Positions 1 through 64,000 of a DNA stretch of 64,000 bases are shown piece after piece (the stretch's first letter is position 1; every line of letters begins with the position of its first letter). The notes beneath the pieces are model-generated. The model had not been told where the DNA came from, made no database searches, and saw only the letters and a program-made list of their open reading frames with translations. The position numbers and the translations under genes are program-made. The stretch is from Chrysophaeum taylorii (lineage: Eukaryota; Sar; Pelagophyceae; Pelagomonadales; Pelagomonadaceae), in NCBI GenBank assembly GCA_029834535.1, contig JAQMWT010000668.1:1-64000 (forward strand), in the 5' to 3' direction.

Positions 1-43
1 ATGCTAACGGTCACCCCTAACTGATTCCGGCTCCACACTACCC

Positions 44-1105
44 GTGGGGTTATACATGCTATTCATGCGTATAATCCCTCCTAATGTTTCTCTCGAACGC
101 ATTTATAATAAAGTCCTAAGCCCCCAACAAGTTTTGTTGGACCAATGTAATGTTCCCCAACAAGACTACCTCAAACCTTTTGGTTCTGTTTGTTATTTGC
201 ATCTGGAGTCTAATGAATTTCACAAATATGAACCTCGATGTCGCCCCTACATGTACTTATGTGGTGCTAATGTTATTAACCCTTTAGTCACACCCCATGT
301 TAACCACTTAGCTGATGTTGTTCTTAATCCTGACAACGGCCAAGTCCGTGTCTCTTCTAAACTTACCTTTCCTCATATCACTTCTAAATCGCCTCCTGAT
401 TACGAACAACATCCCCCACCTGCACCTTCACCCGAAATACCCTTTTCTGTTCAACGCACCCCCAGCGATGCGGAGGAGAGGGGGAATGCTATGTCCAACG
501 ACATTGAACACGAGAGGGGGACTCCTTCACCCCTCACACACGCTCCTACTCCCGTTCCCGCATGTGCTTCCGCTGATTCTGCACCCTCTGCTTCTGTCGC
601 CACACCTCCGGCATCTGAAGTGTCATCCACCACTTTACCCATTTTACAATCCTATCGGTCCCTATACTCCCAAGATGTCCTTCGTCTCACCCGCGGTCCT
701 AATCACCCTCAGCCTCGTCGCAAGACTAATCTCAAGGCTGTCCTCACTCGTATTGCTTCGCCAACCGTTGCCGCTTATAAACAAGCTGGTGGTGCGCTTG
801 CTGACTTCAAGTATGACCTCTCCAAGCAGTATATAACTTTCTGCGACCCCACCCTCCACTCCCTTCACATTGCTCACGGCATCCACATGATGGCTATGCC
901 TCCAGAGGGGGAATTTGCACAAACTCGTCATCATCATGTTCACCAAGCGCTATCCCAGTCTTCTTCTGGTATGTGTAATAGTAGTCTTCTTCTGGTATGT
1001 GTAATAGTAGCCTTAACCATCCGTCGACGGATGCCCCTCTTGTTCATCTCCTCGACGACTTTAGCTTCTCGGACCTTCACCTTCCTCGCGCTCTTGTTCA
1101 TCTAA
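44..1105 (+). pseudogene. A-1 integrase C-terminal region and IN-RT linker
   Basis: This matches the A-2 and B-1 integrase C-terminal regions. Shared landmarks are a stretch resembling LERIYNKVLSPQQVLLDQ and the module ADVVLNP[DE]NGQ(V/I)RVSSK that precedes the linker in families A and B. Beyond about residue 115 it turns into a Pro/Ser/Ala-rich linker carrying the recurrent SDAEERGN-type segments encoded over G-rich purine runs. The catalytic integrase core lies off the window to the left. It is part of a broken element and is not expected to be made. Confidence 0.85.
472..913 (+). other. Internal polypurine-tract-like runs in A-1
   Basis: Three purine runs with a GAGGGGG core lie at 472-486, 512-521 and 904-913, in the IN-RT linker. 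The core is identical to the terminal polypurine tract just before the 3' LTR of this element. The same core is read in different codon phases (Q/E-R-G in the first two, E-G-E in the third), so conservation is at the nucleic-acid level. Ty1 is known to have a second, internal polypurine tract; a similar role here is inference. Confidence 0.5.
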
Positions 1106-1178
1106 TTTCTGAACACGACCACGCTTTTCGAGTTCCTCCCGCTCAATATGCTTATGCTTTACTCACGCCTCATTCCAT

Positions 1179-3237
1179 TTGGATCATAATGATGCTACCT
1201 ATGGTGCCTCCGAGCCTCACCTCTCCGCCATTGAAGACTACATCATTGTGCAGTCTCATTACATTGATGCACACCTTGGAGATGACCCCCTACTAGTTAT
1301 TCAACTTGTCGAAGATCCAGATCCCGATCACACTAACGCTATTGTCGATTCTTACACGATCATCCACCTTACCCATGCTCAAGATCCCAGTACTGTTGGT
1401 CCGGACGAATATAAAATTCAAGCCAGGGATATCAAGATTGATGAATATGAGTTGACCTGTCTCAAAGGTCTTTCTGAGGCTGATCGTAAGGCTTATATCT
1501 CCGCGATTTCCAAGGAGATTCTTGACATTGTCAAGTTCGGCTGCTTTAAACTCTCGTAGCCTATGGTCAACTCCAAGCCCATTGATACCCGACTGGTATT
1601 ACGCATAAAAACAAATGCTGCCGGCGAATACATCAAACATAAAGCGAGACTGGTCCTACGAGGATTCTTAGCTTCCCTGGGCACCGATTTTTTTGACACA
1701 TTTAGTCCAATGGCGCAGCTCACCGGTATCCGTTGTGTTCTGGCGCTCGCAGCCCACCTCCGACTTCCCGTCTACCACATAGACGTCCCTAATGCTTTTG
1801 TTCAAGCCACCATAGACTCTCATGTCTTCGTTAATTTGCCTCAAGGTATTCACCTACTCGATCCTGAAGATGCAAAATATCAAGGACGACGTCTTCCAAA
1901 ACTACTTAAATCTCTTTATGGATTACGACAGAGTCCTGCTCTTTGGAACGAAACCATAAATGGTTTATTCGACACGCTAGGCTATAAACGCTTTCGAACA
2001 GATACATGCATCCATGCTAAAGTCCAATCCGATGTTACGTTTTTACTTTGTACGCTATCAGTGGATGATGTTGTTATCATCTGTACATCGGAAAGTCTAC
2101 GTCGTGAAATCCAACAAGCCATGAAGAAGGAATACTCCGTTGAAAACTTTGAAGAAGTTCATGCTCTCTTATGTATGCGCATAACTCGTACTACCGATGG
2201 CTCCATCTCACTTGACTGCCAAGCTAAGATTAATGCGTTGTTTGAAGAGTATCCCATCTTAACTCAGTTACGTCCCACATCAACTCCTATGTCCCCTTCA
2301 ACTACATATAAGACTGGAGAGCCATCTTCTGATATGGACAAGTTCATCCAACACACCTTCTCCACCCTACTTGGCAAGCTCACTTTTGTACAGTTGGCCT
2401 GTCGCCCTGATTTATCACAAAGCCTCTGTCGCTGTTCCCGAGGAATGCATAATCCAGCGTATTTGCATGTCCAAGTATTAACAGGAACTCTTCGCTATTT
2501 GCGCAAGCCAGAAAATCGCAATCTTCGACTATGGTACTACTCCGGTTCTTCCGCTCTAATGGACCATCTTAGATTTCTCATCGGCAATCGCACCGATATG
2601 GCAACCATGTTGGATTACACTAAAGAACAAGTGGATTCAGGTAATTTTGATCCACTGGTCGCGTTCGTGGATGCTGATAATGTACCCTCTTATGAACAAG
2701 ATCGCAAATCTACAACTGGTTATGCCATTTTTTTTATTTGGTTCCCTCATCACTTGGAAGTCCAAACTACAGCCTATCACAGCTACTTCCACGCATGAGA
2801 GTGAACTTATTGCCCTTAATATGTGTGCTGATGACGTGGTCTGGTTACGTAAATTGTTAACGGAAATGGCGTTTGCTATAAACCCGCAATACTATCTTCG
2901 CCAACCTCCATGGAAAGATTTGTTATTAGATTATGATGCTCATGACAACCCTCTCCCATCAGACATGTCATTTATGCGCAACAGCCCTATACTTGGAGAC
3001 TCTGCTTCTGCTATCCATCTGTCAAATCATCCTGACAGTGCGACGAAAGCCAAAGCCATTAGCACACGCTGGTTTCGTATTTGTGACTATGTGCACCTAA
3101 GACGAATTCGCTTGTACCATGTTTCTGGCACCAAAAATATCGCTGATGGATGCACGAAACCCTTTGGTGCTCCTCTTTTCACTAGATTTTGCACGTTACT
3201 TGGTTTACAACAACCCATAGCCCAGCAAGATGCTTAA
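1179..3237 (+). pseudogene. A-1 reverse transcriptase and RNase H
   Basis: This is a copia-type RT followed by RNase H. It begins with the linker-to-RT module VGPDEYKIQ...IDEYEL, then FKL...PIDTRLVLRIKT and KHKARLVLRGFLASLG. The first catalytic aspartate lies in the DVPNAF segment and the second pair in SVDDVVI. The RNase H part shows the HESELIAL glutamate segment, GDSASAIHLSN and the typical copia ending NIADG.TKP. Translation is open in overlapping blocks over 1179-3237. Nearest relative in the window is A-2; it is more distant from B and far from C. It is a non-functional relic. Confidence 0.9.
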
Positions 3238-3295
3238 TCATTACCCTTCACTATGTCCGCAATGACATTAAACTAACCCTCATGGAAAACGGTAA

Positions 3296-5362
3296 TTGTG
3301 GCTCGCTAAAAAACATAAAAAATGTGAAGATCTCCATAAAATGAATCCTGCCAAGACCAAGGACGCCGCGAGCCGACGTTGCTCAGTATTGAATCGTGGA
3401 CGCGGTGGCATCTCAGCACTGTCTTCACCGTTTAATGCTCTGAACCCAGGACTTGCCCCTACTGGTTCTCCCAATAGCCGTAAACACCAAACATATCTTT
3501 CTGTTGCTCAAGGAAATAAATCCCCCCCAGTGACTCCTACGTCACGATCAAATCAACATAATACTAACTCTCATGTTAAAAGCACAGAGTACTATCTGTT
3601 AAAGCACCGCAAATTTGATGTTATGGCGATGATGTCTGGGAACGTTCTTTCGCTTGGTACTCAACCACCAAACTTTTTGCTACCGTCACCTAAGGATCCT
3701 CAATGTTGGTATCAGCCCATCCAACAGCTGCTTACTGACGCACAACAAAACAACTGCGTTGATAATCTTCATTTCTTGAGTTCCCTCCTGTGTCTAAAGA
3801 CCAAACGTGTGCGCAATGCGCCTAATGTACCGGCAAATGAGGGTATTCGATTGCATCGATACCCACCCATTAAAGGCGTTGTCAAAGTCCATGTAATGTG
3901 CACCAAATGTTTTAATAAAACCGACGCACCGGGTACGCCGCTTGTTCTCGCTATTTGTACTGAAGACGAAGTTAAAACGGACAAAATTATCAAAATCATC
4001 GAAGAACACTTGTCATCAGAACAACATGCCTCGCACTGCTTCGATGTGCCCCGTCCAATTTTCCTTTTGATCTGCGTTATGTGTAACCTAACACTACAAG
4101 GGACAGCCTTAACTATGAATAGTCTTCAGTCATTTCATCTTTCATGCCATAATGACCCAGCTGCACATATGCGAGCCATCATCCTACGCTTGGGCAAGTC
4201 TATTCCAATAAATAAGATGCTCAAAGATACGCTCATTAAATGTATGGCTTTCCACAATCTTAATGCTTCTGACATAATAGCGAACCCAGACGACCATGCA
4301 CCCCTTTTGCTACAGCTACCTCATATCTCGACCGTTAATGTTGAAATCCTTGTAACGGCTTGGTCATTACTACAGTCCGTCGAAGATAAAGTCTGCATTG
4401 TTACAAACCCTGATGAGTTGCTTGCTGTGCTCATTGAAAGTTTCGTTAATGATGTTTCTCACCAGCTTAATGATACTTCTCACGAGATGTTACCGCCAAT
4501 GTTGGACTACTTTCTTAAGTTAGCCCCAGAGCATCAAACCGCTTTTAAAAACGTGCTGATCCAGGTTGGTTATCCCTCTGCCATAATAGACGCATTCTCA
4601 GACACTAAATTGTCTGAGGTTAAACCAGCACAAGTTGAACCTACGCCAGACGACCCTAATGACAATGTGCATGAAACTTTGCGACAGTTAAGAGAAGAAA
4701 TACAATCTCTATCTTTGCATATCGCCAAGAGTGATGATAAATCTATAGAACGAGATCAACGACTTTCCGATGCCTTGGAAACCATAACTCAACTCGAAAA
4801 GGCTAACTGATGCCTTGGAAACCACAAAACTCAACTCAAAAAGGCTAACGATACCCTTAACGCGCAAGTGACCGAGAACATCAAGCACGTATCACTCTTA
4901 GACAACATACTTGCCAGCTATCAAATGCACCACGATACTACGCTGTCTACCCTTGCTGTCTTGGCTCATGTGATTTCTAAGTCACTTATCACTTTTATTG
5001 AACAGTCTCCTCCAAATACTTTTGAGGAGGCACAGCAAAACATAATCGACGATACAGCTGCTAGCTTACATACTGCTATGTCTGATGCACAGGATCATGT
5101 TATTCCCGCAACAGATTTGCACACCTTAACACCAGCTGCAGCTATGTCCTATTTGTCTTCTGTCATGTCACCACTTGTTGCTCTCAGCGATGCAATCACT
5201 ATAAATAATGCTTCTAACGACCAATCCGAAGACCATGACTCTTCCTCTCCAGAATCAAAGAAACTTGAAGACAATAGTGATGATGAGTTGGACCACACAT
5301 CTGATGCTGTGGATGCTGTTCCTCTGCGTAACGTAACAACACGTCCAACTTCCTCCTCCTAA
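3296..5362 (+). pseudogene. A-1 extra 3' ORF (CxxC plus coiled coil), unrecognised family
   Basis: It lies directly downstream of RNase H, where some Pseudoviridae (sireviruses) carry an additional gene. I do not recognise the protein. It aligns along its length with the 683-residue ORF of A-2 (22550-24601). It has a basic Ser/Pro-rich N terminus with RGRGG, one CTKC motif and one CVMC motif about 60 residues further on, followed by a Cys and a HMRAIILRLGKS segment, then an acidic C-terminal half with heptad-like Leu spacing. No signal peptide or membrane span is apparent, so an envelope protein is unlikely. A role in RNA or DNA binding is inference. Confidence 0.7.
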
Positions 5363-5489
5363 CCTTAACTGTTATGTTACCTTCTCCTTTATGTTGTTGT
5401 TTTATGTTTAAGTTAGTCGCTGTTCTCATGTATCGTACACAAGCTCCACACTCAAGAACGTCTGGAATGCATAAAGCCGTTCACACGTT

Positions 5490-5496
5490 GAGGGGG
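5490..5496 (+). other. A-1 terminal polypurine tract
   Basis: GAGGGGG sits immediately before the first base of the 3' LTR. This is the normal position of the plus-strand primer in LTR retroelements. The same sequence precedes the 3' LTRs of A-2 (reverse complement, 22433-22439) and B-2. Confidence 0.75.
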
Positions 5497-5896
5497 TCCA
5501 GAGCGCTACACTATAATGTGTACGACACTGGAACTCCTTACTCCTTTCACACCTTTTTCTACTTGAGGGTTTTCTCTCCGTAATACGGCTTTCCCTCTTT
5601 CCTTCCTTACCCTTCCGCAATTATTATTTCATGACAATGAGAATCGTCTGAAGCTTTCTACCAACATGGAGTAGGCCTCCAGGTGCGTACCGTCAGGTAC
5701 GGGGTTTTCTGTTTAATTAACAGAGGCTTCGTTCCTCGTTGTCAGTGTAAACGCTTCTATGGGACTTAATGTCCTTAAGGAGTTGGGGCCTAAATCCCTA
5801 CCTTGTGTAGTAGCATGTGACAAGCGGAATGGTCTGTACACGCCTAAGACTGCACGCAGTCTCTACCATGTACCCGGAGAGGGTCAAATCTCTCCA
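5497..5896 (+). repeat. A-1 3' LTR (family A, 400 bp)
   Basis: It begins TCCAGAG and ends CTCTCCA, and matches the two A-2 LTRs (22032-22432 and 33821-34221) along its full length in opposite orientation. It carries the family landmark GGAGGCC...GTACCGTCAGGTAC. Family C RT coding sequence begins at 5897. Confidence 0.9.
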
Positions 5897-6864
5897 CGAA
5901 GAAGCGAGTCGAGCTTAATGTTCCACAACAAAGCTGAATGTTTACGGCCATAGAGAGCCTTGACGAGTCGGAGAGCGAGCTTCGACTCTGGATGGTTCTT
6001 CTGTATCTGCTGGATAAGATTTTGCGAGACACGTATTCCTCGAGGTAAGTCAATCCATACCGGGCGATCGAGTGCCGATTGGATGAATGCCTGCGGAATG
6101 TCCGCGTGTGCGACCGGGAGTTTGTGCTTCACAGCGATGGCGAGCAATAACCGGTTGGTGGCGAGCATTGCGGTTGGTGAGGATGTGGCATAAAAGTCAA
6201 TGCCTACACGTGCCAGGAAACCTCGGGCAACTAGACGAGCCTTGTAGCGGTCTGGGGTGCCATCAGCAAAATACTTGATCTTCAGCACGAGTTTTGTCGA
6301 GATAGACGAACGGTCTGGCGGTAAAGGTTCGAGCTTAAAGACACCGTTGGAGCACAAGCCTTCAATTTTTTTGCGAATCGAAGCGATATGCTTTAACTTA
6401 TCTTCTTCGCTGAGTCCTTTGAGTTCGACAATCTTCTCAGGCTCATAGACAATATCTTCAGCAGTCACGAGTTGTAACACGACGTGATCGATGTGCTGCA
6501 AGTCATAGTCCATGACTTCTTGGAGAATATCTTGATTCGGATCACTTTGACTTAGGAAGAGGTGTCCGAGTTCGCCAGAATCATGCATGAAGGCATGCCT
6601 GTGACGAGAAGCTAAGTGGTAGTGCTGATGCGCTGAGATGTCCCACAAAAGGGAGGAGCCCATACAACAGAATTCTTGGTTCCATTGACGCGCATAGTAC
6701 TCTGCCGGTGACAGTTCGTCATGGCACACATAGTTCTCGAGAACAGAGTTGTCGTTGTCCAGGTGGTCGACCAATACAGATGAATGGTACGGCTTCCTTG
6801 GGAAGTCGACACACAAGAGTTCTGCGTCGGTTTCTCTCTGCAGATCCAGTGCAGTGCCGCCCAT
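5897..6864 (-). pseudogene. Element C reverse transcriptase, N-terminal half
   Basis: Copia RT landmarks are present on the minus strand: IVELKGLSEEDKLKHIASI, VFKLEPLP, STKLVLKIK, RYKARLVARGFLARVGIDF, and the first catalytic aspartate in HADIPQAFIQ, then a LVKALYG...ALLWN segment. Coding homology stops at 5897 where the family A LTR begins, so the catalytic VDD region and RNase H are not in the window. It resembles the A and B RT block by block but with low identity. Confidence 0.85.
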
Positions 6865-7150
6865 GATACCATAGTCTTGTGTGGTATTTGCTAGGAGACA
6901 TCCTTTCGGGACATCATTTGGCGGCTTAGCATCTCATATAATGTTGAGATCAGATGCGATGCTGACAGCATGGCCCTGGTGCAGAGCGCTGACACCGATG
7001 AGGAACATCAATGTGCTGGACATATTGGCTGTGGCGCGAGCCGTGGATTGCTCCTGCTGGTATTTCCAGTTGCGACCATACTCTGAAGCGATAATGCGTC
7101 TGGTGAAGAGTTTTCCATCGTCAAAACGTTTCACGATATAAAGTTGATCT

Positions 7151-8155
7151 TTAGGGATGTGGAATCCGCGTTCGTTCGTCCTTGAGATCTGTCTTGAGTT
7201 GGTCGCTTTGGTTGCGATGCACGAGAACTTGAGTAAAACCTGAATCGTCGAGAACAACCTCTAATCGGTCATTTCGTTTGGGCATCGGAATGCTACCATC
7301 CGGCGGGGGTGGCCGGTTGAGGAACGAAAAATCCTGTTCAGGTGTCTCGTCGCTGACGGGACTTGGATCAGCAGCGGGAGTTGGATCCGGTTCTTTGTGC
7401 TCGTCGTCGTCTTCAGGTTTATCATGATGGTCGTCATCTTGAGTCTCGCCCTCATCTGTCGATTCCTGTCTAGCTTCCGGCATTTGCTGTTCGCTTATAG
7501 CTGGTAGCGGGTCCTCTTGTCGTGCCTCTGTTGGGATCTGTGCGAGTGCTTTGATCCGTTCGATCTCCTTGTTGCGGTTGACTGGCATGTCTGCGTCAAC
7601 GTGAAAGTCGTTAGAGGTGACGATTTTTCCATATCGCCCTTGATGTACAAGCAGGATAGAGCGGTGAACATCACGGATAAATCGGTCCGTGCCGGGGAGG
7701 TTCGGGAGATAGTTGTTACTATGAAAGTAAGAGGCGGAGACGCTGGAGGGTTCCAGCTTGTGACTTTGAGGGTAGACAAAAGTGACAGGCTCACCAAAGG
7801 GAAGGAGCTTCAAGAGCGGTGCCATGGGTGACATGATGCGCCGGGGAACGGTGCATGCCATGTTTGTGCGCGAGGGCAGTCCATGAGAGCGCTGGTTGTC
7901 GGCTTGGATCTTATGCAGTAGAGCAAATGGGTGATAATACTCGGCGGCAATAGACTTTCCTTCGATGCGTACACTGCGAAGGTTGAGGAGGCGAACTACA
8001 GTGCCTCGGGTGTTTTCCTTGATGATGTTTTCCGCAAAATTCCGCTGGTGGAGGTGGCGACCAAGGATTTGAAACTGGATGCCAAGTTGCACCTTGAGCG
8101 GGTGGAAAGCTTCGGAGCGGAAAGTTGAGAATGCATCAGACGAGATGATTTTCAC
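7151..8155 (-). pseudogene. Element C integrase C-terminal region and IN-RT linker
   Basis: The minus-strand ORF starts in the integrase catalytic region (SSDAFSTFRSEAF resembles the second-aspartate segment LYSDAFKPYFSQH of family B). It continues into a C-terminal region and then a low-complexity Asp/Pro/Glu-rich linker (repeated PDD, DEG, EDD). This parallels the integrase C-terminus and linker of A and B. It is separated from the upstream integrase part by the SINE at 8175-8420. It is a relic of a broken element. Confidence 0.65.
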
Positions 8156-8174
8156 ATTTACATCGAATTCGACC

Positions 8175-8420
8175 CGGTTGGCAGCCGGAACGTTCGCAGT
8201 GGGGCGGGGTATGGCCGGGGGGCGCAGACGGAAGGTTATCGACGAGTTGGTTGTCAGTCACATCGCGGCCTCCTCGTCGCATGGCGACAAGCTTGATGAT
8301 CACTCTCCGCCGACCCACCTTTCGGCGCTCCTCGTCTACAGGCCCGTGATTCCGGACTGGCTCCTGTCGGTCCGGCCTGGCTCCCATGCTCGGGAGAGGT
8401 CTGAAGTTAGTTAGTTAGTT
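8175..8420 (+). mobile_element. SINE-like repeat copy 1 (5'-truncated)
   Basis: This 246-bp insertion splits the integrase of element C and is flanked by a perfect 13-bp duplication ATCGAATTCGACC (8162-8174 and 8421-8433). It ends in a GTTA/TTAG tandem tail. It matches copies at 20068-20456, about 48531-48695 and 59037-59407; relative to the last it lacks the head. Truncation at the head, a simple-repeat tail and target duplications are hallmarks of LINE-mobilised non-autonomous elements. I see no convincing Pol III box A/B pair, so calling it a SINE rests on behaviour, not origin. Confidence 0.85.
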
Positions 8421-11400
8421 ATCGAATTCGACCTTAATCACATTGACCACGTAGAGGATGCCGGCCAGAACGTCCTGTGCGTCTAGTTTCCGCAGGAAAT
8501 AGACCCACTTGTGTGCTGAGATAATACACACGAAATGCATGATGTAACGAAACCCACCATAGCATTTGCTGATGCTCGGGTATGAGACATCCATGTGGAG
8601 GTGTTGGCCAGGAGCATAGGCCAGTTCATCCTGTGACCAGGAATTGTTCTTGTGACTGAAGCTTACATGCGATTGGCAGCGCTTGCATTCACTGCAGTCT
8701 TGCGGATACCGATCATCACCTGGGCGGAGATTCGTTACATTGGCGGTAATCGTGCGGCGAATAATCTCTGGTTGCTGGTGATGTATTCGGTGCCAGCGAG
8801 TGACCAAAAGCACTTTGTTGGCGTGCTGAATGGTGCCGGGCTTGTGCACGGGAGGCAGAGCAGCAGTCGAATCGCTGGGGGGGCTGGGTCGCTTGTCGAC
8901 TCGGATTTTAGCAACTGTTGCCTCTGCAAGAAGCGTCTCGAGATTTTCCGATTTGCTTGGTTTGCGGATCGCATCATGGTGAGCGTCTGCTATGGCATTG
9001 AACAGGGAGGTGAGGTTGAGGTCCTCCTCTGCTAAGAGACGGCTGGAGATGCTCACGAAGAAGTCTGCAACCTGGGTGATGTCTCCTGGGCTGGGAATGC
9101 CATTGCGTATTGTTGCCCATTCGATGTGAAAGTTCACGTGGTGGTGTGATTCGTGGAGTGCGAGAACAGCGCTGTACTTTGCCTGCAGCATATGGTGCGG
9201 GACGGCATTGGCCAGTGCCTTAAACGCGAAGTACGGCGGGTGCTGTTGGAACAGGCGGAGCAGTTCCGGGTCCGAGTGGTGTCCAAACTTTGCGATTTCG
9301 TTGAGGGTCGCATAGCGGATGTGGTCTGGAGAGATCAGCAGCAAGGCGTTGGAGTAGCTCGTGTTGGTTGGGTACGAGCCAGTGACCGAGAAACACTGGG
9401 TGCTTTTCTGAAGCGTGTCTCCGATGTGGCCGACATAGTCCGCGTAAGTGGGACGTGCTTTGGACGTTATGAGTCCTTTGGGGTCATCGAGAGTAATTCG
9501 CCCTCGTGAGTCGATCGCGGCAAAGCCAGGATGCGAACGATTCATGTAGTGGACCCAAGTGGACGGGCGCGAGCAGCTGTGAGCGGCGGCCAAGGAGGTG
9601 GTGTAGGCGACGATCAGAAAGGCGGTGCCCTTGGGAACATCCAGGGAAAAGGCGTGCGTTGGGGAGAAGATTGCGGGTTGACGGGAACAGTCCACTATCG
9701 GAGGGGGCCTGGAATGTAGGGTGAGGGAGGCGCGCGGGAAGTAGCCACATGCGACGGCAGTAGCGGCGGTGCCGGTGATGGCTCCATCCAAATGGTAAGC
9801 ACATTGGGACTCTGAGGCATGAAAACAGCGGATGGTATTCCAAGCGGCGAGAGTGGGATGTTGCGACAAGTGGTTGCGCAGAAATGTGAAAACCAGAAGG
9901 TGGGAAATGGATGCCATGGTGGCGTAGGGGGTGCCGTCGGCGTCTAGACCGAGATCCGTGAAGGGCTTGGTGAAGCGTGCGAGCATTTGGCAGATGCGGG
10001 CATTCTCGGAAATCGAGAGTTTAGAGGCGTTGGCGGGCGCGTAGGAAAAAGTGGCCTTGTGTTGGTAGTAGGTCAAGGTGGAGCGGGGCACGGTGCCACG
10101 AAGGGCGGGGTTGGCGATCCAGAGATCGTCGGGGATAGTGTTGCTGGGGTCCAGAAGGGGGACCATGCTCGGAGGAGATGTTAACCATGGAGAAGCGCTT
10201 TTCTCGAGGTTGTACTCGGCGAGCGGGTCCCGGGCATAGACAGCGAGATAGCGGGTCTTGCTGATGACGTCACCAAAGGCGGAGGCATTGTAGACACCGG
10301 AGTGTCGGAAGTAGCCTAAGCGCTGATAGCATTGGCGAGTTGGGTGTACTCGTGATGAGGTCGGGGGGTTGGAGGGACGTTCTCGACAATGGCGTAGGTC
10401 GGGAGCGTGCAGCGAACAAAGCGGATTTGTTCTGCGACAAAAAAAAAGGTCGGCTGTCACCGGAGTGGCGTAGCCGTCATGTTCTTTCATTACACTCGAA
10501 TGTTGACATGGCAGTGTGAAAACCGCCAAGTCAAAATGAGGTAGTCTGATTTTGCCGGATTGTAAAGCGGCAGTGAGCTTCCTGAGGTCCGCACAATGCT
10601 GAGCATGCGGGGAGAGTTGTTGCGCGCGAGCGCGCATAATAGGGTGAAGTTCGCAGGTGACCACGACAGTAATACGGTTGTCGAAGCGTTTGCGAAAAGA
10701 GGTAAAACCTTCTTGATGAAGTCCACCTGCGATAATAGCTGTTTTTAGCGGAGGGGGTTGTGCTTGCACAGATAGATCCGCTGTGGTAGTAAACGCGTAT
10801 TGGCCGACGGTACGCGGGAGGCGAATGAGGTCAGATAAAAAGATGGAGTGATGCTGAAGCTTAGCGAAATCTAACATGTGAGATTGCGAGCGTGTCTTTG
10901 CAACATGCTGTGTGATGTGTGCGAGTTCATCCTTGAGTGACATTCGTGTTCCAGTGTGGAAACTAACCACAGCGCGGAATGTTTGCTTTGGATGAGACGG
11001 CAGGGACAACAGGCCATTTGTTTGGCGATTGGCGAGAACTATAGCTGTTTTTCCTATAAGCGTCTTATAGTCGTGGGGATCCGCGGTCGACGTGTTCATA
11101 AGCTCGTAGAGGTATGGTTCGTGCGGCAATGGCGGGTCGGTTGCTTCAACGTTCAGAGCTATAAGCTGATATGTCGCCATAACCTGCAGACCTTTTCGGA
11201 ATTGCGGGACGACCATAAATACGAGATATAAAGCGTAGCCGGTTGTGTCTTTTGTATCCTTTGAGGAGAGACCTGCAGCCTGCAAATACAACGGTTTAAC
11301 ACCGATGAAGTGGCTGGTGAGGGTGCCTCGTCCCATATGAATGGTGTGTTCGGGAATCCGGCGTATGGTATCAGGAACAGTGTTGTGAATTGTGCGCGCA

Positions 11401-11627
11401 AAGAAAAAAGATGCGCCACCGTCAATCAACGAGGTTTCAGTGCCGGGTCCATTGCATCCGTGCAGCGAGTCGGTCTTCTTTGAGGTCTTTCCTGGAGTGT
11501 AAGTTGCACAAAGAAAATCGGCGATTCTGGGTGAGATGGTTGATGATGTCGGGAAATTCGTCATCGTGAGGCTTGGTGCCTGATTGAGTAAGATGTGGTT
11601 GGCGCCACAGGCGTCGTCGGCAACCAT
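8421..11627 (-). pseudogene. Element C protease, C5-methyltransferase-like domain and integrase start
   Basis: Domains of this 1070-residue frame, in order: retropepsin-like SLIDGGASFFFA around residue 69; an intervening stretch; then a C5-cytosine methyltransferase layout with a motif I-like glycine loop AIIAGGLHQEGF (about 297-308), an acidic CELHP segment as in motif II, VFTLPCQHSS of motif IV (PCQ at about 373-375), GDVISKTRYLAVYA as motif VIII (451-464), a ~300-residue target-recognition-like region, RYATLNEIAKFG as motif IX (771-782) and ALANAVP as motif X (804-810). The integrase His/Cys zinc finger (HRIHH...CSECKRC) and the start of the catalytic core follow. Methyltransferase motifs are family knowledge; activity is not shown. 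The ORF is ended by the SINE tail. Confidence 0.78.
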
Positions 11628-13759
11628 CAGCGAAAAAGCTGACTCTGGTGGAGAGCACGCATGTAGTCACTGTGACGTTGTGCGTAATCTTCGGCGGAAT
11701 CATCCTCATCGTGGACTTCGGGGATGGTGTCGTCGTAGAGGCTTAGGTGTCCGTGGTCATCATAGAAACCGAGATGGCCTTGGTCATCTTTTTCGTCAGT
11801 TTCGCCCTCATCAGGTGGATCTTCCGGAGGATCGGACGATAGCACCTGAAGAAATTCTGCGGCATCGTTATCGGCTTCGGAGAGAAGTATCTCGTCGGAG
11901 ATGGTGGTGATGAGGTTGATTAGCTTGCTCATGCGCTCGGAGCTGGACGTATGTTGGCGACCGGCTTGGCTGAGATTCCGTATGGTTTGGAGCTTGCGAC
12001 GGACTTCACGAAGGGGGACCTTGAATCGCTGGTCAGGAGTAGATGGTTTAGGTGGATGAGGTTGAGTTGGAAAGTTGACCTTGCGAAGATGCGGGTGCTC
12101 GCGTTTGTCGGGGGTGACAGGAGCAGCACGGGGATTTTGCTTGTTCTTCGTTGGGGTGACAGGGGTGGCTTTGGGCTTTGGACTGTCATTGATGTCATAG
12201 TACGACGGAGAGCGAGGATTGTGAGGCTTTTTTTGGGGGGGCTTCTTGGGATGTCGTTTTTGCTGGTTTTTGCGATAGGCGTGAAGATGTTGGATTAGAT
12301 CATTGTCTTCATCTTGATCTAAGTCAGCTTCTATGAGAAAGACGGCAACAGGGTCGGTGTCGTCTTCGTTGGGATCCGGAGGGATGTCATCTTCAGAGGG
12401 AGAGGTGTCATCATCGTCTTCGGCGAGGTGGAGACCATGACGGCGGGAGCGAAAACGTGGATTGTCTTTGTCTTTAGTCGGCAGACGACCAAAGTCAGTG
12501 ACGAATCGCAAAGGCTTGAAGTTGAGGGTGGGATGAGGCTTGAGGTGTGCCCAAAAGTTGCGCTCAAAAGTGGAGATGACTGTGATGCGAGCGATGAGCT
12601 TGGGAAGGTGGTTGATGGCTTCCTTGTCTTCGTCGAGTAACAGCGAGTCGTTGGGAGTGCGCAAACAGTTAGCAAGACGCGCGAAGCCCTTGATGTGTGT
12701 TGGGGCGCGGGAGTCAAGCAAACTTGGAGGGTACTTAAAGCGAAGCAGTTGGTGGATTTCCTCGAGAATCTTGTCGTCGGAAAGTTGGAGAGAAGCATCG
12801 TTTGTAATCTGGCGCAGTTGCTGCTGGACATGACGCATGTATTCAATATAGTGCGCGGGCTCGTGGATCTCCGGGTTGAACGGCGTGTCCAGGAAGGCAT
12901 TATAGACGTAATGCGCATGGTGGACGTGGTTCTGGCCCGTGTGCTTGTCGAGTGCTAGGCGAACTTGAAGCACAAATTCGAGTCCTATCGGATGGGAAGA
13001 TCCGAGTGCATCGATTTCGTCGTATGCTGGGTGCTTGACGGAGTCGCTACCGGCATGTAGGAAACGGCGAAACAGGGGGTGCACGGTCTCGCGGAGGTAT
13101 ACGATGAAGTCGGCTTCTTTTCCTTGGAGATGAGGTTGGGTGATCGGATACAACTTGCCTTTTGTCATATCGGTCGGGTCCTTGTCTTGATCTTTAAGTT
13201 CTTGGAGCTTTGGCTCGTAGACGTTCTCCAAGAAGTGTTTGCCGAACTTGCGGTAGACGCCTTTGTAGTAGACGTAACGGCCTTGGAAATCTTGCGTGTT
13301 CCCGGCGGTAGAGTGGTTGTCGGGATCTTTGTCGTATTCTTTGATGCAGTGGCTGAGAAGAGCGTCAGCGAGATCATTAGATCCGCGCAAGACGGATTCC
13401 CACGTGTAGAAGCCCTGCAAAAAGTATTGGGTTATGCCTGTTTCAGGCATCAGATGTTCAACGAACAACTGCATGACGCGAAACGAAAGCATTTGGGGTG
13501 TGACTTGAGCCGAGTCCATTGACTTGAGAACGGCGCTAGGTGGGTCACTAAAAGTGTTAGCTTTGGTCTTGGGATCTTGTTGAGCTGGAGGGGGGGGGGG
13601 TGGAGCCGCAGCAGCGACGGCAGGTGGTGGTGCTTGCGTTGCTTGCACTTGGGCGGCCAGCGCGCTTAATTGAGCATTGAATTGTGCCATCAAGCGAACT
13701 TCTTGGTCTTGCATCTCCTTTTGATGCCTGGCTTCTAAGCGAGCTTCTTGTTCTCGCAT
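11627..13759 (-). CDS. Element C gag-like protein (710 aa)
   Basis: This long minus-strand ORF directly precedes the protease-bearing ORF. Its stop and the next ORF's ATG overlap in TGATG, which suggests coupled termination and reinitiation. Residues 1-40 form a Gln/Glu/Arg-rich coiled coil, followed by a poly-Pro stretch, a helical core of about 350 residues including FVLQVRLALDKHTGQ and YMRHVQQQLRQI, and an acidic then Lys/Pro-rich tail. No CCHC zinc knuckle is visible; basic KKPPQKK-type runs may replace it. It was assigned as Gag by position and composition, since I cannot match it by sequence to the A and B Gag. The frame looks open throughout. Confidence 0.72.
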   Translation of the reverse strand: MREQEARLEARHQKEMQDQEVRLMAQFNAQLSALAAQVQATQAPPPAVAAAAPPPPPPAQQDPKTKANTFSDPPSAVLKSMDSAQVTPQMLSFRVMQLFVEHLMPETGITQYFLQGFYTWESVLRGSNDLADALLSHCIKEYDKDPDNHSTAGNTQDFQGRYVYYKGVYRKFGKHFLENVYEPKLQELKDQDKDPTDMTKGKLYPITQPHLQGKEADFIVYLRETVHPLFRRFLHAGSDSVKHPAYDEIDALGSSHPIGLEFVLQVRLALDKHTGQNHVHHAHYVYNAFLDTPFNPEIHEPAHYIEYMRHVQQQLRQITNDASLQLSDDKILEEIHQLLRFKYPPSLLDSRAPTHIKGFARLANCLRTPNDSLLLDEDKEAINHLPKLIARITVISTFERNFWAHLKPHPTLNFKPLRFVTDFGRLPTKDKDNPRFRSRRHGLHLAEDDDDTSPSEDDIPPDPNEDDTDPVAVFLIEADLDQDEDNDLIQHLHAYRKNQQKRHPKKPPQKKPHNPRSPSYYDINDSPKPKATPVTPTKNKQNPRAAPVTPDKREHPHLRKVNFPTQPHPPKPSTPDQRFKVPLREVRRKLQTIRNLSQAGRQHTSSSERMSKLINLITTISDEILLSEADNDAAEFLQVLSSDPPEDPPDEGETDEKDDQGHLGFYDDHGHLSLYDDTIPEVHDEDDSAEDYAQRHSDYMRALHQSQLFR

Positions 13760-13860
13760 CTCCTTTTTGGAGTTCTTGATTGGTTGGCATTTTGCTTGGG
13801 TTCAGGAACGTCCGTGAGCGGGACTCGTCTGGAAATCCTGAGGCTCTGCTGATACCGGGA

Positions 13861-13875
13861 CTGGTGCCCAATACC
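13861..13875 (-). other. Candidate primer-binding site of element C
   Basis: On the minus strand GGTATTGGGCACCAG abuts the proposed 5' LTR end. It resembles, but does not equal, the GGTTATGGGCCCAG site of families A and B. The primer identity is uncertain. Confidence 0.35.
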
Positions 13876-14072
13876 TAGAGAACAGTAATTTCAACTGTGT
13901 TACCCTTCAGCAGAGCGTGAGAACAGTGGTAGTCTGTCCTCGAATCTGTCTCCTGGAACGAGGACAGCCGGTGTGAATAACACAGCGTTTTCTTAAATCA
14001 AAAGGTGCTAAAGTTAAGGGAACTAGCCCTAGAATAGGGGGTACTAACCCTAATTCAGATTTTCTATCTCTA
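13876..14072 (-). repeat. Candidate 5' LTR of element C (about 197 bp)
   Basis: The stretch starts TAGAGA and ends TCTCTA, a 6-bp terminal inverted repeat that parallels the AGAG/CTCT ends of the family A and B LTRs. It lies just upstream of gag and abuts a PBS-like sequence. No second copy is in the window to prove it, because the 3' end of the element lies beyond A-1. Confidence 0.4.
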
Positions 14073-14088
14073 GAAACAAGTGCAGGCC

Positions 14089-14412
14089 AGCAAGTTCACC
14101 TAGTCCCAATTTCTAACCCCAGTAAGTTCACCTCGCCCAGTAAGTTCACCTAGTCCCAATCTCTAGCCCCAGTAAGTTCGGCGTAAACCCACTCGTGCTC
14201 ACACCCACTCACCCCACTCTCCTTTGAGCTCGTCGCTCTCACCCCCGCCAATCCAAGCTGCTTTGATCCGCACACGCCGCTAACCTTTGAGTTTACTCTA
14301 AAAACCCCAGTAAGTTTACCTGGTCCCAGTAAGTTCACCTCGTCACTAAGTTCACCTAGTCCCAATCTCTAATCCCAGTAAGTTCACCTGGTCCCAGCAA
14401 GCTCACCTACAG
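14089..14412 (+). repeat. Interspersed short repeat array, unit CCCAGTAAGTTCACCT
   Basis: About nine copies of the unit, some followed by AGTCCCAATCTCTA, are packed irregularly around 14089-14185 and 14300-14412, with a non-repeated ~110 bp between the two clusters. Longer blocks (AAGTTCACCTAGTCCCAATC) recur, so the array probably grew by local duplication. Function unknown; no ORF is convincing here. Confidence 0.7.
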
Positions 14413-15003
14413 TGCGCGTGTAGACGCCGTGAGGGGGCTTATCGGTATTGCGCAGCACGTGTGGGGTAGGGTGGAGTCGTCGACCCAGAAGAGGATATCC
14501 TCGCGGTTGCCGACTCGACAGAGAGCCACGTAGAGCTGGAGGTGGCAGAAGACGGGCCTTGGGCAAGAGGACACCGACCTTGCGGGGCGTCTGCCCCTGG
14601 CTCTTGTTGGTCGTTTAGCGTCGGCGGGGCTTAAGGGAAACTGGTCGAAGGAGCCTCGGTGACACGACACAACATGATCGATGACGTATCGGGTGCCGTT
14701 GCAGTGGCCGTGCGACGGGTCGAGGTTGCGAAGACTTTAAGCTCGCGATCAAAGTCAGCATGCCGTTGGTTGTCAGGGAGTTGAAAACTCGACTGTAAAG
14801 AGCGAGGCGTCGTCTTCCGACCCAACCTAGTCGGCCGAAAAGAACTCCGACGCCTCGTCTCCGGGAAAGGCCGCGGTCATGCGCGCGTTGTCAGCATCGA
14901 CAACATCGTTTCGACGGGGCGTGAGAATGGCGCGCTGAAAGAGCCGACGCGGGTCGTGGAAATAGTCCGCGAGGTCGCCGCATACGGCTTGAGGATCAAT
15001 GTT
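14403..15003 (-). pseudogene. PIF1/Helitron-type helicase, C-terminal fragment
   Basis: Conserved blocks of the PIF1 family, as found in Helitron helicases, occur in order on the minus strand: LFQRAILTPRRNDVVDADNA with PGDEASEFFSAD (about 14863-14960), FNSLTTNGML, RNLDPSHGHCNGTRYVI (about 14690), NKSQGQTPRKVGVLLP, and PVFCHLQLYVALCRV followed by a stop at 14403. The blocks lie in more than one reading frame, with a stop after FFSAD, so this is a decayed copy. The N-terminal Walker motifs are absent, the sequence being cut near 15003. It could be the end of a Helitron or a host PIF1 pseudogene; no Helitron CTRR terminus with hairpin was identified. Confidence 0.72.
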
Positions 15004-15087
15004 TGGCTCGCGCCGCCTACCTGATCCTTACCCTGAATCGGTGGACAGCCTTCACAGCCATCCACAGCTATCTCCGATATTCACAGC

Positions 15088-15187
15088 TATCTCCGCCCGT
15101 CAGGCACATCCCTCCTACCCCACAAACCCACCCGCATCCTTCATGCCCCCCCACACACACACCCCTCTTAGCAGTCGACATTTAAAG
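15088..15187 (+). repeat. 100-bp direct repeat, left copy (flanks the LINE)
   Basis: It runs from TATCTCCGCCCGTCAGGCAC to CATTTAAAG and is repeated with only a few differences at 18604-18703, on the other side of the LINE. It contains a C-rich/ACAC tract. It may be a long target duplication or the 3' end of a preceding LINE copy. Confidence 0.9.
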
Positions 15188-15810
15188 GCAGCCTTCACGG
15201 CCTACTTCTTCGGCGAGCACCATGAGGCGGCGCCCGTCGGCCCGACGTGCTCACTGACCGCTTTGCAGCCTTCGCCGCTGGGCGTTACGACCTCCTCATT
15301 GACGGCTACCTCCACGACGTGACTCGCGTGCGCTCCCATGTACGCTCACCGGCGGCCCCCGACGATGACGCGGGCGCACTTCGTGCATTGCGACTCGCTG
15401 AATCTGGCGACCTCTCTCGGGCATGCCGTATTCTCACCAGCCTGGGCATCGCCGACCAATGCCACCCAGACGTCATGCGCCAACTCGTGTCCAAACATCC
15501 TGCTCGCAAGGAGGACCTTCACACTTTCCCCAACCACCCGCAAGGGCTCGCCACACTCTCGGTCGCCCTGCGTGAAACTTACCGCACGCTCCGGCCGAAG
15601 GCTGGTGTGGGCCCCGACCAGTGCCGCAATGAATTCCTCTCCGTTTTTGCCCAGCCCTTCCCGAGCAACGTCAAGGCACGCTCGGCGATGGACAAAATCG
15701 ACAACCTTGAGACCTTGTTCGTTCGTGGAGCTCTTCCTGACTGGTATTACTTCATCACCACCACGGTAACCCTCATTCCGTTGGTGAAACGACGCGCCGC
15801 TGACGCTAAC

Positions 15811-15995
15811 ATTACATTTAGCAAAGAACAGAAAGTAGGCCGGAGGTGAAGCGTTTTGAAATAAATCGGCTTCACAAAACGCAGATTTTGTCGGCCCGTT
15901 TCGAGCATACATAGGGATTTGAACAGAAAGTAGAGTTCCGTTAATCTGTTGTCACACACACACGGACATTTCCCAATTAATTATTGTGGAAAGCA
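15811..15995. repeat. ~185-bp AT-rich insertion inside the LINE RT
   Basis: It interrupts RT coding between LIPLVKRRAAD and DVRPIGIG. It is AT-richer than the LINE and contains a 13-bp direct repeat GAACAGAAAGTAG (15826-15838 and 15921-15933) plus two interleaved complementary pairs, GTGAAG/CTTCAC and CGTTTT/AAAACG (about 15846-15880). No clear target duplication or terminal inverted repeat was found, so its class is open. Confidence 0.6.
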
Positions 15996-17993
15996 CCTGA
16001 CGTTCGACCTATCGGCATTGGCACCGTCCGCCGCCGTGCCACTGGACGGTGCCTTGTGCGTAGCCTCTACTCCGAGATCTCCGAGGCACTGTACCCGATC
16101 AACGTTGCCGTCGGGGTCAAGGGCGGCCCCTCGCGCCTCGTCTTTGGCGTCCGCACCCACGCGGAGCAGTACCCCGACCAGGTCATCATCAAGCTGGACA
16201 AACGCAACGCCTTCAACGAGCTCAAGCGCCGGACCGTCGTGGACAAACTCGCAAACCACGCCAACGCTAAGCTTCGTGCCTTTGGCCACTTTATGTTCAA
16301 GCAATTACGGCCGGCATCCTGGGTGGCCCTCCATGGCCCCACCGGCCTCGATCGCGCCCCCTTCGACTCTCAAGAAGGCGGCCAGTAAGGCGACCCCACC
16401 TATCCACCGGCGTACTGTCTGGCAACGCATGACGCCGCACAGGCCCTTGACACCCGCTTACGTTCATGTGCCGACTACGCACGATTTGGCATGGACGACG
16501 GCGTCATCTCTGGTTCCCCTCGTGAGGTTGTCGACGCCCTCCTGCAGTACGCCCGCGACATCCAAGCTAGCGGCGAGGAGCTCCGCCTCGACAAGTGCGT
16601 GGCGTTCTGTCCGGCACTTGGCATGGGTCTTCTCGATCACCCCGATGTTCACGACCACGTCCAAGTTGCGCCTGACGGCACGCGTACTCTTGCTGGTATC
16701 CCCGTTGTCGCCGACGGCCTCATAATCTACGGTGTGCCCATCGGCTCCCCCGGACACGCCGGAGATGCCTATGTCGAAGCTACCTTGCAACGCGAGGTTG
16801 ACGCTCAGGTGAGCTCCATGAGCACCATTCGCACCAAGCTCCAGAACGTCTCCCTCCACTGCATGTACTCGTTGGGCCGCTACTGCATCGCCCCGCGCAT
16901 GGACTACCTCGCGCAACACTGCTACCCCACCATTGCCTTGAGCGCGCTCCGCCGCTTCGACGTTGCCGTCCTCAGCTTCGTCGCCACAGCACTTGGCGCA
17001 GAGCCGCGTCAGGTTTTTGACTCCACCGGCATCGTCCTCCAACGCCTCCGTCTTCCTGCTCGAAGTGGGGGTGGCGGCATTCGCTCCTGCGCCGACCTCA
17101 GCCCCGCCGCCTTTGTTGGCACGGCGGCCCAGGCCCTCCCACACCTCGTCGACCTTCGCGATCCTACGGGTGCCGTGGAGGTCCCTGGCTACCTCCCCCG
17201 CCTCGCCTCGGTCCTGGGTGCCACTTCTTTTCGCACAGGTAACGAGTTGCACCGTTGGCACCACCTCCTCGCATCCGGTTGCCGCCTGGGGCGAGCACTC
17301 CAGACTGCGTGGGACGGACTTCGGGCTGATCTCCGTACCACGCTGGCTTCCCACGGCGGCGCTGGTTCCGGCGACCCCGCCAACGTTCATCTCGTCGACG
17401 GTCCTCTCTCCCACGAATTCGTCTCCGTGGGCGTCCTCGTCGACCCCACCATCTCGACACCCGTGCTCATACCCCAACTCCAGCGTGCTCTAACCTCCCA
17501 GCGCGAGACAGCTCGGGCCACTGCACTCCAGCGCCTTGCGGCCACCCTTCCCATCACCGATGCACTTCGAGTAGCGGCGCCCTCATGGGATCGCTTCTCG
17601 ACCACGTTCATCAGCTCGTGGCCCAGCTCCGCGCTTCAAATTCCCAACCGCTGCTGGGCTGAGATGTGTGCCCAGTACTTTGGCTACCCCTCTCCAGCTT
17701 GTTCGGGCCTCGTGGGCACTCGCATTCTGGGCACTGACGTCGTTCTCGACGCTCACGGCAAGGTGCTTCTCACGCAGGCCAACCTTGTCAACCGCGGAGG
17801 AGCGCGGACCACCTGGCATGACGGCCAGCTCGAGTGCGTCCTCTGCAGCGTCAAAGAGGCCGGCATCCCAGCCCTGTCCGAGGTTTTCGGCATCTTTGCT
17901 GACGTCGTCGCCCCTACCATTCGCACGCGCCTCTACGGCCGGTACCGAGGCAATCTCGCCCGTCGCCACGTCGTCCCAGACATCCTCACCATA

Positions 17994-18215
17994 GCTACGT
18001 AGCCGCTGTTCGACAGGGCCCAAGAAGCCAGGCGGTGGTGCTGTACCCGGCTGGGGGATGGTGGCGTCGATGCCGCGGGCGTGAGCGAGGTATTCGGAGT
18101 GGACTTGCGCTGCGCGCCGATCGACAGGCGACGGGTGGGAGGGATGGAGGGCGTGGGCGGTGCATAACGAACCCCAAGCGAGGGTTTTGATGTCGTAGAG
18201 TTGCTCCTTGTTGTC
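17994..18215 (-). other. Micro-inversion inside the LINE ORF
   Basis: The plus-strand LINE frame ends at ...RRHVVPDILTIA and resumes at AGLVFGAFGEAS. The missing part (KEQLYDIKTLAWGS, PVDRRAAQVHSEYLAHARGI, GPVEQRLRSYG) is open on the minus strand of exactly this interval. Re-inverting it restores the expected order. The left breakpoint lies in the palindrome GCTACGTAGC. Confidence 0.72.
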
Positions 18216-18603
18216 GAGCGTCGCCGGCCTCGTCTTTGGTGCCTTCGGTGAGGCAAGCGCGGCGTGCCACGCTCTCGCCCAAACATGCGCAGAGCGCATC
18301 GCTGCGCGAACCTGGGTGGCAAGCGGCTGCGCCAACTTCACAGAGGCAAAGGCGGCCCAAACTCGCCGCATCTACCGTGAGTGGGGGATCGCCAACGCAT
18401 TAGGCCGGGCTCGCTGTGCCCTCACCGCCCTCACCCATGTCGCCACCTCGGGGAACCGCACCCAGGTCGCCAGATCCCAGCAGGACGTCACCCTTCGTCG
18501 CACATACGTCCGGCGGCAGCATGCGTACGACCTACGGGCGGGGCCCGTCCTCTCTTCGCCTGCCCCACGACTCGGCGATGACCCCGACTAGGTCCCGCGT
18601 ACT

Positions 18604-18703
18604 TATCTCCGCCCGTCAGGCACATCCCTCCTACCCCACAAACCCACCCACATCCTTCATGCCCCCCCCCACACACCCCCCTCTTAGCAGTCGCCATTTA
18701 AAG
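18604..18703 (+). repeat. 100-bp direct repeat, right copy (flanks the LINE)
   Basis: Near-identical to 15088-15187. It directly abuts the left remnant of copia element B-3. Confidence 0.9.
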
Positions 18704-19716
18704 ACAAACAGCAAACCAGCTGATCACCCTGGTATCGGCTACGTAAAGCTGGACTACGCACTGTTCCTCGAACCTGCCAGTGGTCGACACCTATTTATCC
18801 ACACCGCTCCCGAGTGGAACACGGCGCCTATTTATCCTCAGCGCTCCCGAGTGGAACAAGGCCCAGCTGACTGTCACCCTTAATGACAGCGAACAACCAA
18901 ATATGTCACATCTCACAGTTTGATTGACAAGGATGTGCAAGTACCTATTCACTTTGTGGATCACTACCTACCGGCACTATCCTGTCCGCCTTGCGCCCTG
19001 GCACGTGACAGGAACATTGAATTACGTTCGTTGGCTTCTACATTGAAGAGATACATCAGGGACCTACGTCATTATTACAATTACCTGGTGACAATACTTT
19101 CCGCACGCCCATGGTTGCGTAACCTACTACTTGGTCTTCGGAAGCAAAACGAGTACGATCAACAAAACACCCCTCCTCTTGCTTGACTGCGCACTCGACC
19201 ACCATTCCTATCAATTACAACTAATTGTTCTCGCAACCAACGGTCATGCTATTATGTTCTGGATTGTCAACACCTGCGTTTCTGTCACAAGCCACTAATG
19301 ACTTGGTTCTGAACATCGATGTTATGATTGCTGTTGAGTCCGACGAAACTCTTGTGCGCATGTTACGCAAAGAATCCCCAAATGTTATTACCTTTCAATC
19401 TCTTCCTTCTTTCCTCAATCATCTCCATGCCATTTCGGAAGAAGAAATACGGACCCTAAGTTGCGACATCGTTGAGCTTACACCCCGTATTATCTGCGAA
19501 TCATCTACATGCTACCATCCTTCGTGTCTATTTCCTTCCTTTGGACTTACAGCCACTGCTGCGACCGAAACGTCGTTAAACTACCCGCCAACGGCACCTA
19601 CTGCCTCGGCACAAGTTACAACACCGTGTAGCAATCGCAGTCTGCTCAAGAACACCAAAACATCCGACATCTTTAGTTTGCTCGACGACTCTTTCTTTTA
19701 CGGTATGCTACCTGTC
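18704..19716 (+). mobile_element. Ty1/copia family B, copy B-3, piece 1 (protease to methyltransferase)
   Basis: It starts in the protease C-terminal region (DHPGIGYVKLDYALFLEP...W, matching HPQIGYVKIDFALCLKP of B-1), continues through LRSLASTLKRYI and LLLGLRKQNEYDQQNT, and then the start of the methyltransferase domain (VMLLCSGLSTPAFLSQATND, VESDETLVRMLR, CDIVELTP). The B-1 5' LTR was inserted at 19717, in the middle of this domain; the continuation is at 43746. B-3 is old and has many interruptions. Its LTRs and gag are not recognisable in the window. Confidence 0.85.
19563..19583 (+). repeat. SLNY-type junction motif in B-3 (methyltransferase)
   Basis: GACCGAAACGTCGTTAAACT plus A, read T-E-T-S-L-N-Y. 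In B-3 it lies in a segment absent from the methyltransferase of B-1 and B-2. Confidence 0.85.
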
Positions 19717-20027
19717 TGCAGAGAAATCTGCTGCCTCTTACCCTTATCCGTCCGTTGAGAACGTGATCTCTTCCTTACCCTTCTTCTTCCTTCTATACAG
19801 TCAATTAGTCCTCTGATCTGTGCCCAAGCTCATCACGATGTACTAGCGCGCCCCGAGGTATGTAGCGCTATACACTTAACCTTTCTCGTGTAGTTCTAGA
19901 TGCCGCCTGTCGTGTTCTGAGGATATAGGGGACATACCTTTCATTCCCCGAATTAACCTTCCAGACGTTCATGATGAGACGGGATGGTTTCCCAGGTGAC
20001 TTACCACTGCATGCTAAATGCTCGGCA
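19717..20027 (+). repeat. B-1 5' LTR (family B, 311 bp)
   Basis: It starts TGCAGAG and ends CTCGGCA, and matches the B-2 LTRs (46744-47060 and 57492-57804) end to end. The family ends TGCAGAG/CTCTGCA form a 7-bp terminal inverted repeat with canonical TG...CA. Confidence 0.95.
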
Positions 20028-20041
20028 GGTTATGGGCCCAG
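20028..20041 (+). other. B-1 primer-binding site (initiator tRNA-Met anticodon arm)
   Basis: GGTTATGGGCCCAG immediately follows the LTR. It is the exact complement of CTGGGCCCATAACC in the anticodon arm of eukaryotic initiator tRNA-Met, the same internal site Drosophila copia uses with a half-tRNA primer. Confidence 0.85.
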
Positions 20042-20064
20042 GCGGGTCCTGGGAACCCATGTGT

Positions 20065-20067
<3 letters not shown>

Positions 20068-20101
<34 letters not shown>

Positions 20102-20456
20102 TCAGACCTCTCCCGAGCATGGGAGCCAGGCCGGACCGACAGGTGCCAGTCCGGAATCACGGGCCTGTAGACGAGGAGCGCCGAAAGGTCGGTCGGCGGA
20201 GAGTGACCATCAAGCTTGTCGCCATGCGACGAGGAGACCGCGATGTGACTGACAACCAACTCGTCGATAACCTTCCGTCTGCGCCCCCCGGCCATACCCC
20301 GTCCCACTGCGAACGTTTCGGCTGCCAACCGGCCCGCCCGGGAGGCGAATAGGTGCCAACCTACGCCGGGAGGGCGGATGCCCTCGCAAGGCTCTGGATT
20401 CATGAGGCACCGTCCTCCATCGCAAAACCGCAGTCGGCGATCAGGGTAAGCGAGGG
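20068..20456 (-). mobile_element. SINE-like repeat copy 2 (near full length)
   Basis: This 389-bp insertion in the B-1 leader has its tandem tail (here ACTA repeats) at the left, so it reads on the minus strand. It is flanked by TGTGTTAA (20060-20067 and 20457-20464). The empty site is seen in B-2 around 47093-47105. It includes the head found in the 59037-59407 copy. Confidence 0.85.
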
Positions 20457-20944
20457 TGTGTTAAAGCGTGCACGTAACCTATGGCTTTTGGACTGTTACC
20501 GCGCCAGTCCAGCCTCGCCACGCAAACACGCTTGTTTATACAACGCCATTACCATTGGGCTGTATATAGCATATTTTGCACACGTGATCGTGTAACCTTG
20601 TGTGCACCTGTTCATAGTATCGTGTTGTCATGTTAATGTTGATGTGTGTGTAAGTGGCTAACCTGGACTCTTGCACGCATGTTATGGAATAATTTGGGTA
20701 CGTCCACTCGTACATTCCATGACAATGCACTTACCAAGCTCCTTGAGAGCACTAACATAACCAGTTGCCATGAGTGACTGCGCTTCGCGGAACTACTCTG
20801 GACTCACATCTTGCACAGTTGTCAAATAGACGTCTTTCCATCGATAACGCATGAGTGTATATAGACACCGATTGACAGGCCCCCTTAGAATGTCTAGACA
20901 GTGTCAACTGCGTGACTGAACCCACAGGTTCCCCGTCTACTGCT

Positions 20945-22026
20945 ATGGCAGAACACGCAGCAAGAGCCGCACCCAAGGCGATCACAGGTGCGGACATACT
21001 AAAGCTCGAAGCTCCTGTAGTTGAGTTTCTCAACGAAGGAAATCGATTTCAGCTTCAAACTCGCAAGGTGTCCTTGCAAATTAAGCATATTAAGCAACTC
21101 TTACGGTCCAGCCATGCCGATGCCTTCTTCGAGTATGACTCGTACGAAGCATACACTCGGCCATGCAAGGACTACGAGATCTCTCGGAATCAAATTCTCG
21201 ACCGCGCTTTCCTGGAATGGAAGACCGATAGGGCTGCTGAATTCCATTTGGCTGTTGATGATTTCCCGCCCGAGTATCCGGAATGGCACTTCACCAATGA
21301 AGCTTTCCCCCACTTAACAGACGCAGACGTAGCTCAGCTCGCTACTGTCTGTTACGACAATGAAGTCAAGGCATTACGCCCTGAAATCAATGTTCGTTTC
21401 TTAGAAGAGGAACGAATCTTAAATCGCGCGCACCCGAAAGCATTAGCTTTTGACACCCGCGTTCGTGCCCCTGTTACCATGTTCTCGCTAACTGCTGCTG
21501 ATTGGCACACTTATCAGAACACGTATGCTACATTCATGCATACTTACTTCAATCTTGAAAGTGTTGGAAAACCAGCACTTGCGGCCTGGCCCGCCATCAA
21601 TGAAGTGTATAACGAAAGTTATTTACCCAACAAGGCTCGAGCCATTATGCTCACTGCCTTTAGTCACCACGAGTCTGTTACGACTACTGATGTGCCCTAC
21701 CTGAAACAGCAGTTTAACTCTGTTGTTTATAATCCTAACTGGCATATCCATGTCTTTATTGAAGCTGTCCTAGCATCTAGGCAAATTTCTTACCAACTTA
21801 ACCAGGAAGAGACTGACCTTCAATTCGACCTTGGTACTCTTTGTAGAAAATTTTATGAAGAGATACATCGGCATTATACCGATAATACCAGCAACAATCG
21901 TTACGATCGTAGTTGGGTAGACTGGTGTTATATGTATGAAACTCGATCTTCATCTCGGCCTATGCCAGACGCTGAACAATTGTGTCATCCTACCAACCCT
22001 AGCTATATCTTAGAATACGCATTAGA
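20945..22026 (+). pseudogene. B-1 gag, N-terminal part
   Basis: The frame begins MAEHAARAAPKAITGADILK at an ATG after a ~0.5-kb leader (SINE excluded). It is a helical Gag-like protein with KVSLQIKHIKQLLRSSHADA and FEYDSYEAYTR, a segment also conserved in the family A gag (FCFDSYEAYTR), which supports common descent. It contains a conserved TAADWHTYQNTYATF block and a YLKQQFNSVVYNPNW block. There is no zinc knuckle. The frame runs into A-2 at 22032; the rest of Gag continues after 34227. It is not functional in this copy. Confidence 0.82.
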
Positions 22027-22031
22027 CTTAT
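22027..22031. other. A-2 target-site duplication, left
   Basis: CTTAT here and CGTAT at 34222-34226 flank A-2 (one mismatch). Comparison with the uninterrupted gag of B-2 near 48863-48880 confirms the target. Confidence 0.6.
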
Positions 22032-22432
22032 TGGAGAGATTTGACCCTCTCCGGGTACATGGTAGAGACTGCGTGCAGTCTTAGGCGTGTACAGACCATT
22101 CCGCTTGCCACATGCTACTACACAAGGTAGGGATTTAAGCCCTAACTCCTTAAGGACATTAGGTCCCATAGAAGCGTTTACACTGACAACGAGGAACGAA
22201 GCCTCTGTTAATTAAACAGAAAACCCCGTACCTGACGGTACGCACCTGGAGGCCTACTCCATGTTGGAAAAGAGCTTCAGACTGGGTTCTTCATAGTCAT
22301 GAAAATATAATTGCGGAAGGGTAAGGAAGGAAGGAGGAACGAGGGAAAGCCGTATTACGGAGAGAAAACCCTCGTGTAGAGATAGGTGTGAAATGTTCCA
22401 GTGTCGCACACATAATAGTGTAGCTCTCTGGA
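22032..22432 (-). repeat. A-2 3' LTR (401 bp)
   Basis: On the minus strand it starts TCCAGAG and ends CTCTCCA, and is nearly identical to the 5' LTR at 33821-34221. It is preceded on that strand by the polypurine tract GAGGGGG (22433-22439). Confidence 0.95.
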
Positions 22433-22549
22433 CCCCCTCAACGTGTGAAAACGGTTTATGCATTTCAGACGTTCTTGAAGCGGAACTTGAGCAATATACA
22501 TGAGAACAGTGAACAGTGGAACAAACAACAACAGAACAGGACAAATTAA

Positions 22550-24601
22550 TTATGATGTCGAGCGTGTTGTGATGTTGCGCAAAGAAGCCGTATCGGTATC
22601 CACAACATCAGATTTGTGGTCCAATTCACCCTCGCTATTATCGTCCAGTTCCTTTAACTCTGGAGAAGACGAATTATGATCATCGGAGGATAGGTCGTTA
22701 GCAGTGTTGGTATTGTGCGTAGTCATTGCATCACTCAAGGTGACCAAGGGTGACATAACAGACGAAAGGAAAGACATAGCAGCATCTGGTGTAAGAGCGT
22801 GTAGATCCAATGCAGGAATAACACGATCATGTGCATCAGACATAGCTGTGTGGAGGTTATGAGCTGCTGCGTCGATTAGAACTCGCTGTGCCTCATTATA
22901 CGTATCTGGAGGGAGCTGTCCAATAGACGAGATAAGCGACCGAGAAATGATATGGACAAATACAGCAGAGGTCGGGATTATGGTGTTCTGATGCATTTGA
23001 AGACTTGACAAAATGTTATCTAACAAGGAAACATGTTTGATGTTCTCGGTCACTTGGGTATTAAGAGTTTCGTAGGTGTCTTGCATCTGTGTGAGAGAAG
23101 TTAGAGCAAGCGATAGTTGATGTTCTCGTGCCATCAATTGCTGTTCGGTGTTAGTGAGACGTAGAGATAAAGACCGAATCTCTTCTTTTAATTGGTGTAA
23201 GGATTCAGCCATATTGTCGTTAGCTTTATCTGGCGTGGGCTCGGCGGGTGGATTGTCGATCGGCGCTGGTGACACATCTTCAGAAGGGGTATTATTAGAG
23301 AAGGTATCAATGATATGGGATGGGTAGCCAACTTGGATTAACACGTTTTTAAATGCTAATTGTTGATTAGGTGGAAGTTGGCAAAAGTAGTGTAGCATTG
23401 GCGGTACCGTCTCGGAAGAAGTTGCGTCAAGTTGATGAGAAACATCGTTAACAAAGCGTTCGATGAGCACGTTAAGTAACTCCTCAGGATTGGTAACTAC
23501 GCAGGTTTTATCTTCCACAGATTGTAACAAAGACCAAGCTGCTACAAGAATCTCAAGATTTACACTCGAAATGAAGGGCAGCTGCAGTAAGAGCATGGTG
23601 TTAGCGTCAGGGTTGACGAGAATTTTAGAAGCATCAACGTTATGGGATGTTGCAGTCTGCATGATTGCCTCTTTGAGCAGCTTGTTAATAGCAATGGACT
23701 TTCCAAGACGGAGGATTATGGCTCTTATGTGGGCAGCTGGATCATTATAACAAGAGAGTTGGAAGGGATGCTGATTGTTGCGAATTAACGCTATCCCATG
23801 ATTCGACAAGTTACACATCACACAAATCAACAAAAAGAAAGGGCGCGGTACATCGAAGCAGTGCGATGCATGTTGCTCAGACGCGAGATGATCCTCAATA
23901 ATTTGGCGAATCCTGTCAGTTTTAAGCTCATCTTCAGTACAGATGATGAGCACGAGGGGTGTGCCCGGCATCTCAGTTTTATTATAACACTTTGTACACG
24001 CCACATGTACTTTGACAACCCCTTTAATGGGTGGAAAGCGGTGAAAGCGAATACCTTCATTAGGAGATATAGCGGGGGCATTCCGAATGCGCTTTGCTTT
24101 GACGCACAGCAATGAACTAAGATATTGGACGTTGTCCACAAAGTCTGTCTGTTGTGCTTCGGTAAGCAGCTGCTGCAAAGACTTAAGCCAACACTGAGGA
24201 TCCTTATGCTGTGGGATGGGAAAGTTCGGCGGGGATGCACCAAGGGCGGATATATTCCCTGACATCATCGCAAGTGCGTCAAATTTGCAATGTTTAAACA
24301 GGAAATACTCAGATTTTGATGTTTGCGATTTAGACGGTTGTTGGACAGTTGCCTTGGGTGCCTTAGGCGTAACGGGCGTAGATTGATGTCCTTGAGCCAC
24401 CGACAAATAGGTTTGATGCTTCCGATTAGGGGAACTAGTCGGTGCAACGCTTGGAGTTAGAGCATTAAAAGGTGGGGATAGTGACGGTGCACCACCACGA
24501 CCACGGTTCAGGGTAGAATGGCGCCGGCTCGCAGCATCTTTGTTTTTAGTGGGATTCATCGTAAAAGAAATATCCACATCACATCTTTCATTGCATTTCA
24601 C
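22550..24601 (-). CDS. A-2 3' ORF: unrecognised CxxC/coiled-coil protein (683 aa)
   Basis: It lies downstream of RNase H and upstream of the polypurine tract. I do not recognise the family. It has a basic Ser/Pro-rich N terminus (RGRGG at 33-37), the motif CTKC at 202-205, CVMC at 260-263 with a further Cys at 284 and HIRAIILRLGKS at 291-302, and a conserved block SVNLEILVAAWSLLQSVEDK. There is a coiled coil over about residues 465-545 and an acidic Ser/Asp-rich tail. It matches A-1 (3296-5362) throughout and, in arrangement, the two-part region of B-1 (41904-43741) and B-2 (55482-57260). The Cys/His spacing suggests metal binding, but this is inference. No membrane segment is seen, so an envelope is unlikely. 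Confidence 0.75.
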   Translation of the reverse strand: MKCNERCDVDISFTMNPTKNKDAASRRHSTLNRGRGGAPSLSPPFNALTPSVAPTSSPNRKHQTYLSVAQGHQSTPVTPKAPKATVQQPSKSQTSKSEYFLFKHCKFDALAMMSGNISALGASPPNFPIPQHKDPQCWLKSLQQLLTEAQQTDFVDNVQYLSSLLCVKAKRIRNAPAISPNEGIRFHRFPPIKGVVKVHVACTKCYNKTEMPGTPLVLIICTEDELKTDRIRQIIEDHLASEQHASHCFDVPRPFFLLICVMCNLSNHGIALIRNNQHPFQLSCYNDPAAHIRAIILRLGKSIAINKLLKEAIMQTATSHNVDASKILVNPDANTMLLLQLPFISSVNLEILVAAWSLLQSVEDKTCVVTNPEELLNVLIERFVNDVSHQLDATSSETVPPMLHYFCQLPPNQQLAFKNVLIQVGYPSHIIDTFSNNTPSEDVSPAPIDNPPAEPTPDKANDNMAESLHQLKEEIRSLSLRLTNTEQQLMAREHQLSLALTSLTQMQDTYETLNTQVTENIKHVSLLDNILSSLQMHQNTIIPTSAVFVHIISRSLISSIGQLPPDTYNEAQRVLIDAAAHNLHTAMSDAHDRVIPALDLHALTPDAAMSFLSSVMSPLVTLSDAMTTHNTNTANDLSSDDHNSSSPELKELDDNSEGELDHKSDVVDTDTASLRNITTRSTS

Positions 24602-24675
24602 ATTTTAGCGAGCCAGTATTCCTTTACATAGCAGGGTTAGTTTAAAGTCATTTCGGACATAATGAAGGGTAAGGA

Positions 24676-27340
24676 TTAACCATCTTGTTGAGCTATGGGT
24701 TGTTGTAAGCCGAGTAACGTGCGAAATCTGCTGAAGAGCGGAGCTCCAAAGGGTTTAGTAAATCCATCGGCGATATTATGGGTACCGGAAACATGATGTA
24801 GACGTATACGTTTTAACTGTACGTAGTCGCGAATACGGAACCAGCGTGTGCTGATAGCTTTGGCCTTAGTCGCACTGTCGGGATTGTTGGAAAGATGAAT
24901 AGCAGAGGCAGAGTCTCCAAGTATAGGACTGTTACGTATGAACGACATGTCCGATGGGAGGGGATTGTCGTGAGCATCATAATCTAGTAGCAAGTCTTTC
25001 CCTGAAGGTTGGCGGAGATAGAAGTGAGGATTTATAGCGAATGCCATTTCCGTTAACAATTTGCGTAACCAGACCACATCATCGGCACACATATTAAGGG
25101 CGATAAGTTCACTCTCATGCGTAGAAGTAGCTGTAATAGGCTGCAACTTAGACTTCCAAGTGATGAGAGAACCAAACAAAAGATAGCATAACCGGTTGTA
25201 GACTTGCGGTCTTGTTCATAAGAGGGTGCATTGTCAGCATCAACGAACGCGACCAATGGATCAAAATTACCTGAATTAACTTGTTCTTTAGTGTAATCCA
25301 ACATGGTGGCCATGTCAGTACGATTACCGATAAGAAGTCGAAGATGGTCCATTAGAGCGGAAGAACCAGAGTAGTACCAGAGGCGAAGATTGCGATTTTC
25401 GGGCTTGCGCAAGTGGCGGAGCGTTCCTGATAGTACTTGAACATGTAGAAAGGCTGGATTATGCATTCCTCGAGAGCAACGACTAAGACTTTGTGATAGA
25501 TCGGGGCGACAGGCCAATTGGACAAACGTGAGCTTGCCGAGTAGAGTGGAGAAGGTGTGAAGGATGAACTTGTCCATATCAGAAGATGGCTCTCCAGTTT
25601 TATACGTGGTTGATGGTGACATCGGTGTGGAGGTGGGACGTAACTGCATTAAAATGGGGTACTCTTCGAACAATGCATCAAGTTTAGCCTGACAGTCCAG
25701 TGATATAGAACCATCAGTTGTACGCGTTATGCGCATGCCTAAGAGAGTATGGACTTCCTCGAAGGTGTCGACTGAGTATTCCTTTTTCAGGGCTTGCTGG
25801 AACTCACGACGTAGAGTTTCCGAAGTGCAAGTAATGACGACGTCGTCTACTGAGAGCGTGCAAATTAGAAATGTAGCGTCAGCTTGGACTTTAGCGTAAA
25901 TGCATGTGTCTGTTCGAAATCGTGTATAGCCTAATGAATCAAAGAAGCCGTTTATGGTTTGATTCCAAAGGGCAGGGCTCTGACGTAATCCATAGAGAGA
26001 TTTAAGTAGCTTTGGGAGACGACGGCCTTGGTATTTAGTATCTTCGGGATCGAGAAGGTAAATGCCTTGTGGCAGTTTGACATAGACATGAGAATCGATG
26101 GGAGCTTGAACAAAAGCGTTAGGGACGTCGACATGGTAGACGGGAAGTCGCAGATGAGCTGCTAGCGCCAGAACACAACGGATGCCAGTAAGCTGTGCCA
26201 TAGGGCTGAATGTGTTGAAAAATCGGTGCCCAGAGAGGCTAAGAATCCTCGTAGGACCAGGCGTGCTTTATGTTTAATGTACTGACCAGCAGCGTTGGTT
26301 TTTATACGTAGGACGAGGCGGGTGTCAATAGGCTTTGAGTTGACCATTGGCAGCGCTAGTTTAAAGCAGCCAAACTTAACAATATCAAAAATCTCCTTGG
26401 AGATGGCAGCAACATAAGCTTTGCGATCAGCGTCTGAGAGACCTTTGAGGCAGTTCAACTCATATTCATCAATTTTGATATCTTTGGCTTGAATCTTGTA
26501 TTCGTCCGAACCAACCGTGCTGGGGTCATGAGTCGTCGTCAGATGAGTAATTGCGTAAGAAGCGACATTATCGTGCAGATGAGCGTGATCGGGATCTTCG
26601 ACGAGTTGAACAACTAGTAGAGGAGCATCACCAAGGTGGGCCTCAATGTAATGCGATTGCACGGTGATATAGTCTTCGATGGCGGAGAGATGAGGCTCGG
26701 AGGCACCATAAGAAGCGTCATTATGATCCAAAATGGAGTGGGGCGTGAACAAAGCATAAACATATTGAGCGGGAGGAACTTGAAAGGCGTGAGCATGTTC
26801 AGAAATTAAATGAACGAGAGCTTGAGGGAGGTGAAAGTCTGCAAGGTTGACGTCGTCGCAGAAGTGAACATGAGGAGCATCAGGCGATGGGTGGCTATGG
26901 CTCCTATGACACATAACTGAAGAGGACTGTGAGATCGCTTGGTGCACATGGTGATGAAGGGATGGTGTAAATTCCCCCTCTGGAGGTATAGCCGTCCAGT
27001 GGATGCCATGAGCAAGATGAAGGGAGTGGAGGGTGGGGTCGCAGAAGGTTATGTACTGCTTGGAGAGGTCATACTTGAAGTCGGCAAGCGTACCACCGGC
27101 TTGTTTATAAGCGGCAACAGTAGGCGAGGCAATACGAGTAAGAACATCCTTGAGATTGGTTTTGCGACGAGGCTGAGGGTGATGAGGACCACGGGTGAGA
27201 CGGGACATCCTGGGAATAGAGAGACCGATAAGATGGTAAAAGTGGCAAAGTGTTGGAAGACACTTCAGATGTAGGTGTGGTGGCGGAAGTAGCGGGTGCA
27301 GAAGCAGCTGGAGCACATGCGGGAGCGGGAGAGGGAGCAT
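24676..27340 (-). pseudogene. A-2 linker, reverse transcriptase and RNase H
   Basis: Minus-strand order: Pro/Leu-rich linker, VGSDEYKIQAKDIKIDEYEL entry module, KHKARLVLRGFLASLGTDF, YHVDVPNAFVQ (first catalytic Asp), KSLYGLRQSPALWN, LSVDDVVITC (catalytic pair), LLGMRITRTTDGSISLD, then RNase H with DRKSTTGYAIF, HESELIAL, GDSASAIHLSN and NIADGFTKPF. All key copia landmarks are present in order. It is closely related to A-1 (1179-3237). Confidence 0.92.
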
Positions 27341-27400
27341 GGAGATGAGAAGAAGAAGTCCCCCTCTCAGTGTCGGTAGGCATAGCATTCCCCCTCTGCG
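26972..27400 (-). other. Internal polypurine-tract-like runs in A-2 (linker)
   Basis: Purine runs (minus strand) with a GAGGGGG core lie at 26972-26983, 27359-27370 and 27388-27400, matching the positions in A-1. A fourth is in the gag-protease linker at 31577-31590. Confidence 0.5.
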
Positions 27401-27479
27401 CCGCATCATTGGGGGTGCTGTGAACAGAGAAGGGAATGTCGGGTGAAGGTGCGGGAGGTGGATGCTGTTCATAATCAGG

Positions 27480-28867
27480 AGGAGATTTAGAAATAAGATG
27501 AGGAAAAGTCAGTTTAGAGGAAACACGGACTTGACCGTTTTCAGGATTAAGGACAACATCGGCTAAATGATTAACATGGGGTGTTATTAAAGGGTTTATA
27601 ACGTTAGCACCACATAAGTAGATGTAGGGACGACATCGGGGTTCATATTTATGAAATTCGTTAGGTTCCAAATGCAGATAACAAACAGAACCAAAAGGTT
27701 TGAGGTAGTCCTGTTGGGGAACATTACATTGGTCTAACAAAACTTGTTGGGGGCTTAGGACTTTATTGTAAATACGTTCGAGGGAAACGTTAGGGAGGAG
27801 ATTATACGATTGGATGGCATGTATAACAGCCCACGGGTAGTGTGGTGCCGGATCTGTTAGGGGGTGACCTTTATAGGATACATTAAGCATATGCCGGAGT
27901 CGTGTAGACGCGGCAGTGGCTATGTGACCAACAGCGGCTTCTACTTCATGATTAAAGACATGTAAGTAAGGGGGGAACGCGGACATGTTAATACCATGTT
28001 CCACACGAAAGGGGGTTGTAACATGCTGAGATAAATAGGGTTTAAAGGAATCACAATAGATTTGTTTGAGTTGTACATGAACATAAGTAGAGCAAAAATT
28101 GCGGACAAACTCAAGGGCGTTACAAAATTCGCTGGAGTTAGTGCTACGACAAAAGTACACTAACAAAAATTTAGAAATGAGACACTTAAAAACAATGATA
28201 TGTCGAAAGGATCCCCATTCCGAGAGAACGGATACGTAACCACCGTCACATGCCCAGGCTTCACCAGGTTGAAAATTTTTTCGAATGATGGTTGCTTGGT
28301 AAGGTGATGTGGATGAGGAAAGCGTTTTTTATGAATCGTACAATCCACACAGAACTTACGGTAGGGTACGTCAGATGGGTGGTGTCCAGGACTGGCAATA
28401 ACCTGAACAGCTTTTATAGCTTGAGAATCACTAGAATGGTGGATGTTGTGAAAATTGGTGGCTCGTTGTTGCGCATCTCGAAATGCGAGGGTGCCTCTGG
28501 CATAAACTTTCTTATCGAAGGGCGCATGCTTCTCATGGAGCTGTCTTGGCGTTATAAGAGGAATGTGTTTTTCTTTAGTAGGAGATGATGTATCTGCGGA
28601 TGAGGTGTTAGAGAGGAAGACATGAGCTACTGAATCGAGATGAAAAGATGGAAGTTCGTGGTTAGAAGCAGGATTATCACAACATGAAAGTTTTTTATTG
28701 GAGATGTAGAACATTGTAATGGAACTCTGGTGTAATAATAAGGATGTATCTGTTGGGAATATATTTGTGAAGAAGGTTGACCTATAGTTTTTGGTTAGAG
28801 AGGCATGATCAGGGTCAAACGATGGTGATAGCGTTAATTTACGCAAGTCATAGACAAGCTGACACAA
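27480..28867 (-). pseudogene. A-2 integrase
   Basis: The N-terminal zinc-binding region is NFHNIHHSS...KFCVDCTIHKK (HHCC type, about 28340-28450). The catalytic core includes YCDSFKPYLSQHVTTPF for the second acidic residue and HVFNHEVEAAVGH for the glutamate. The C-terminal block is LERIYNKVLSPQQVLLDQ and ADVVLNPENGQVRVSSK. The B-1 and B-2 integrases align residue for residue. It is part of a nearly whole but interrupted element. Confidence 0.88.
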
Positions 28868-28878
28868 ATGTTTATAAA

Positions 28879-30573
28879 TTATATGATATGTTCCAGCTGG
28901 AATAGCATTATTATATCACAGCATAGGTCCGGGGACAAAGACAGAAGAAAATTGATTTGGTGCGCTGTGAAGTTATTGGCGCGTGCCAATTCGCGAGTTG
29001 AGTAGTGTCGGATGCGATCGAGTCGTGGATCGTACACGAGCATATTAGCAAATCCACGAATGGTAGGAGTAGGAGTGTATATGGAATGAACTTTGGCACC
29101 CATCTTCCTATCGCTTGATGTAATAAAGCCCAGATATCTGCTTTGGGACAAATGCATGTCACTTAAAGCAAACATTTTATCGATAAATTCGAGACGATTT
29201 TCCTGAGGGTAGAAGACAAAAGAATCGTGAAATACAGGAGAAGTATAGGTGACCAGTGCTTGTACTAAACGACGCGTGTCTTGATTTTCATTATTGTGAT
29301 GGTATGCTTGGCAAAGCCAAAGAAAACCAGTAACAGGTTCGAGAGAAGCAGTCTTATCAATTCCGGCATCATGTGTTAGGAAGATATAGGTTTCGCCAAA
29401 AGCATTTATATGTGCCTGGTATTTAGAAGAGGAGTTAGAAACTGTTATGTCTCCGCCTGTATGTCTTCCACCAGTGATGTAAATGATGGATGAAGTAGAG
29501 GATTTATTTAAAAATAACCTGTGAGATGGTTGGTGAGATTCGATAGTTGTAATACGAAAGGACACAGGTAATGTGATAGATTTAGGGAATAAGCGTCCCA
29601 TAATATTATAGAGGAGCACGAAAGCTTTGAGTTCAATAGGGGATCTCATGCAAGCAAGTGGTTTTCTTGAATTAGTCAAGAATCCCAGGCGAAAGTTAGA
29701 AATGCCCTCCATTTCATCTTGACTGGGATGTTCGACTGTTTTATTAGAGTGCAGACGAAGGAACAGCATAGTTAAGGTTTCAAGCTCAGTCACAGTTAAG
29801 CGCACGGACCCTGTACGACTGAAAATGTTGTAGGTTTTAGGTGTGGACACGAATGGTATGTCAGGAAAGACCTGCGTCCAAGGTTCGTCGACTATTAACT
29901 TGCGACTGATGGAATTAGCGTGGTCTGCAATGTCCAGAAAGGAAGTGACTCGTTTATTAGGCCATGAAAGCAGATCAAGAGGGCCGGTGTTATATTTACG
30001 TGCAACGAGGATCCATCTTTCTCTGGCTTGATAATCTCCACATAGATAGCATGGAAATCGGTCACATATATCCACCGTATAGTGCATCGTTGAGAAGATG
30101 AGATTAGCAACTCGTATATGATCTTCATACGATGCGGAGTGTGGTGGTGTCATTTCCATGAAAAGAACAAGCGGCTTTAAAAGCTCAAGTACACTTAGAG
30201 CACTTGGAAACAAGGAATCATCCATATCACGCTCGAAGGTGGAAATGGATCTCCCATTGATTATGTTGCGATTTGTGCATGGTGATGTCAATTCCACTAT
30301 ATCGGTGTAATATCGTGCACGTTCAACGTCCGATGCTCGATGGAGATATGTCAGAAACTTAGGTAGGGATGGGAAAACTTCGATGGAATTACCAAAACGT
30401 CTTCGTAGCATGTGCGTGATATTGTCGTCGCTCTCAACAAGAACTTTAACGTTGATGTTGATTTGCAAGTCATTAGAAGCGCAAGCCAAGAATGCAGGAG
30501 TGGACATCCCAGAGCAAAGTAGAGTTACAGTAGGTGTTCGTGGGCTAGGAGATGAAGTTACTGTGTGGAGCAA
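28879..30573 (-). pseudogene. A-2 C5-cytosine methyltransferase-like domain
   Basis: This is a 564-residue open frame between protease and integrase. Methyltransferase motifs in order: TLLCSGMSTPAF as motif I (18-28), VLVESDDN as motif II (44-51), DIVELTSPCTN with the Pro-Cys of motif IV at 98-99, LFMEMTPP with the motif VI glutamate at 140, and YQARERWILVARKY as motif VIII (Q182, R184, R186). A long target-recognition-like region follows, then TPTIRGFANML and RHYSTRELARANNF as motif IX (about 520-535). Catalysis by the motif IV Cys, transfer from S-adenosylmethionine and the QxRxR motif are family knowledge. That the domain is or was active is inference, supported by retention of motif residues in three families. 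Confidence 0.8.
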
Positions 30574-30591
30574 ACGTGTTGTAACCTTGCG

Positions 30592-32718
30592 TCATACAGG
30601 AGGTGGGAAATGCTTGCGTATGTAAGGCAGCTGCGAATGCATTGACTCCAGGATGGTTTTAAGCCATGGGACGTAAATTACGCGTTCCATGAGGGTGGAA
30701 TATAGTTTAAGCATTTCGCGTTGTTCATTAAAAGCACATAGTCTGAACTGTAGTGAGCGAAGTTCCATTTTACGCGCTTTTGCTTGTTGTAGCGAATAAA
30801 TTGGTAGAGTTGGCAACAGGTTACTGAGTCTAAACAAAGTAATCTTGACATTATCATCAATTTTACTCTGGATAGATGATTGTCCTTTAAATTCAACTCC
30901 ATAAAGATGTATACCAAGTTTATCTTCTCCCCATTGAGTCATACTGATGATGTGCAGATCGGGATCGTTATGGTCGTTTTGCTTGGGTAGAAAAAGCGCA
31001 ACGTCTAGCTTTACATATCCCACATTTGGATGCTTTGGGAGAGCGGGAATGACGGTCCTTATAATCATAGCATGTGTGATTCTCTGCGTATCCGTAGCAG
31101 TCTGGATAGCAGGTGATAAGGACTCGGGTAGCTTTACGATGTGGATAGGATCAGCATAACGTTTAAAGTTAATTACATGTTGAGAAGCACATGTGTCAGC
31201 ATATCCTGGCGTAGTCATTAGCGGCAAATTGTACTCGTTGTACAGTTTAAGCATTGTTGCATAACAGGCATGTGTTGAGCTTTGACCAAACACGTACTGT
31301 GTCATGAAACTTTGCGTTTGTTCGGAAGGCACAACGACGAGTGTAAAACCAGTGTTTAATTTTGGTAGCAACACAGGGGGATCTGTGCCATCTTCATTAT
31401 CTTCGTTGGGTAGATTATTGGGGAGCTCAGAGTGCGAGGAAGTTTCCCGAGCTTGACGACGAACGATAGCATTCTGAGCTTTAGCATTTATGTGCTGCAA
31501 TAGCGGCTGAGGGATGTTATCGATTTCATCATCTTTAATGGACAGAAAAGTGTGGAACATTTTCTCTGTATCAGCAGTCCCCCTCTGCTCCGCATCACTG
31601 GGGGGCGCTTCAGGAGCAGATGTTTCAGTTTGATACTTTTCTTCTGAAACATAGGATTCCTTATCGGCTTCTAAGAGGTTCACAATGGTATTGGACATAG
31701 TATCAACTCGAGATAAGTAGAGATGAACTTGGGTGGCTTCGTCAGGATCTAAGGACTGTGTCGAAGCTTGAGAAGCGGTTGTCCAGAGGGTACTCAGTAA
31801 GCTTTTCATTTCCTCCTGTACCATTTTAGAGTCGGTAGAGGGGCTGGGATTCGCTTCCTGTAGTTTACCAAACAGGTGGCGAAGACGATGAACTTGATAA
31901 GTAGCCCGGTCCATAAGAGACATATTAGAGCGTGCATTACGGTTAGAGGAAGATGAGTAGACAGGACGATCGAAGCTGGTACCTTTGACGTTATAATTTG
32001 AAGGTGGACGATAGTACGACGTGTCACGAGGTGAAATTGTCGATGCTTTGTCTTTTGCATTACGAAGCTTACGAGCGTTGAAGCCAGACTGTCCAGCTAC
32101 AGTAGCTAACAACGAGTAAGCGTTGTTTAGAGAGTCGTGGGATTGATGAATAGTATCCATCAATAATACCTTAGGTGGCTTGGTAGCGGTAGTACCAGGG
32201 ATGTAAGGGATCCAGGAAGCGGGTTTATCCAAGCGTCGGTTAGAGGAAAACTTTGTTTCATTGTATATTTTTAACAAGAACTCCAATAACGGACGAACGT
32301 CGTTAGGATCAACTAGCTTTAACAATTCAGGATCGTGAATCGAGTTGTTCCCAGAGCGTGTCTCGTAGAGTTTACACCATTCCAATAAAGATTGAGAATA
32401 GCGCTCGTGATCCGAGGGATTAGCATATAGACGGTAGATCTCCTCATGAGCTTTAAGAGTGATTATGGAGTTATTAAATTGGATTGATGCTTCATCATTA
32501 TTTAATTGCTTTGCCTGAGATTGGAAGGCAAGGAGTTGTTCGACAAATACATGGGCATACCAATTAACATTTAAAGATATTCGATTAAACTGTGATTTAA
32601 GCTCAGTAACATCTGTACAAGACACTGTCTCATAGTAATGGTAAGCTAAAAGCATTACTGCACGTAGTTTATTAGGATGTGCAGTAAGTGCATATATCTT
32701 CTTTAATTGAGGCCACAT
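30592..32718 (-). pseudogene. A-2 gag C-terminal part and protease
   Basis: The first ~330 residues continue Gag (VSCTDVTELKSQFNRISLNVNW, as in family B YLKQQFNSVVYNPNW). A low-complexity linker with SDAEQRGT follows, then a retropepsin-like region: ADTCASQHVINF (a D-T-C-A form, with D-S-C-A at the same place in family B), ATDTQRITHAMIIRTVIPALP and HPNVGYVKLDVALFL. It ends at ...LRSLQFRL...YIRKHFPPPV. The methyltransferase frame follows in phase, as it also does in B-1 and B-2. Confidence 0.8.
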
Positions 32719-32751
32719 AGCGAGTGCTGGTTTGTCTTGTGATTCCAGATT

Positions 32752-33333
32752 TTAAAATGTGTACAAGAAACCAGCATAAGTTTCGCAGTGTTTGATCCAG
32801 TCGGTATTAGAGAGACCTGTAAAGGACATGTTAGTTAGAGAAGAATCATACACAATTGATTTAGGGAATCGGGTATCTAATAGATTGAGGACACGTTTAA
32901 CATCCTCATTTAATTCGGGACGAACGAGATTGTATGACTCTTGGTAATAAAGTCGTTCGAGATTATTACGGACATCAACTGTTAGTTGATGTGATGAATT
33001 GACGTGCCAAGTTTTAAAATGATCAGGCAGGGCATCTTCATCAGGTAAGTTTAAATCGTTTACTTGTTCAGCTTTCCATTGAGCGAAGATGATATCAACT
33101 TCTTGTTCAAGAAGTTGATTATACTCCGGAGCATTCCGGGTGTAAGCTTCATATGAATCGAAGCAGAATAACGCGTCCACATATGGACTTGTCATATGCC
33201 TGCGAAGCACCTCAATTTGCAAGCTCACCTTGGTTGAGTTGTCTTGGAAACGCAATCCTGCGTTAATTTTATCAACGAGGATTTGTTCTTGTTTGTAGAT
33301 ATCCGTAGTGGATATTGGTTTTTGTTTTGACAT
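32752..33333 (-). pseudogene. A-2 gag, N-terminal part
   Basis: Starts MSKQKPISTTDIYKQEQ and contains KVSLQIEVLRRHMTSPYVDA, FCFDSYEAYTR and LSNTDWIKHCETYAGF, each with a direct counterpart in family B gag (KVSLQIKHIKQLL, EYDSYEAYTR, ADWHTYQNTYATF). No zinc knuckle. The interval 33334-33806 upstream is the leader, in which I see no gene. Confidence 0.85.
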
Positions 33334-33806
33334 GATTGTGACCTATTAAGGAATAGGTTGTAGGATTGATAGACATATTCGACACATAAGAATGAAGGGT
33401 TTCTCGAGTGCGGGTTCTATGTACAGTACGCTATTTTAAACGTGGGCTTATTGACAAGACCAAACAAATCAACATGCTATTTAAAAACAGGATGACTTGA
33501 GACTGCAGAATGGATTAATTCTCGAGCAGTCAGTCTTTTGTTGGGGAACAGAAGGAAAAACCCGTACAAGTTTCCGCTGCGCTTGTATAGGGGAAAATTT
33601 AATTTTATTAGCCATGCGAGTGCATATGACCAGTGACCGACCCAACTCGGTCACAAACCAAATTAACTGGTGGGCACATACCGTCACATAACAAATATGT
33701 ACAGTAGACCACCGCCAAACACATTGTCGCATTGTACTCGTGATTAGGCGTAAATTGATCACTCCATTTAGACGTACAACACAGTTGGGCTGACACACCT
33801 ACGCAT

Positions 33807-33820
33807 CTGGGCCCATAACC
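33807..33820 (-). other. A-2 primer-binding site (initiator tRNA-Met anticodon arm)
   Basis: On the minus strand GGTTATGGGCCCAG directly follows the 5' LTR. It is identical to the family B sites at 20028 and 47061 and fully complementary to the initiator tRNA-Met anticodon arm. Confidence 0.85.
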
Positions 33821-34221
33821 TGGAGAGATTCGACCCTCTCCGGGTACATGGTAGAGACTGCGTGCAGTCTTAGGCGTGTACAGACCATTCCGCTTGCCAC
33901 ATGCTACTACACAAGGTAGGGATTTAAGCCCTAACTCCTTAAGGACATTAGGTCCCATAGAAGCGTTTACACTGACAACGAGGAACGAAGCCTCTGTTAA
34001 TTAAACAGAAAACCCCGTACCTGACGGTACGCACCTGGAGGCCTACTCCATGTTGGAAAAGAGCTTCAGACTGGGTTCTTCATAGTCATGAAAATATAAT
34101 TGCGGAAGGGTAAGGAAGGAAAGACGAACGAGGGAAAGCCGTATTACGGAGAGAAAACCCTCGTGTAGAGACAGGTGTGAAATGTTCCAGTGTCGCACAC
34201 ATAATAGTGTAGCTCTCTGGA
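33821..34221 (-). repeat. A-2 5' LTR (401 bp)
   Basis: Nearly identical to 22032-22432. On the plus-strand side (34222 onward) B-1 gag coding resumes. Confidence 0.95.
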
Positions 34222-34226
34222 CGTAT

Positions 34227-35933
34227 ATAATGTAGTATCAAATGGGTCGAATAAAAGACGCTTAGAACGCCCTGTTTCTTGGCAACCTTATGTTGAGGGT
34301 TTGATACCGCAACCAAAACCGAAATTAATACTTACAAACACGCTTGATCTATCAGACAAAAGTCTGGCTCAAAAGGCAAATGCTCCTGCGTCCTTCTTCT
34401 TCTCAACCTGGAACATTAAATAAGCCCGCATTTAACGTTAGACGCTTGCGTAACTCTAACGATGCACGCCAGCCTTTCTCTCGCAGCGACTTATCGTATT
34501 ATCGTTCTCGTGATTCTTATGTCGCCAAGAAAACTGCTGGACAGTCCCATGACCGTCCAATTTACTCTCGCACTTTCGACGGGTCTTCTCGATCTAACAT
34601 GAAGTTACTAGATCGAACTAAGCACACTACAAATACTCTGCAAGAGCAGTGTAGTGAACTTACGAAACATGTGACAGATAATGATATCACGGCTCAGCTA
34701 CAACAGAACATCACCAAGTTGTTTGAGACTCTGTTGCAATCCGCCGATATTCTATCAACCACATCTACTGAGGACAATGGTGACTTACTTCGTCTAAACG
34801 AACAACTCATGTTCGCCGAAGACATCATTTATGATGTAGACGTTCATCTATCCTCGACCGAGAAGTCGTTAAACTACGCGGAGCCACAACATCATACTGT
34901 TGCCACTGCTCCCACGCCAAAGACAACACCACCTACTACAGATACCAAGAATCCCTCCAACACACAGGGTAACCCCTCTGATATAGTGCCTAACCTCTTT
35001 ACTGCTTCCGCCATCTCGGCGTTACCACCAGCGTTACTGTCCTCGCTATCTTCACAGGTCCAATCAGCCATGAACCAACCACCACAAGCCGAAACCACAA
35101 GGGATGTCGACAACACCTCGCTATCATCATTTGATGAGAAGTACGGCATGGCTGATGAGGCTGACGAACCAACTCCACCTGTTCAACCGGTTATCATTCC
35201 AAATAATCTTTTATTTCTGGATAACTTCTTCACTGCCAGTCGCTCCACTACTTGCCCGCATTCGGAAAATGCCTTTTTAACGAAATATATGAAGGTAAAC
35301 AGTGTTCCCCAACATTGTTCCTTTTTATATTTTGACTCTTGTGCTACCATATCTTTAATGTCCAGTTACGACTACGCAATTCCGAATCATGTTATTCCAC
35401 TGGATCCCAAATATGCACCGATTATTATACAAACTGCCACTGGACAACAACGTGCCACACATATGATGTTAACACGTAACATTGTTGTTCCGTTACCAGA
35501 TCATCCACAAATCGGTTACGTGAAGATTGACTTCGCTTTATGTCTTAAGCCAGTACACAACCGACATCTCGCTATATTGAGCATGCTCGAGTGGAACCAG
35601 ACGAACTTGACCACTGTGTTCAATGATCGAGCTGAGCCAAAGCTCAGCGCTGTCACGAGCCGCATAGACAAAGATGTGCGTATTCCCATACATTACGTAG
35701 CATCTAACTTGCCTGCTCTCCCTTGTCTCACCTACAACATCGCCCGCGACAAGCAACTCGAACTACGCTCCCTCGCATTTCCGCTCAAGCGATACCACGA
35801 AAAAAGGGATCTACTGGCATATAACTATCTCCTCAAGAGAGTTTTACCAGATCGCCCGTGGATCCGCCCTTTGGTTCTTAATCTTCGGAAACAAAACAAA
35901 TTTGTTCAGCAAAATACCCCACCATCAACATGA
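34227..35933 (+). pseudogene. B-1 gag C-terminal part and protease
   Basis: This resumes B-1 gag after A-2 (...SNKRRLERPVSW in B-2). Landmarks are RRLRNSNDARQPFSRSDLSYY, a coiled segment LREQ/LQEQCSELTKHVTDND, the linker with STEKSLNY, and protease YFDSCATISLMSSYDY with HPQIGYVKIDFALCL. It ends LRSLAFPLKRYHEK...LNLRKQNKFVQQNTP. The methyltransferase frame follows in phase. In a functional relative this would be the Gag-protease precursor. Confidence 0.82.
34856..34876 (+). repeat. SLNY-type junction motif, B-1 gag/protease linker
   Basis: GACCGAGAAGTCGTTAAACT plus A, read T-E-K-S-L-N-Y. It lies between Gag and the protease. Confidence 0.85.
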
Positions 35934-38247
35934 ATGCTTTCTCGTCCAGTGTTTCTATCACAAGAGCCAAATCTTCGCAAACCCTCTGTCATGTTGCTTT
36001 GTTCTGGTTTGTCAACCCCAGCGTTCCTGTCTCAAGCCACTAATGACCTAGGCTTAAATATCAATGTAAAAGTTGTTGTTGAGTCTGATGATACGCTTGT
36101 GCGCATGTTACGCCACCGTTTTCCTACAGCATTATTATTTGAATCCTTGCCCGCCTTTATTAACCATCTCATCAAATTTCACCAGAGGGAAGGCGCAAAT
36201 TTTATTGTGATATTATCGAGATAACTCCACCTTGCACTAACAGGAGTATATTAAAGCAGCATAAAACCGAAGACTTACACAGTCTGCTCGACGACTCCCT
36301 CTTTGACAGCATGCTGTCTGTCATCAAACTTCTCCAGCCCTTGGTACTACTGGCTGAGATGACACCACCCCACAAGTACTGTCATCAAGACCACATAACT
36401 GTGGCCAATCTCATCCATTCCACACTCGATTACTGTGTTGATGTTGTTGACAGGTTCCAACCTACCTATGTGGCGACTACCAATCTAGGGGAAGATGGAT
36501 CTGCATCGCACGCAGGTATTCTACTGGACCAATTAACATACTCTCATGGCCTATCCATCACCCACGCCCCTTCTTTAAGATCGTGGATGACATACAAGCC
36601 ATTCCTAAACGACTTTGGCTATCAAAATATATTGCCAAAGACTGGGTCCGGGTGTTCCCCGATCCACCAGATGTCCCCGTTCCTAAAACTTTTGCACCTT
36701 ACTCTCGCACAGGTTCTGTTCGGCTTACCATGACTGACCTTGAAACACTCAATTTACTGTTTCTCCGCCTTCACTCTCAACAGGCTCACGAGCAACGCAC
36801 GCACTCTGTTCAATCCGAGTGTACTTATCATCGGCTGTGTTTCAAACGCTCCTCCATGGAACCACTGCCACATGCAACTAATCCATTGCGTGTCAAGGCC
36901 TTCGCCATATTATACAACTTGTTTGCCAGATTGCACACTAACTCACCCACTCCTGTGTCCTATTACATAACCGTTTTCGAAACTGACCAACCGTCACATA
37001 GGTTACTACTTACAACCTCATCAACATCACACAACACCTACTTCTTAACGGGTGGCCACCACACTGACGGCAACCTCACCGTAGAAAACGCCGCCACCAA
37101 ATATCATGCTTCCATTGACGCGTTTGGAAGCACGTATACGTTTACTGCCTCCAACGTCCCCCGCGACAGAGACAGATCTGTATATTTGGAGCCGTTCATG
37201 GGTTTCTTGTGGATCATCCAAGCCCTTCCTCAAGTTGGCTCCGCTGCCGCCTATGGCACTGCCATACAAAAGCTCATTTCCAGATGCTCTCTTGTGATGC
37301 CTGACTGCCTTACCTACAAGGCCACCGACAATTCTTTCGACTACAAGGACTCTCACTTCGCTTTGGAAGATCACCACTTGTCCCATAGTCGCTATATAGG
37401 GTATCTTCGTGGAAGTGACCGCAAACTTGGCTCTAAAATCCACTCCATGCTTGCTCCATTGCCCACCGTCCTAGGGTATGCAAACATTATCTTACTCGAC
37501 CCTCGCAACGGGAAATTGCGCTATCCCACTCGACCGGAGTTGATTCGTGCTAACAACCACACCAAACAACAGGAATCTTTCCTCTTGTCTCTTCGCCACG
37601 ACCTTTGCTGTGACATGCTCAGCAATGCTCTGCCTGCCGGTACGTACAGCACACTGTACAAGCACCTCTCGCTCCTCGTTGCCGATATTAAGTCCCTTAT
37701 GTTGGACCCTACCTTCCAACATGCTGCTGCTGTGATGAAGAAATCCCATGTATCCACCTTCATAACCTTCGATCCGGCCTCCACCACGTGCAGCACAGAT
37801 ACCTTGTTTTTGGCACAAGCCTTCATGACTTCTATCTCCAGCAACTGCTTGACCGAAATGTCGTTAAACTATATGTCTTCGTCATCCTACGAAGATACTC
37901 TAGGTACTTGTGATGATGAGGACACACCTCCAAGTGACCCTGCTGCGCATCAGGATGACGACGCACCGTCTCCTCTTGCCTTGGACACCGAACTCGAGTT
38001 CGATGTTCGGCGCAAACGTCATATCCCCGCTCACCCCATTCCTCGCAAATCCCTCGCGCACGGATCTGCTGAATATCTCAACGCCAAGGAACGTGCCAAT
38101 CGCTTCCACCGGGTGCACCACTGCCCCGACAACGTTGCAGCCAAGGCCCTCAACGTACTGGCTCGCCCTGGCTTCTCTGCCTCAGATCTACCGTATCGCG
38201 ACTTATGCACCGACTGCATCGCGCACAACAAGCGCCACCCGCACTAG
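35934..38247 (+). pseudogene. B-1 methyltransferase-like domain and integrase zinc finger
   Basis: Order: VMLLCSGLSTPAFLSQATND (motif I), VVESDDTLVRMLRHRF (motif II), LLQPLVLLAEMTPPH (motif VI glutamate), a variable target-recognition-like region with SSTSHNTYFLTGGHHTDGNL, LAPLPTVLGYANIILLDPRN, RYPTRPELIRANN (motif IX), CCDMLSNALPAG (motif X). The SLNY motif follows, then a basic/acidic spacer and the integrase zinc finger NRFHRVHHCPDN...LCTDCIAHNKRHPH (about 38098-38243). It is collinear with B-2 and A-2 and is part of a broken element. Confidence 0.82.
37851..37871 (+). repeat. SLNY-type junction motif, B-1 methyltransferase/integrase
   Basis: GACCGAAATGTCGTTAAACT plus A, read T-E-M-S-L-N-Y, between motif X of the methyltransferase and the integrase zinc finger. 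Confidence 0.85.
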
Positions 38248-38322
38248 CACTTCAATCCGACCAAGCCCTCTTTTGAGAAAACTCACAAAGCCGGCGAAGT
38301 CTGGGCGTGCGACAGCGGCTAT

Positions 38323-41300
38323 GTGACAATTCCGTCAGAATGGGGAGGCTTCACTCATATCATTGTGTTCAAAGAACTTATCTCGAAGTTTCTCTTGGTG
38401 TACTTTACACGCACCACCAACGCCACGGAGTTCACTCGAGCTCTGGACTTTGTGTATGACTTCTGTCGTACACAACTCAACGTGCACCTGCGCACCCTCT
38501 ACTCAGACGCTTTCAAGCCCTATTTTAGCCAGCACATTACCGCCCCGTACCGCGTCGATAAGGGCATTCAACTCATCGCTTTCCCGCCGTACATGCACCA
38601 CTTCAACTTTGAAGTTGAGTCAGCCATCGGCTTCATCGCCTCCGCCTCCTCAACTCGCCTTCGCTCTCTCCTTAATGCTCATTATCGTGGCTCCAAGATC
38701 GTGGAACCAGCCATCATGTTTCCCTGGGCGGTGATCCACACCATCCAAAGTTACAACCTGCTCCCGAACGCCACGCTCGAGCGCATTCACCATGCTATCC
38801 TGAGTCCGCAACAGCTACTCTATAATCAACTGAGCACTCCCCAGCATGACATGCTCAAGATCTTCGGCGCTGAATGCTACCTTCTATTGGAACCCCACGA
38901 GCACCACAAGTGGGAACCGTGCCGCCGCAAATACTTATATCTATGTTGCGCCAACGCGCAAAACCCGCTCGTCTCCCCACGTGTTGACCATATTGCCGAC
39001 GTCGTCCTCAACCCTGAAAACGGACAAATCCGTGTTTCGTCCAAGATGCAATTCCTCTACATGCTCCAGCATCCTACTCCTGATCCTGAACTTGCTCCTC
39101 CGCCTCACGCTCCTCCCGCGCCTTTCTCGCTCACACCCCACGCTGCTATCCAAGACCATTTCATTCAGAGGGGGACACGGACACCTCATCCTCAGAGGGG
39201 GCACTCTCCACCTCCCTCAGCTCCTTCTTCGTCCCCTGCTCCTGTTTCTCCTCCTCCTTCCCACGCTCCCGTCGACGATTCTGGCTCTATGTCACCGCCG
39301 CCCTTGCTTCCTTCTTACAAAGACCTCTTTGCACAAGATGACCTCGTTCTTGTCCCAGGTTCCAAACAACCTAACAACCGCAAGGCAGCCTCCATGAAAA
39401 ATATCAAAGCCCGGCTGCAAGCGTCTACTATTGGTGCTTACAAAGCCGATGGTGGCAAACTCGCCGATTTCTGCTGGGATCTTCGCCACCACTTTCTTAC
39501 GTTCAAGTCTCCCGCCCTCTCCGCCCTGCATATCAATGGTGGTATCCTCTGGTCTGCTATCTGCTCAGAGGGGGAACATGCGTTGTTAGCGTCTTCTTCT
39601 CCCGTTGCGCACTGACTTACTTGCCCGTTACCCTCACGTCGATGGTTACTTCGCCCGCGCTAAGTGCGCATCCAGCATCCCAGCCGCAACCTTTCTAACT
39701 GCTGATGGTTCACCTACGCGCCCCATTCCTCAGCCTCTTTTAGCTGCGTTCACTGAGCACGCTGCTGCCTTTGGCATCTCTTCACTACAGTATGCACTTA
39801 CGTATCTGGCTCCGACCAGCTTTATCGATCATAATTCTTCCGAGTTTGGCGCTGATTCTGCATCTCTGTCTCACTTGGTGGAATACCTTCTGGTCTCTAC
39901 AGAGCATATCACTCAGGTCTTACATGCCGACCCTACTATCCATATTCAACTGGAATCTGCTTCCTCTACCCCTCCTACTGACGCTGTTTCCGCTTATCCC
40001 GAAGTCGCGCACACTGCCTCGACCGCAACGTCGTTAAACTATAGTTCACCAGCCACTGTTGGTCCTGATGAATACAAGGTCCAAGAAGCGGACGTCTCCA
40101 TCGATGAATACAAGCTCAAGTGCCTCCACGGTATGTCGCCTGAAGACAGGCACGCCTACCTCAAGGCCATCGCCAAGGAACTCCACGACATTGTCCGCTT
40201 TGGCTGCTTCAAGCTTTCATTGCCCGACGGTGTCTCTCGTCCTATTGACAGCAGGATGGTGCTGAAGATTAAAACGGACTCTGCAGGCAAATACGTTAAG
40301 CACAAGGCTCGCCTCGTGCTACGTGGCTTCCTAGCCTCCCTTGGCGCCGATTTCTTTGGCACCTTCAGCCCAATGGCCACAATGACCGCAATCCGGGTAC
40401 TACTGGCGATTGCAGCATACAAGCAATTGCCTGTCTACCACGCAGACGTCCCGAACGCCTTCGTTCAGTCTGACATTGATGCCAACGTCTACGTTCAGTT
40501 ACCAGACGGCATCAAGCTTATCGACCCCGATGATGCTAAATACAAGGGCCGACGCCTACCGAAACTGCTGAAGTCACTTTATGGACTTCGGCAATCGCCA
40601 TCTCTTTGGAACAAAGAGATAGACGGCTTCTTCCGTAGCCTTGGCTACAAGCGCCTGCATTCGGACTCTTGCCTATATGCTCGAGTATCCGCACATGCTA
40701 AGTTCGTCGTATGCAGTCTGTCTGTAGACGACATTGTTATTGTGTCCAATGATGTCTTCGTACTGAGTTACAGGATGCCCTCCACAAACGGTATGCTGTA
40801 GAGCAGTTTGAACCTGTCCATACTCTCCTAGGCATGCGTGTGTGTCGTACATCTGATGGATCCATCTCCCTGGATGTGCAAGCCAAGCTTGATGAACTCT
40901 TCGCTGATCATCCTGTCTTGCAGCAACTTACCCCGCTTAAATATCCTATGTCCTCGTCCTTCAAGTATAAAGATGGCACTCCCAGCTCTGAAACAGAGTT
41001 GTATATCAACTCACACTTTGCCACCCTCCTTGCCAAGCTGGTGTTAATGCAGGTCGCCTGCAGACCTGACTTCTCGCAAGCCTTTGGCAGATGTTCGCGT
41101 GGTATTCATGCACCCACGCACGTTCATGTCCAGATGCTAGAACACCTGCTCCGCTACCTGAGGAAGCCGGAAAACCGCTCACTTCGCCTCTGGTTTCATC
41201 CTAAAGGTAATGCTATTGAAGCTCACCTTCGCACTGTTTCCGCTAATAGAATCGATCTCTCTACTGTGGTCGACTACCAACAGCGGGATGTATCTACTGG

Positions 41301-41907
41301 ACAGTTTGATCCCTTAGTTGCCATGGTTGACGCTGACAACGCCCCCTCCTTAGCACAGGAAGATAGGAAATCTACCACCGGGTTTGTCTTCTATCTTTTC
41401 AACTGCCTTATTTGTTGGAAAAGCAAGCTTCAACCGATTGTCTCCTGCTCAACTCACGAAGCTGAGTTGATTGCCCTCAGTATTTGTGCTGATGAAGCTG
41501 TTTGGCTACGCAAGCTGCTGTTGGAACTTCCCTTTGTCGTCAACCCCACCTTCTACGTCAACAATGTTAATGGTGAGAACGCCGCTGATCCTGTTGACTT
41601 CGATGACAACGACAACCCAATTGCTGAAGATATGCGCTTCATCAGAAGCCTCCCTCTCTTGTCTGACAATGCTGCTGCTGTTCACACCTCTAATAACCCA
41701 GATGGATCCTCTCGCTCCAAGGCACTGTCGACCAGATGGTTTAAGATCCGTGAGTACATCTCGCTACAGAAAATTCGAGTCCATCATGTTCCCGGCAAGC
41801 TAAACGTGGCTGATGGTTTTACAAAGCCACTTGCTGCTGAGTTCTCCACTTTTCGTTCTCTACTCGGTATGCATCATGCCTCTGATGACAAGCCTCTACA
41901 GGATTGA
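38323..41907 (+). pseudogene. B-1 integrase core, linker, reverse transcriptase and RNase H
   Basis: Integrase core: GYVTIPSEWGGFTHIIVFKE, LYSDAFKPYFSQHI (second Asp), FNFEVESAIGF (Glu), then LERIHHAILSPQQLLYNQ and ADVVLNPENGQIRVSSK. A Pro/Ser-rich linker follows with purine runs at 39166-39175, 39193-39201 and 39566-39576. RT: VGPDEYKVQEADVSIDEYKL, KHKARLVLRGFLASLG, YHADVPNAFVQ, LSVDDIVIVS. RNase H: MVDADNAPS, THEAELIALS, SDNAAAVHTSN, NVADGFTKP. Nearly every copia landmark is kept; the copy is broken. Confidence 0.9.
40021..40041 (+). repeat. SLNY-type junction motif, B-1 integrase/RT
   Basis: GACCGCAACGTCGTTAAACT plus A, read T-A-T-S-L-N-Y, just before the RT entry module VGPDEYKVQ. Confidence 0.85.
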
Positions 41908-43172
41908 AGATGCCTAACCCCAGTGACCGCAACGTCGTTAAACTAGCCCTGGCCCTACCTTCTTTTGCCACAAACTCTTTTGTGCGTGTGAGTGTGTCGC
42001 CAATGTCGTTTTCTTGGCACTCCCGTGGCCGCGGCTTCTCCCCAGTCGTTCGAAGGACAGTCCCACGCTCGCTCTCCACGGCCGAACCTTCCCCCAGGTT
42101 GTCGCAAAAGCGACAAACCATGACTGCTGCTACCACACAGGCTGCTGCTGTTGCACCGACACCAGCCGTGCATGTCTCACCTCAGTCGCTGACGTTCCAG
42201 GACTGCCTCAGCATTGACTATGCTGCGTACGAGCGAGGAATCTCTCTCTTTGAGGCCTACCGTGTCCCTGTCACCCCATTTCTCTCTTCTTTTATGCGAG
42301 TGGAACTCATTACTGCTCTTCATTCCGTTTATGAGTCTAATGACTCTTCATTATTTGTGGAATTGGTTACATTCATATCCATGCGCTTGCCAATCACGAT
42401 CACCTGGGAAGCTGCTCCTGCTATTGCTTCTATTGGCTGCTATAGAGGCCCCAAACGCGAACGTTTCATTTTGTCGTCCTTTTGTACGCAATGCCTCGAT
42501 GATCTTGGACAACCAACTTTCCTCGACTCAACTACTTATAACTCAAAGGCTCAAACGCCTCGTGAACTACCTACCAAGGTAATGAGTCACCTCAACATGG
42601 ACGACCATAAGAAGAATGGTCACATCCCCATTTCTGCTATTACAGTTGGCTTGTGCCTTGCGTGTGAAAATACTGATCAGGTGCCTACGCAACATACCGT
42701 ATATGCTCGCAATGATACTTCTCTCCAATTCCCGTGTGATGCGCGCTCGGCTGGTCATATACGCGCTACCCTCATACGCGTCTATCATTCGTCAAGGGAG
42801 TTATATACTCTTTTGACAAGTATGTTAGCTCAGCAACCGTCGCTTGTTAGCTTGGTCTTATCCGTATCCGCTATAGCCACTGATCCCACCACACAATTGC
42901 CATTCGCACTGGATCTTCGGCTTATAACACAGATGCACCTTGAGCATCTTAATTTCCTTGTGACTCTTGTTCGAACACAGAGTCGCAAAGCTCAGGCTAT
43001 GTTCAAACCATCCAGGTTCCAGCATGTGGTCACTACTGTTGCTCAATCTTGGGTACAACATCTTGACGACTACGTATCATCTTCAGATGATACAAAACCG
43101 CCGTCACTCCTGGATGAGATGTTCGGCCCCACTTATACTCAGGCAGAACATCAAGACTTTCTGCGCTTTTAA
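41904..43172 (+). pseudogene. B-1 3' ORF region, N-terminal (CxxC) part
   Basis: Downstream of RNase H. Ser/Pro-rich basic N terminus (RGRGFSP, compare RGRGG of family A), then FLSSFMRVELITALHSVYES, SIGCYRGPKRERFILSSF and ITVGLCLACENTD with a Cys about 22 residues on and HIRATLIRVYHSS. This CxxC...C...HIRA pattern matches CVMC...C...HIRAIILRLG of the A-2 ORF, showing homology despite low identity. Function unknown. Confidence 0.68.
41925..41945 (+). repeat. SLNY-type junction motif, B-1 RNase H/3' ORF
   Basis: GACCGCAACGTCGTTAAACT plus A, just downstream of the RNase H coding end and in the same codon phase as pol. Confidence 0.85.
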
Positions 43173-43205
43173 AACTCGAAATACCCTTCACTTGCACAGC
43201 ATGTT

Positions 43206-43741
43206 TTGACCGAAACGTCGTTAAACTACTCACACTCCACGTCAGACCCTACTCTGGAGATATCTTCGCCATCGTCACATCCTACGCCTTCTGCTTCGCT
43301 TGCTGATTTCGACGCCTTGCGTCAACAAGTCGAACAGCTCCAGGAAACTCTTCGAGTCCATGTTCGCAAGGTCAACGCTCTCAGTGCTGAGAATCTGTCC
43401 CTGCGTACAGATCTACAGGCTGCTATTGCTTCAATCACTTCCCTGGAGAACCGGCTCTTTCCTCCTACAGCCAACGCTCATGTGTTACTTATAACAATGT
43501 ACAAGATCACGGAGCTGTTGTCTCGCTTAACACCAACCGCACATGAACAACATGTCTCCAATCACCCTTCCCCGGACGATCACCTTCTTCATCTGCGTGA
43601 CAAGTTACTGTCATGTATTCAGGGTATTTCTCTCTCATTCGAATCGGAAGACTCTTCTATCTTAACGGGCCCGTTCGCCGAGTCCAATTTCCTGGAAAAC
43701 CAACTGGACACCTTACAACTTGACTCACTTGTTCCATCCAC
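43206..43741 (+). pseudogene. B-1 3' ORF region, C-terminal coiled-coil part
   Basis: Begins with TETSLNYSH, then a Ser/Pro stretch and a heptad-patterned coiled coil (ADFDALRQQVEQLQETLRVH and following Leu-rich heptads), corresponding to the coiled-coil half of the A-2 3' ORF. It ends around 43741, where B-1 homology to B-2 stops and B-3 resumes. Confidence 0.65.
43208..43228 (+). repeat. SLNY-type junction motif, within the B-1 3' ORF region
   Basis: GACCGAAACGTCGTTAAACT plus A, read T-E-T-S-L-N-Y, between the CxxC and coiled-coil parts. Confidence 0.85.
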
Positions 43742-45003
43742 ACAAGTTGATCCACAGGGATGACTATACCATTGATGTAGTCGACCGCTTCCCTACTTAC
43801 CTTTGTGGCGACTACCAATCTCGGGGACGATGGATCTGCATTGCACGCAGGTACAAACCTGGACCCATAAATATATTGTCCTGGCCGAACCAGCACCCGA
43901 AGCGCTTCTTGGACATCGCTGATGACATCCATTCTGTCCCCAAAACACTCTGGCTGCCTAAGCCGTTAGCTCAAAAATTGGATTCGAACTCACCCGGATC
44001 CACCGCTTGTTCCTTCACCCAAAACATTTCCTTTATATTCTCGCACAGGTTCTGTTCGACTAAGCTTCTATGAGCTTGAGACTCTGAACCTCCTGTTTCT
44101 CAGGCTTCATTCACAGCAAACCCTTGAACAAAATACCCACAAATCGCACTCTGAATGCACGTATCACCATCTAGGTTTTAGATGATCCTCTAACCAACCA
44201 CTACCTGGATCATCAAATCCCATCCGCCTCAAGGCATTCGTCACTCTATACACTTTGTTCGCCAGAATCTCGCCGAACAACCCTGCACCTGTGTCCTACT
44301 ATGTTGCGATTTTCGAAAGTAACCAGCCCGCACCTAAATTATTTCTTACAACTTCCTCATCTACCTTCAACATCCACATCCTTTCGGGTGGACATCACTC
44401 TGAAGGCAACCTACTCGTCGAAAATAAGACCAGTAAATACCGTGCCTCCATTGACGCATTTGGATCTACCTACACCCTAACTGCCAGAGATAATCCCGCT
44501 GATAAGACGCTTCACCTCGATTCGTGTCAAGGCTATCTGTGGCTCGTGCAAGCCTGTCCAGCTGCCAACACAGTCCACGGTACGCTTCCTGCCATCCGCA
44601 ATCTGCTCCATCAGTGCGCCCTTGTCATGCCCAACTGTGTTGTTTATAACCAACCCTCCCAATGGCAAACTTCGCTACCCTACTCGATCCGAGCTTATCA
44701 AAGCCAACAATCATACCCGCACCCAGACATCCTTCTTACTCTCACTGAAGACAGACTTATGCTGCCAGCTACTCCGCAATGCCCTACGTGCGGGCACTTA
44801 TCACACCCTTTACACACACATCTGTCGCGTAGTTGTCGATATGAAGTCACTTATGTTGGACCCTCCTTCCAACACGATATTGCCACTTTGAAGAAGACCT
44901 ATGCGTCTACCTTCCTAACTCGTGAACTGTCTCTTTCCAGTCACGGTTCATACACTATCTCTCGGGCAGATGCATTCATGACATACATCTCCAACCGCAG
45001 CTA

Positions 45004-45024
45004 GACCGAAAAGTCGTTAAACTA
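45004..45024 (+). repeat. SLNY-type junction motif, B-3 methyltransferase/integrase
   Basis: GACCGAAAAGTCGTTAAACT plus A, at the same junction as 37851 in B-1 and 51761 in B-2. Confidence 0.85.
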
Positions 45025-46738
45025 CCGCTCTTCAGGAACTCCACCTGAAGAAGCACTCTCCACAAGCACAACTGCTGCGGATGGTGACTCCAACGACGAC
45101 ACTGACGCTCCCTTCTTAGATGTACCCACGGAGCTCGAATTCCACTTTCGTAGGAAGCGACATATCCCTGTCAATGCAAATCCCCGTAAATCGCTTGCCA
45201 ATGGTACAGTTGAATAGCAGAACGCCAAACAATGAGCTAACCGCTTCCACAATGTACACCACTGCCCTGACGTCATTGCTCGCCCTGGTTTCTCAGCATC
45301 CGACTTTCCCTACAGAGATATGTGCATAGACTGCATTTGCCACAACAACAAACGCCACCGTCACGACCAAGAGAACGAGACCAAGCCCAACTTTGAACAG
45401 ACCCACCGGCCAGGTGAAGTCTGGGCTTGCGATGGTGGCTACGTCACCGTTCCTTCTGAATGGGGCGGCTTCACCCACATTATTGTCTTCAAAGAACTGC
45501 TACCAAAGTTCCTACTAGCCTATTTTATGCGCACTACCAACGCGACCGAATTCACGCAAGCTAGATTACTTACATGCCTTTTGCAAGACACAGCTCAATG
45601 TGCATCTACGCACAGTATACTCCGACGCGTTCCGGCCGTACTTCAACGAATATATCATTACTCCCTATCTGGTAGATAAAGGTTATATTGTTTCTGCCTC
45701 CTCGACTCGCCTCCGTAACTTTCTCAATGCTCATTACCGTGGTGCCAAGATCGTGGAACCCGCAATCCACTTTCCGTGGGGTGTAGTCCACACCATTCAA
45801 TCATACAACATTCTCCCAAATGCCTCGCTCGAACGCATTCACCATGCCATCATCAGTCCGCAACAGTTTTAATATAACCAGCTAACATGACCTCAACATG
45901 ATCTGCTCAAAATCTTTGGCAGTGAGTGCTTCCTCCTACTCGAGTCTCACGAGCACCACAAATACGAACCGTCTCGCCGACGGTATCTATACCTGTGCTG
46001 CGCTAACTCCCAAAACCCGCTTGTCTCACCCCATGTTGACCATCAAGCTGATGTTGTCCTTAATCCCGAAAATGGCCAGCTCCGTGTTTCCTCCAAGCTG
46101 ACCTTCACCTATATGATCCAACGCTCCACCCTGGATCCTGAACATGCTCTTCCACCTGATGCTCCGCCTGTGTCCTTCGACAATAGCCCTCATCGAGATG
46201 AAGACCCCGATGATGCGTTGCAGGGGGGGATTCATACTCAGAGGGGGCACCCACCTGCCCCTGCTCCCTCTGCTTCTCCCGCTCCGTCGCAGACTCCGCC
46301 TCCACTCTCTACTTCTCCCATAGCAGCTTGACCTCCTACTGACGACAATACTCCTGCTGACGCTCCTATTACGCCACCGCTCTAAAGACAGCCTTATACT
46401 TGTCCCAGGTCCCAAGCGCCCCAACCAACGTAAGGCCTCCTCCATCACCTCTGTCACTGCTCGGCTCCAAGCTTCCACTGATGGTGCTTACAAAGCCGCT
46501 GGTGGCAAACTCGCTGACTTCCGCTGCTTTCTCGATTTCAAATCACCCACCCTCTCCACCCTCGACACCTCTGATGGCATCCACGGGACGGCTCTCTGCC
46601 CAGAGGGGGAACAGGCCATGCTGGTTCAACACATCCTTCCATTGCGCAACGATCTTCTATCTCGATACGCTCTACTGGATGTTGTTTTCTCGCAAACCAA
46701 ATGCGCATCCAGCATCCCAGTGGCCACACACCTCAACA

Positions 46739-46743
46739 CTGAT
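46739..46743. other. B-2 target-site duplication, left
   Basis: CTGAT here and CCGAT at 57805-57809 flank B-2 (one mismatch). Confidence 0.7.
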
Positions 46744-47060
46744 TGCAGAGAAATCTGCTGCCTCTTACCCTTGTCCGTCCGTTGAGAACATGATCTCTTC
46801 CTTACCCTTCTTCGTCCTTTCTACACAATCAAATAGTCCTCTGATTTGTGCCTACGCTCATCATCATGGTCTAGCGCGTCCCGAGGTATGTAGCACTATA
46901 CACTTAACCTTTCTCGTGTAGTAGTTCTAGATGCCGCCTGTCGTGTTCTGGGGATATAGGGAACATACCTTTCATTCCCCGAATTAAATACTTCCAGACG
47001 TTCATGATGAGACGGGATGGTTTCCCAGGTGACTTACCACTGCTTGCTAAATGCTCTGCA
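46744..47060 (+). repeat. B-2 5' LTR (317 bp)
   Basis: Starts TGCAGAG, ends CTCTGCA. It matches the 3' LTR and the B-1 LTR. Confidence 0.95.
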
Positions 47061-47074
47061 GGTTATGGGCCCAG
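47061..47074 (+). other. B-2 primer-binding site (initiator tRNA-Met anticodon arm)
   Basis: GGTTATGGGCCCAG directly abuts the LTR, as in B-1 and A-2. The leader 47075-47581 beyond it holds no gene that I can see. Confidence 0.85.
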
Positions 47075-48530
47075 GCGGGTCCCTGAGAAACCATGTGTCA
47101 ACATGCACGTAACCTATGGTTATTGGGCTGTTACCGCGCCAGCTCAGCCTCGACATGTGACACGCTTGTCAACATATCGCCATCACCATTGGGCTGTATA
47201 TAATATCTTTTTGCACACGTGATCGTGTAACCTTGTGTGCACCTGTTCATAGCATCGTATTGTCATGTTAATGTTGATGTGTGTGTAATTGGCCAGCCTG
47301 TACTCTTGCACACATGTTATGGAATATTTTGGGTACGTCCACTCGTACATTACATGGCAATGCACTTAACAAGCTCTTTCAGAGCACCAAAACTAACCAG
47401 CTGCCTGAGTGACTACGCTTAGCGACACTACTCTGGACTCACAGCTTGCACAGTCGTCATATAGACACATTTTCCATCGAAAAATCGATGAGTGTACATA
47501 GACACGGATAGACAGACCCCCTTAGAATGTCTAGACAGTGTCAACTGCGTGACTGAACCCACAGGTTCCCCGTCAACTGCTATGGCAGAACACGCAGCAC
47601 GAGCCGCACCTAAGGCGATCACAGGTGCGGATATATTGAAGCTCGAAGCTCCTGTAGTTGAGTTCCTTAATGACGGGAACCGCTTTCAGCTTCAGAACCG
47701 CAAGGTATCCTTGCAAATCAAGCATATCAAGCAATTACTACGGTCCAGTCATGCCGATGCTTTCCTCGAGTACGACTCGTATGAAGCATATACTCGGTCA
47801 TGCAAGGACTACGAAATCCTCCGGAATCAAATTCTCGATCGCGTTTTCCTGGAATGGAAGACCGATAGGGCTGCTGATCTCCGTTTAGCTGTTGATGAGT
47901 TACCCCCTGAGTATCAGGAATGGCATTTCACCAACGAAGCTTTCCCCCCACTTACCTGATGCAGAAGTAGCTCAGCTAACTACTGTCTGTTACGACTATG
48001 AAGTCAAGGCATTACGTCCTGAAATCAATGCTCGTTTCTTAGAAGAGGAACGAATCTTAAATCGCGCGCACCCGAAGGCACTAGCTTTCGACACTCGTGT
48101 TCGTGCCCCGGTTACCATGTTTTCGTTAACTGCAGCTGACTGGCACACTTACCAGAACACGTACGCTACATTCTTGCATACTTACTTCGATCTTGAAAGT
48201 GTTGGAAAACCGGCACTTGCGGCCTGGCCCGCCATCAGTGAGATATACAACAAAAGCTATTTACCCAACAAGGCTCGAGCTATTATGCCCATCGCCTTTA
48301 GTCACTACGAGTCTGTTACGACTACTGATGTGTCTTATTTGAAACAGCAATTTAACTCTGTTGTTTATAATCCTAACTGGTATGTCCATGTATTTATCGA
48401 AGCTGTCCTAGCATTTAGGCAAATCTCTTACCAACTTAACCAGGAAGAGACTGACCTTCAATTCGACTTTGGCACTCTTTGCATAAAAATCTATGAAGAG
48501 ATACATCGGCATTATGCCGATTATGCCGAT

Positions 48531-48695
48531 AACTAACTAACTAACTAACTTCAGACCTCTCCCGAGCATGGGAGCCAGGCCGGACCGACAGGAGCCAGCC
48601 CGGAATCACGGGCCTGTAGACGAGGAGCGCCGAAAGGTCGGTCGGCGGAGAGTGACCATCAAGCTTGTCGCCATGCGACGAGGAGACCGCGATGT
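48531..48695 (-). mobile_element. SINE-like repeat copy 3 (5'-truncated)
   Basis: Inserted in B-2 gag and flanked by an unusually long ~27-bp duplication (48495-48521 and 48696-48722; starts GAAGAGATACATCGGCATTA). Its ACTA-type tail is at the left, so it reads on the minus strand. Only the tail-proximal ~165 bp is present. Confidence 0.85.
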
Positions 48696-49495
48696 GAAGA
48701 GATACATCGGCATTATGCCGATAATACCAGCAACAACCGCTACGATCGTGGTTGGGTAGATTGGTGTTATATGTACGAAACCCGATCTTCATCTCGACCT
48801 GTACCAGAAGCTGAACGATTGTGTCACCCTACCAACCCGAGCTACATTTTAGAATACGCTTTAGCCCTTTACAATGTCGTATCAAATGGGTCGAACAAAA
48901 GACGCTTAGAACGCCCTGTTTCTTGGCAACCCTATGTCGAAGGTTTATCATCTCAACCAAAGCCAAAGTTACTCCTTACACATACTTTGGACTCATCGGA
49001 CAAAAGTCTGACTCAAACTGCTAACACACTCGCCTTCATCACTTCGTCCCAACCTGGTACATCTTCCACGTTTAATGCTAGACGCTTGCGTAACTCTAAT
49101 GATGCTCGCCAGCCTTTCTCTCGCAGCGATTTATCGTATTATCGTCCTGGTGATTCTTACCTCACCAAGAAAACTGCCGGACAGTCCCATGACCGTCCAA
49201 TTTACCCCCGCACTTTTGACAGGTCCTCTCGGTCTAACATGAAATTATTAGATCGAACAAACCACACCTTAAACACCCTGCGAGAACAGTGTAGCGAACT
49301 CACGAAGCATGTGACAGATAATGATACCACGGCTCAGCTACAACAGAATATCAACAAGTTATTTGAGACTTTGCTACAATCAGCCGATATCCTGTCAACA
49401 ACATCTACTGAGGACAACAGTAGTTTACTTCGTCTAAACGAACAGCTCATGTTTGCAGAAGACATCATTTATGATGTAGACGTTCATCTATCCTC

Positions 49496-49516
49496 GACCG
49501 AAAAGTCGTTAAACTA
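49496..49516 (+). repeat. SLNY-type junction motif, B-2 gag/protease linker
   Basis: GACCGAAAAGTCGTTAAACT plus A, read T-E-K-S-L-N-Y. Confidence 0.85.
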
Positions 49517-49801
49517 CGTGGAGCCACAACACCATACTGTCGTTACTGCTCCCACCCCAACAACAACTCTTCCTACTACAAACACACAGGGTAATCCTTC
49601 CAAAACTGTGTCTAACCTCTTTACCGCTTCCGCCATCTCGGCTTTACCACCAGCATTATTGTCCTCGCTATCTTCACAGGTCCAATCTGCCCTCAACCTA
49701 CCATCACAAGCCGAAACCAAAAGGGATGCCGATCACACTTCTCTATCGTCATTTGACGAAAAGCACGGCATGGCTGATGAGGCTGACGAGCCATCACCAC
49801 C

Positions 49802-50122
49802 GTGTTCAAAGATCGAGCTGAGCCAAAGCTCAGCGCTGTCACGAGCCGCATAGACAACGATGTACGTATACCCACACATTATGCAGCAGCTAATTTACCC
49901 GCTCTCCCTTGTATCACTTACAACATCGCGCGCGACAAGCGGCTGGAACTTCGCTCCCTTGCATTTCCCCTCAAGCGATACCATGAAAACAGGGATCTAC
50001 TGGCATACTACAATTACCTACTCCAACGAGTTTTACCAGATCGGCCGTGGATTCGCCCTTTGGTTCTCAATCTTCGGAAACAGAACAAATTTGTTCAGCA
50101 AAATACGCAGCCATTAAGTTGA
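49802..50122 (+). pseudogene. B-2 protease, C-terminal part
   Basis: Matches the end of B-1 protease: AEPKLSAVTSRID, LRSLAFPLKRYHENRDLLAY, LNLRKQNKFVQQNT. The methyltransferase frame follows in the same phase. Confidence 0.75.
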
Positions 50123-50179
50123 CTACTCTCACGGCCAGTTTTTCTCTCACAAGAGTCCAATCTCCGCAAACCCTCTGTC

Positions 50180-52160
50180 ATGTTACTTTGTTCTGGTTTG
50201 TCAACTCCGGCGTTCCTGTCTCAAGCCACTAATGACTTAGGCTTAAATATCAATGTAAAAGTTGTTGTTGAGTCTGATGATACGCTTGTTCGTATGTTAC
50301 GCCACCGCTTTCCTACTGTGCTATTATTTGAATCTCTCCCCGCCTTTATTAACCATCTTCACCTAATCTCACCAGAGGAATGGCGCACATTCTATTGTGA
50401 TATAAGTGAGATCACTCCTCCCTGCACAAACAGGAATTTACTCAAACAACAAAAGTCAGAAGACTTACACAGCCTGCTGGACGATTCTCTTTTCGACAGC
50501 ATGCTATCTGTCATCAAGCTACTCCAGCCCTTGGTACTACTGGCTGAGATGACGCCTCCGCATAAGTACTGTCATCAAGACCACATCACAGTGGCCAACC
50601 TTATCTATACTACCCTTGATTACTGTGTCGATGTTGTTGATAGGTTCCCGACCTACCTATGTGGCGACTACCAATCTAGAGAAAGGTGGATATGCATCGC
50701 ACGCAGATATTCTACTGGACCAATTAAACTATCATCGTGGCCCATCCTCCATCCACGCCCCTTCCTAAAGATCGTGGATGATCTACAAGCTATTCCCAAG
50801 CGCCTTTGGCTACCTAACCACATATCCAAAGACTGGATCCGGGTGTTCCCCGATCCTCCATATATATCCGTTCCTAAAACGTTTGCACCTTACTCTCGCA
50901 CAGGTTCTGCTCAGCTTACTATGACTGACCTTGAATCCCTCAATATGTTACTACTTCGCCTTCACTCACAACAGGCTCACGAGCAACGTACTCACTCTGT
51001 TCAATCCGAGTGTACTTACCCCTCATCAACGCCTTTGGGAGCACGTATACGTTCACTGCTTCCGACATCCCCGCGACCGGGACAGGTCCATATATCTGGA
51101 GCCGTTTATGGGTTACTTGTGGATAGTCCAAGCCCTTCCCCAAGTTGGCTCCGCTACCACCTATGGCACCGCCATACAAAACCTCGTGTCCAGATGCGCT
51201 CTCGTGATGCCTGGCTGCCTTACCTACAAGGCCACCGACAACTCTTTCGATTACAAGGATTCTCTTTTTGCTCTGGAAGATCATCACCTATCTCATAGTC
51301 GCTATATAGGGTACCTTCGTGGAAGTGACCGCAAACTCGGCTCTAAAATCCACTCAATGCTTGCTCCATTGCCAACCGTCCGAGGGTATGCCAATATTAT
51401 TTTACTCGACCCTCGCAACGGGAAATTACGCTACCCCACTCGACCGGAGTTGATTCGTGCTAACAACCACACCAAACAACAGGAATCTTTCCTCTTGTCT
51501 CTACGCCATGACCTTTGCTGTGACATGCTCAGCAATGCTCTGCCTGCCGGTACGTACAGCACTCTGTACAAGCACCTTTCGCTCATCGTCGCCGATATTA
51601 AATCCCTTATGTTGGACCCTACCTTCCAACATACTGCTGCCGTGACGAAGAAATCCTATGTATCCAATTTCATGACCGTTGACCAAGCCTCCACCACGTG
51701 CAGCACAGATACCTTGTCTTTGGCACAATCTTTTATGATGTCTATTTCCAGCAACTGCTTGACCGAAATGTCGTTAAACTATATATCGTCGTCCTACGAA
51801 GATACTCTCGCTACTCGTGATAATGAGGATGCACCTCCAAGTGACCCTGCTGTGCACCAGGATGACGACGCACCGCCTTCCACTGCCTTAGACACCGAAC
51901 TCAAGTTCGATGTTCGGCGCAAACGGCACATTCCCGCTCATCCAATTCCTCGTAAGTCCTCGCACACGGATCCACCGAATATCTCAATGCCAAAGAACGT
52001 GCTAATCGCTTTCACCGGTGCATCACTGCCCCGACAACGTCGCTGCCAAGGCCCCCAACGTACTTGCTCGCCCTGGATTCTCTGCTTCTGACATACCATA
52101 TCGCGACTTATGCACCGACTGCATCGCACACAACAAGCGCCACCCGCACAAGCATTTCAA
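50180..52160 (+). pseudogene. B-2 methyltransferase-like domain and integrase zinc finger
   Basis: This copy shows the most complete N-terminal half in family B: MLLCSGLSTPAFLSQATND (motif I), VVESDDTLVRMLRHRF (II), CDISEITPPCTNRN (IV, Pro-Cys), LVLLAEMTPPH (VI), LCGDYQSRERWICIARRY (VIII, QxRxR). The C-terminal half has LAPLPTVRGYANIILLDPRN, RYPTRPELIRANN (IX) and CCDMLSNALPAG (X). The SLNY motif (51761) and integrase zinc-finger residues follow. Motif order, spacing and the long region between VIII and IX fit C5-cytosine methyltransferases. Activity is unproven. Confidence 0.82.
51761..51781 (+). repeat. SLNY-type junction motif, B-2 methyltransferase/integrase
   Basis: GACCGAAATGTCGTTAAACT plus A, read T-E-M-S-L-N-Y. 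Confidence 0.85.
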
Positions 52161-52226
52161 TGCGACCAAGCCTTCTTTTGAGCAAACCACAAAGCCGGTG
52201 AAGTCTGGGCGTGCGACGGCGGCTAT

Positions 52227-55200
52227 GTGACCATCCCATCCGAATGGGGAGGCTTCACACATATCATCGTCTTCAAGGAACTCATTTCGAAATTTCTCTT
52301 GGTGTACTTTACACGCACCACCAACGCCACGGAGTTCACTCAAGCTCTGGATTTTGTGTATGACTTCTGTCGTACACAACTCAATGTGCACATGCGCACC
52401 CTCTACTCCGATGCATTCAAGCCTTACTTTAGCCAGCACATTACCTCCCCGTACCGCGTCGATAAGGGCATTCAACTCATTGCCTTCCCGCCGTACATGC
52501 ACCACTTTAACTTTGAAGTTGAGTCTGCCATCGGTTTCATCGCCTCCGCCTCCTCAACTCGCCTTCGTTCTCTCCTTAATGCTCACTATCGTGGCGCCAA
52601 GATCGTGGAACCCGCTATCATGTTCCCATGGGCGGTGATACACACCGTTCAAAGCTATAACCTTCTCCCGAACGCCACGCTCGAGCGCATTCATCATGCT
52701 ATTCTGAGTCCGCAACAGCTACTCTACAACCAACTCAGCACTCCCCAACACGATATGCTCAAGATTTTTGGCGCTGAATGTTACCTCCTATTGGAGCCCC
52801 ATGAACACCACAAGTGGGAACCGTGCCGCCGCAAATATCTGTATCTCTGTTGCGCCAACGCACAAAACCCGCTCGTCTCCCCACGCGTCGACCATCTCGC
52901 TGACGTCGTCCTCAACCCTGAAAACGGACAGATTCGTGTTTCGTCCAAGCTGCAATTCCTCTACATGTTGCAGCATCCTACTCCTGATCCTGAACAAGCC
53001 GCTGGTGGCAAGCTCGCCGATTTCCGCTGGGATCTTCGTCACCACTTTCTTACGTTCAAGTCTCCCGCCCTCTCCGCCCTTCATCTCCGTGGTGGTATCC
53101 TCTGGTCTGCTATCTGCTCAGAGGGGGAACATGCGCTGTTAGCTCGTCTTCTTCTCCCGTTGCGTACTGACTTACTTGCCCGCTACCCGCACGTCGATGG
53201 TTACTTCGCCCACGCCAAGTGCGCATCCAGCATCCCAGCTGCAACCTTTTTAACTGCTGATGGTTCACCTACGTGCCCTATTCCTCAGCCCCTTTTATCT
53301 GCGTTCACTGAACACGCTGCTGCCTTCGGCACTTCTTCCTTACAATATGCACTTACGTACCTGGCGCCGACCAGCTTTATTGATCACAACTCATCCGAGT
53401 TTGGCGCTACTTCTGCATCTCTGGCTGACTTGGAGGATTACCTTCTGGTCTCTACAGAGTTTATCACCCAGGTCTTACACACCGACCCTACTATCCATAT
53501 TCAACTGGAATCTGCTTCTTCTACTACTCCTACTGACGCTGTTTCCGCTTATCCCGAAGTTGCGCACACTGCCTCGACCGCAACGTCGCTAAACTATAAT
53601 TCACCAGCCATTGTTGGTCCTGACGAATATAAGGTCCAAGAAGCGGACGTTTCCATTGACGAATATAAACTTAAGTGCCTCCACGGTTTGTCGCCTGAAA
53701 ACAGGCACGCCTACCTCAAGGCCATCGCCAAGGAACTCCACGACATTATCCGCTTTGGCTGCTTCAAACTTTCCTTACCCGACGGTGTCTCTCGTCCTAT
53801 TGACAGCAAGATGGTGCTGAAGATCAAAACAGACTCTGCAGGCAAATACGTTAAGCACAAGGCTCGCCTCGTACTACGTGGCTTCCTAGCATCTCTTGGC
53901 GCCGATTTCTTTGGTACCTTCAGCCCCATGGCCACTATGACCGCAATCCGGGTACTACTAGCTATTGCAGCATACAAGCAATTGCCTGTCTACCATGCAG
54001 ACGTCCCGAACGCCTTCGTTCAGTCTGACATCGATGCCAATGTCTATGTTCAGTTACCAGACGGCATCAAGCTTATCGACCCCGATGACGCTAAGTACAA
54101 GGGCCGACGTCTACCGAAACTGCTGAAGTCACTTTATGGACTTAGGCAATCACCATCCCTTTGGAACAAAGAGATAGACGGCTTCTTCCGTAGCCTTGGT
54201 TACAAACGCCTGCATTCGGACTCTTGCCTATATGCTCGAGTATCCGCACATGCTAAGTTCGTCGTATGCAGTCTGTCTGTAGACGACATTGTTATTGTGT
54301 CCAATGACGACCCTCTTCGTACTGAATTACAGGATGCCCTCCACAAACGGTATGCTGTAGAGCAGTTTGAACCTGTCCATACCCTCCTAGGCATGCGTGT
54401 GTGTCGCACATCTGACGGCTCCATTTCTCTGGATGTGCAAGCCAAGCTGGATGAACTCTTCGCTGATCACCCAGTCTTGCAGCAACTGACCCCGCTTAAA
54501 TATCCTATGTCATCGTCCTTCAAGTATAAAGATGGCACTCCCAGCTCTGAAACAGAGTTGTACATCAATTCGCACTTTGCCACCCTCCTTGGCAAGCTGG
54601 TGTTCATGCAAGTTGCCTGCAGACCTGACTTCTCGCAAGCCTTGGGCAGATGTTCGCGTGGTATGCATGCACCCACGTATGTTCACGTCCAAATGCTAGA
54701 GCATTTGCTTCGCTACCTCAAGAAGCCGGAAAACCGCTCACTTCGCCTCTGGTTCCATCCTAAAGGTAATGCCATTGAAGCTCACCTTCGCACTGTCTCC
54801 GCTAATCGAATTGATCTATCCACTGTGGTCGACTACCAACCGCAGGATGTATCTACTGGACAGTTTGATCCCTTAGTTGCCATGGTTGACGCTGACAACG
54901 CCCCTTCCTTAGCACAGGAAGATAGGAAATCTACCACCGGGTTTGTCTTCTATCTTTTCAACTGCCTTATTGGTTGGAAAAGCAAACTTCAACCGATTGT
55001 CTCCTGCTCAACTCACGAAGCTGAGTTGATTGCCCTCAGTATTTGTGCTGATGACGCGGTTTGGCTACGCAAGCTGCTGTTGGAACTTTCCTTTGTCGTC
55101 AACCCCACCTTCTACGTCAACAATGTTAATGGTGAGAACACCGCTGATCCTGTTGATTTCGATGACAATGACAACCCAATTGCGGAAGATATGCGCTTCA

Positions 55201-55466
55201 TCAGAAGCCTACCTCTCTTGTCTGACAATGCTGCCGCTGTTCACACCTCTAATAACCCAGATGGGTCCTCTCGATCCAAGGCACTGTCGACTAGATGGTT
55301 TAAGATTCGTGAGTACATATCGCTTCAGAAAATACGAGTCCATCATGTTCCCGGCAAGCTGAACGTGGCGGATGGCTTTACAAAACCAATTGCTGCTGAG
55401 TTCTCCACTTTTCGTTCTCTACTCGGTATGCATCATGCCTCTCACGACAATCCTTTACAGGATTGA
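52227..55466 (+). CDS. B-2 integrase core, reverse transcriptase and RNase H (1079 aa open)
   Basis: One open frame. Integrase core: IPSEWGGFTHIIVFKE, LYSDAFKPYFSQHI, FNFEVESAIGF at about residues 90-130. C-terminal block ADVVLNPENGQIRVSSK at about 225-240. The Pro-rich linker is much shorter than in B-1. RT from about 450: VGPDEYKVQEADVSIDEYKL, ARLVLRGFLASLG, YHADVPNAFVQ, KSLYGLRQSPSLWN, LSVDDIVIVSND. RNase H from about 880: MVDADNAPS, THEAELIALS, SDNAAAVHTSN, NVADGFTKP. All expected catalytic acidic residues of RT and RNase H are visible. A purine run GAGGGGGAA lies at 53121-53129. Confidence 0.9.
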   Translation: MTIPSEWGGFTHIIVFKELISKFLLVYFTRTTNATEFTQALDFVYDFCRTQLNVHMRTLYSDAFKPYFSQHITSPYRVDKGIQLIAFPPYMHHFNFEVESAIGFIASASSTRLRSLLNAHYRGAKIVEPAIMFPWAVIHTVQSYNLLPNATLERIHHAILSPQQLLYNQLSTPQHDMLKIFGAECYLLLEPHEHHKWEPCRRKYLYLCCANAQNPLVSPRVDHLADVVLNPENGQIRVSSKLQFLYMLQHPTPDPEQAAGGKLADFRWDLRHHFLTFKSPALSALHLRGGILWSAICSEGEHALLARLLLPLRTDLLARYPHVDGYFAHAKCASSIPAATFLTADGSPTCPIPQPLLSAFTEHAAAFGTSSLQYALTYLAPTSFIDHNSSEFGATSASLADLEDYLLVSTEFITQVLHTDPTIHIQLESASSTTPTDAVSAYPEVAHTASTATSLNYNSPAIVGPDEYKVQEADVSIDEYKLKCLHGLSPENRHAYLKAIAKELHDIIRFGCFKLSLPDGVSRPIDSKMVLKIKTDSAGKYVKHKARLVLRGFLASLGADFFGTFSPMATMTAIRVLLAIAAYKQLPVYHADVPNAFVQSDIDANVYVQLPDGIKLIDPDDAKYKGRRLPKLLKSLYGLRQSPSLWNKEIDGFFRSLGYKRLHSDSCLYARVSAHAKFVVCSLSVDDIVIVSNDDPLRTELQDALHKRYAVEQFEPVHTLLGMRVCRTSDGSISLDVQAKLDELFADHPVLQQLTPLKYPMSSSFKYKDGTPSSETELYINSHFATLLGKLVFMQVACRPDFSQALGRCSRGMHAPTYVHVQMLEHLLRYLKKPENRSLRLWFHPKGNAIEAHLRTVSANRIDLSTVVDYQPQDVSTGQFDPLVAMVDADNAPSLAQEDRKSTTGFVFYLFNCLIGWKSKLQPIVSCSTHEAELIALSICADDAVWLRKLLLELSFVVNPTFYVNNVNGENTADPVDFDDNDNPIAEDMRFIRSLPLLSDNAAAVHTSNNPDGSSRSKALSTRWFKIREYISLQKIRVHHVPGKLNVADGFTKPIAAEFSTFRSLLGMHHASHDNPLQD
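53576..53596 (+). repeat. SLNY-type junction motif, B-2 integrase/RT
   Basis: GACCGCAACGTCGCTAAACT plus A, read T-A-T-S-L-N-Y; the only copy with a synonymous change in the Leu codon. Confidence 0.85.
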
Positions 55467-55481
55467 AGATACCTAACTCTA

Positions 55482-56684
55482 GTGACCGCAACGTCGTTAA
55501 ACTATCCCTGGCCTTACCTTCTCTTGCCACAATTTTTGTTGTACACGGGTGAGTGTTGTTCATGTCTTCTTGACACTCCCGTGGCCGTGGCATCTCTCCA
55601 GTCGTTCGAAGGACAATTTCACGCTCGCTCTCCACGGCCGAGCCTTCTCCCAAGTTGGCTCAAAAGCGACAACTCATAACCACTGTCACTCCTACTACCT
55701 CCCAGGCTGCTACTGTCTCACCGACACCAGCTGAACCTGTTTTTCTACAATCCCCAACACTCCAAGATGGCCTCAACATGGATTTTGCCCTGATTGAACG
55801 AGGATTCTCTCGTTCTGAGAGCTTCCGTACTCCTGCTACGCCCTTTCTCTCTTCTGTTATGCGAGCGGAAATCTCTACGGCACTCAGCTCGATATATGAA
55901 TCTGCTGACTCTTTACTGTTTGTGGAACTTACGACGTTCATATCCATGCGCCTACCCATTACTACATTTTGGGAAGCTGCTCCTGCTATTACTTCTATTG
56001 GCTGCTACAGAGGCCCCAAACGTGAACGTTTCATCCTGTCATCCTACATTTCTTGCTTCTACCACATATAATTCGAAGTCACAAGCACCTAGTGAACTCC
56101 CCACTGAAGTGCTGAGTCACCTTAACACAGATGACCACAAGAAGAATGGTCCTGTTCCCATCTCAACTATCACCACTAACATTTGTTGTGCTCGTCACAA
56201 CACCGATCAGGCGCCCATACAACCTAACGTATGTGCACGTAATGCTACTTCCTTCCAACCCTCCTGTAACGGGTGCTCAGCTGGTCATCTACGCGCAACC
56301 ATCATACGCACGTATCATTTGCCAAAGGTGCTACATATTCTCTTGACCAGAAATCTAACGCAACATTCGTCACTTGCTCATTTAGTCTTACCAGTAACCG
56401 ATGCAGCCACAGACTCCACTACTCAATTACCATTGGCACTGGATCTTCGGCTTATTACTCAGATGCACCTGGAGCATCTTAACTTTCTTGTAACGCTCGA
56501 GCAAACACAAGCTCGTAAAACTCAGGCTATGTTCAAGCCCACCAAATACCACCATGTGATTCATACTGTTATCCGATCGCGTGTACAACATCTTAACAAC
56601 TACGCATCATCCTCTGATGATACAGAACCGCTATCACTCCGGGGTGTAATGTTCGGCCACACTTATGTTCAGGCAGAACATTAA
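55482..56684 (+). pseudogene. B-2 3' ORF region, N-terminal part
   Basis: Collinear with B-1 41904-43172: FLSSVMRAEISTALSSIYES, SIGCYRGPKRERFILSS, LNTDDHKKNGPVPISTITT, HLRATIIRTYH, LALDLRLITQMHLEHLNFLV. It is the same unrecognised Cys-containing protein and is broken in this copy. Confidence 0.65.
55484..55504 (+). repeat. SLNY-type junction motif, B-2 RNase H/3' ORF
   Basis: GACCGCAACGTCGTTAAACT plus A, read T-A-T-S-L-N-Y, in pol phase just after RNase H. Confidence 0.85.
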
Positions 56685-56716
56685 GGCTTCCTGCACTCCT
56701 TTTTTTTGTTTTAACG

Positions 56717-57260
56717 TTGACCGAAACGTCGTTAAACTACTCACACTCCATGCTAGACGCTATTCTGGAGATATCTTCGCCACCGTTACCTACGCCTTCT
56801 GCTTCGCTTGTTGATTCCGACTTCTTGTGCCAACAAGTCGACCAACTCCAGGAAACACCTCCCTGGAGAACCGGCTCTTCCCTCCTACAGCCAACACCCA
56901 CGTGTTACTTATACACCGTACAAGATCACAGAGCTGTTGTTTCGCTTAATACTCACCGCTCATGATCAACATGCTACCAACTACTCCTCCCCGGACGATC
57001 ACCTCCTTCATCTACGTGACAAGTTGCTCTCATGCTTCAGAGCATTCCGTCCGCTCTCATGTGAATCTGAAGACTCTTCTATCTTCGTTCTTCGTTCGCC
57101 AAGTCCAACCTTCTTTTTGGAAAACCAACTGGACACCTTTCAACTAGATTCTCTATCGCCATCCATACTGAATGCTCTACTTGCACTCACCCTTCTCTTG
57201 GCACCACATCGTTCAGCTATTGGTGTTCACCACTTTACAGCAAAAGCTGACGATGATTAA
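56717..57260 (+). pseudogene. B-2 3' ORF region, C-terminal part
   Basis: TETSLNYSHS, Ser/Pro stretch, a shortened coiled-coil region (CQQVDQLQET) and the block HDQHATNYSSPDDHLLHLRD as in B-1. It ends about 57260; 57261-57484 is the 3' untranslated region, with no gene visible. Confidence 0.6.
56719..56739 (+). repeat. SLNY-type junction motif, within the B-2 3' ORF region
   Basis: GACCGAAACGTCGTTAAACT plus A, read T-E-T-S-L-N-Y. Confidence 0.85.
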
Positions 57261-57484
57261 TAATCCTAACACACTGTCTTTTGTATCTGTGTTTCTTAAT
57301 GTTCTGTTCAAAAGGGTCAAATCGACTCTCAGTTCCACCAAGTCCAGGTCCTAAGACCCTTCTATACTCTTGATGCTTCGTATGTGACCTCTGTGACCAT
57401 CAAGGCCGTATTCCTTCCTTTTTTTTTCATCATCATCTTTCTCAAGAGATGCTCTACAGTCGCACCTTGCGCTTAAGACATCTC

Positions 57485-57491
57485 GAGGGGG
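57485..57491 (+). other. B-2 terminal polypurine tract
   Basis: GAGGGGG immediately precedes the 3' LTR (TGCAGAG), the same sequence as in family A. Confidence 0.75.
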
Positions 57492-57804
57492 TGCAGAGAA
57501 ATCTGCTGCCTCTTACCCTTATCCGTCCGTCGAGAACGTGATCTCTTCCTTACCCTTCTTCTTCCTTTCTACACAATCAAATAGTCCTCTGATTTGTGCC
57601 TACGCTCATCATCATGGTCTAGCGCGTCCCGAGGTATGTAGCGCTATACACTTAACCTTTCTCGTGTAGTGCTAGATGCCGCCTGTCGTGTTCTGAGGAT
57701 ATAGGCAACATAACCTTTCATTCCCCGAATTAACCTTCCAGACGTTCACGATGAGACGGGATGGTTTCCCAGGTGACTTACCACTGCTTGCTAAACGCTC
57801 TGCA
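57492..57804 (+). repeat. B-2 3' LTR (313 bp)
   Basis: TGCAGAG...CTCTGCA; pairs with 46744-47060. Confidence 0.95.
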
Positions 57805-58190
57805 CCGATGACACTTCATCTCGCCACCTTCCGCCTCCACTTATTGCCATGTTCATGGAACACGCTTCGGCCTTCGGTGTTTCTGCATTGCAATACGCTT
57901 ACAGCTACCTGGCACCTACCTGCTTTATTGACCATTCCTCATCTGAATTTGGCACTACACCTGCTCTACCGAGTACATTACCCAGATACTTCATGAGGAA
58001 CCTCTCCTGGTGGTGGAGTTAGAACCTGATACCTCCACTCCATCCACCTGTGCCACTCACGCCTATCCTGAAGTTCGTTACTCTGCTTCGACCGCAAAGT
58101 CGTTAAACTATGGCTCTCCAGCCACCGTAGGCCCGGACGAATACAAAGTCCAAGGAGCCGATGTATCTATCGACGATTATAAGCTGGGAT
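57805..58190 (+). mobile_element. Copy B-3, piece 3 (linker to RT entry)
   Basis: Resumes B-3 after B-2. It contains HASAFGVSALQYAY-like coding (compare FGISSLQYALTYLAPTSFID of B-1), the SLNY motif at 58090 and VGPDEYKVQGADVSIDDYKL. Homology stops at about 58190 and is replaced by a GC-rich then A-rich segment, so RT and everything downstream are missing. Confidence 0.8.
58090..58110 (+). repeat. SLNY-type junction motif, B-3 integrase/RT
   Basis: GACCGCAAAGTCGTTAAACT plus A, read T-A-K-S-L-N-Y, at the same junction as 40021 and 53576. Confidence 0.85.
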
Positions 58191-58224
58191 ATAGGATTAG
58201 GGCCGGCGCGGCAGGGCTTTGGTT

Positions 58225-58266
58225 GAAAAAAATAGGCAAAAAAAAAAAAAAAAGGAAAAAGGGAGT
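58225..58266 (+). repeat. A-rich tract at the B-3 breakpoint
   Basis: A run of seven and then sixteen A residues with short G interruptions follows GGGATATAGGATTAGGGCC. It could be the tail of a non-LTR insertion that replaced the end of B-3, but no body of such an element is recognisable. Confidence 0.5.
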
Positions 58267-58281
58267 AAGGGGGGGGTAGGA

Positions 58282-58866
58282 GTGCTGCTGGTGACTACGA
58301 CGAGCTCGTTTAGCTTCCCTGCGACTCTTGCGGCATACGGCGTGGCGCAGACGATCACTCTCGCGTTCGTCCTCGAGCGCGCGCATCGCGTCCTCGTCGC
58401 CGGCGTGCGCTTCTTCTAAACGTTTGTCGCGCCTTGCGACGTGGCGCAGACGATCAGCCTCGCGTTCGTCCTCGAGCGCGCGCATCGCGTCCTCGTCGCC
58501 GGCGTGCGCTTCTTCTAGACGATCATCACGCCGCTCTGCAATTGCAATGCGCTTGGCCTCGCGTTGACGCTCAAGCAGCATCGCCGCATCCTCGTCGCCG
58601 GCGGCAAGAGCTTCACGACGAGCGGCCCGCAATCGCCCCATCTTGTCGCGACGGACCGCACGTTCGCGCTCGAGAAAGCGATCGTCTCGAACACGCCACA
58701 AGCGCTTCCACGCATCAACAGCGCGCTTGTGCACTTTCTCTTCGAGCCATTCCGCTCCTGGGCGAGGACACTCGAGTACCAGTTCCTTTTCAAAGGAACT
58801 TGCGCCTCTTTCGTTTTCCCGCACGATCTCCCGCCTCGCCGAGCGCCGGACGGTTTGTCTCGTCAT
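58282..58866 (-). CDS. Hypothetical highly charged coiled-coil protein
   Basis: A minus-strand frame starting MTRQTVRRSARREIVRENER. It is rich in Arg, Glu, Asp and Ala with long helical heptads. Two tandem 33-residue units (RRDKRLEEAHAGDEDAMRAL plus EDERE.DRLRH) and one degenerate unit lie at about 58344-58640. The frame runs on through the A-rich tract as FFLFFFFLPIFF, which is surely not native, so the true 3' end is lost or spliced away. The family is not recognised. Codon usage and GC differ from the copia copies, so this may be host sequence next to the repeat stack. Confidence 0.4.
58344..58541 (-). repeat. Tandem 99-bp coding repeat (2 units)
   Basis: GGCGCAGACGATCA starts at 58344 and again at 58443, followed by almost identical sequence containing CTCGCGTTCGTCCTCGAGCG. 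The period of 99 bp keeps the minus-strand frame (33 codons). Confidence 0.85.
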
Positions 58867-58958
58867 CCCGGGCCGCGCGGCGGTCCACCGTCGCTCTCGA
58901 CGAAGGGGCGAGCCCGACGCGGTTTACCGCGAGGAAAACCGAGAGACGTCCTAAGCAC

Positions 58959-58992
58959 TCTTGCGTCCTATAGGTAAGTTCTCTTTCTAGCA
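58959..58992 (+). repeat. 34-bp direct repeat, left copy
   Basis: TCTTGCGTCCTATAGGTAAG and onward; one mismatch to 59431-59464. The two copies bracket the full-length SINE plus a short unique stretch. Confidence 0.85.
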
Positions 58993-59036
58993 AGCTACTT
59001 GCGGCTTATCGTTTTTCTTTATGTGCTTTCTTTCCT

Positions 59037-59407
59037 CCCTTACCCTGATCGCCGACTGCGGTTGCGATGGAGGACGGTGCCTCATGAATCCTGAGCCTTG
59101 CGAGGGCATCCGCCCTCCCGGCGTAGGTTGGCACCTATTCGCCTGCCGGGCGGGCCGGTTGGCAGCCGGAACGTTCGCAGTGGGACGGGGTATGACCGGG
59201 GGGCGAAGACGGAAGGTTATCGACGAGTTGGTTGTCAGTCACATCGCGGTCTCCTCGTCGCATGGCGACAAGCTTGATGATCACTCTCCGCTGACCGACC
59301 TTTCGGCGCTCCTCGTCTACAGGCCCGTGATTCCGGACTGGCTCCTGTCGGTCCGGCCTGGCTCCCATGCTCGGGAGAGGTCTGAAGTTAGTTAGTTAGT
59401 TAGTTAG
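59037..59407 (+). mobile_element. SINE-like repeat copy 4 (full length, reference copy)
   Basis: 371 bp with the head CCCTTACCCTGATCGCCGAC at the left and a TTAG tandem tail at the right, flanked by TTTCTTTCCT (59027-59036 and 59408-59417). With copy 2 it defines the ~370-390-bp unit. No ORF in it is conserved between copies. Confidence 0.87.
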
Positions 59408-59430
59408 TTTCTTTCCTGGTTTGGAAGCAG

Positions 59431-59464
59431 TCTTGCGTCCTATAGGTAATTTCTCTTTCTAGCA
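59431..59464 (+). repeat. 34-bp direct repeat, right copy
   Basis: See 58959-58992. From here to 59820 I see no supported gene; the stretch is AT-richer around 59690-59730. Confidence 0.85.
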
Positions 59465-59823
59465 CGTAAAAAGAAAATACGGAAGACTGACAGGACAGAC
59501 ACACGCGCACAGACAGACAGACGTGACGCACATTGAACTTCCCGTTTTTTGCGATCCGTTTAGTATGCAATGTACTGATATACTGATCTGGCGACGACGG
59601 TTTCGCGCACGCATTAATCACCCGAAGAGCTTTGGCAAAACACCCTCTCTTCGAGAGGGCTAGTTTTCAACCAAAGGATAGGTGATGTCATAGTTTGATA
59701 TTAGATATAGGATATTTAATGTATGATACTTGAAGCGTCCGTTGGGCATAAACCGTTGTTTGGGGGAAATTCACGGCGGTTAGCAAGGGGCAGCAAACAA
59801 AGCAATCCGCGACTCAACCTTCG

Positions 59824-60200
59824 ACAGGCACGCGAATGTTGACGGCCTGTTCGTGTTGACCTCGAGGTGTGGCATTTCCGGACCGGAAAAAGTGATCGGC
59901 CTCGAGAAGGTCCTCCTTGGGCACTTCGTTCACGGTCGGTGCGCGTGCAGGTGCCACCTCAAGCTCTACCCCAGGGTTGATAACGCGGGAAATATTGTGT
60001 GGCTAAAGAGCTGTGGCAAGATTGCTGGCTCCCAATGCAGGTACTCATTTAAGCCCGCAGAGGCGGCGGACTTGGGGTGGACGCTTCCCGAGCAGCACCG
60101 TCGTTGGGTGAAAGAAGGGCGCCTTTGCTTCTGCAACAAGTCCTCGGCCACGTTTCGAGTGAATAACGTTTTCATATACAACGGCATCATTTGTGCCAAG
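59824..60200 (+). CDS. Hypothetical cysteine-rich protein exon
   Basis: An open frame with VDGLFVLTSRCGISGPEKVI, then a Cys-rich array: CACRCHLKLY, WLKSCGKIAGSQCRYSF, RLCFCNKSS, IICAK. Nine Cys and several His suggest metal binding (inference). There is no ATG at the open 5' side, and the frame ends in TGA that overlaps a GTGAAT donor-like sequence at 60200, so it is probably an internal exon or a partial gene. The family is not recognised. It may belong to the spliced gene immediately downstream, but I could not find a frame-consistent splice joining them. Confidence 0.35.
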
Positions 60201-60297
60201 TGAATCGCTTGCCCCGAGTGCAAAGCACAACATGCCGGCACCGGTGTGCAGCTCGTCCCAGGCGCTGCTCCTTGTTCTTGCCCAACTTTGAGCCGAC

Positions 60298-61231
60298 TTG
60301 AAGACGTTCATAGAACGTCGTGTGTCCGCACGACGGCACCTTGCGCGGCAAGGCTTTTTTGAGCTCACGGGCGACACGCGCTTGCTTCGGGCCGAAGTGT
60401 CCGACATCGCGCACTTCAATCCAAATTCGCCTCCTAAGCGAAGGCAAGTGGGAATAAAGAAAGTCTTCCGGTGGCGTGTGATACTCGGCGCAGTATCACG
60501 AGCTCGACGGCGGCGAAAACTTCGACGACTTCGAGGTCTTGGATGCCTCAGTAGGGTGCGGCGACGACGGCGGTGCCGCTGACAAAGCAGACACCCTTGC
60601 AGCCAGAGACGGGGCTGTCGGCGCTAGCGCCGACCATCCTGTTGTGATTGAGGACGACTGCGAGGAAAACGTCGACGGCGCCGTGAACTCAGAGACTGAT
60701 GATGTGAGCGACCGCGGCGACGGCCCTGGAAACGACAATGCTGACGCCGCTGCGAAAGGAGAAGACTGCGCGCTCGTTGGCTCAAATGCCGATAATCCTC
60801 TCGTTATAGAGGACGATGAGTCGACTGGGATCGACCAGGGTGAGCATTTTTGATGTTCATGGCAACTGACGTGCACTTTGTGCGCAGACCCCGAAGAGAA
60901 CGCCGTCAAATGGAATGGCGAATTGAGTTGCTTCAGATGTGATTATGTAGCTGTTCACGCCCCGCAGGTAAAAAATTTTCACGCGAATGCCGAAGGGCGC
61001 CTCGGGGGCTTCAAGGTCAAGCTTGCAAGATTCATCATTGCGAAATATGGACGGCCCCATGCTCTCGATGTTTTCTTCCGTTGGGACAAAAATGTCCTCG
61101 TGGACCATTTCCACGACGACATCGCCACTCGCGTTGAATGCGAGTCTGCGTTCGTCTTTGATACCAATGGTGCCACGATTGCTGTTCTCCGGGCTCTTCA
61201 GGATCATGAGAATGATCACGAGGATGCGTGA
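60298..61231 (+). CDS. Hypothetical spliced gene with two SUMO-interacting-like motifs
   Basis: Proposed exons are 60298-60447, 60494-60839 and 60888-61231, with introns GTGGGA...GCGCAG (46 nt) and GTGAGC...GCGCAG (48 nt). Removing them joins NSPPKRRQ to YHELDGGENFDDFEVLD and ESTGIDQ to DPEENAVKWNGELSC in frame. The middle exon is acidic and contains HPVVIEDD and NPLVIEDDE, each a hydrophobic V/L-V-I core followed by acids, as in SUMO-interacting motifs. The last exon has CFRC and a basic/aromatic region (FKVKLARFIIAKYG). The 5' end is unresolved because no in-frame ATG is seen. Host gene is likeliest; function unknown. Confidence 0.45.
60448..60493 (+). other. Predicted intron 1 (46 nt)
   Basis: GTGGGA...GGCGCAG, phase 0, in the gene at 60298-61231. 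Confidence 0.4.
60840..60887 (+). other. Predicted intron 2 (48 nt)
   Basis: GTGAGC...GCGCAG, phase 1; removal restores ...IDQ-DPEEN... in frame. Confidence 0.55.
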
Positions 61232-61511
61232 TCTTGAAGAGTCTGCTTATCGACGGTGCCCCTGTGCGGCCGAATCCGTTTTTTTTAGAAGCTCGCTATC
61301 TCTCTTCCCCTCTCCCTCTCTCTCTGACCCAGGCTACGTTGGATGCATGGTAGCGATCACACGACGGTTCCACTCGTTTGTACATAAAAAAAAAGTGTCT
61401 TGTCTGACACCGCGAATCCCCGCAGCACACCTCGTGATGTTTCGCCCTGCCGCCATAACCAAAAACACCACCCAATTAAAGTTTAATGCAAGGGGCTAGT
61501 TCTTTCGACGT

Positions 61512-62322
61512 ATGCTCATGGAGCCTCGAATATGGCGGGAACTCTTAGAGCGTGTTGAGAACCCGCTTCAACGCGTGGACGATGCGGACGAGCACGAGCA
61601 GCATGGCGCTCTCCGCATTTTCCAGTGGGTCGTGGTCATGCGCCTCAGTCCTGGTCCAAGTCCGGCCTCTCCACTTTCAACCAGGCCCCCTATTGGACCC
61701 AGCTCCACCAGGAGCAGCAGCAGGACGCCGCCCGCGCGGCGCCGGCGGGCGAACTCCCCACGGTCCTGAACACGTCTGCACTGACGCTATTCCCGTCTTG
61801 TCGGAAACACACCACCCACGCCGCCAACGCCAGCCCGGATGCCGACCCATAATCGAAACTCCCAACGCCGGCGGCGCTCGCCTGACATCTGCTGACCTCC
61901 AGGGCTGTCCTGGCCCCGCCAGATCCGCGGAGAAACTCCGGCTCTCGTACCTCAAGCTAGGTGTCTCGGCCATCAAGGGCTACTCGGTAAAGGCCATCAA
62001 GGAGCAGCTCGGCAAGCACAACCTCGGAGCCTACACCACCCAGGACGCCGGCAAGATCGCCCTCCTTCGCCACCTCGAAGCCCAGTTTGGCATGAAAATC
62101 CTCCTCTCCTGGCTCCCCGAGAGCCTTCGTGCAGAGTTTGCCCCCGGCAGCGAGAACGCGTGCGAGGTGCCGCCCAAGAAAAAAAAGAAGCCCGACGACA
62201 TAGACGCCTTCCAACTCAAAGCCAGGGCCGAGGAGTGCATAGCCAAGTCCCAACGCGCCTCGAACGCCCATCGGGTGCCGCTTTCCCCCATTCGAGCTTC
62301 CAACACCACATCAAGTGTCTGA
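61512..62322 (+). CDS. Hypothetical coding region, C-terminal SAP-like segment
   Basis: Three protein-like blocks occur in succession in different frames: WRELLERVENPLQRVDDADE (61542 on), GLSTFNQAPYWTQLHQEQQQ (about 61660-61760), and a long C-terminal block to a stop at 62322. The last contains LSYLKLGVSAIKGYSVKAIK, EQLGKHNLGAYTTQDAGKIA and LLRHLEAQFG, helical and reminiscent of a SAP DNA-binding fold, then a PPKKKKKPDD basic run like a nuclear localisation signal. Frame changes mean either introns or decay. Not recognised. The stretch 61232-61511 before it holds no supported gene. Confidence 0.3.
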
Positions 62323-62569
62323 GTCGCCCTCAGGTTCTCAGACACTCCTCTGACCTTCGCTTCTAAGTTATTCGGACGCCCAGACGGACCATCCGGAAGC
62401 ATAGCAGCGCTCACCAGAAGTTCCTTTTCGGGGCGTCCGTGGGGACTCGTAGGAGTCCGCTCGCAACTTCCTTCAGAAACCCGCGCAACCCCTCGAAAAC
62501 CACCGTCGGATTGACCATTTTCGTGCCCGACTACTCGGATGACCGTCCACGCCGTTCGACCCCAGCTTC

Positions 62570-62876
62570 TCAGGACTTCAAAAAGGCTCCATGAGTCGTC
62601 GTTTTGAGCCGTTTGCGGGTCGGGTGGCCGAGCACATCGCTCGCCAGTCGCTCGCTCGCGTTTTCCTCTTCAAATACCCGAGAAGAACAGGTACCGTCCT
62701 CCATCACAACCATGCGGTCGGCGATCGGGGAAGTCTTGGCTAGCAGCATGCTTTTCTTGGAGATCATTTTTCCTCCAGCTTTGTAGAAAACTGAGTCAGC
62801 TTGACGTCACAAGCTTTGGAGAGAGAGAGATTCTGACGTTGCAGCGCATATTTCGAAATCAGGATCAGCATCCTCT
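62570..62876 (-). CDS. Hypothetical short protein (minus strand)
   Basis: An open frame from an ATG near 62876: MLILISKYALQRQNLSLSKA, LTQFSTKLEEKMISKKS, IADRMVVMEDGTCSSRVFEE, ending KTTTHGAFLKS. Unrecognised. The part encoding IADRMVVMEDGT resembles, at the DNA level, the head of the SINE-like repeat (GATCGCCGAC...GATGGAGGACGGT). It may be a decayed element rather than a gene. The flanks 62323-62569 and 62877-63060 show nothing I can support. Confidence 0.25.
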
Positions 62877-63182
62877 GGTTCTATTCCCTGCTTCTCTGGA
62901 GGACTGCTGCGCCGAGCGCGGTCGTGCGAGGTGTGAACACGTCGCCGATCCTCTCGCCTTGGGCTACGACGCGCGCCGGGGCACATCGAGACCAGCGGCA
63001 CTCGTTTGAAAGCCGTCGCGAAAATCCGTCCAAACCCTAGCCCGGCACGTTTGAGGCCGCCGTGCCCGAACGCCGAGGGCCTTTAGGGATTACTCAAAGC
63101 CACGTCGTCGGTAGCTTCCCCGGGCCTGTGGGCGGCGGTGTTCCCTATAGGCTGCCCATCGTGACCCGCCACACCTGTTCAA

Positions 63183-63576
63183 GCACGTGCCATGCCGCGT
63201 TTGTTCGCTCTCGACAGAAAGGACCCGCTGGTGAAGGCAGTACTGGCCACCACCGGCACGCGCCGGCAAGTCTGGTCGGATTGGCGCCTAATGAAGGCCC
63301 TTCTCGCACGCGACCGGTCGAAGAACCTCCGACGCACGAGGATCGACTCCTTGAATACTTGGACCGCGCCTGGAATCTGGCGAATACATCGACAACGCCA
63401 ATGGCGTCTACCGGCGCCACTATTTTCTGAGCAAGGAGTGGCGCTGTGCCTACGTCATCTTGCTGGAGGGAGAGACGCTGCCTTGGCCGAACTTTCCGAA
63501 TTCAATTTCCGAAGGCTACGGACGAGACGTTTTGGGCCACCGATGGGCGAAAACGAGCCCGCAGCCCTTAGCGTGA
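63183..63576 (+). CDS. Hypothetical coding stretch, frames uncertain
   Basis: Protein-like blocks occur in different frames: THEDRLLEYLDRAWNL (about 63330-63378) and ESGEYIDNANGVYRRHYFLS, KEWRCAYVILLEGETLPWPN, SISEGYGRDVLGHRWAK (63373-63573, stop at 63574). The second block has natural composition and looks coding. A GTGAGC donor-like site at 63573 and a CGGCAG acceptor near 63620 would give a ~48-nt intron like those at 60.4-60.9 kb. Unrecognised. Confidence 0.3.
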
Positions 63577-63745
63577 GCCAGCGCTTGCGATTCTGCCGGC
63601 TCCGGCGCCCGCCCCGGCAGCCCCGGTCGTGCAGAGCACCGACACCGGCCGGGCTCGAAGCCCGTCGCCGACGCCGTCGTCCGGGAGCAAGCGACGTGTC
63701 CAACACAGCCGAAGCCACGCCACGCCACCTCGACAGAAGGGTCGA

Positions 63746-64000
63746 ATGAGTGGTCAGGAAGATGACGGCGAATACCGCGACAGCGACGAGATGGACGCGG
63801 AGTTGAGTTTGGAGGAGCTGCAAAAGCGGCTCCGTGATTATAAAGCTCTGGTGAGGACGCTACGCATGACAGTCAACCGCCTGTATGGCGAGCTGGACGA
63901 GAAAGACGACAAGATCACTGCCCAGCAAGAAGTAATCCGTCGCGTACAGGCCGAACTTGATACTGTTCGACTTTCGTACCAAAGCACCGGTGCCGGAGAG
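63746..64000 (+). CDS. Hypothetical coiled-coil protein, N-terminal part (runs off the window)
   Basis: ATG at 63746 opens a frame with no stop to the window end (85 codons): MSGQEDDGEYRDSDEMDAEL, then a heptad-patterned helix SLEELQKRLRDYKALVRTLR, MTVNRLYGELDEKDDKITAQ, QEVIRRVQAELDTVRLSYQS. The same frame is also open for about 55 codons upstream (PAPAPAAPVVQ...SRSHATPPRQKGR), so the true start could be earlier or joined by splicing. Acidic head plus long coiled coil suggests a structural or oligomerising protein; no family recognised. Confidence 0.5.
   Translation, partial: MSGQEDDGEYRDSDEMDAELSLEELQKRLRDYKALVRTLRMTVNRLYGELDEKDDKITAQQEVIRRVQAELDTVRLSYQSTGAGE

Follow-up and report, generated by a model that had tools for sequence, protein, structure and literature searches.

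Three families of Copia retrotransposons in the genome of the pelagophyte Chrysophaeum taylorii are predicted, from sequence comparison and structure modelling, to encode a C5-cytosine-methyltransferase (MTase) domain of about 530 residues in the interval between the protease (PR) and the integrase (IN). The domain is laid out as a catalytic lobe (motifs I-VIII), a region of about 290 residues at the place of the target recognition domain (TRD), and motifs IX-X. We propose, with slightly better than even confidence and on the strength of sequences and models, that this Pol-borne enzyme was captured once and methylates the element's own cDNA before integration. The DNA analysed here (the window) is a stretch of 64,000 nucleotides, i.e., positions 1-64000 of one contig, in a genome of 70.8 Mb and 697 contigs; a profile search of this genome found the light-harvesting family PF00504 84 times, as suits a photosynthetic eukaryote.

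The window is a nest of Copia elements belonging to families A, B, and C. Element A-2 (22032-34222, minus strand) is inserted within B-1, its ends being the points where the matches of B-1 to B-2 stop and resume, and B-3 seems to be split in turn by B-1. The two long terminal repeats (LTRs) of A-2 (5' LTR, 33821-34222; 3' LTR, 22032-22433; both minus strand) are identical at 398 of 402 positions (99.0%), and those of B-2 (5' LTR, 46744-47060; 3' LTR, 57492-57804; both plus strand) are 95% identical; no paired LTRs were found around the window's C copy. Directly after the 5' LTR, both A-2 (33807-33820, minus strand) and B-2 (47061-47074, plus strand) carry the word GGTTATGGGCCCAG, which is likely a primer-binding site common to families A and B. 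Some Copia elements are primed by a short tRNA segment, and the word presumably fits the anticodon half of the initiator tRNA-Met. ARAGORN detected no tRNA gene in the two 141-base stretches that hold this primer-like word.

In A-2 the gag and protease frame (P0010, 30592-32751, minus strand), which has a DTCAS protease-like motif by eye and nothing above the Pfam cut-off, is followed by the MTase frame, an integrase core frame (P0033, 27105-28328, minus strand) and a reverse transcriptase (RT) frame (P0032, 25053-26267, minus strand). P0033 is homologous to the integrase part of P0006 and matched rve (E 0.0026) and SH3_retrovirus (E 9e-6), both under the curated cut-offs. P0006, the integrase and RT frame of B-2 (52182-55466, plus strand), matched RVT_2 at E 7.9e-42 and rve at E 0.0028, the latter under cut-off. 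Membership in Ty1/Copia is indicated by the LTR pairs of A-2 and B-2 and by the order PR-IN-RT: RVT_2 is well above cut-off in P0006 and in P0011, a relative of family C described below, with rve upstream of RVT_2 yet below cut-off in both and the protease called by eye. Because of the RVT_2 match and the IN-before-RT order, the host elements are assigned to Copia, not to Gypsy or DIRS.

An extra conserved frame is found downstream of the RT in A-2 (22550-24604, minus strand), A-1 (3296-4810, plus strand) and B-1 (41889-43172, plus strand). The A-2 and B-1 versions are 24% identical over 262 positions (E 2e-4) with Cys pairs recognizable by eye, and Pfam gave nothing above cut-off for this frame; a third frame downstream of pol, env-like, is known in Sirevirus according to the available text of PMC8515867. 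A short repeat (about 170-380 bases) occurs at 8174-8421, 20078-20455, 48530-48697, and 59034-59409, in or beside different elements; its copies are 97-99% identical, and it is perhaps a recent non-autonomous element. The stretch 15934-18371 is GC-rich with overlapping long frames, two of which, on the plus strand, were scanned against Pfam without a match.

The MTase of A-2 is an unbroken open frame of 570 codons (P0001, 28882-30591, minus strand) between the gag-protease and integrase frames, with the motifs in the order I (CSGMST), IV (TSPC), VI (EMTPP), VIII (QARER), TRD-like region, and IX (RHYSTRELAR). Its catalytic lobe (motifs I-VIII, residues 16-205) lies at 29977-30546 on the minus strand, and motif X (NNAIP) is found in the next frame (P0034, about 28898-28912, minus strand). 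Since the alignment of most other A copies to P0001 reaches residue 561 only, A-2 seems to be frame-broken before motif X. In B-2 the catalytic lobe (residues 15-205 of P0003, about 50165-50737, plus strand) is in one frame, and the end of the TRD-like region with motifs IX and X is in a second (first part of P0004, 50925 to about 51569, plus strand). The B-1 MTase is broken between a fragment with about motifs IV-VI (36164-36730, plus strand) and a frame carrying motifs VIII to X and then an integrase zinc region recognized by eye (P0005, 36451 to about 38247, plus strand). B-3 has the N-terminal MTase part left of the nested insertion (19225-19755, plus strand) and the remaining part (motif VIII, TRD-like region, motifs IX-X) in broken frames (43666 to about 45004, plus strand). 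The C pol frame (P0002, 1083 codons, 8415-11666, minus strand) contains a protease-like DGGAS (by eye), the MTase (residues about 307-840, about 9147-10748, minus strand) and the integrase start; its MTase motifs are I (IAGGLH), IV (TLPCQ), VIII (SKTRY), TRD-like region, a motif IX block, and X (NAVP).

The motif order is I, IV, VI, VIII, TRD, IX, X, with X of A-2 in another frame. Motif IV contains PC in A, B, C, P0021, and P0022, and the Glu of motif VI stands within EMTPP or ENVPP; A and B retain this catalytic Glu. The window's C copy has lost ENV in motif VI, and its relatives carry ENVPP. We take EMT in A and B to replace the consensus ENV and PCT to replace PCQ, and ISKTR in C to replace QxRxR. 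A sequence-only reading of the window had already given coordinates and motifs for these copies, and they hold in general; it did not note that A-2 (28882-30591) and C lie on the minus strand, and motif VI was missing from its list. Motifs I, IV, VIII, and IX of A-2 are confirmed in the order that it had given, motif X being present too in another frame, and the motif X it assigned to B and C was confirmed as SNALP (read by eye) and NAVP, respectively.

The PF00145 search suggested as a check of that reading gave no match in the window open frames P0001-P0010, even at E 10 in the Pfam scan, so that the case rests on relatives and on fold. P0011, an unbroken Copia pol of 1952 codons that is 86% identical to the window's C copy over 1083 residues, matched PF00145 at E 1.1e-7 ahead of the integrase and RVT_2, all in one frame. 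PF00145 was also above cut-off in the further C relatives P0015 (E 1.1e-9) and P0020 (E 2.4e-8) and in P0022 (E 1.2e-10), a transcript homologous to A (A-2 versus P0022, E 3e-26). P0023 is an unbroken B MTase with motifs I-X that continues into the integrase. PHROG profile 116 ('DNA methyltransferase') matched A-2 (E 7.2e-4) and C (E 4.5e-4), better than expected by chance, and B-2 only at E 0.036, and had no match in P0004 and P0005. In NCBIfam, dcm matched P0022 at 2.4e-4, under cut-off, and no MTase was returned for P0011 and P0021; P0003 and P0022 gave only noise against PDB sequences. The C profile searched against PDB sequences returned C5-MTases in 9 of 9 rows, weakly (best E 0.077), and the A/B profile returned a proteasome subunit first (0.036), a C5-MTase second (0.16) and C5-MTases in 6 of 8 rows, neither search being significant alone.

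Structure prediction, the other suggested check, bore out the assignment for A-2 and B-2, on models of low confidence (pLDDT 45 and 49). All 50 rows listed by VIA-align for the A-2 model are C5-MTases, the first being 3g7u, which is annotated as a DNA modification methyltransferase. Foldseek placed C5-MTases at ranks 1-24 for A-2 (rank 1, a DNMT2 structure) and at ranks 1-14 for B-2 (first, 3g7u), other methyltransferases (MnmM) starting at ranks 25 and 15, respectively; the ranks do not separate the DNMT1/2/3/5/6 classes. A C5-MTase fold is thus predicted for the catalytic lobe, and the TRD-like region, which lies outside the residues spanned by the A-2 VIA-align matches, gave no fold match. 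The matches in relatives, the fold matches and the motifs together agree with the earlier claim that three Copia families carry a C5-MTase domain at the same PR-MTase-IN locus.

Copies of the MTase were located in at least 71 (A), 106 (B) and 109 (C) places of the 70.8 Mb genome. The searches scored 76 of 1484 candidates for A, 106 of 1429 for B, and 150 of 502 for C and gave 83, 122, and 152 rows, respectively; since part of the candidates was scored each time, the copy counts are lower bounds. With the window's own row excluded, 24 of 82 A rows (counted by eye) are free of stops, have an identity of at least 95% and span no fewer than 557 of the 570 residues. At 52 of 150 listed RVT_2 places (17 with A, 36 with B, one in both) an A or B MTase is found 1-6.5 kb upstream on the same strand, with a median start-to-start distance of about 4.3 kb, and in the position controls no RVT_2 place had such an MTase on the wrong side and one had it on the opposite strand. 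For this test, 12 partial A rows and 16 partial B rows were set aside, which left 71 of 83 and 106 of 122, respectively. PF00145 matches found in the genome numbered 57 (123 of 474 candidates scored), of which 55 overlap family C, as checked with 109 of its 152 rows, and two are host genes. The homologue search for C found none at E 1e-3, that for A/B, run twice, returned the same two MMETSP transcripts, and no relative of A/B or C was confirmed in IMG/VR. P0022 also matched, at 34-38% identity, C118, C36, C3:167918, C344:94568, and other places outside the A and B lists, which represent either additional MTase families or A and B copies missing from those lists.

The sequences support retention of the MTase domain under purifying selection, as the sequence-only reading had supposed. 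Among pairs with dS above 0.03, the median dN/dS values in family C were 0.15 for motifs I-VIII (20 sequences, 190 pairs), 0.20 for the TRD-like region (11, 55), 0.21 for motifs IX-X (15, 101), 0.14 for the protease region (12, 62) and 0.12 for the integrase (12, 66); in family B they were 0.16 (19, 145), 0.34 (12, 53), and 0.13 (15, 92) for the three MTase pieces, respectively. Sequences were selected for being largely unbroken in each piece, a choice that biases the values downward in all domains alike, and the MTase median over motifs I-VIII (about 0.15) is close to the protease and integrase values, which come from family C only. In motifs I-VIII of family B, 18 of 171 pairs gave no dN/dS value; these are probably the pairs with A-2, for which dS is saturated. 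All 20 C-type and all 16 B-type sequences (the B-type set may include A-2) have the Cys of motif IV. The Glu of motif VI is found in 19 of these C-type sequences and in all 16 of B type; the one C-type sequence without it is most likely the window's C copy.

A single capture by an ancestral Copia before the split between A/B and C, as proposed earlier from the shared locus, is probably the simpler reading of these sequences. An alignment of the A/B and C profiles spans 480 columns, motif I through motif X (hhalign probability 91, E 1.1e-6, one comparison), and piece by piece the E values were 1.9e-7 for motifs I-VIII, 0.0025 over 102 columns for the first part of the TRD-like region, and 0.0024 for motifs IX-X. 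The 21 controls, made for the TRD-like piece alone, gave 0.093 for the reversed profile and 0.041 for the best of 20 column shuffles. Between A and B the MTase motifs I-VIII are 59% identical, and whole-sequence BLAST of B versus P0011 gave E 0.007 across motifs IV-VIII. That A/B and C instead captured their MTases independently, at the same site and from related donors, is unlikely. Two DIRS architectures in Symbiodinium did capture Dnmt3 independently (available text of PMC5890265), BLAST gave no significant match of motifs I-VIII from A or B to those of C, and hhalign gave the TRD-like and IX-X pieces a probability of 12% each; the profile match over motifs I-VIII and that of the TRD-like piece, better than all of its controls, speak for common descent, as do the identical PR-MTase-IN position in all families and the parallel divergence of RT and IN (identity, 61-63% for A versus B and 27-37% for either versus C).

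After one capture by an ancestral Copia, the proposed mechanism would run as follows. The protease would mature Pol and leave the MTase domain freed or fused, the MTase would be packed with RT and integrase into the virus-like particle, and in the particle it would methylate cytosines of the new element cDNA before integration. New insertions would then arrive pre-marked. Such marking might shield or disguise the cDNA, or it might leave insertions in a state perpetuated by the host DNMT5. Self-methylation of cDNA appears the likeliest role because, as part of Pol, the enzyme would be located in the particle where cDNA is made. In the available text of PMC5890265, such a role is proposed for DIRS elements, de novo CG methylation is reported for retrotransposon DNMTs including SymbioDIRS-Dnmt3, and a LINE-borne enzyme tested in yeast gave no DNA methylation.

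The observed/expected CpG ratio was 0.85-1.12 in the window elements, 0.71-0.78 in their LTRs, 1.06 and 1.14 in two non-element window stretches, 1.26-1.46 at three host loci (two of which overlap), 0.89-1.02 at 20 B loci, and 0.98-1.26 at 19 C loci, and the ratio of C/T differences between copies at CpG versus non-CpG sites was 1.18-1.47; base composition and codon use confound both measures. Within family C, cytosines in the C-T context vary as much as those in CpG. The near-background CpG ratio and the low C/T ratio mean that the copies bear little trace of CG methylation. CpG depletion was considered as proof of self-methylation and rejected, since it is too weak and confounded with codon use.

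That weak CpG signature does not call for DNA methylation, and an RNA C5-methyltransferase acting on the element's genomic RNA or primer tRNA would fit the DNMT2 structures among the top fold matches of A-2 (rank 1 in Foldseek) and the likely primer-binding site shared by A and B, with the tRNA identity that we assume for it. DNA enzymes fit equally, 3g7u ranking first for A-2 in VIA-align and for B-2 in Foldseek, and DNMT2 is not known to have a TRD-like region as long as the one found here, so that we judge an RNA substrate unlikely, even though RNA is raised as a possible substrate of LINE-borne enzymes in the available text of PMC5890265. We regard as less probable again a catalytically dead domain that is retained within Pol or integrase for nucleic acid binding or for structure: the low dN/dS across motifs I-VIII and the near-complete conservation of the motif IV Cys and motif VI Glu argue against it, although motifs I, VI, and VIII are altered and PF00145 misses A and B from divergence. 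An unrelated Rossmann-fold or other enzyme with the motifs by chance is extremely improbable; P0001-P0010 taken alone do lack a Pfam MTase match and MnmM follows in the Foldseek lists, but PF00145 is above cut-off in P0011, P0015, P0020, and P0022 and every row listed by VIA-align is a C5-MTase. Self-methylation of element cDNA therefore remains the reading that we prefer.

Among the PF00145 matches found, exon by exon, those outside the elements are the host DNMT2 (P0016; 1g55, E 3.9e-39) and the host DNMT5 with SNF2 (P0017; 7r76, E 1.5e-251) only. A DNMT1-RFD search of the genome gave no match, and its control also matched nowhere. One SRA (SAD_SRA) domain was detected at C594:64137-64520 in a 909-codon frame, and this protein is a possible host reader of methylated CG. 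In Cryptococcus, DNMT5 performs maintenance and has no de novo activity, its preference elsewhere being undetermined according to the available text of PMC9246332. With a DNMT5 and, within the scope of the PF00145 search, no second DNA C5-MTase in the host, this genome offers a direct way to ask where de novo methylation comes from. It is rather improbable that the Copia elements, and not the host, supply de novo C5 methylation and that DNMT5 copies the marks on; if they do, the marks would be written, on cDNA or in trans, by hundreds of element copies, some of which encode an unbroken enzyme.

MTase capture by retroelements is known from LINE, DIRS, and Gypsy elements (PMC5890265, available text). 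The same text supports the charophyte Gypsy precedent given in the sequence-only reading and contradicts its dinoflagellate Copia precedent: the dinoflagellate elements reported there are LINE and DIRS, and the Symbiodinium Copia 'lacks any DNMT domain'. One sentence of PMC12344493 names DNMT3 members in retrotransposons 'including ... LTR Copia and DIRS'; no Copia element with an MTase is described beside that sentence in the available text, and the mention may be a slip because its source, PMC5890265, reports Gypsy, LINE, and DIRS. As far as their available texts go, a survey of plant genomes reports no domain gain in Copia (PMC9289625), no MTase-bearing Copia was seen in PMC9998398, and a methyltransferase of another type is described in a DNA transposon (PMC12477816). 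Apart from the one sentence, the literature searched, mainly open-access and available in part, described no Copia with a C5-MTase; the Copia host therefore appears new, and retroelement MTase capture itself is known. The MTase occurs in deeply diverged Copia families, with one probable origin and continued selection, so that what a retroelement gains from an MTase becomes a testable question, and near-identical recent copies are found together with diverged families in one genome.

Compared with known systems (as described in the available texts), the elements resemble Ty1/Copia (Pseudoviridae) in their LTRs, gag, PR, IN, RT order and likely tRNA-Met primer site, and differ in having an MTase domain, about 530 residues long, between PR and IN (PMC8515867). 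SymbioDIRS-Dnmt3 and SymbioLINE-Dnmt of Symbiodinium also code for a C5-MTase in high-copy retroelements of an alga, unlike the present elements in being DIRS and LINE without the PR-IN-RT arrangement (PMC5890265). KnitGypsy-Dnmt3 of Klebsormidium nitens is likewise a multicopy LTR element whose Pol polyprotein includes a C5-MTase, with purifying selection (PMC5890265); it is a Gypsy element with a DNMT3-related enzyme, whereas the elements described here are Copia and their MTases match generic families (PF00145, PHROG 116 and 363).
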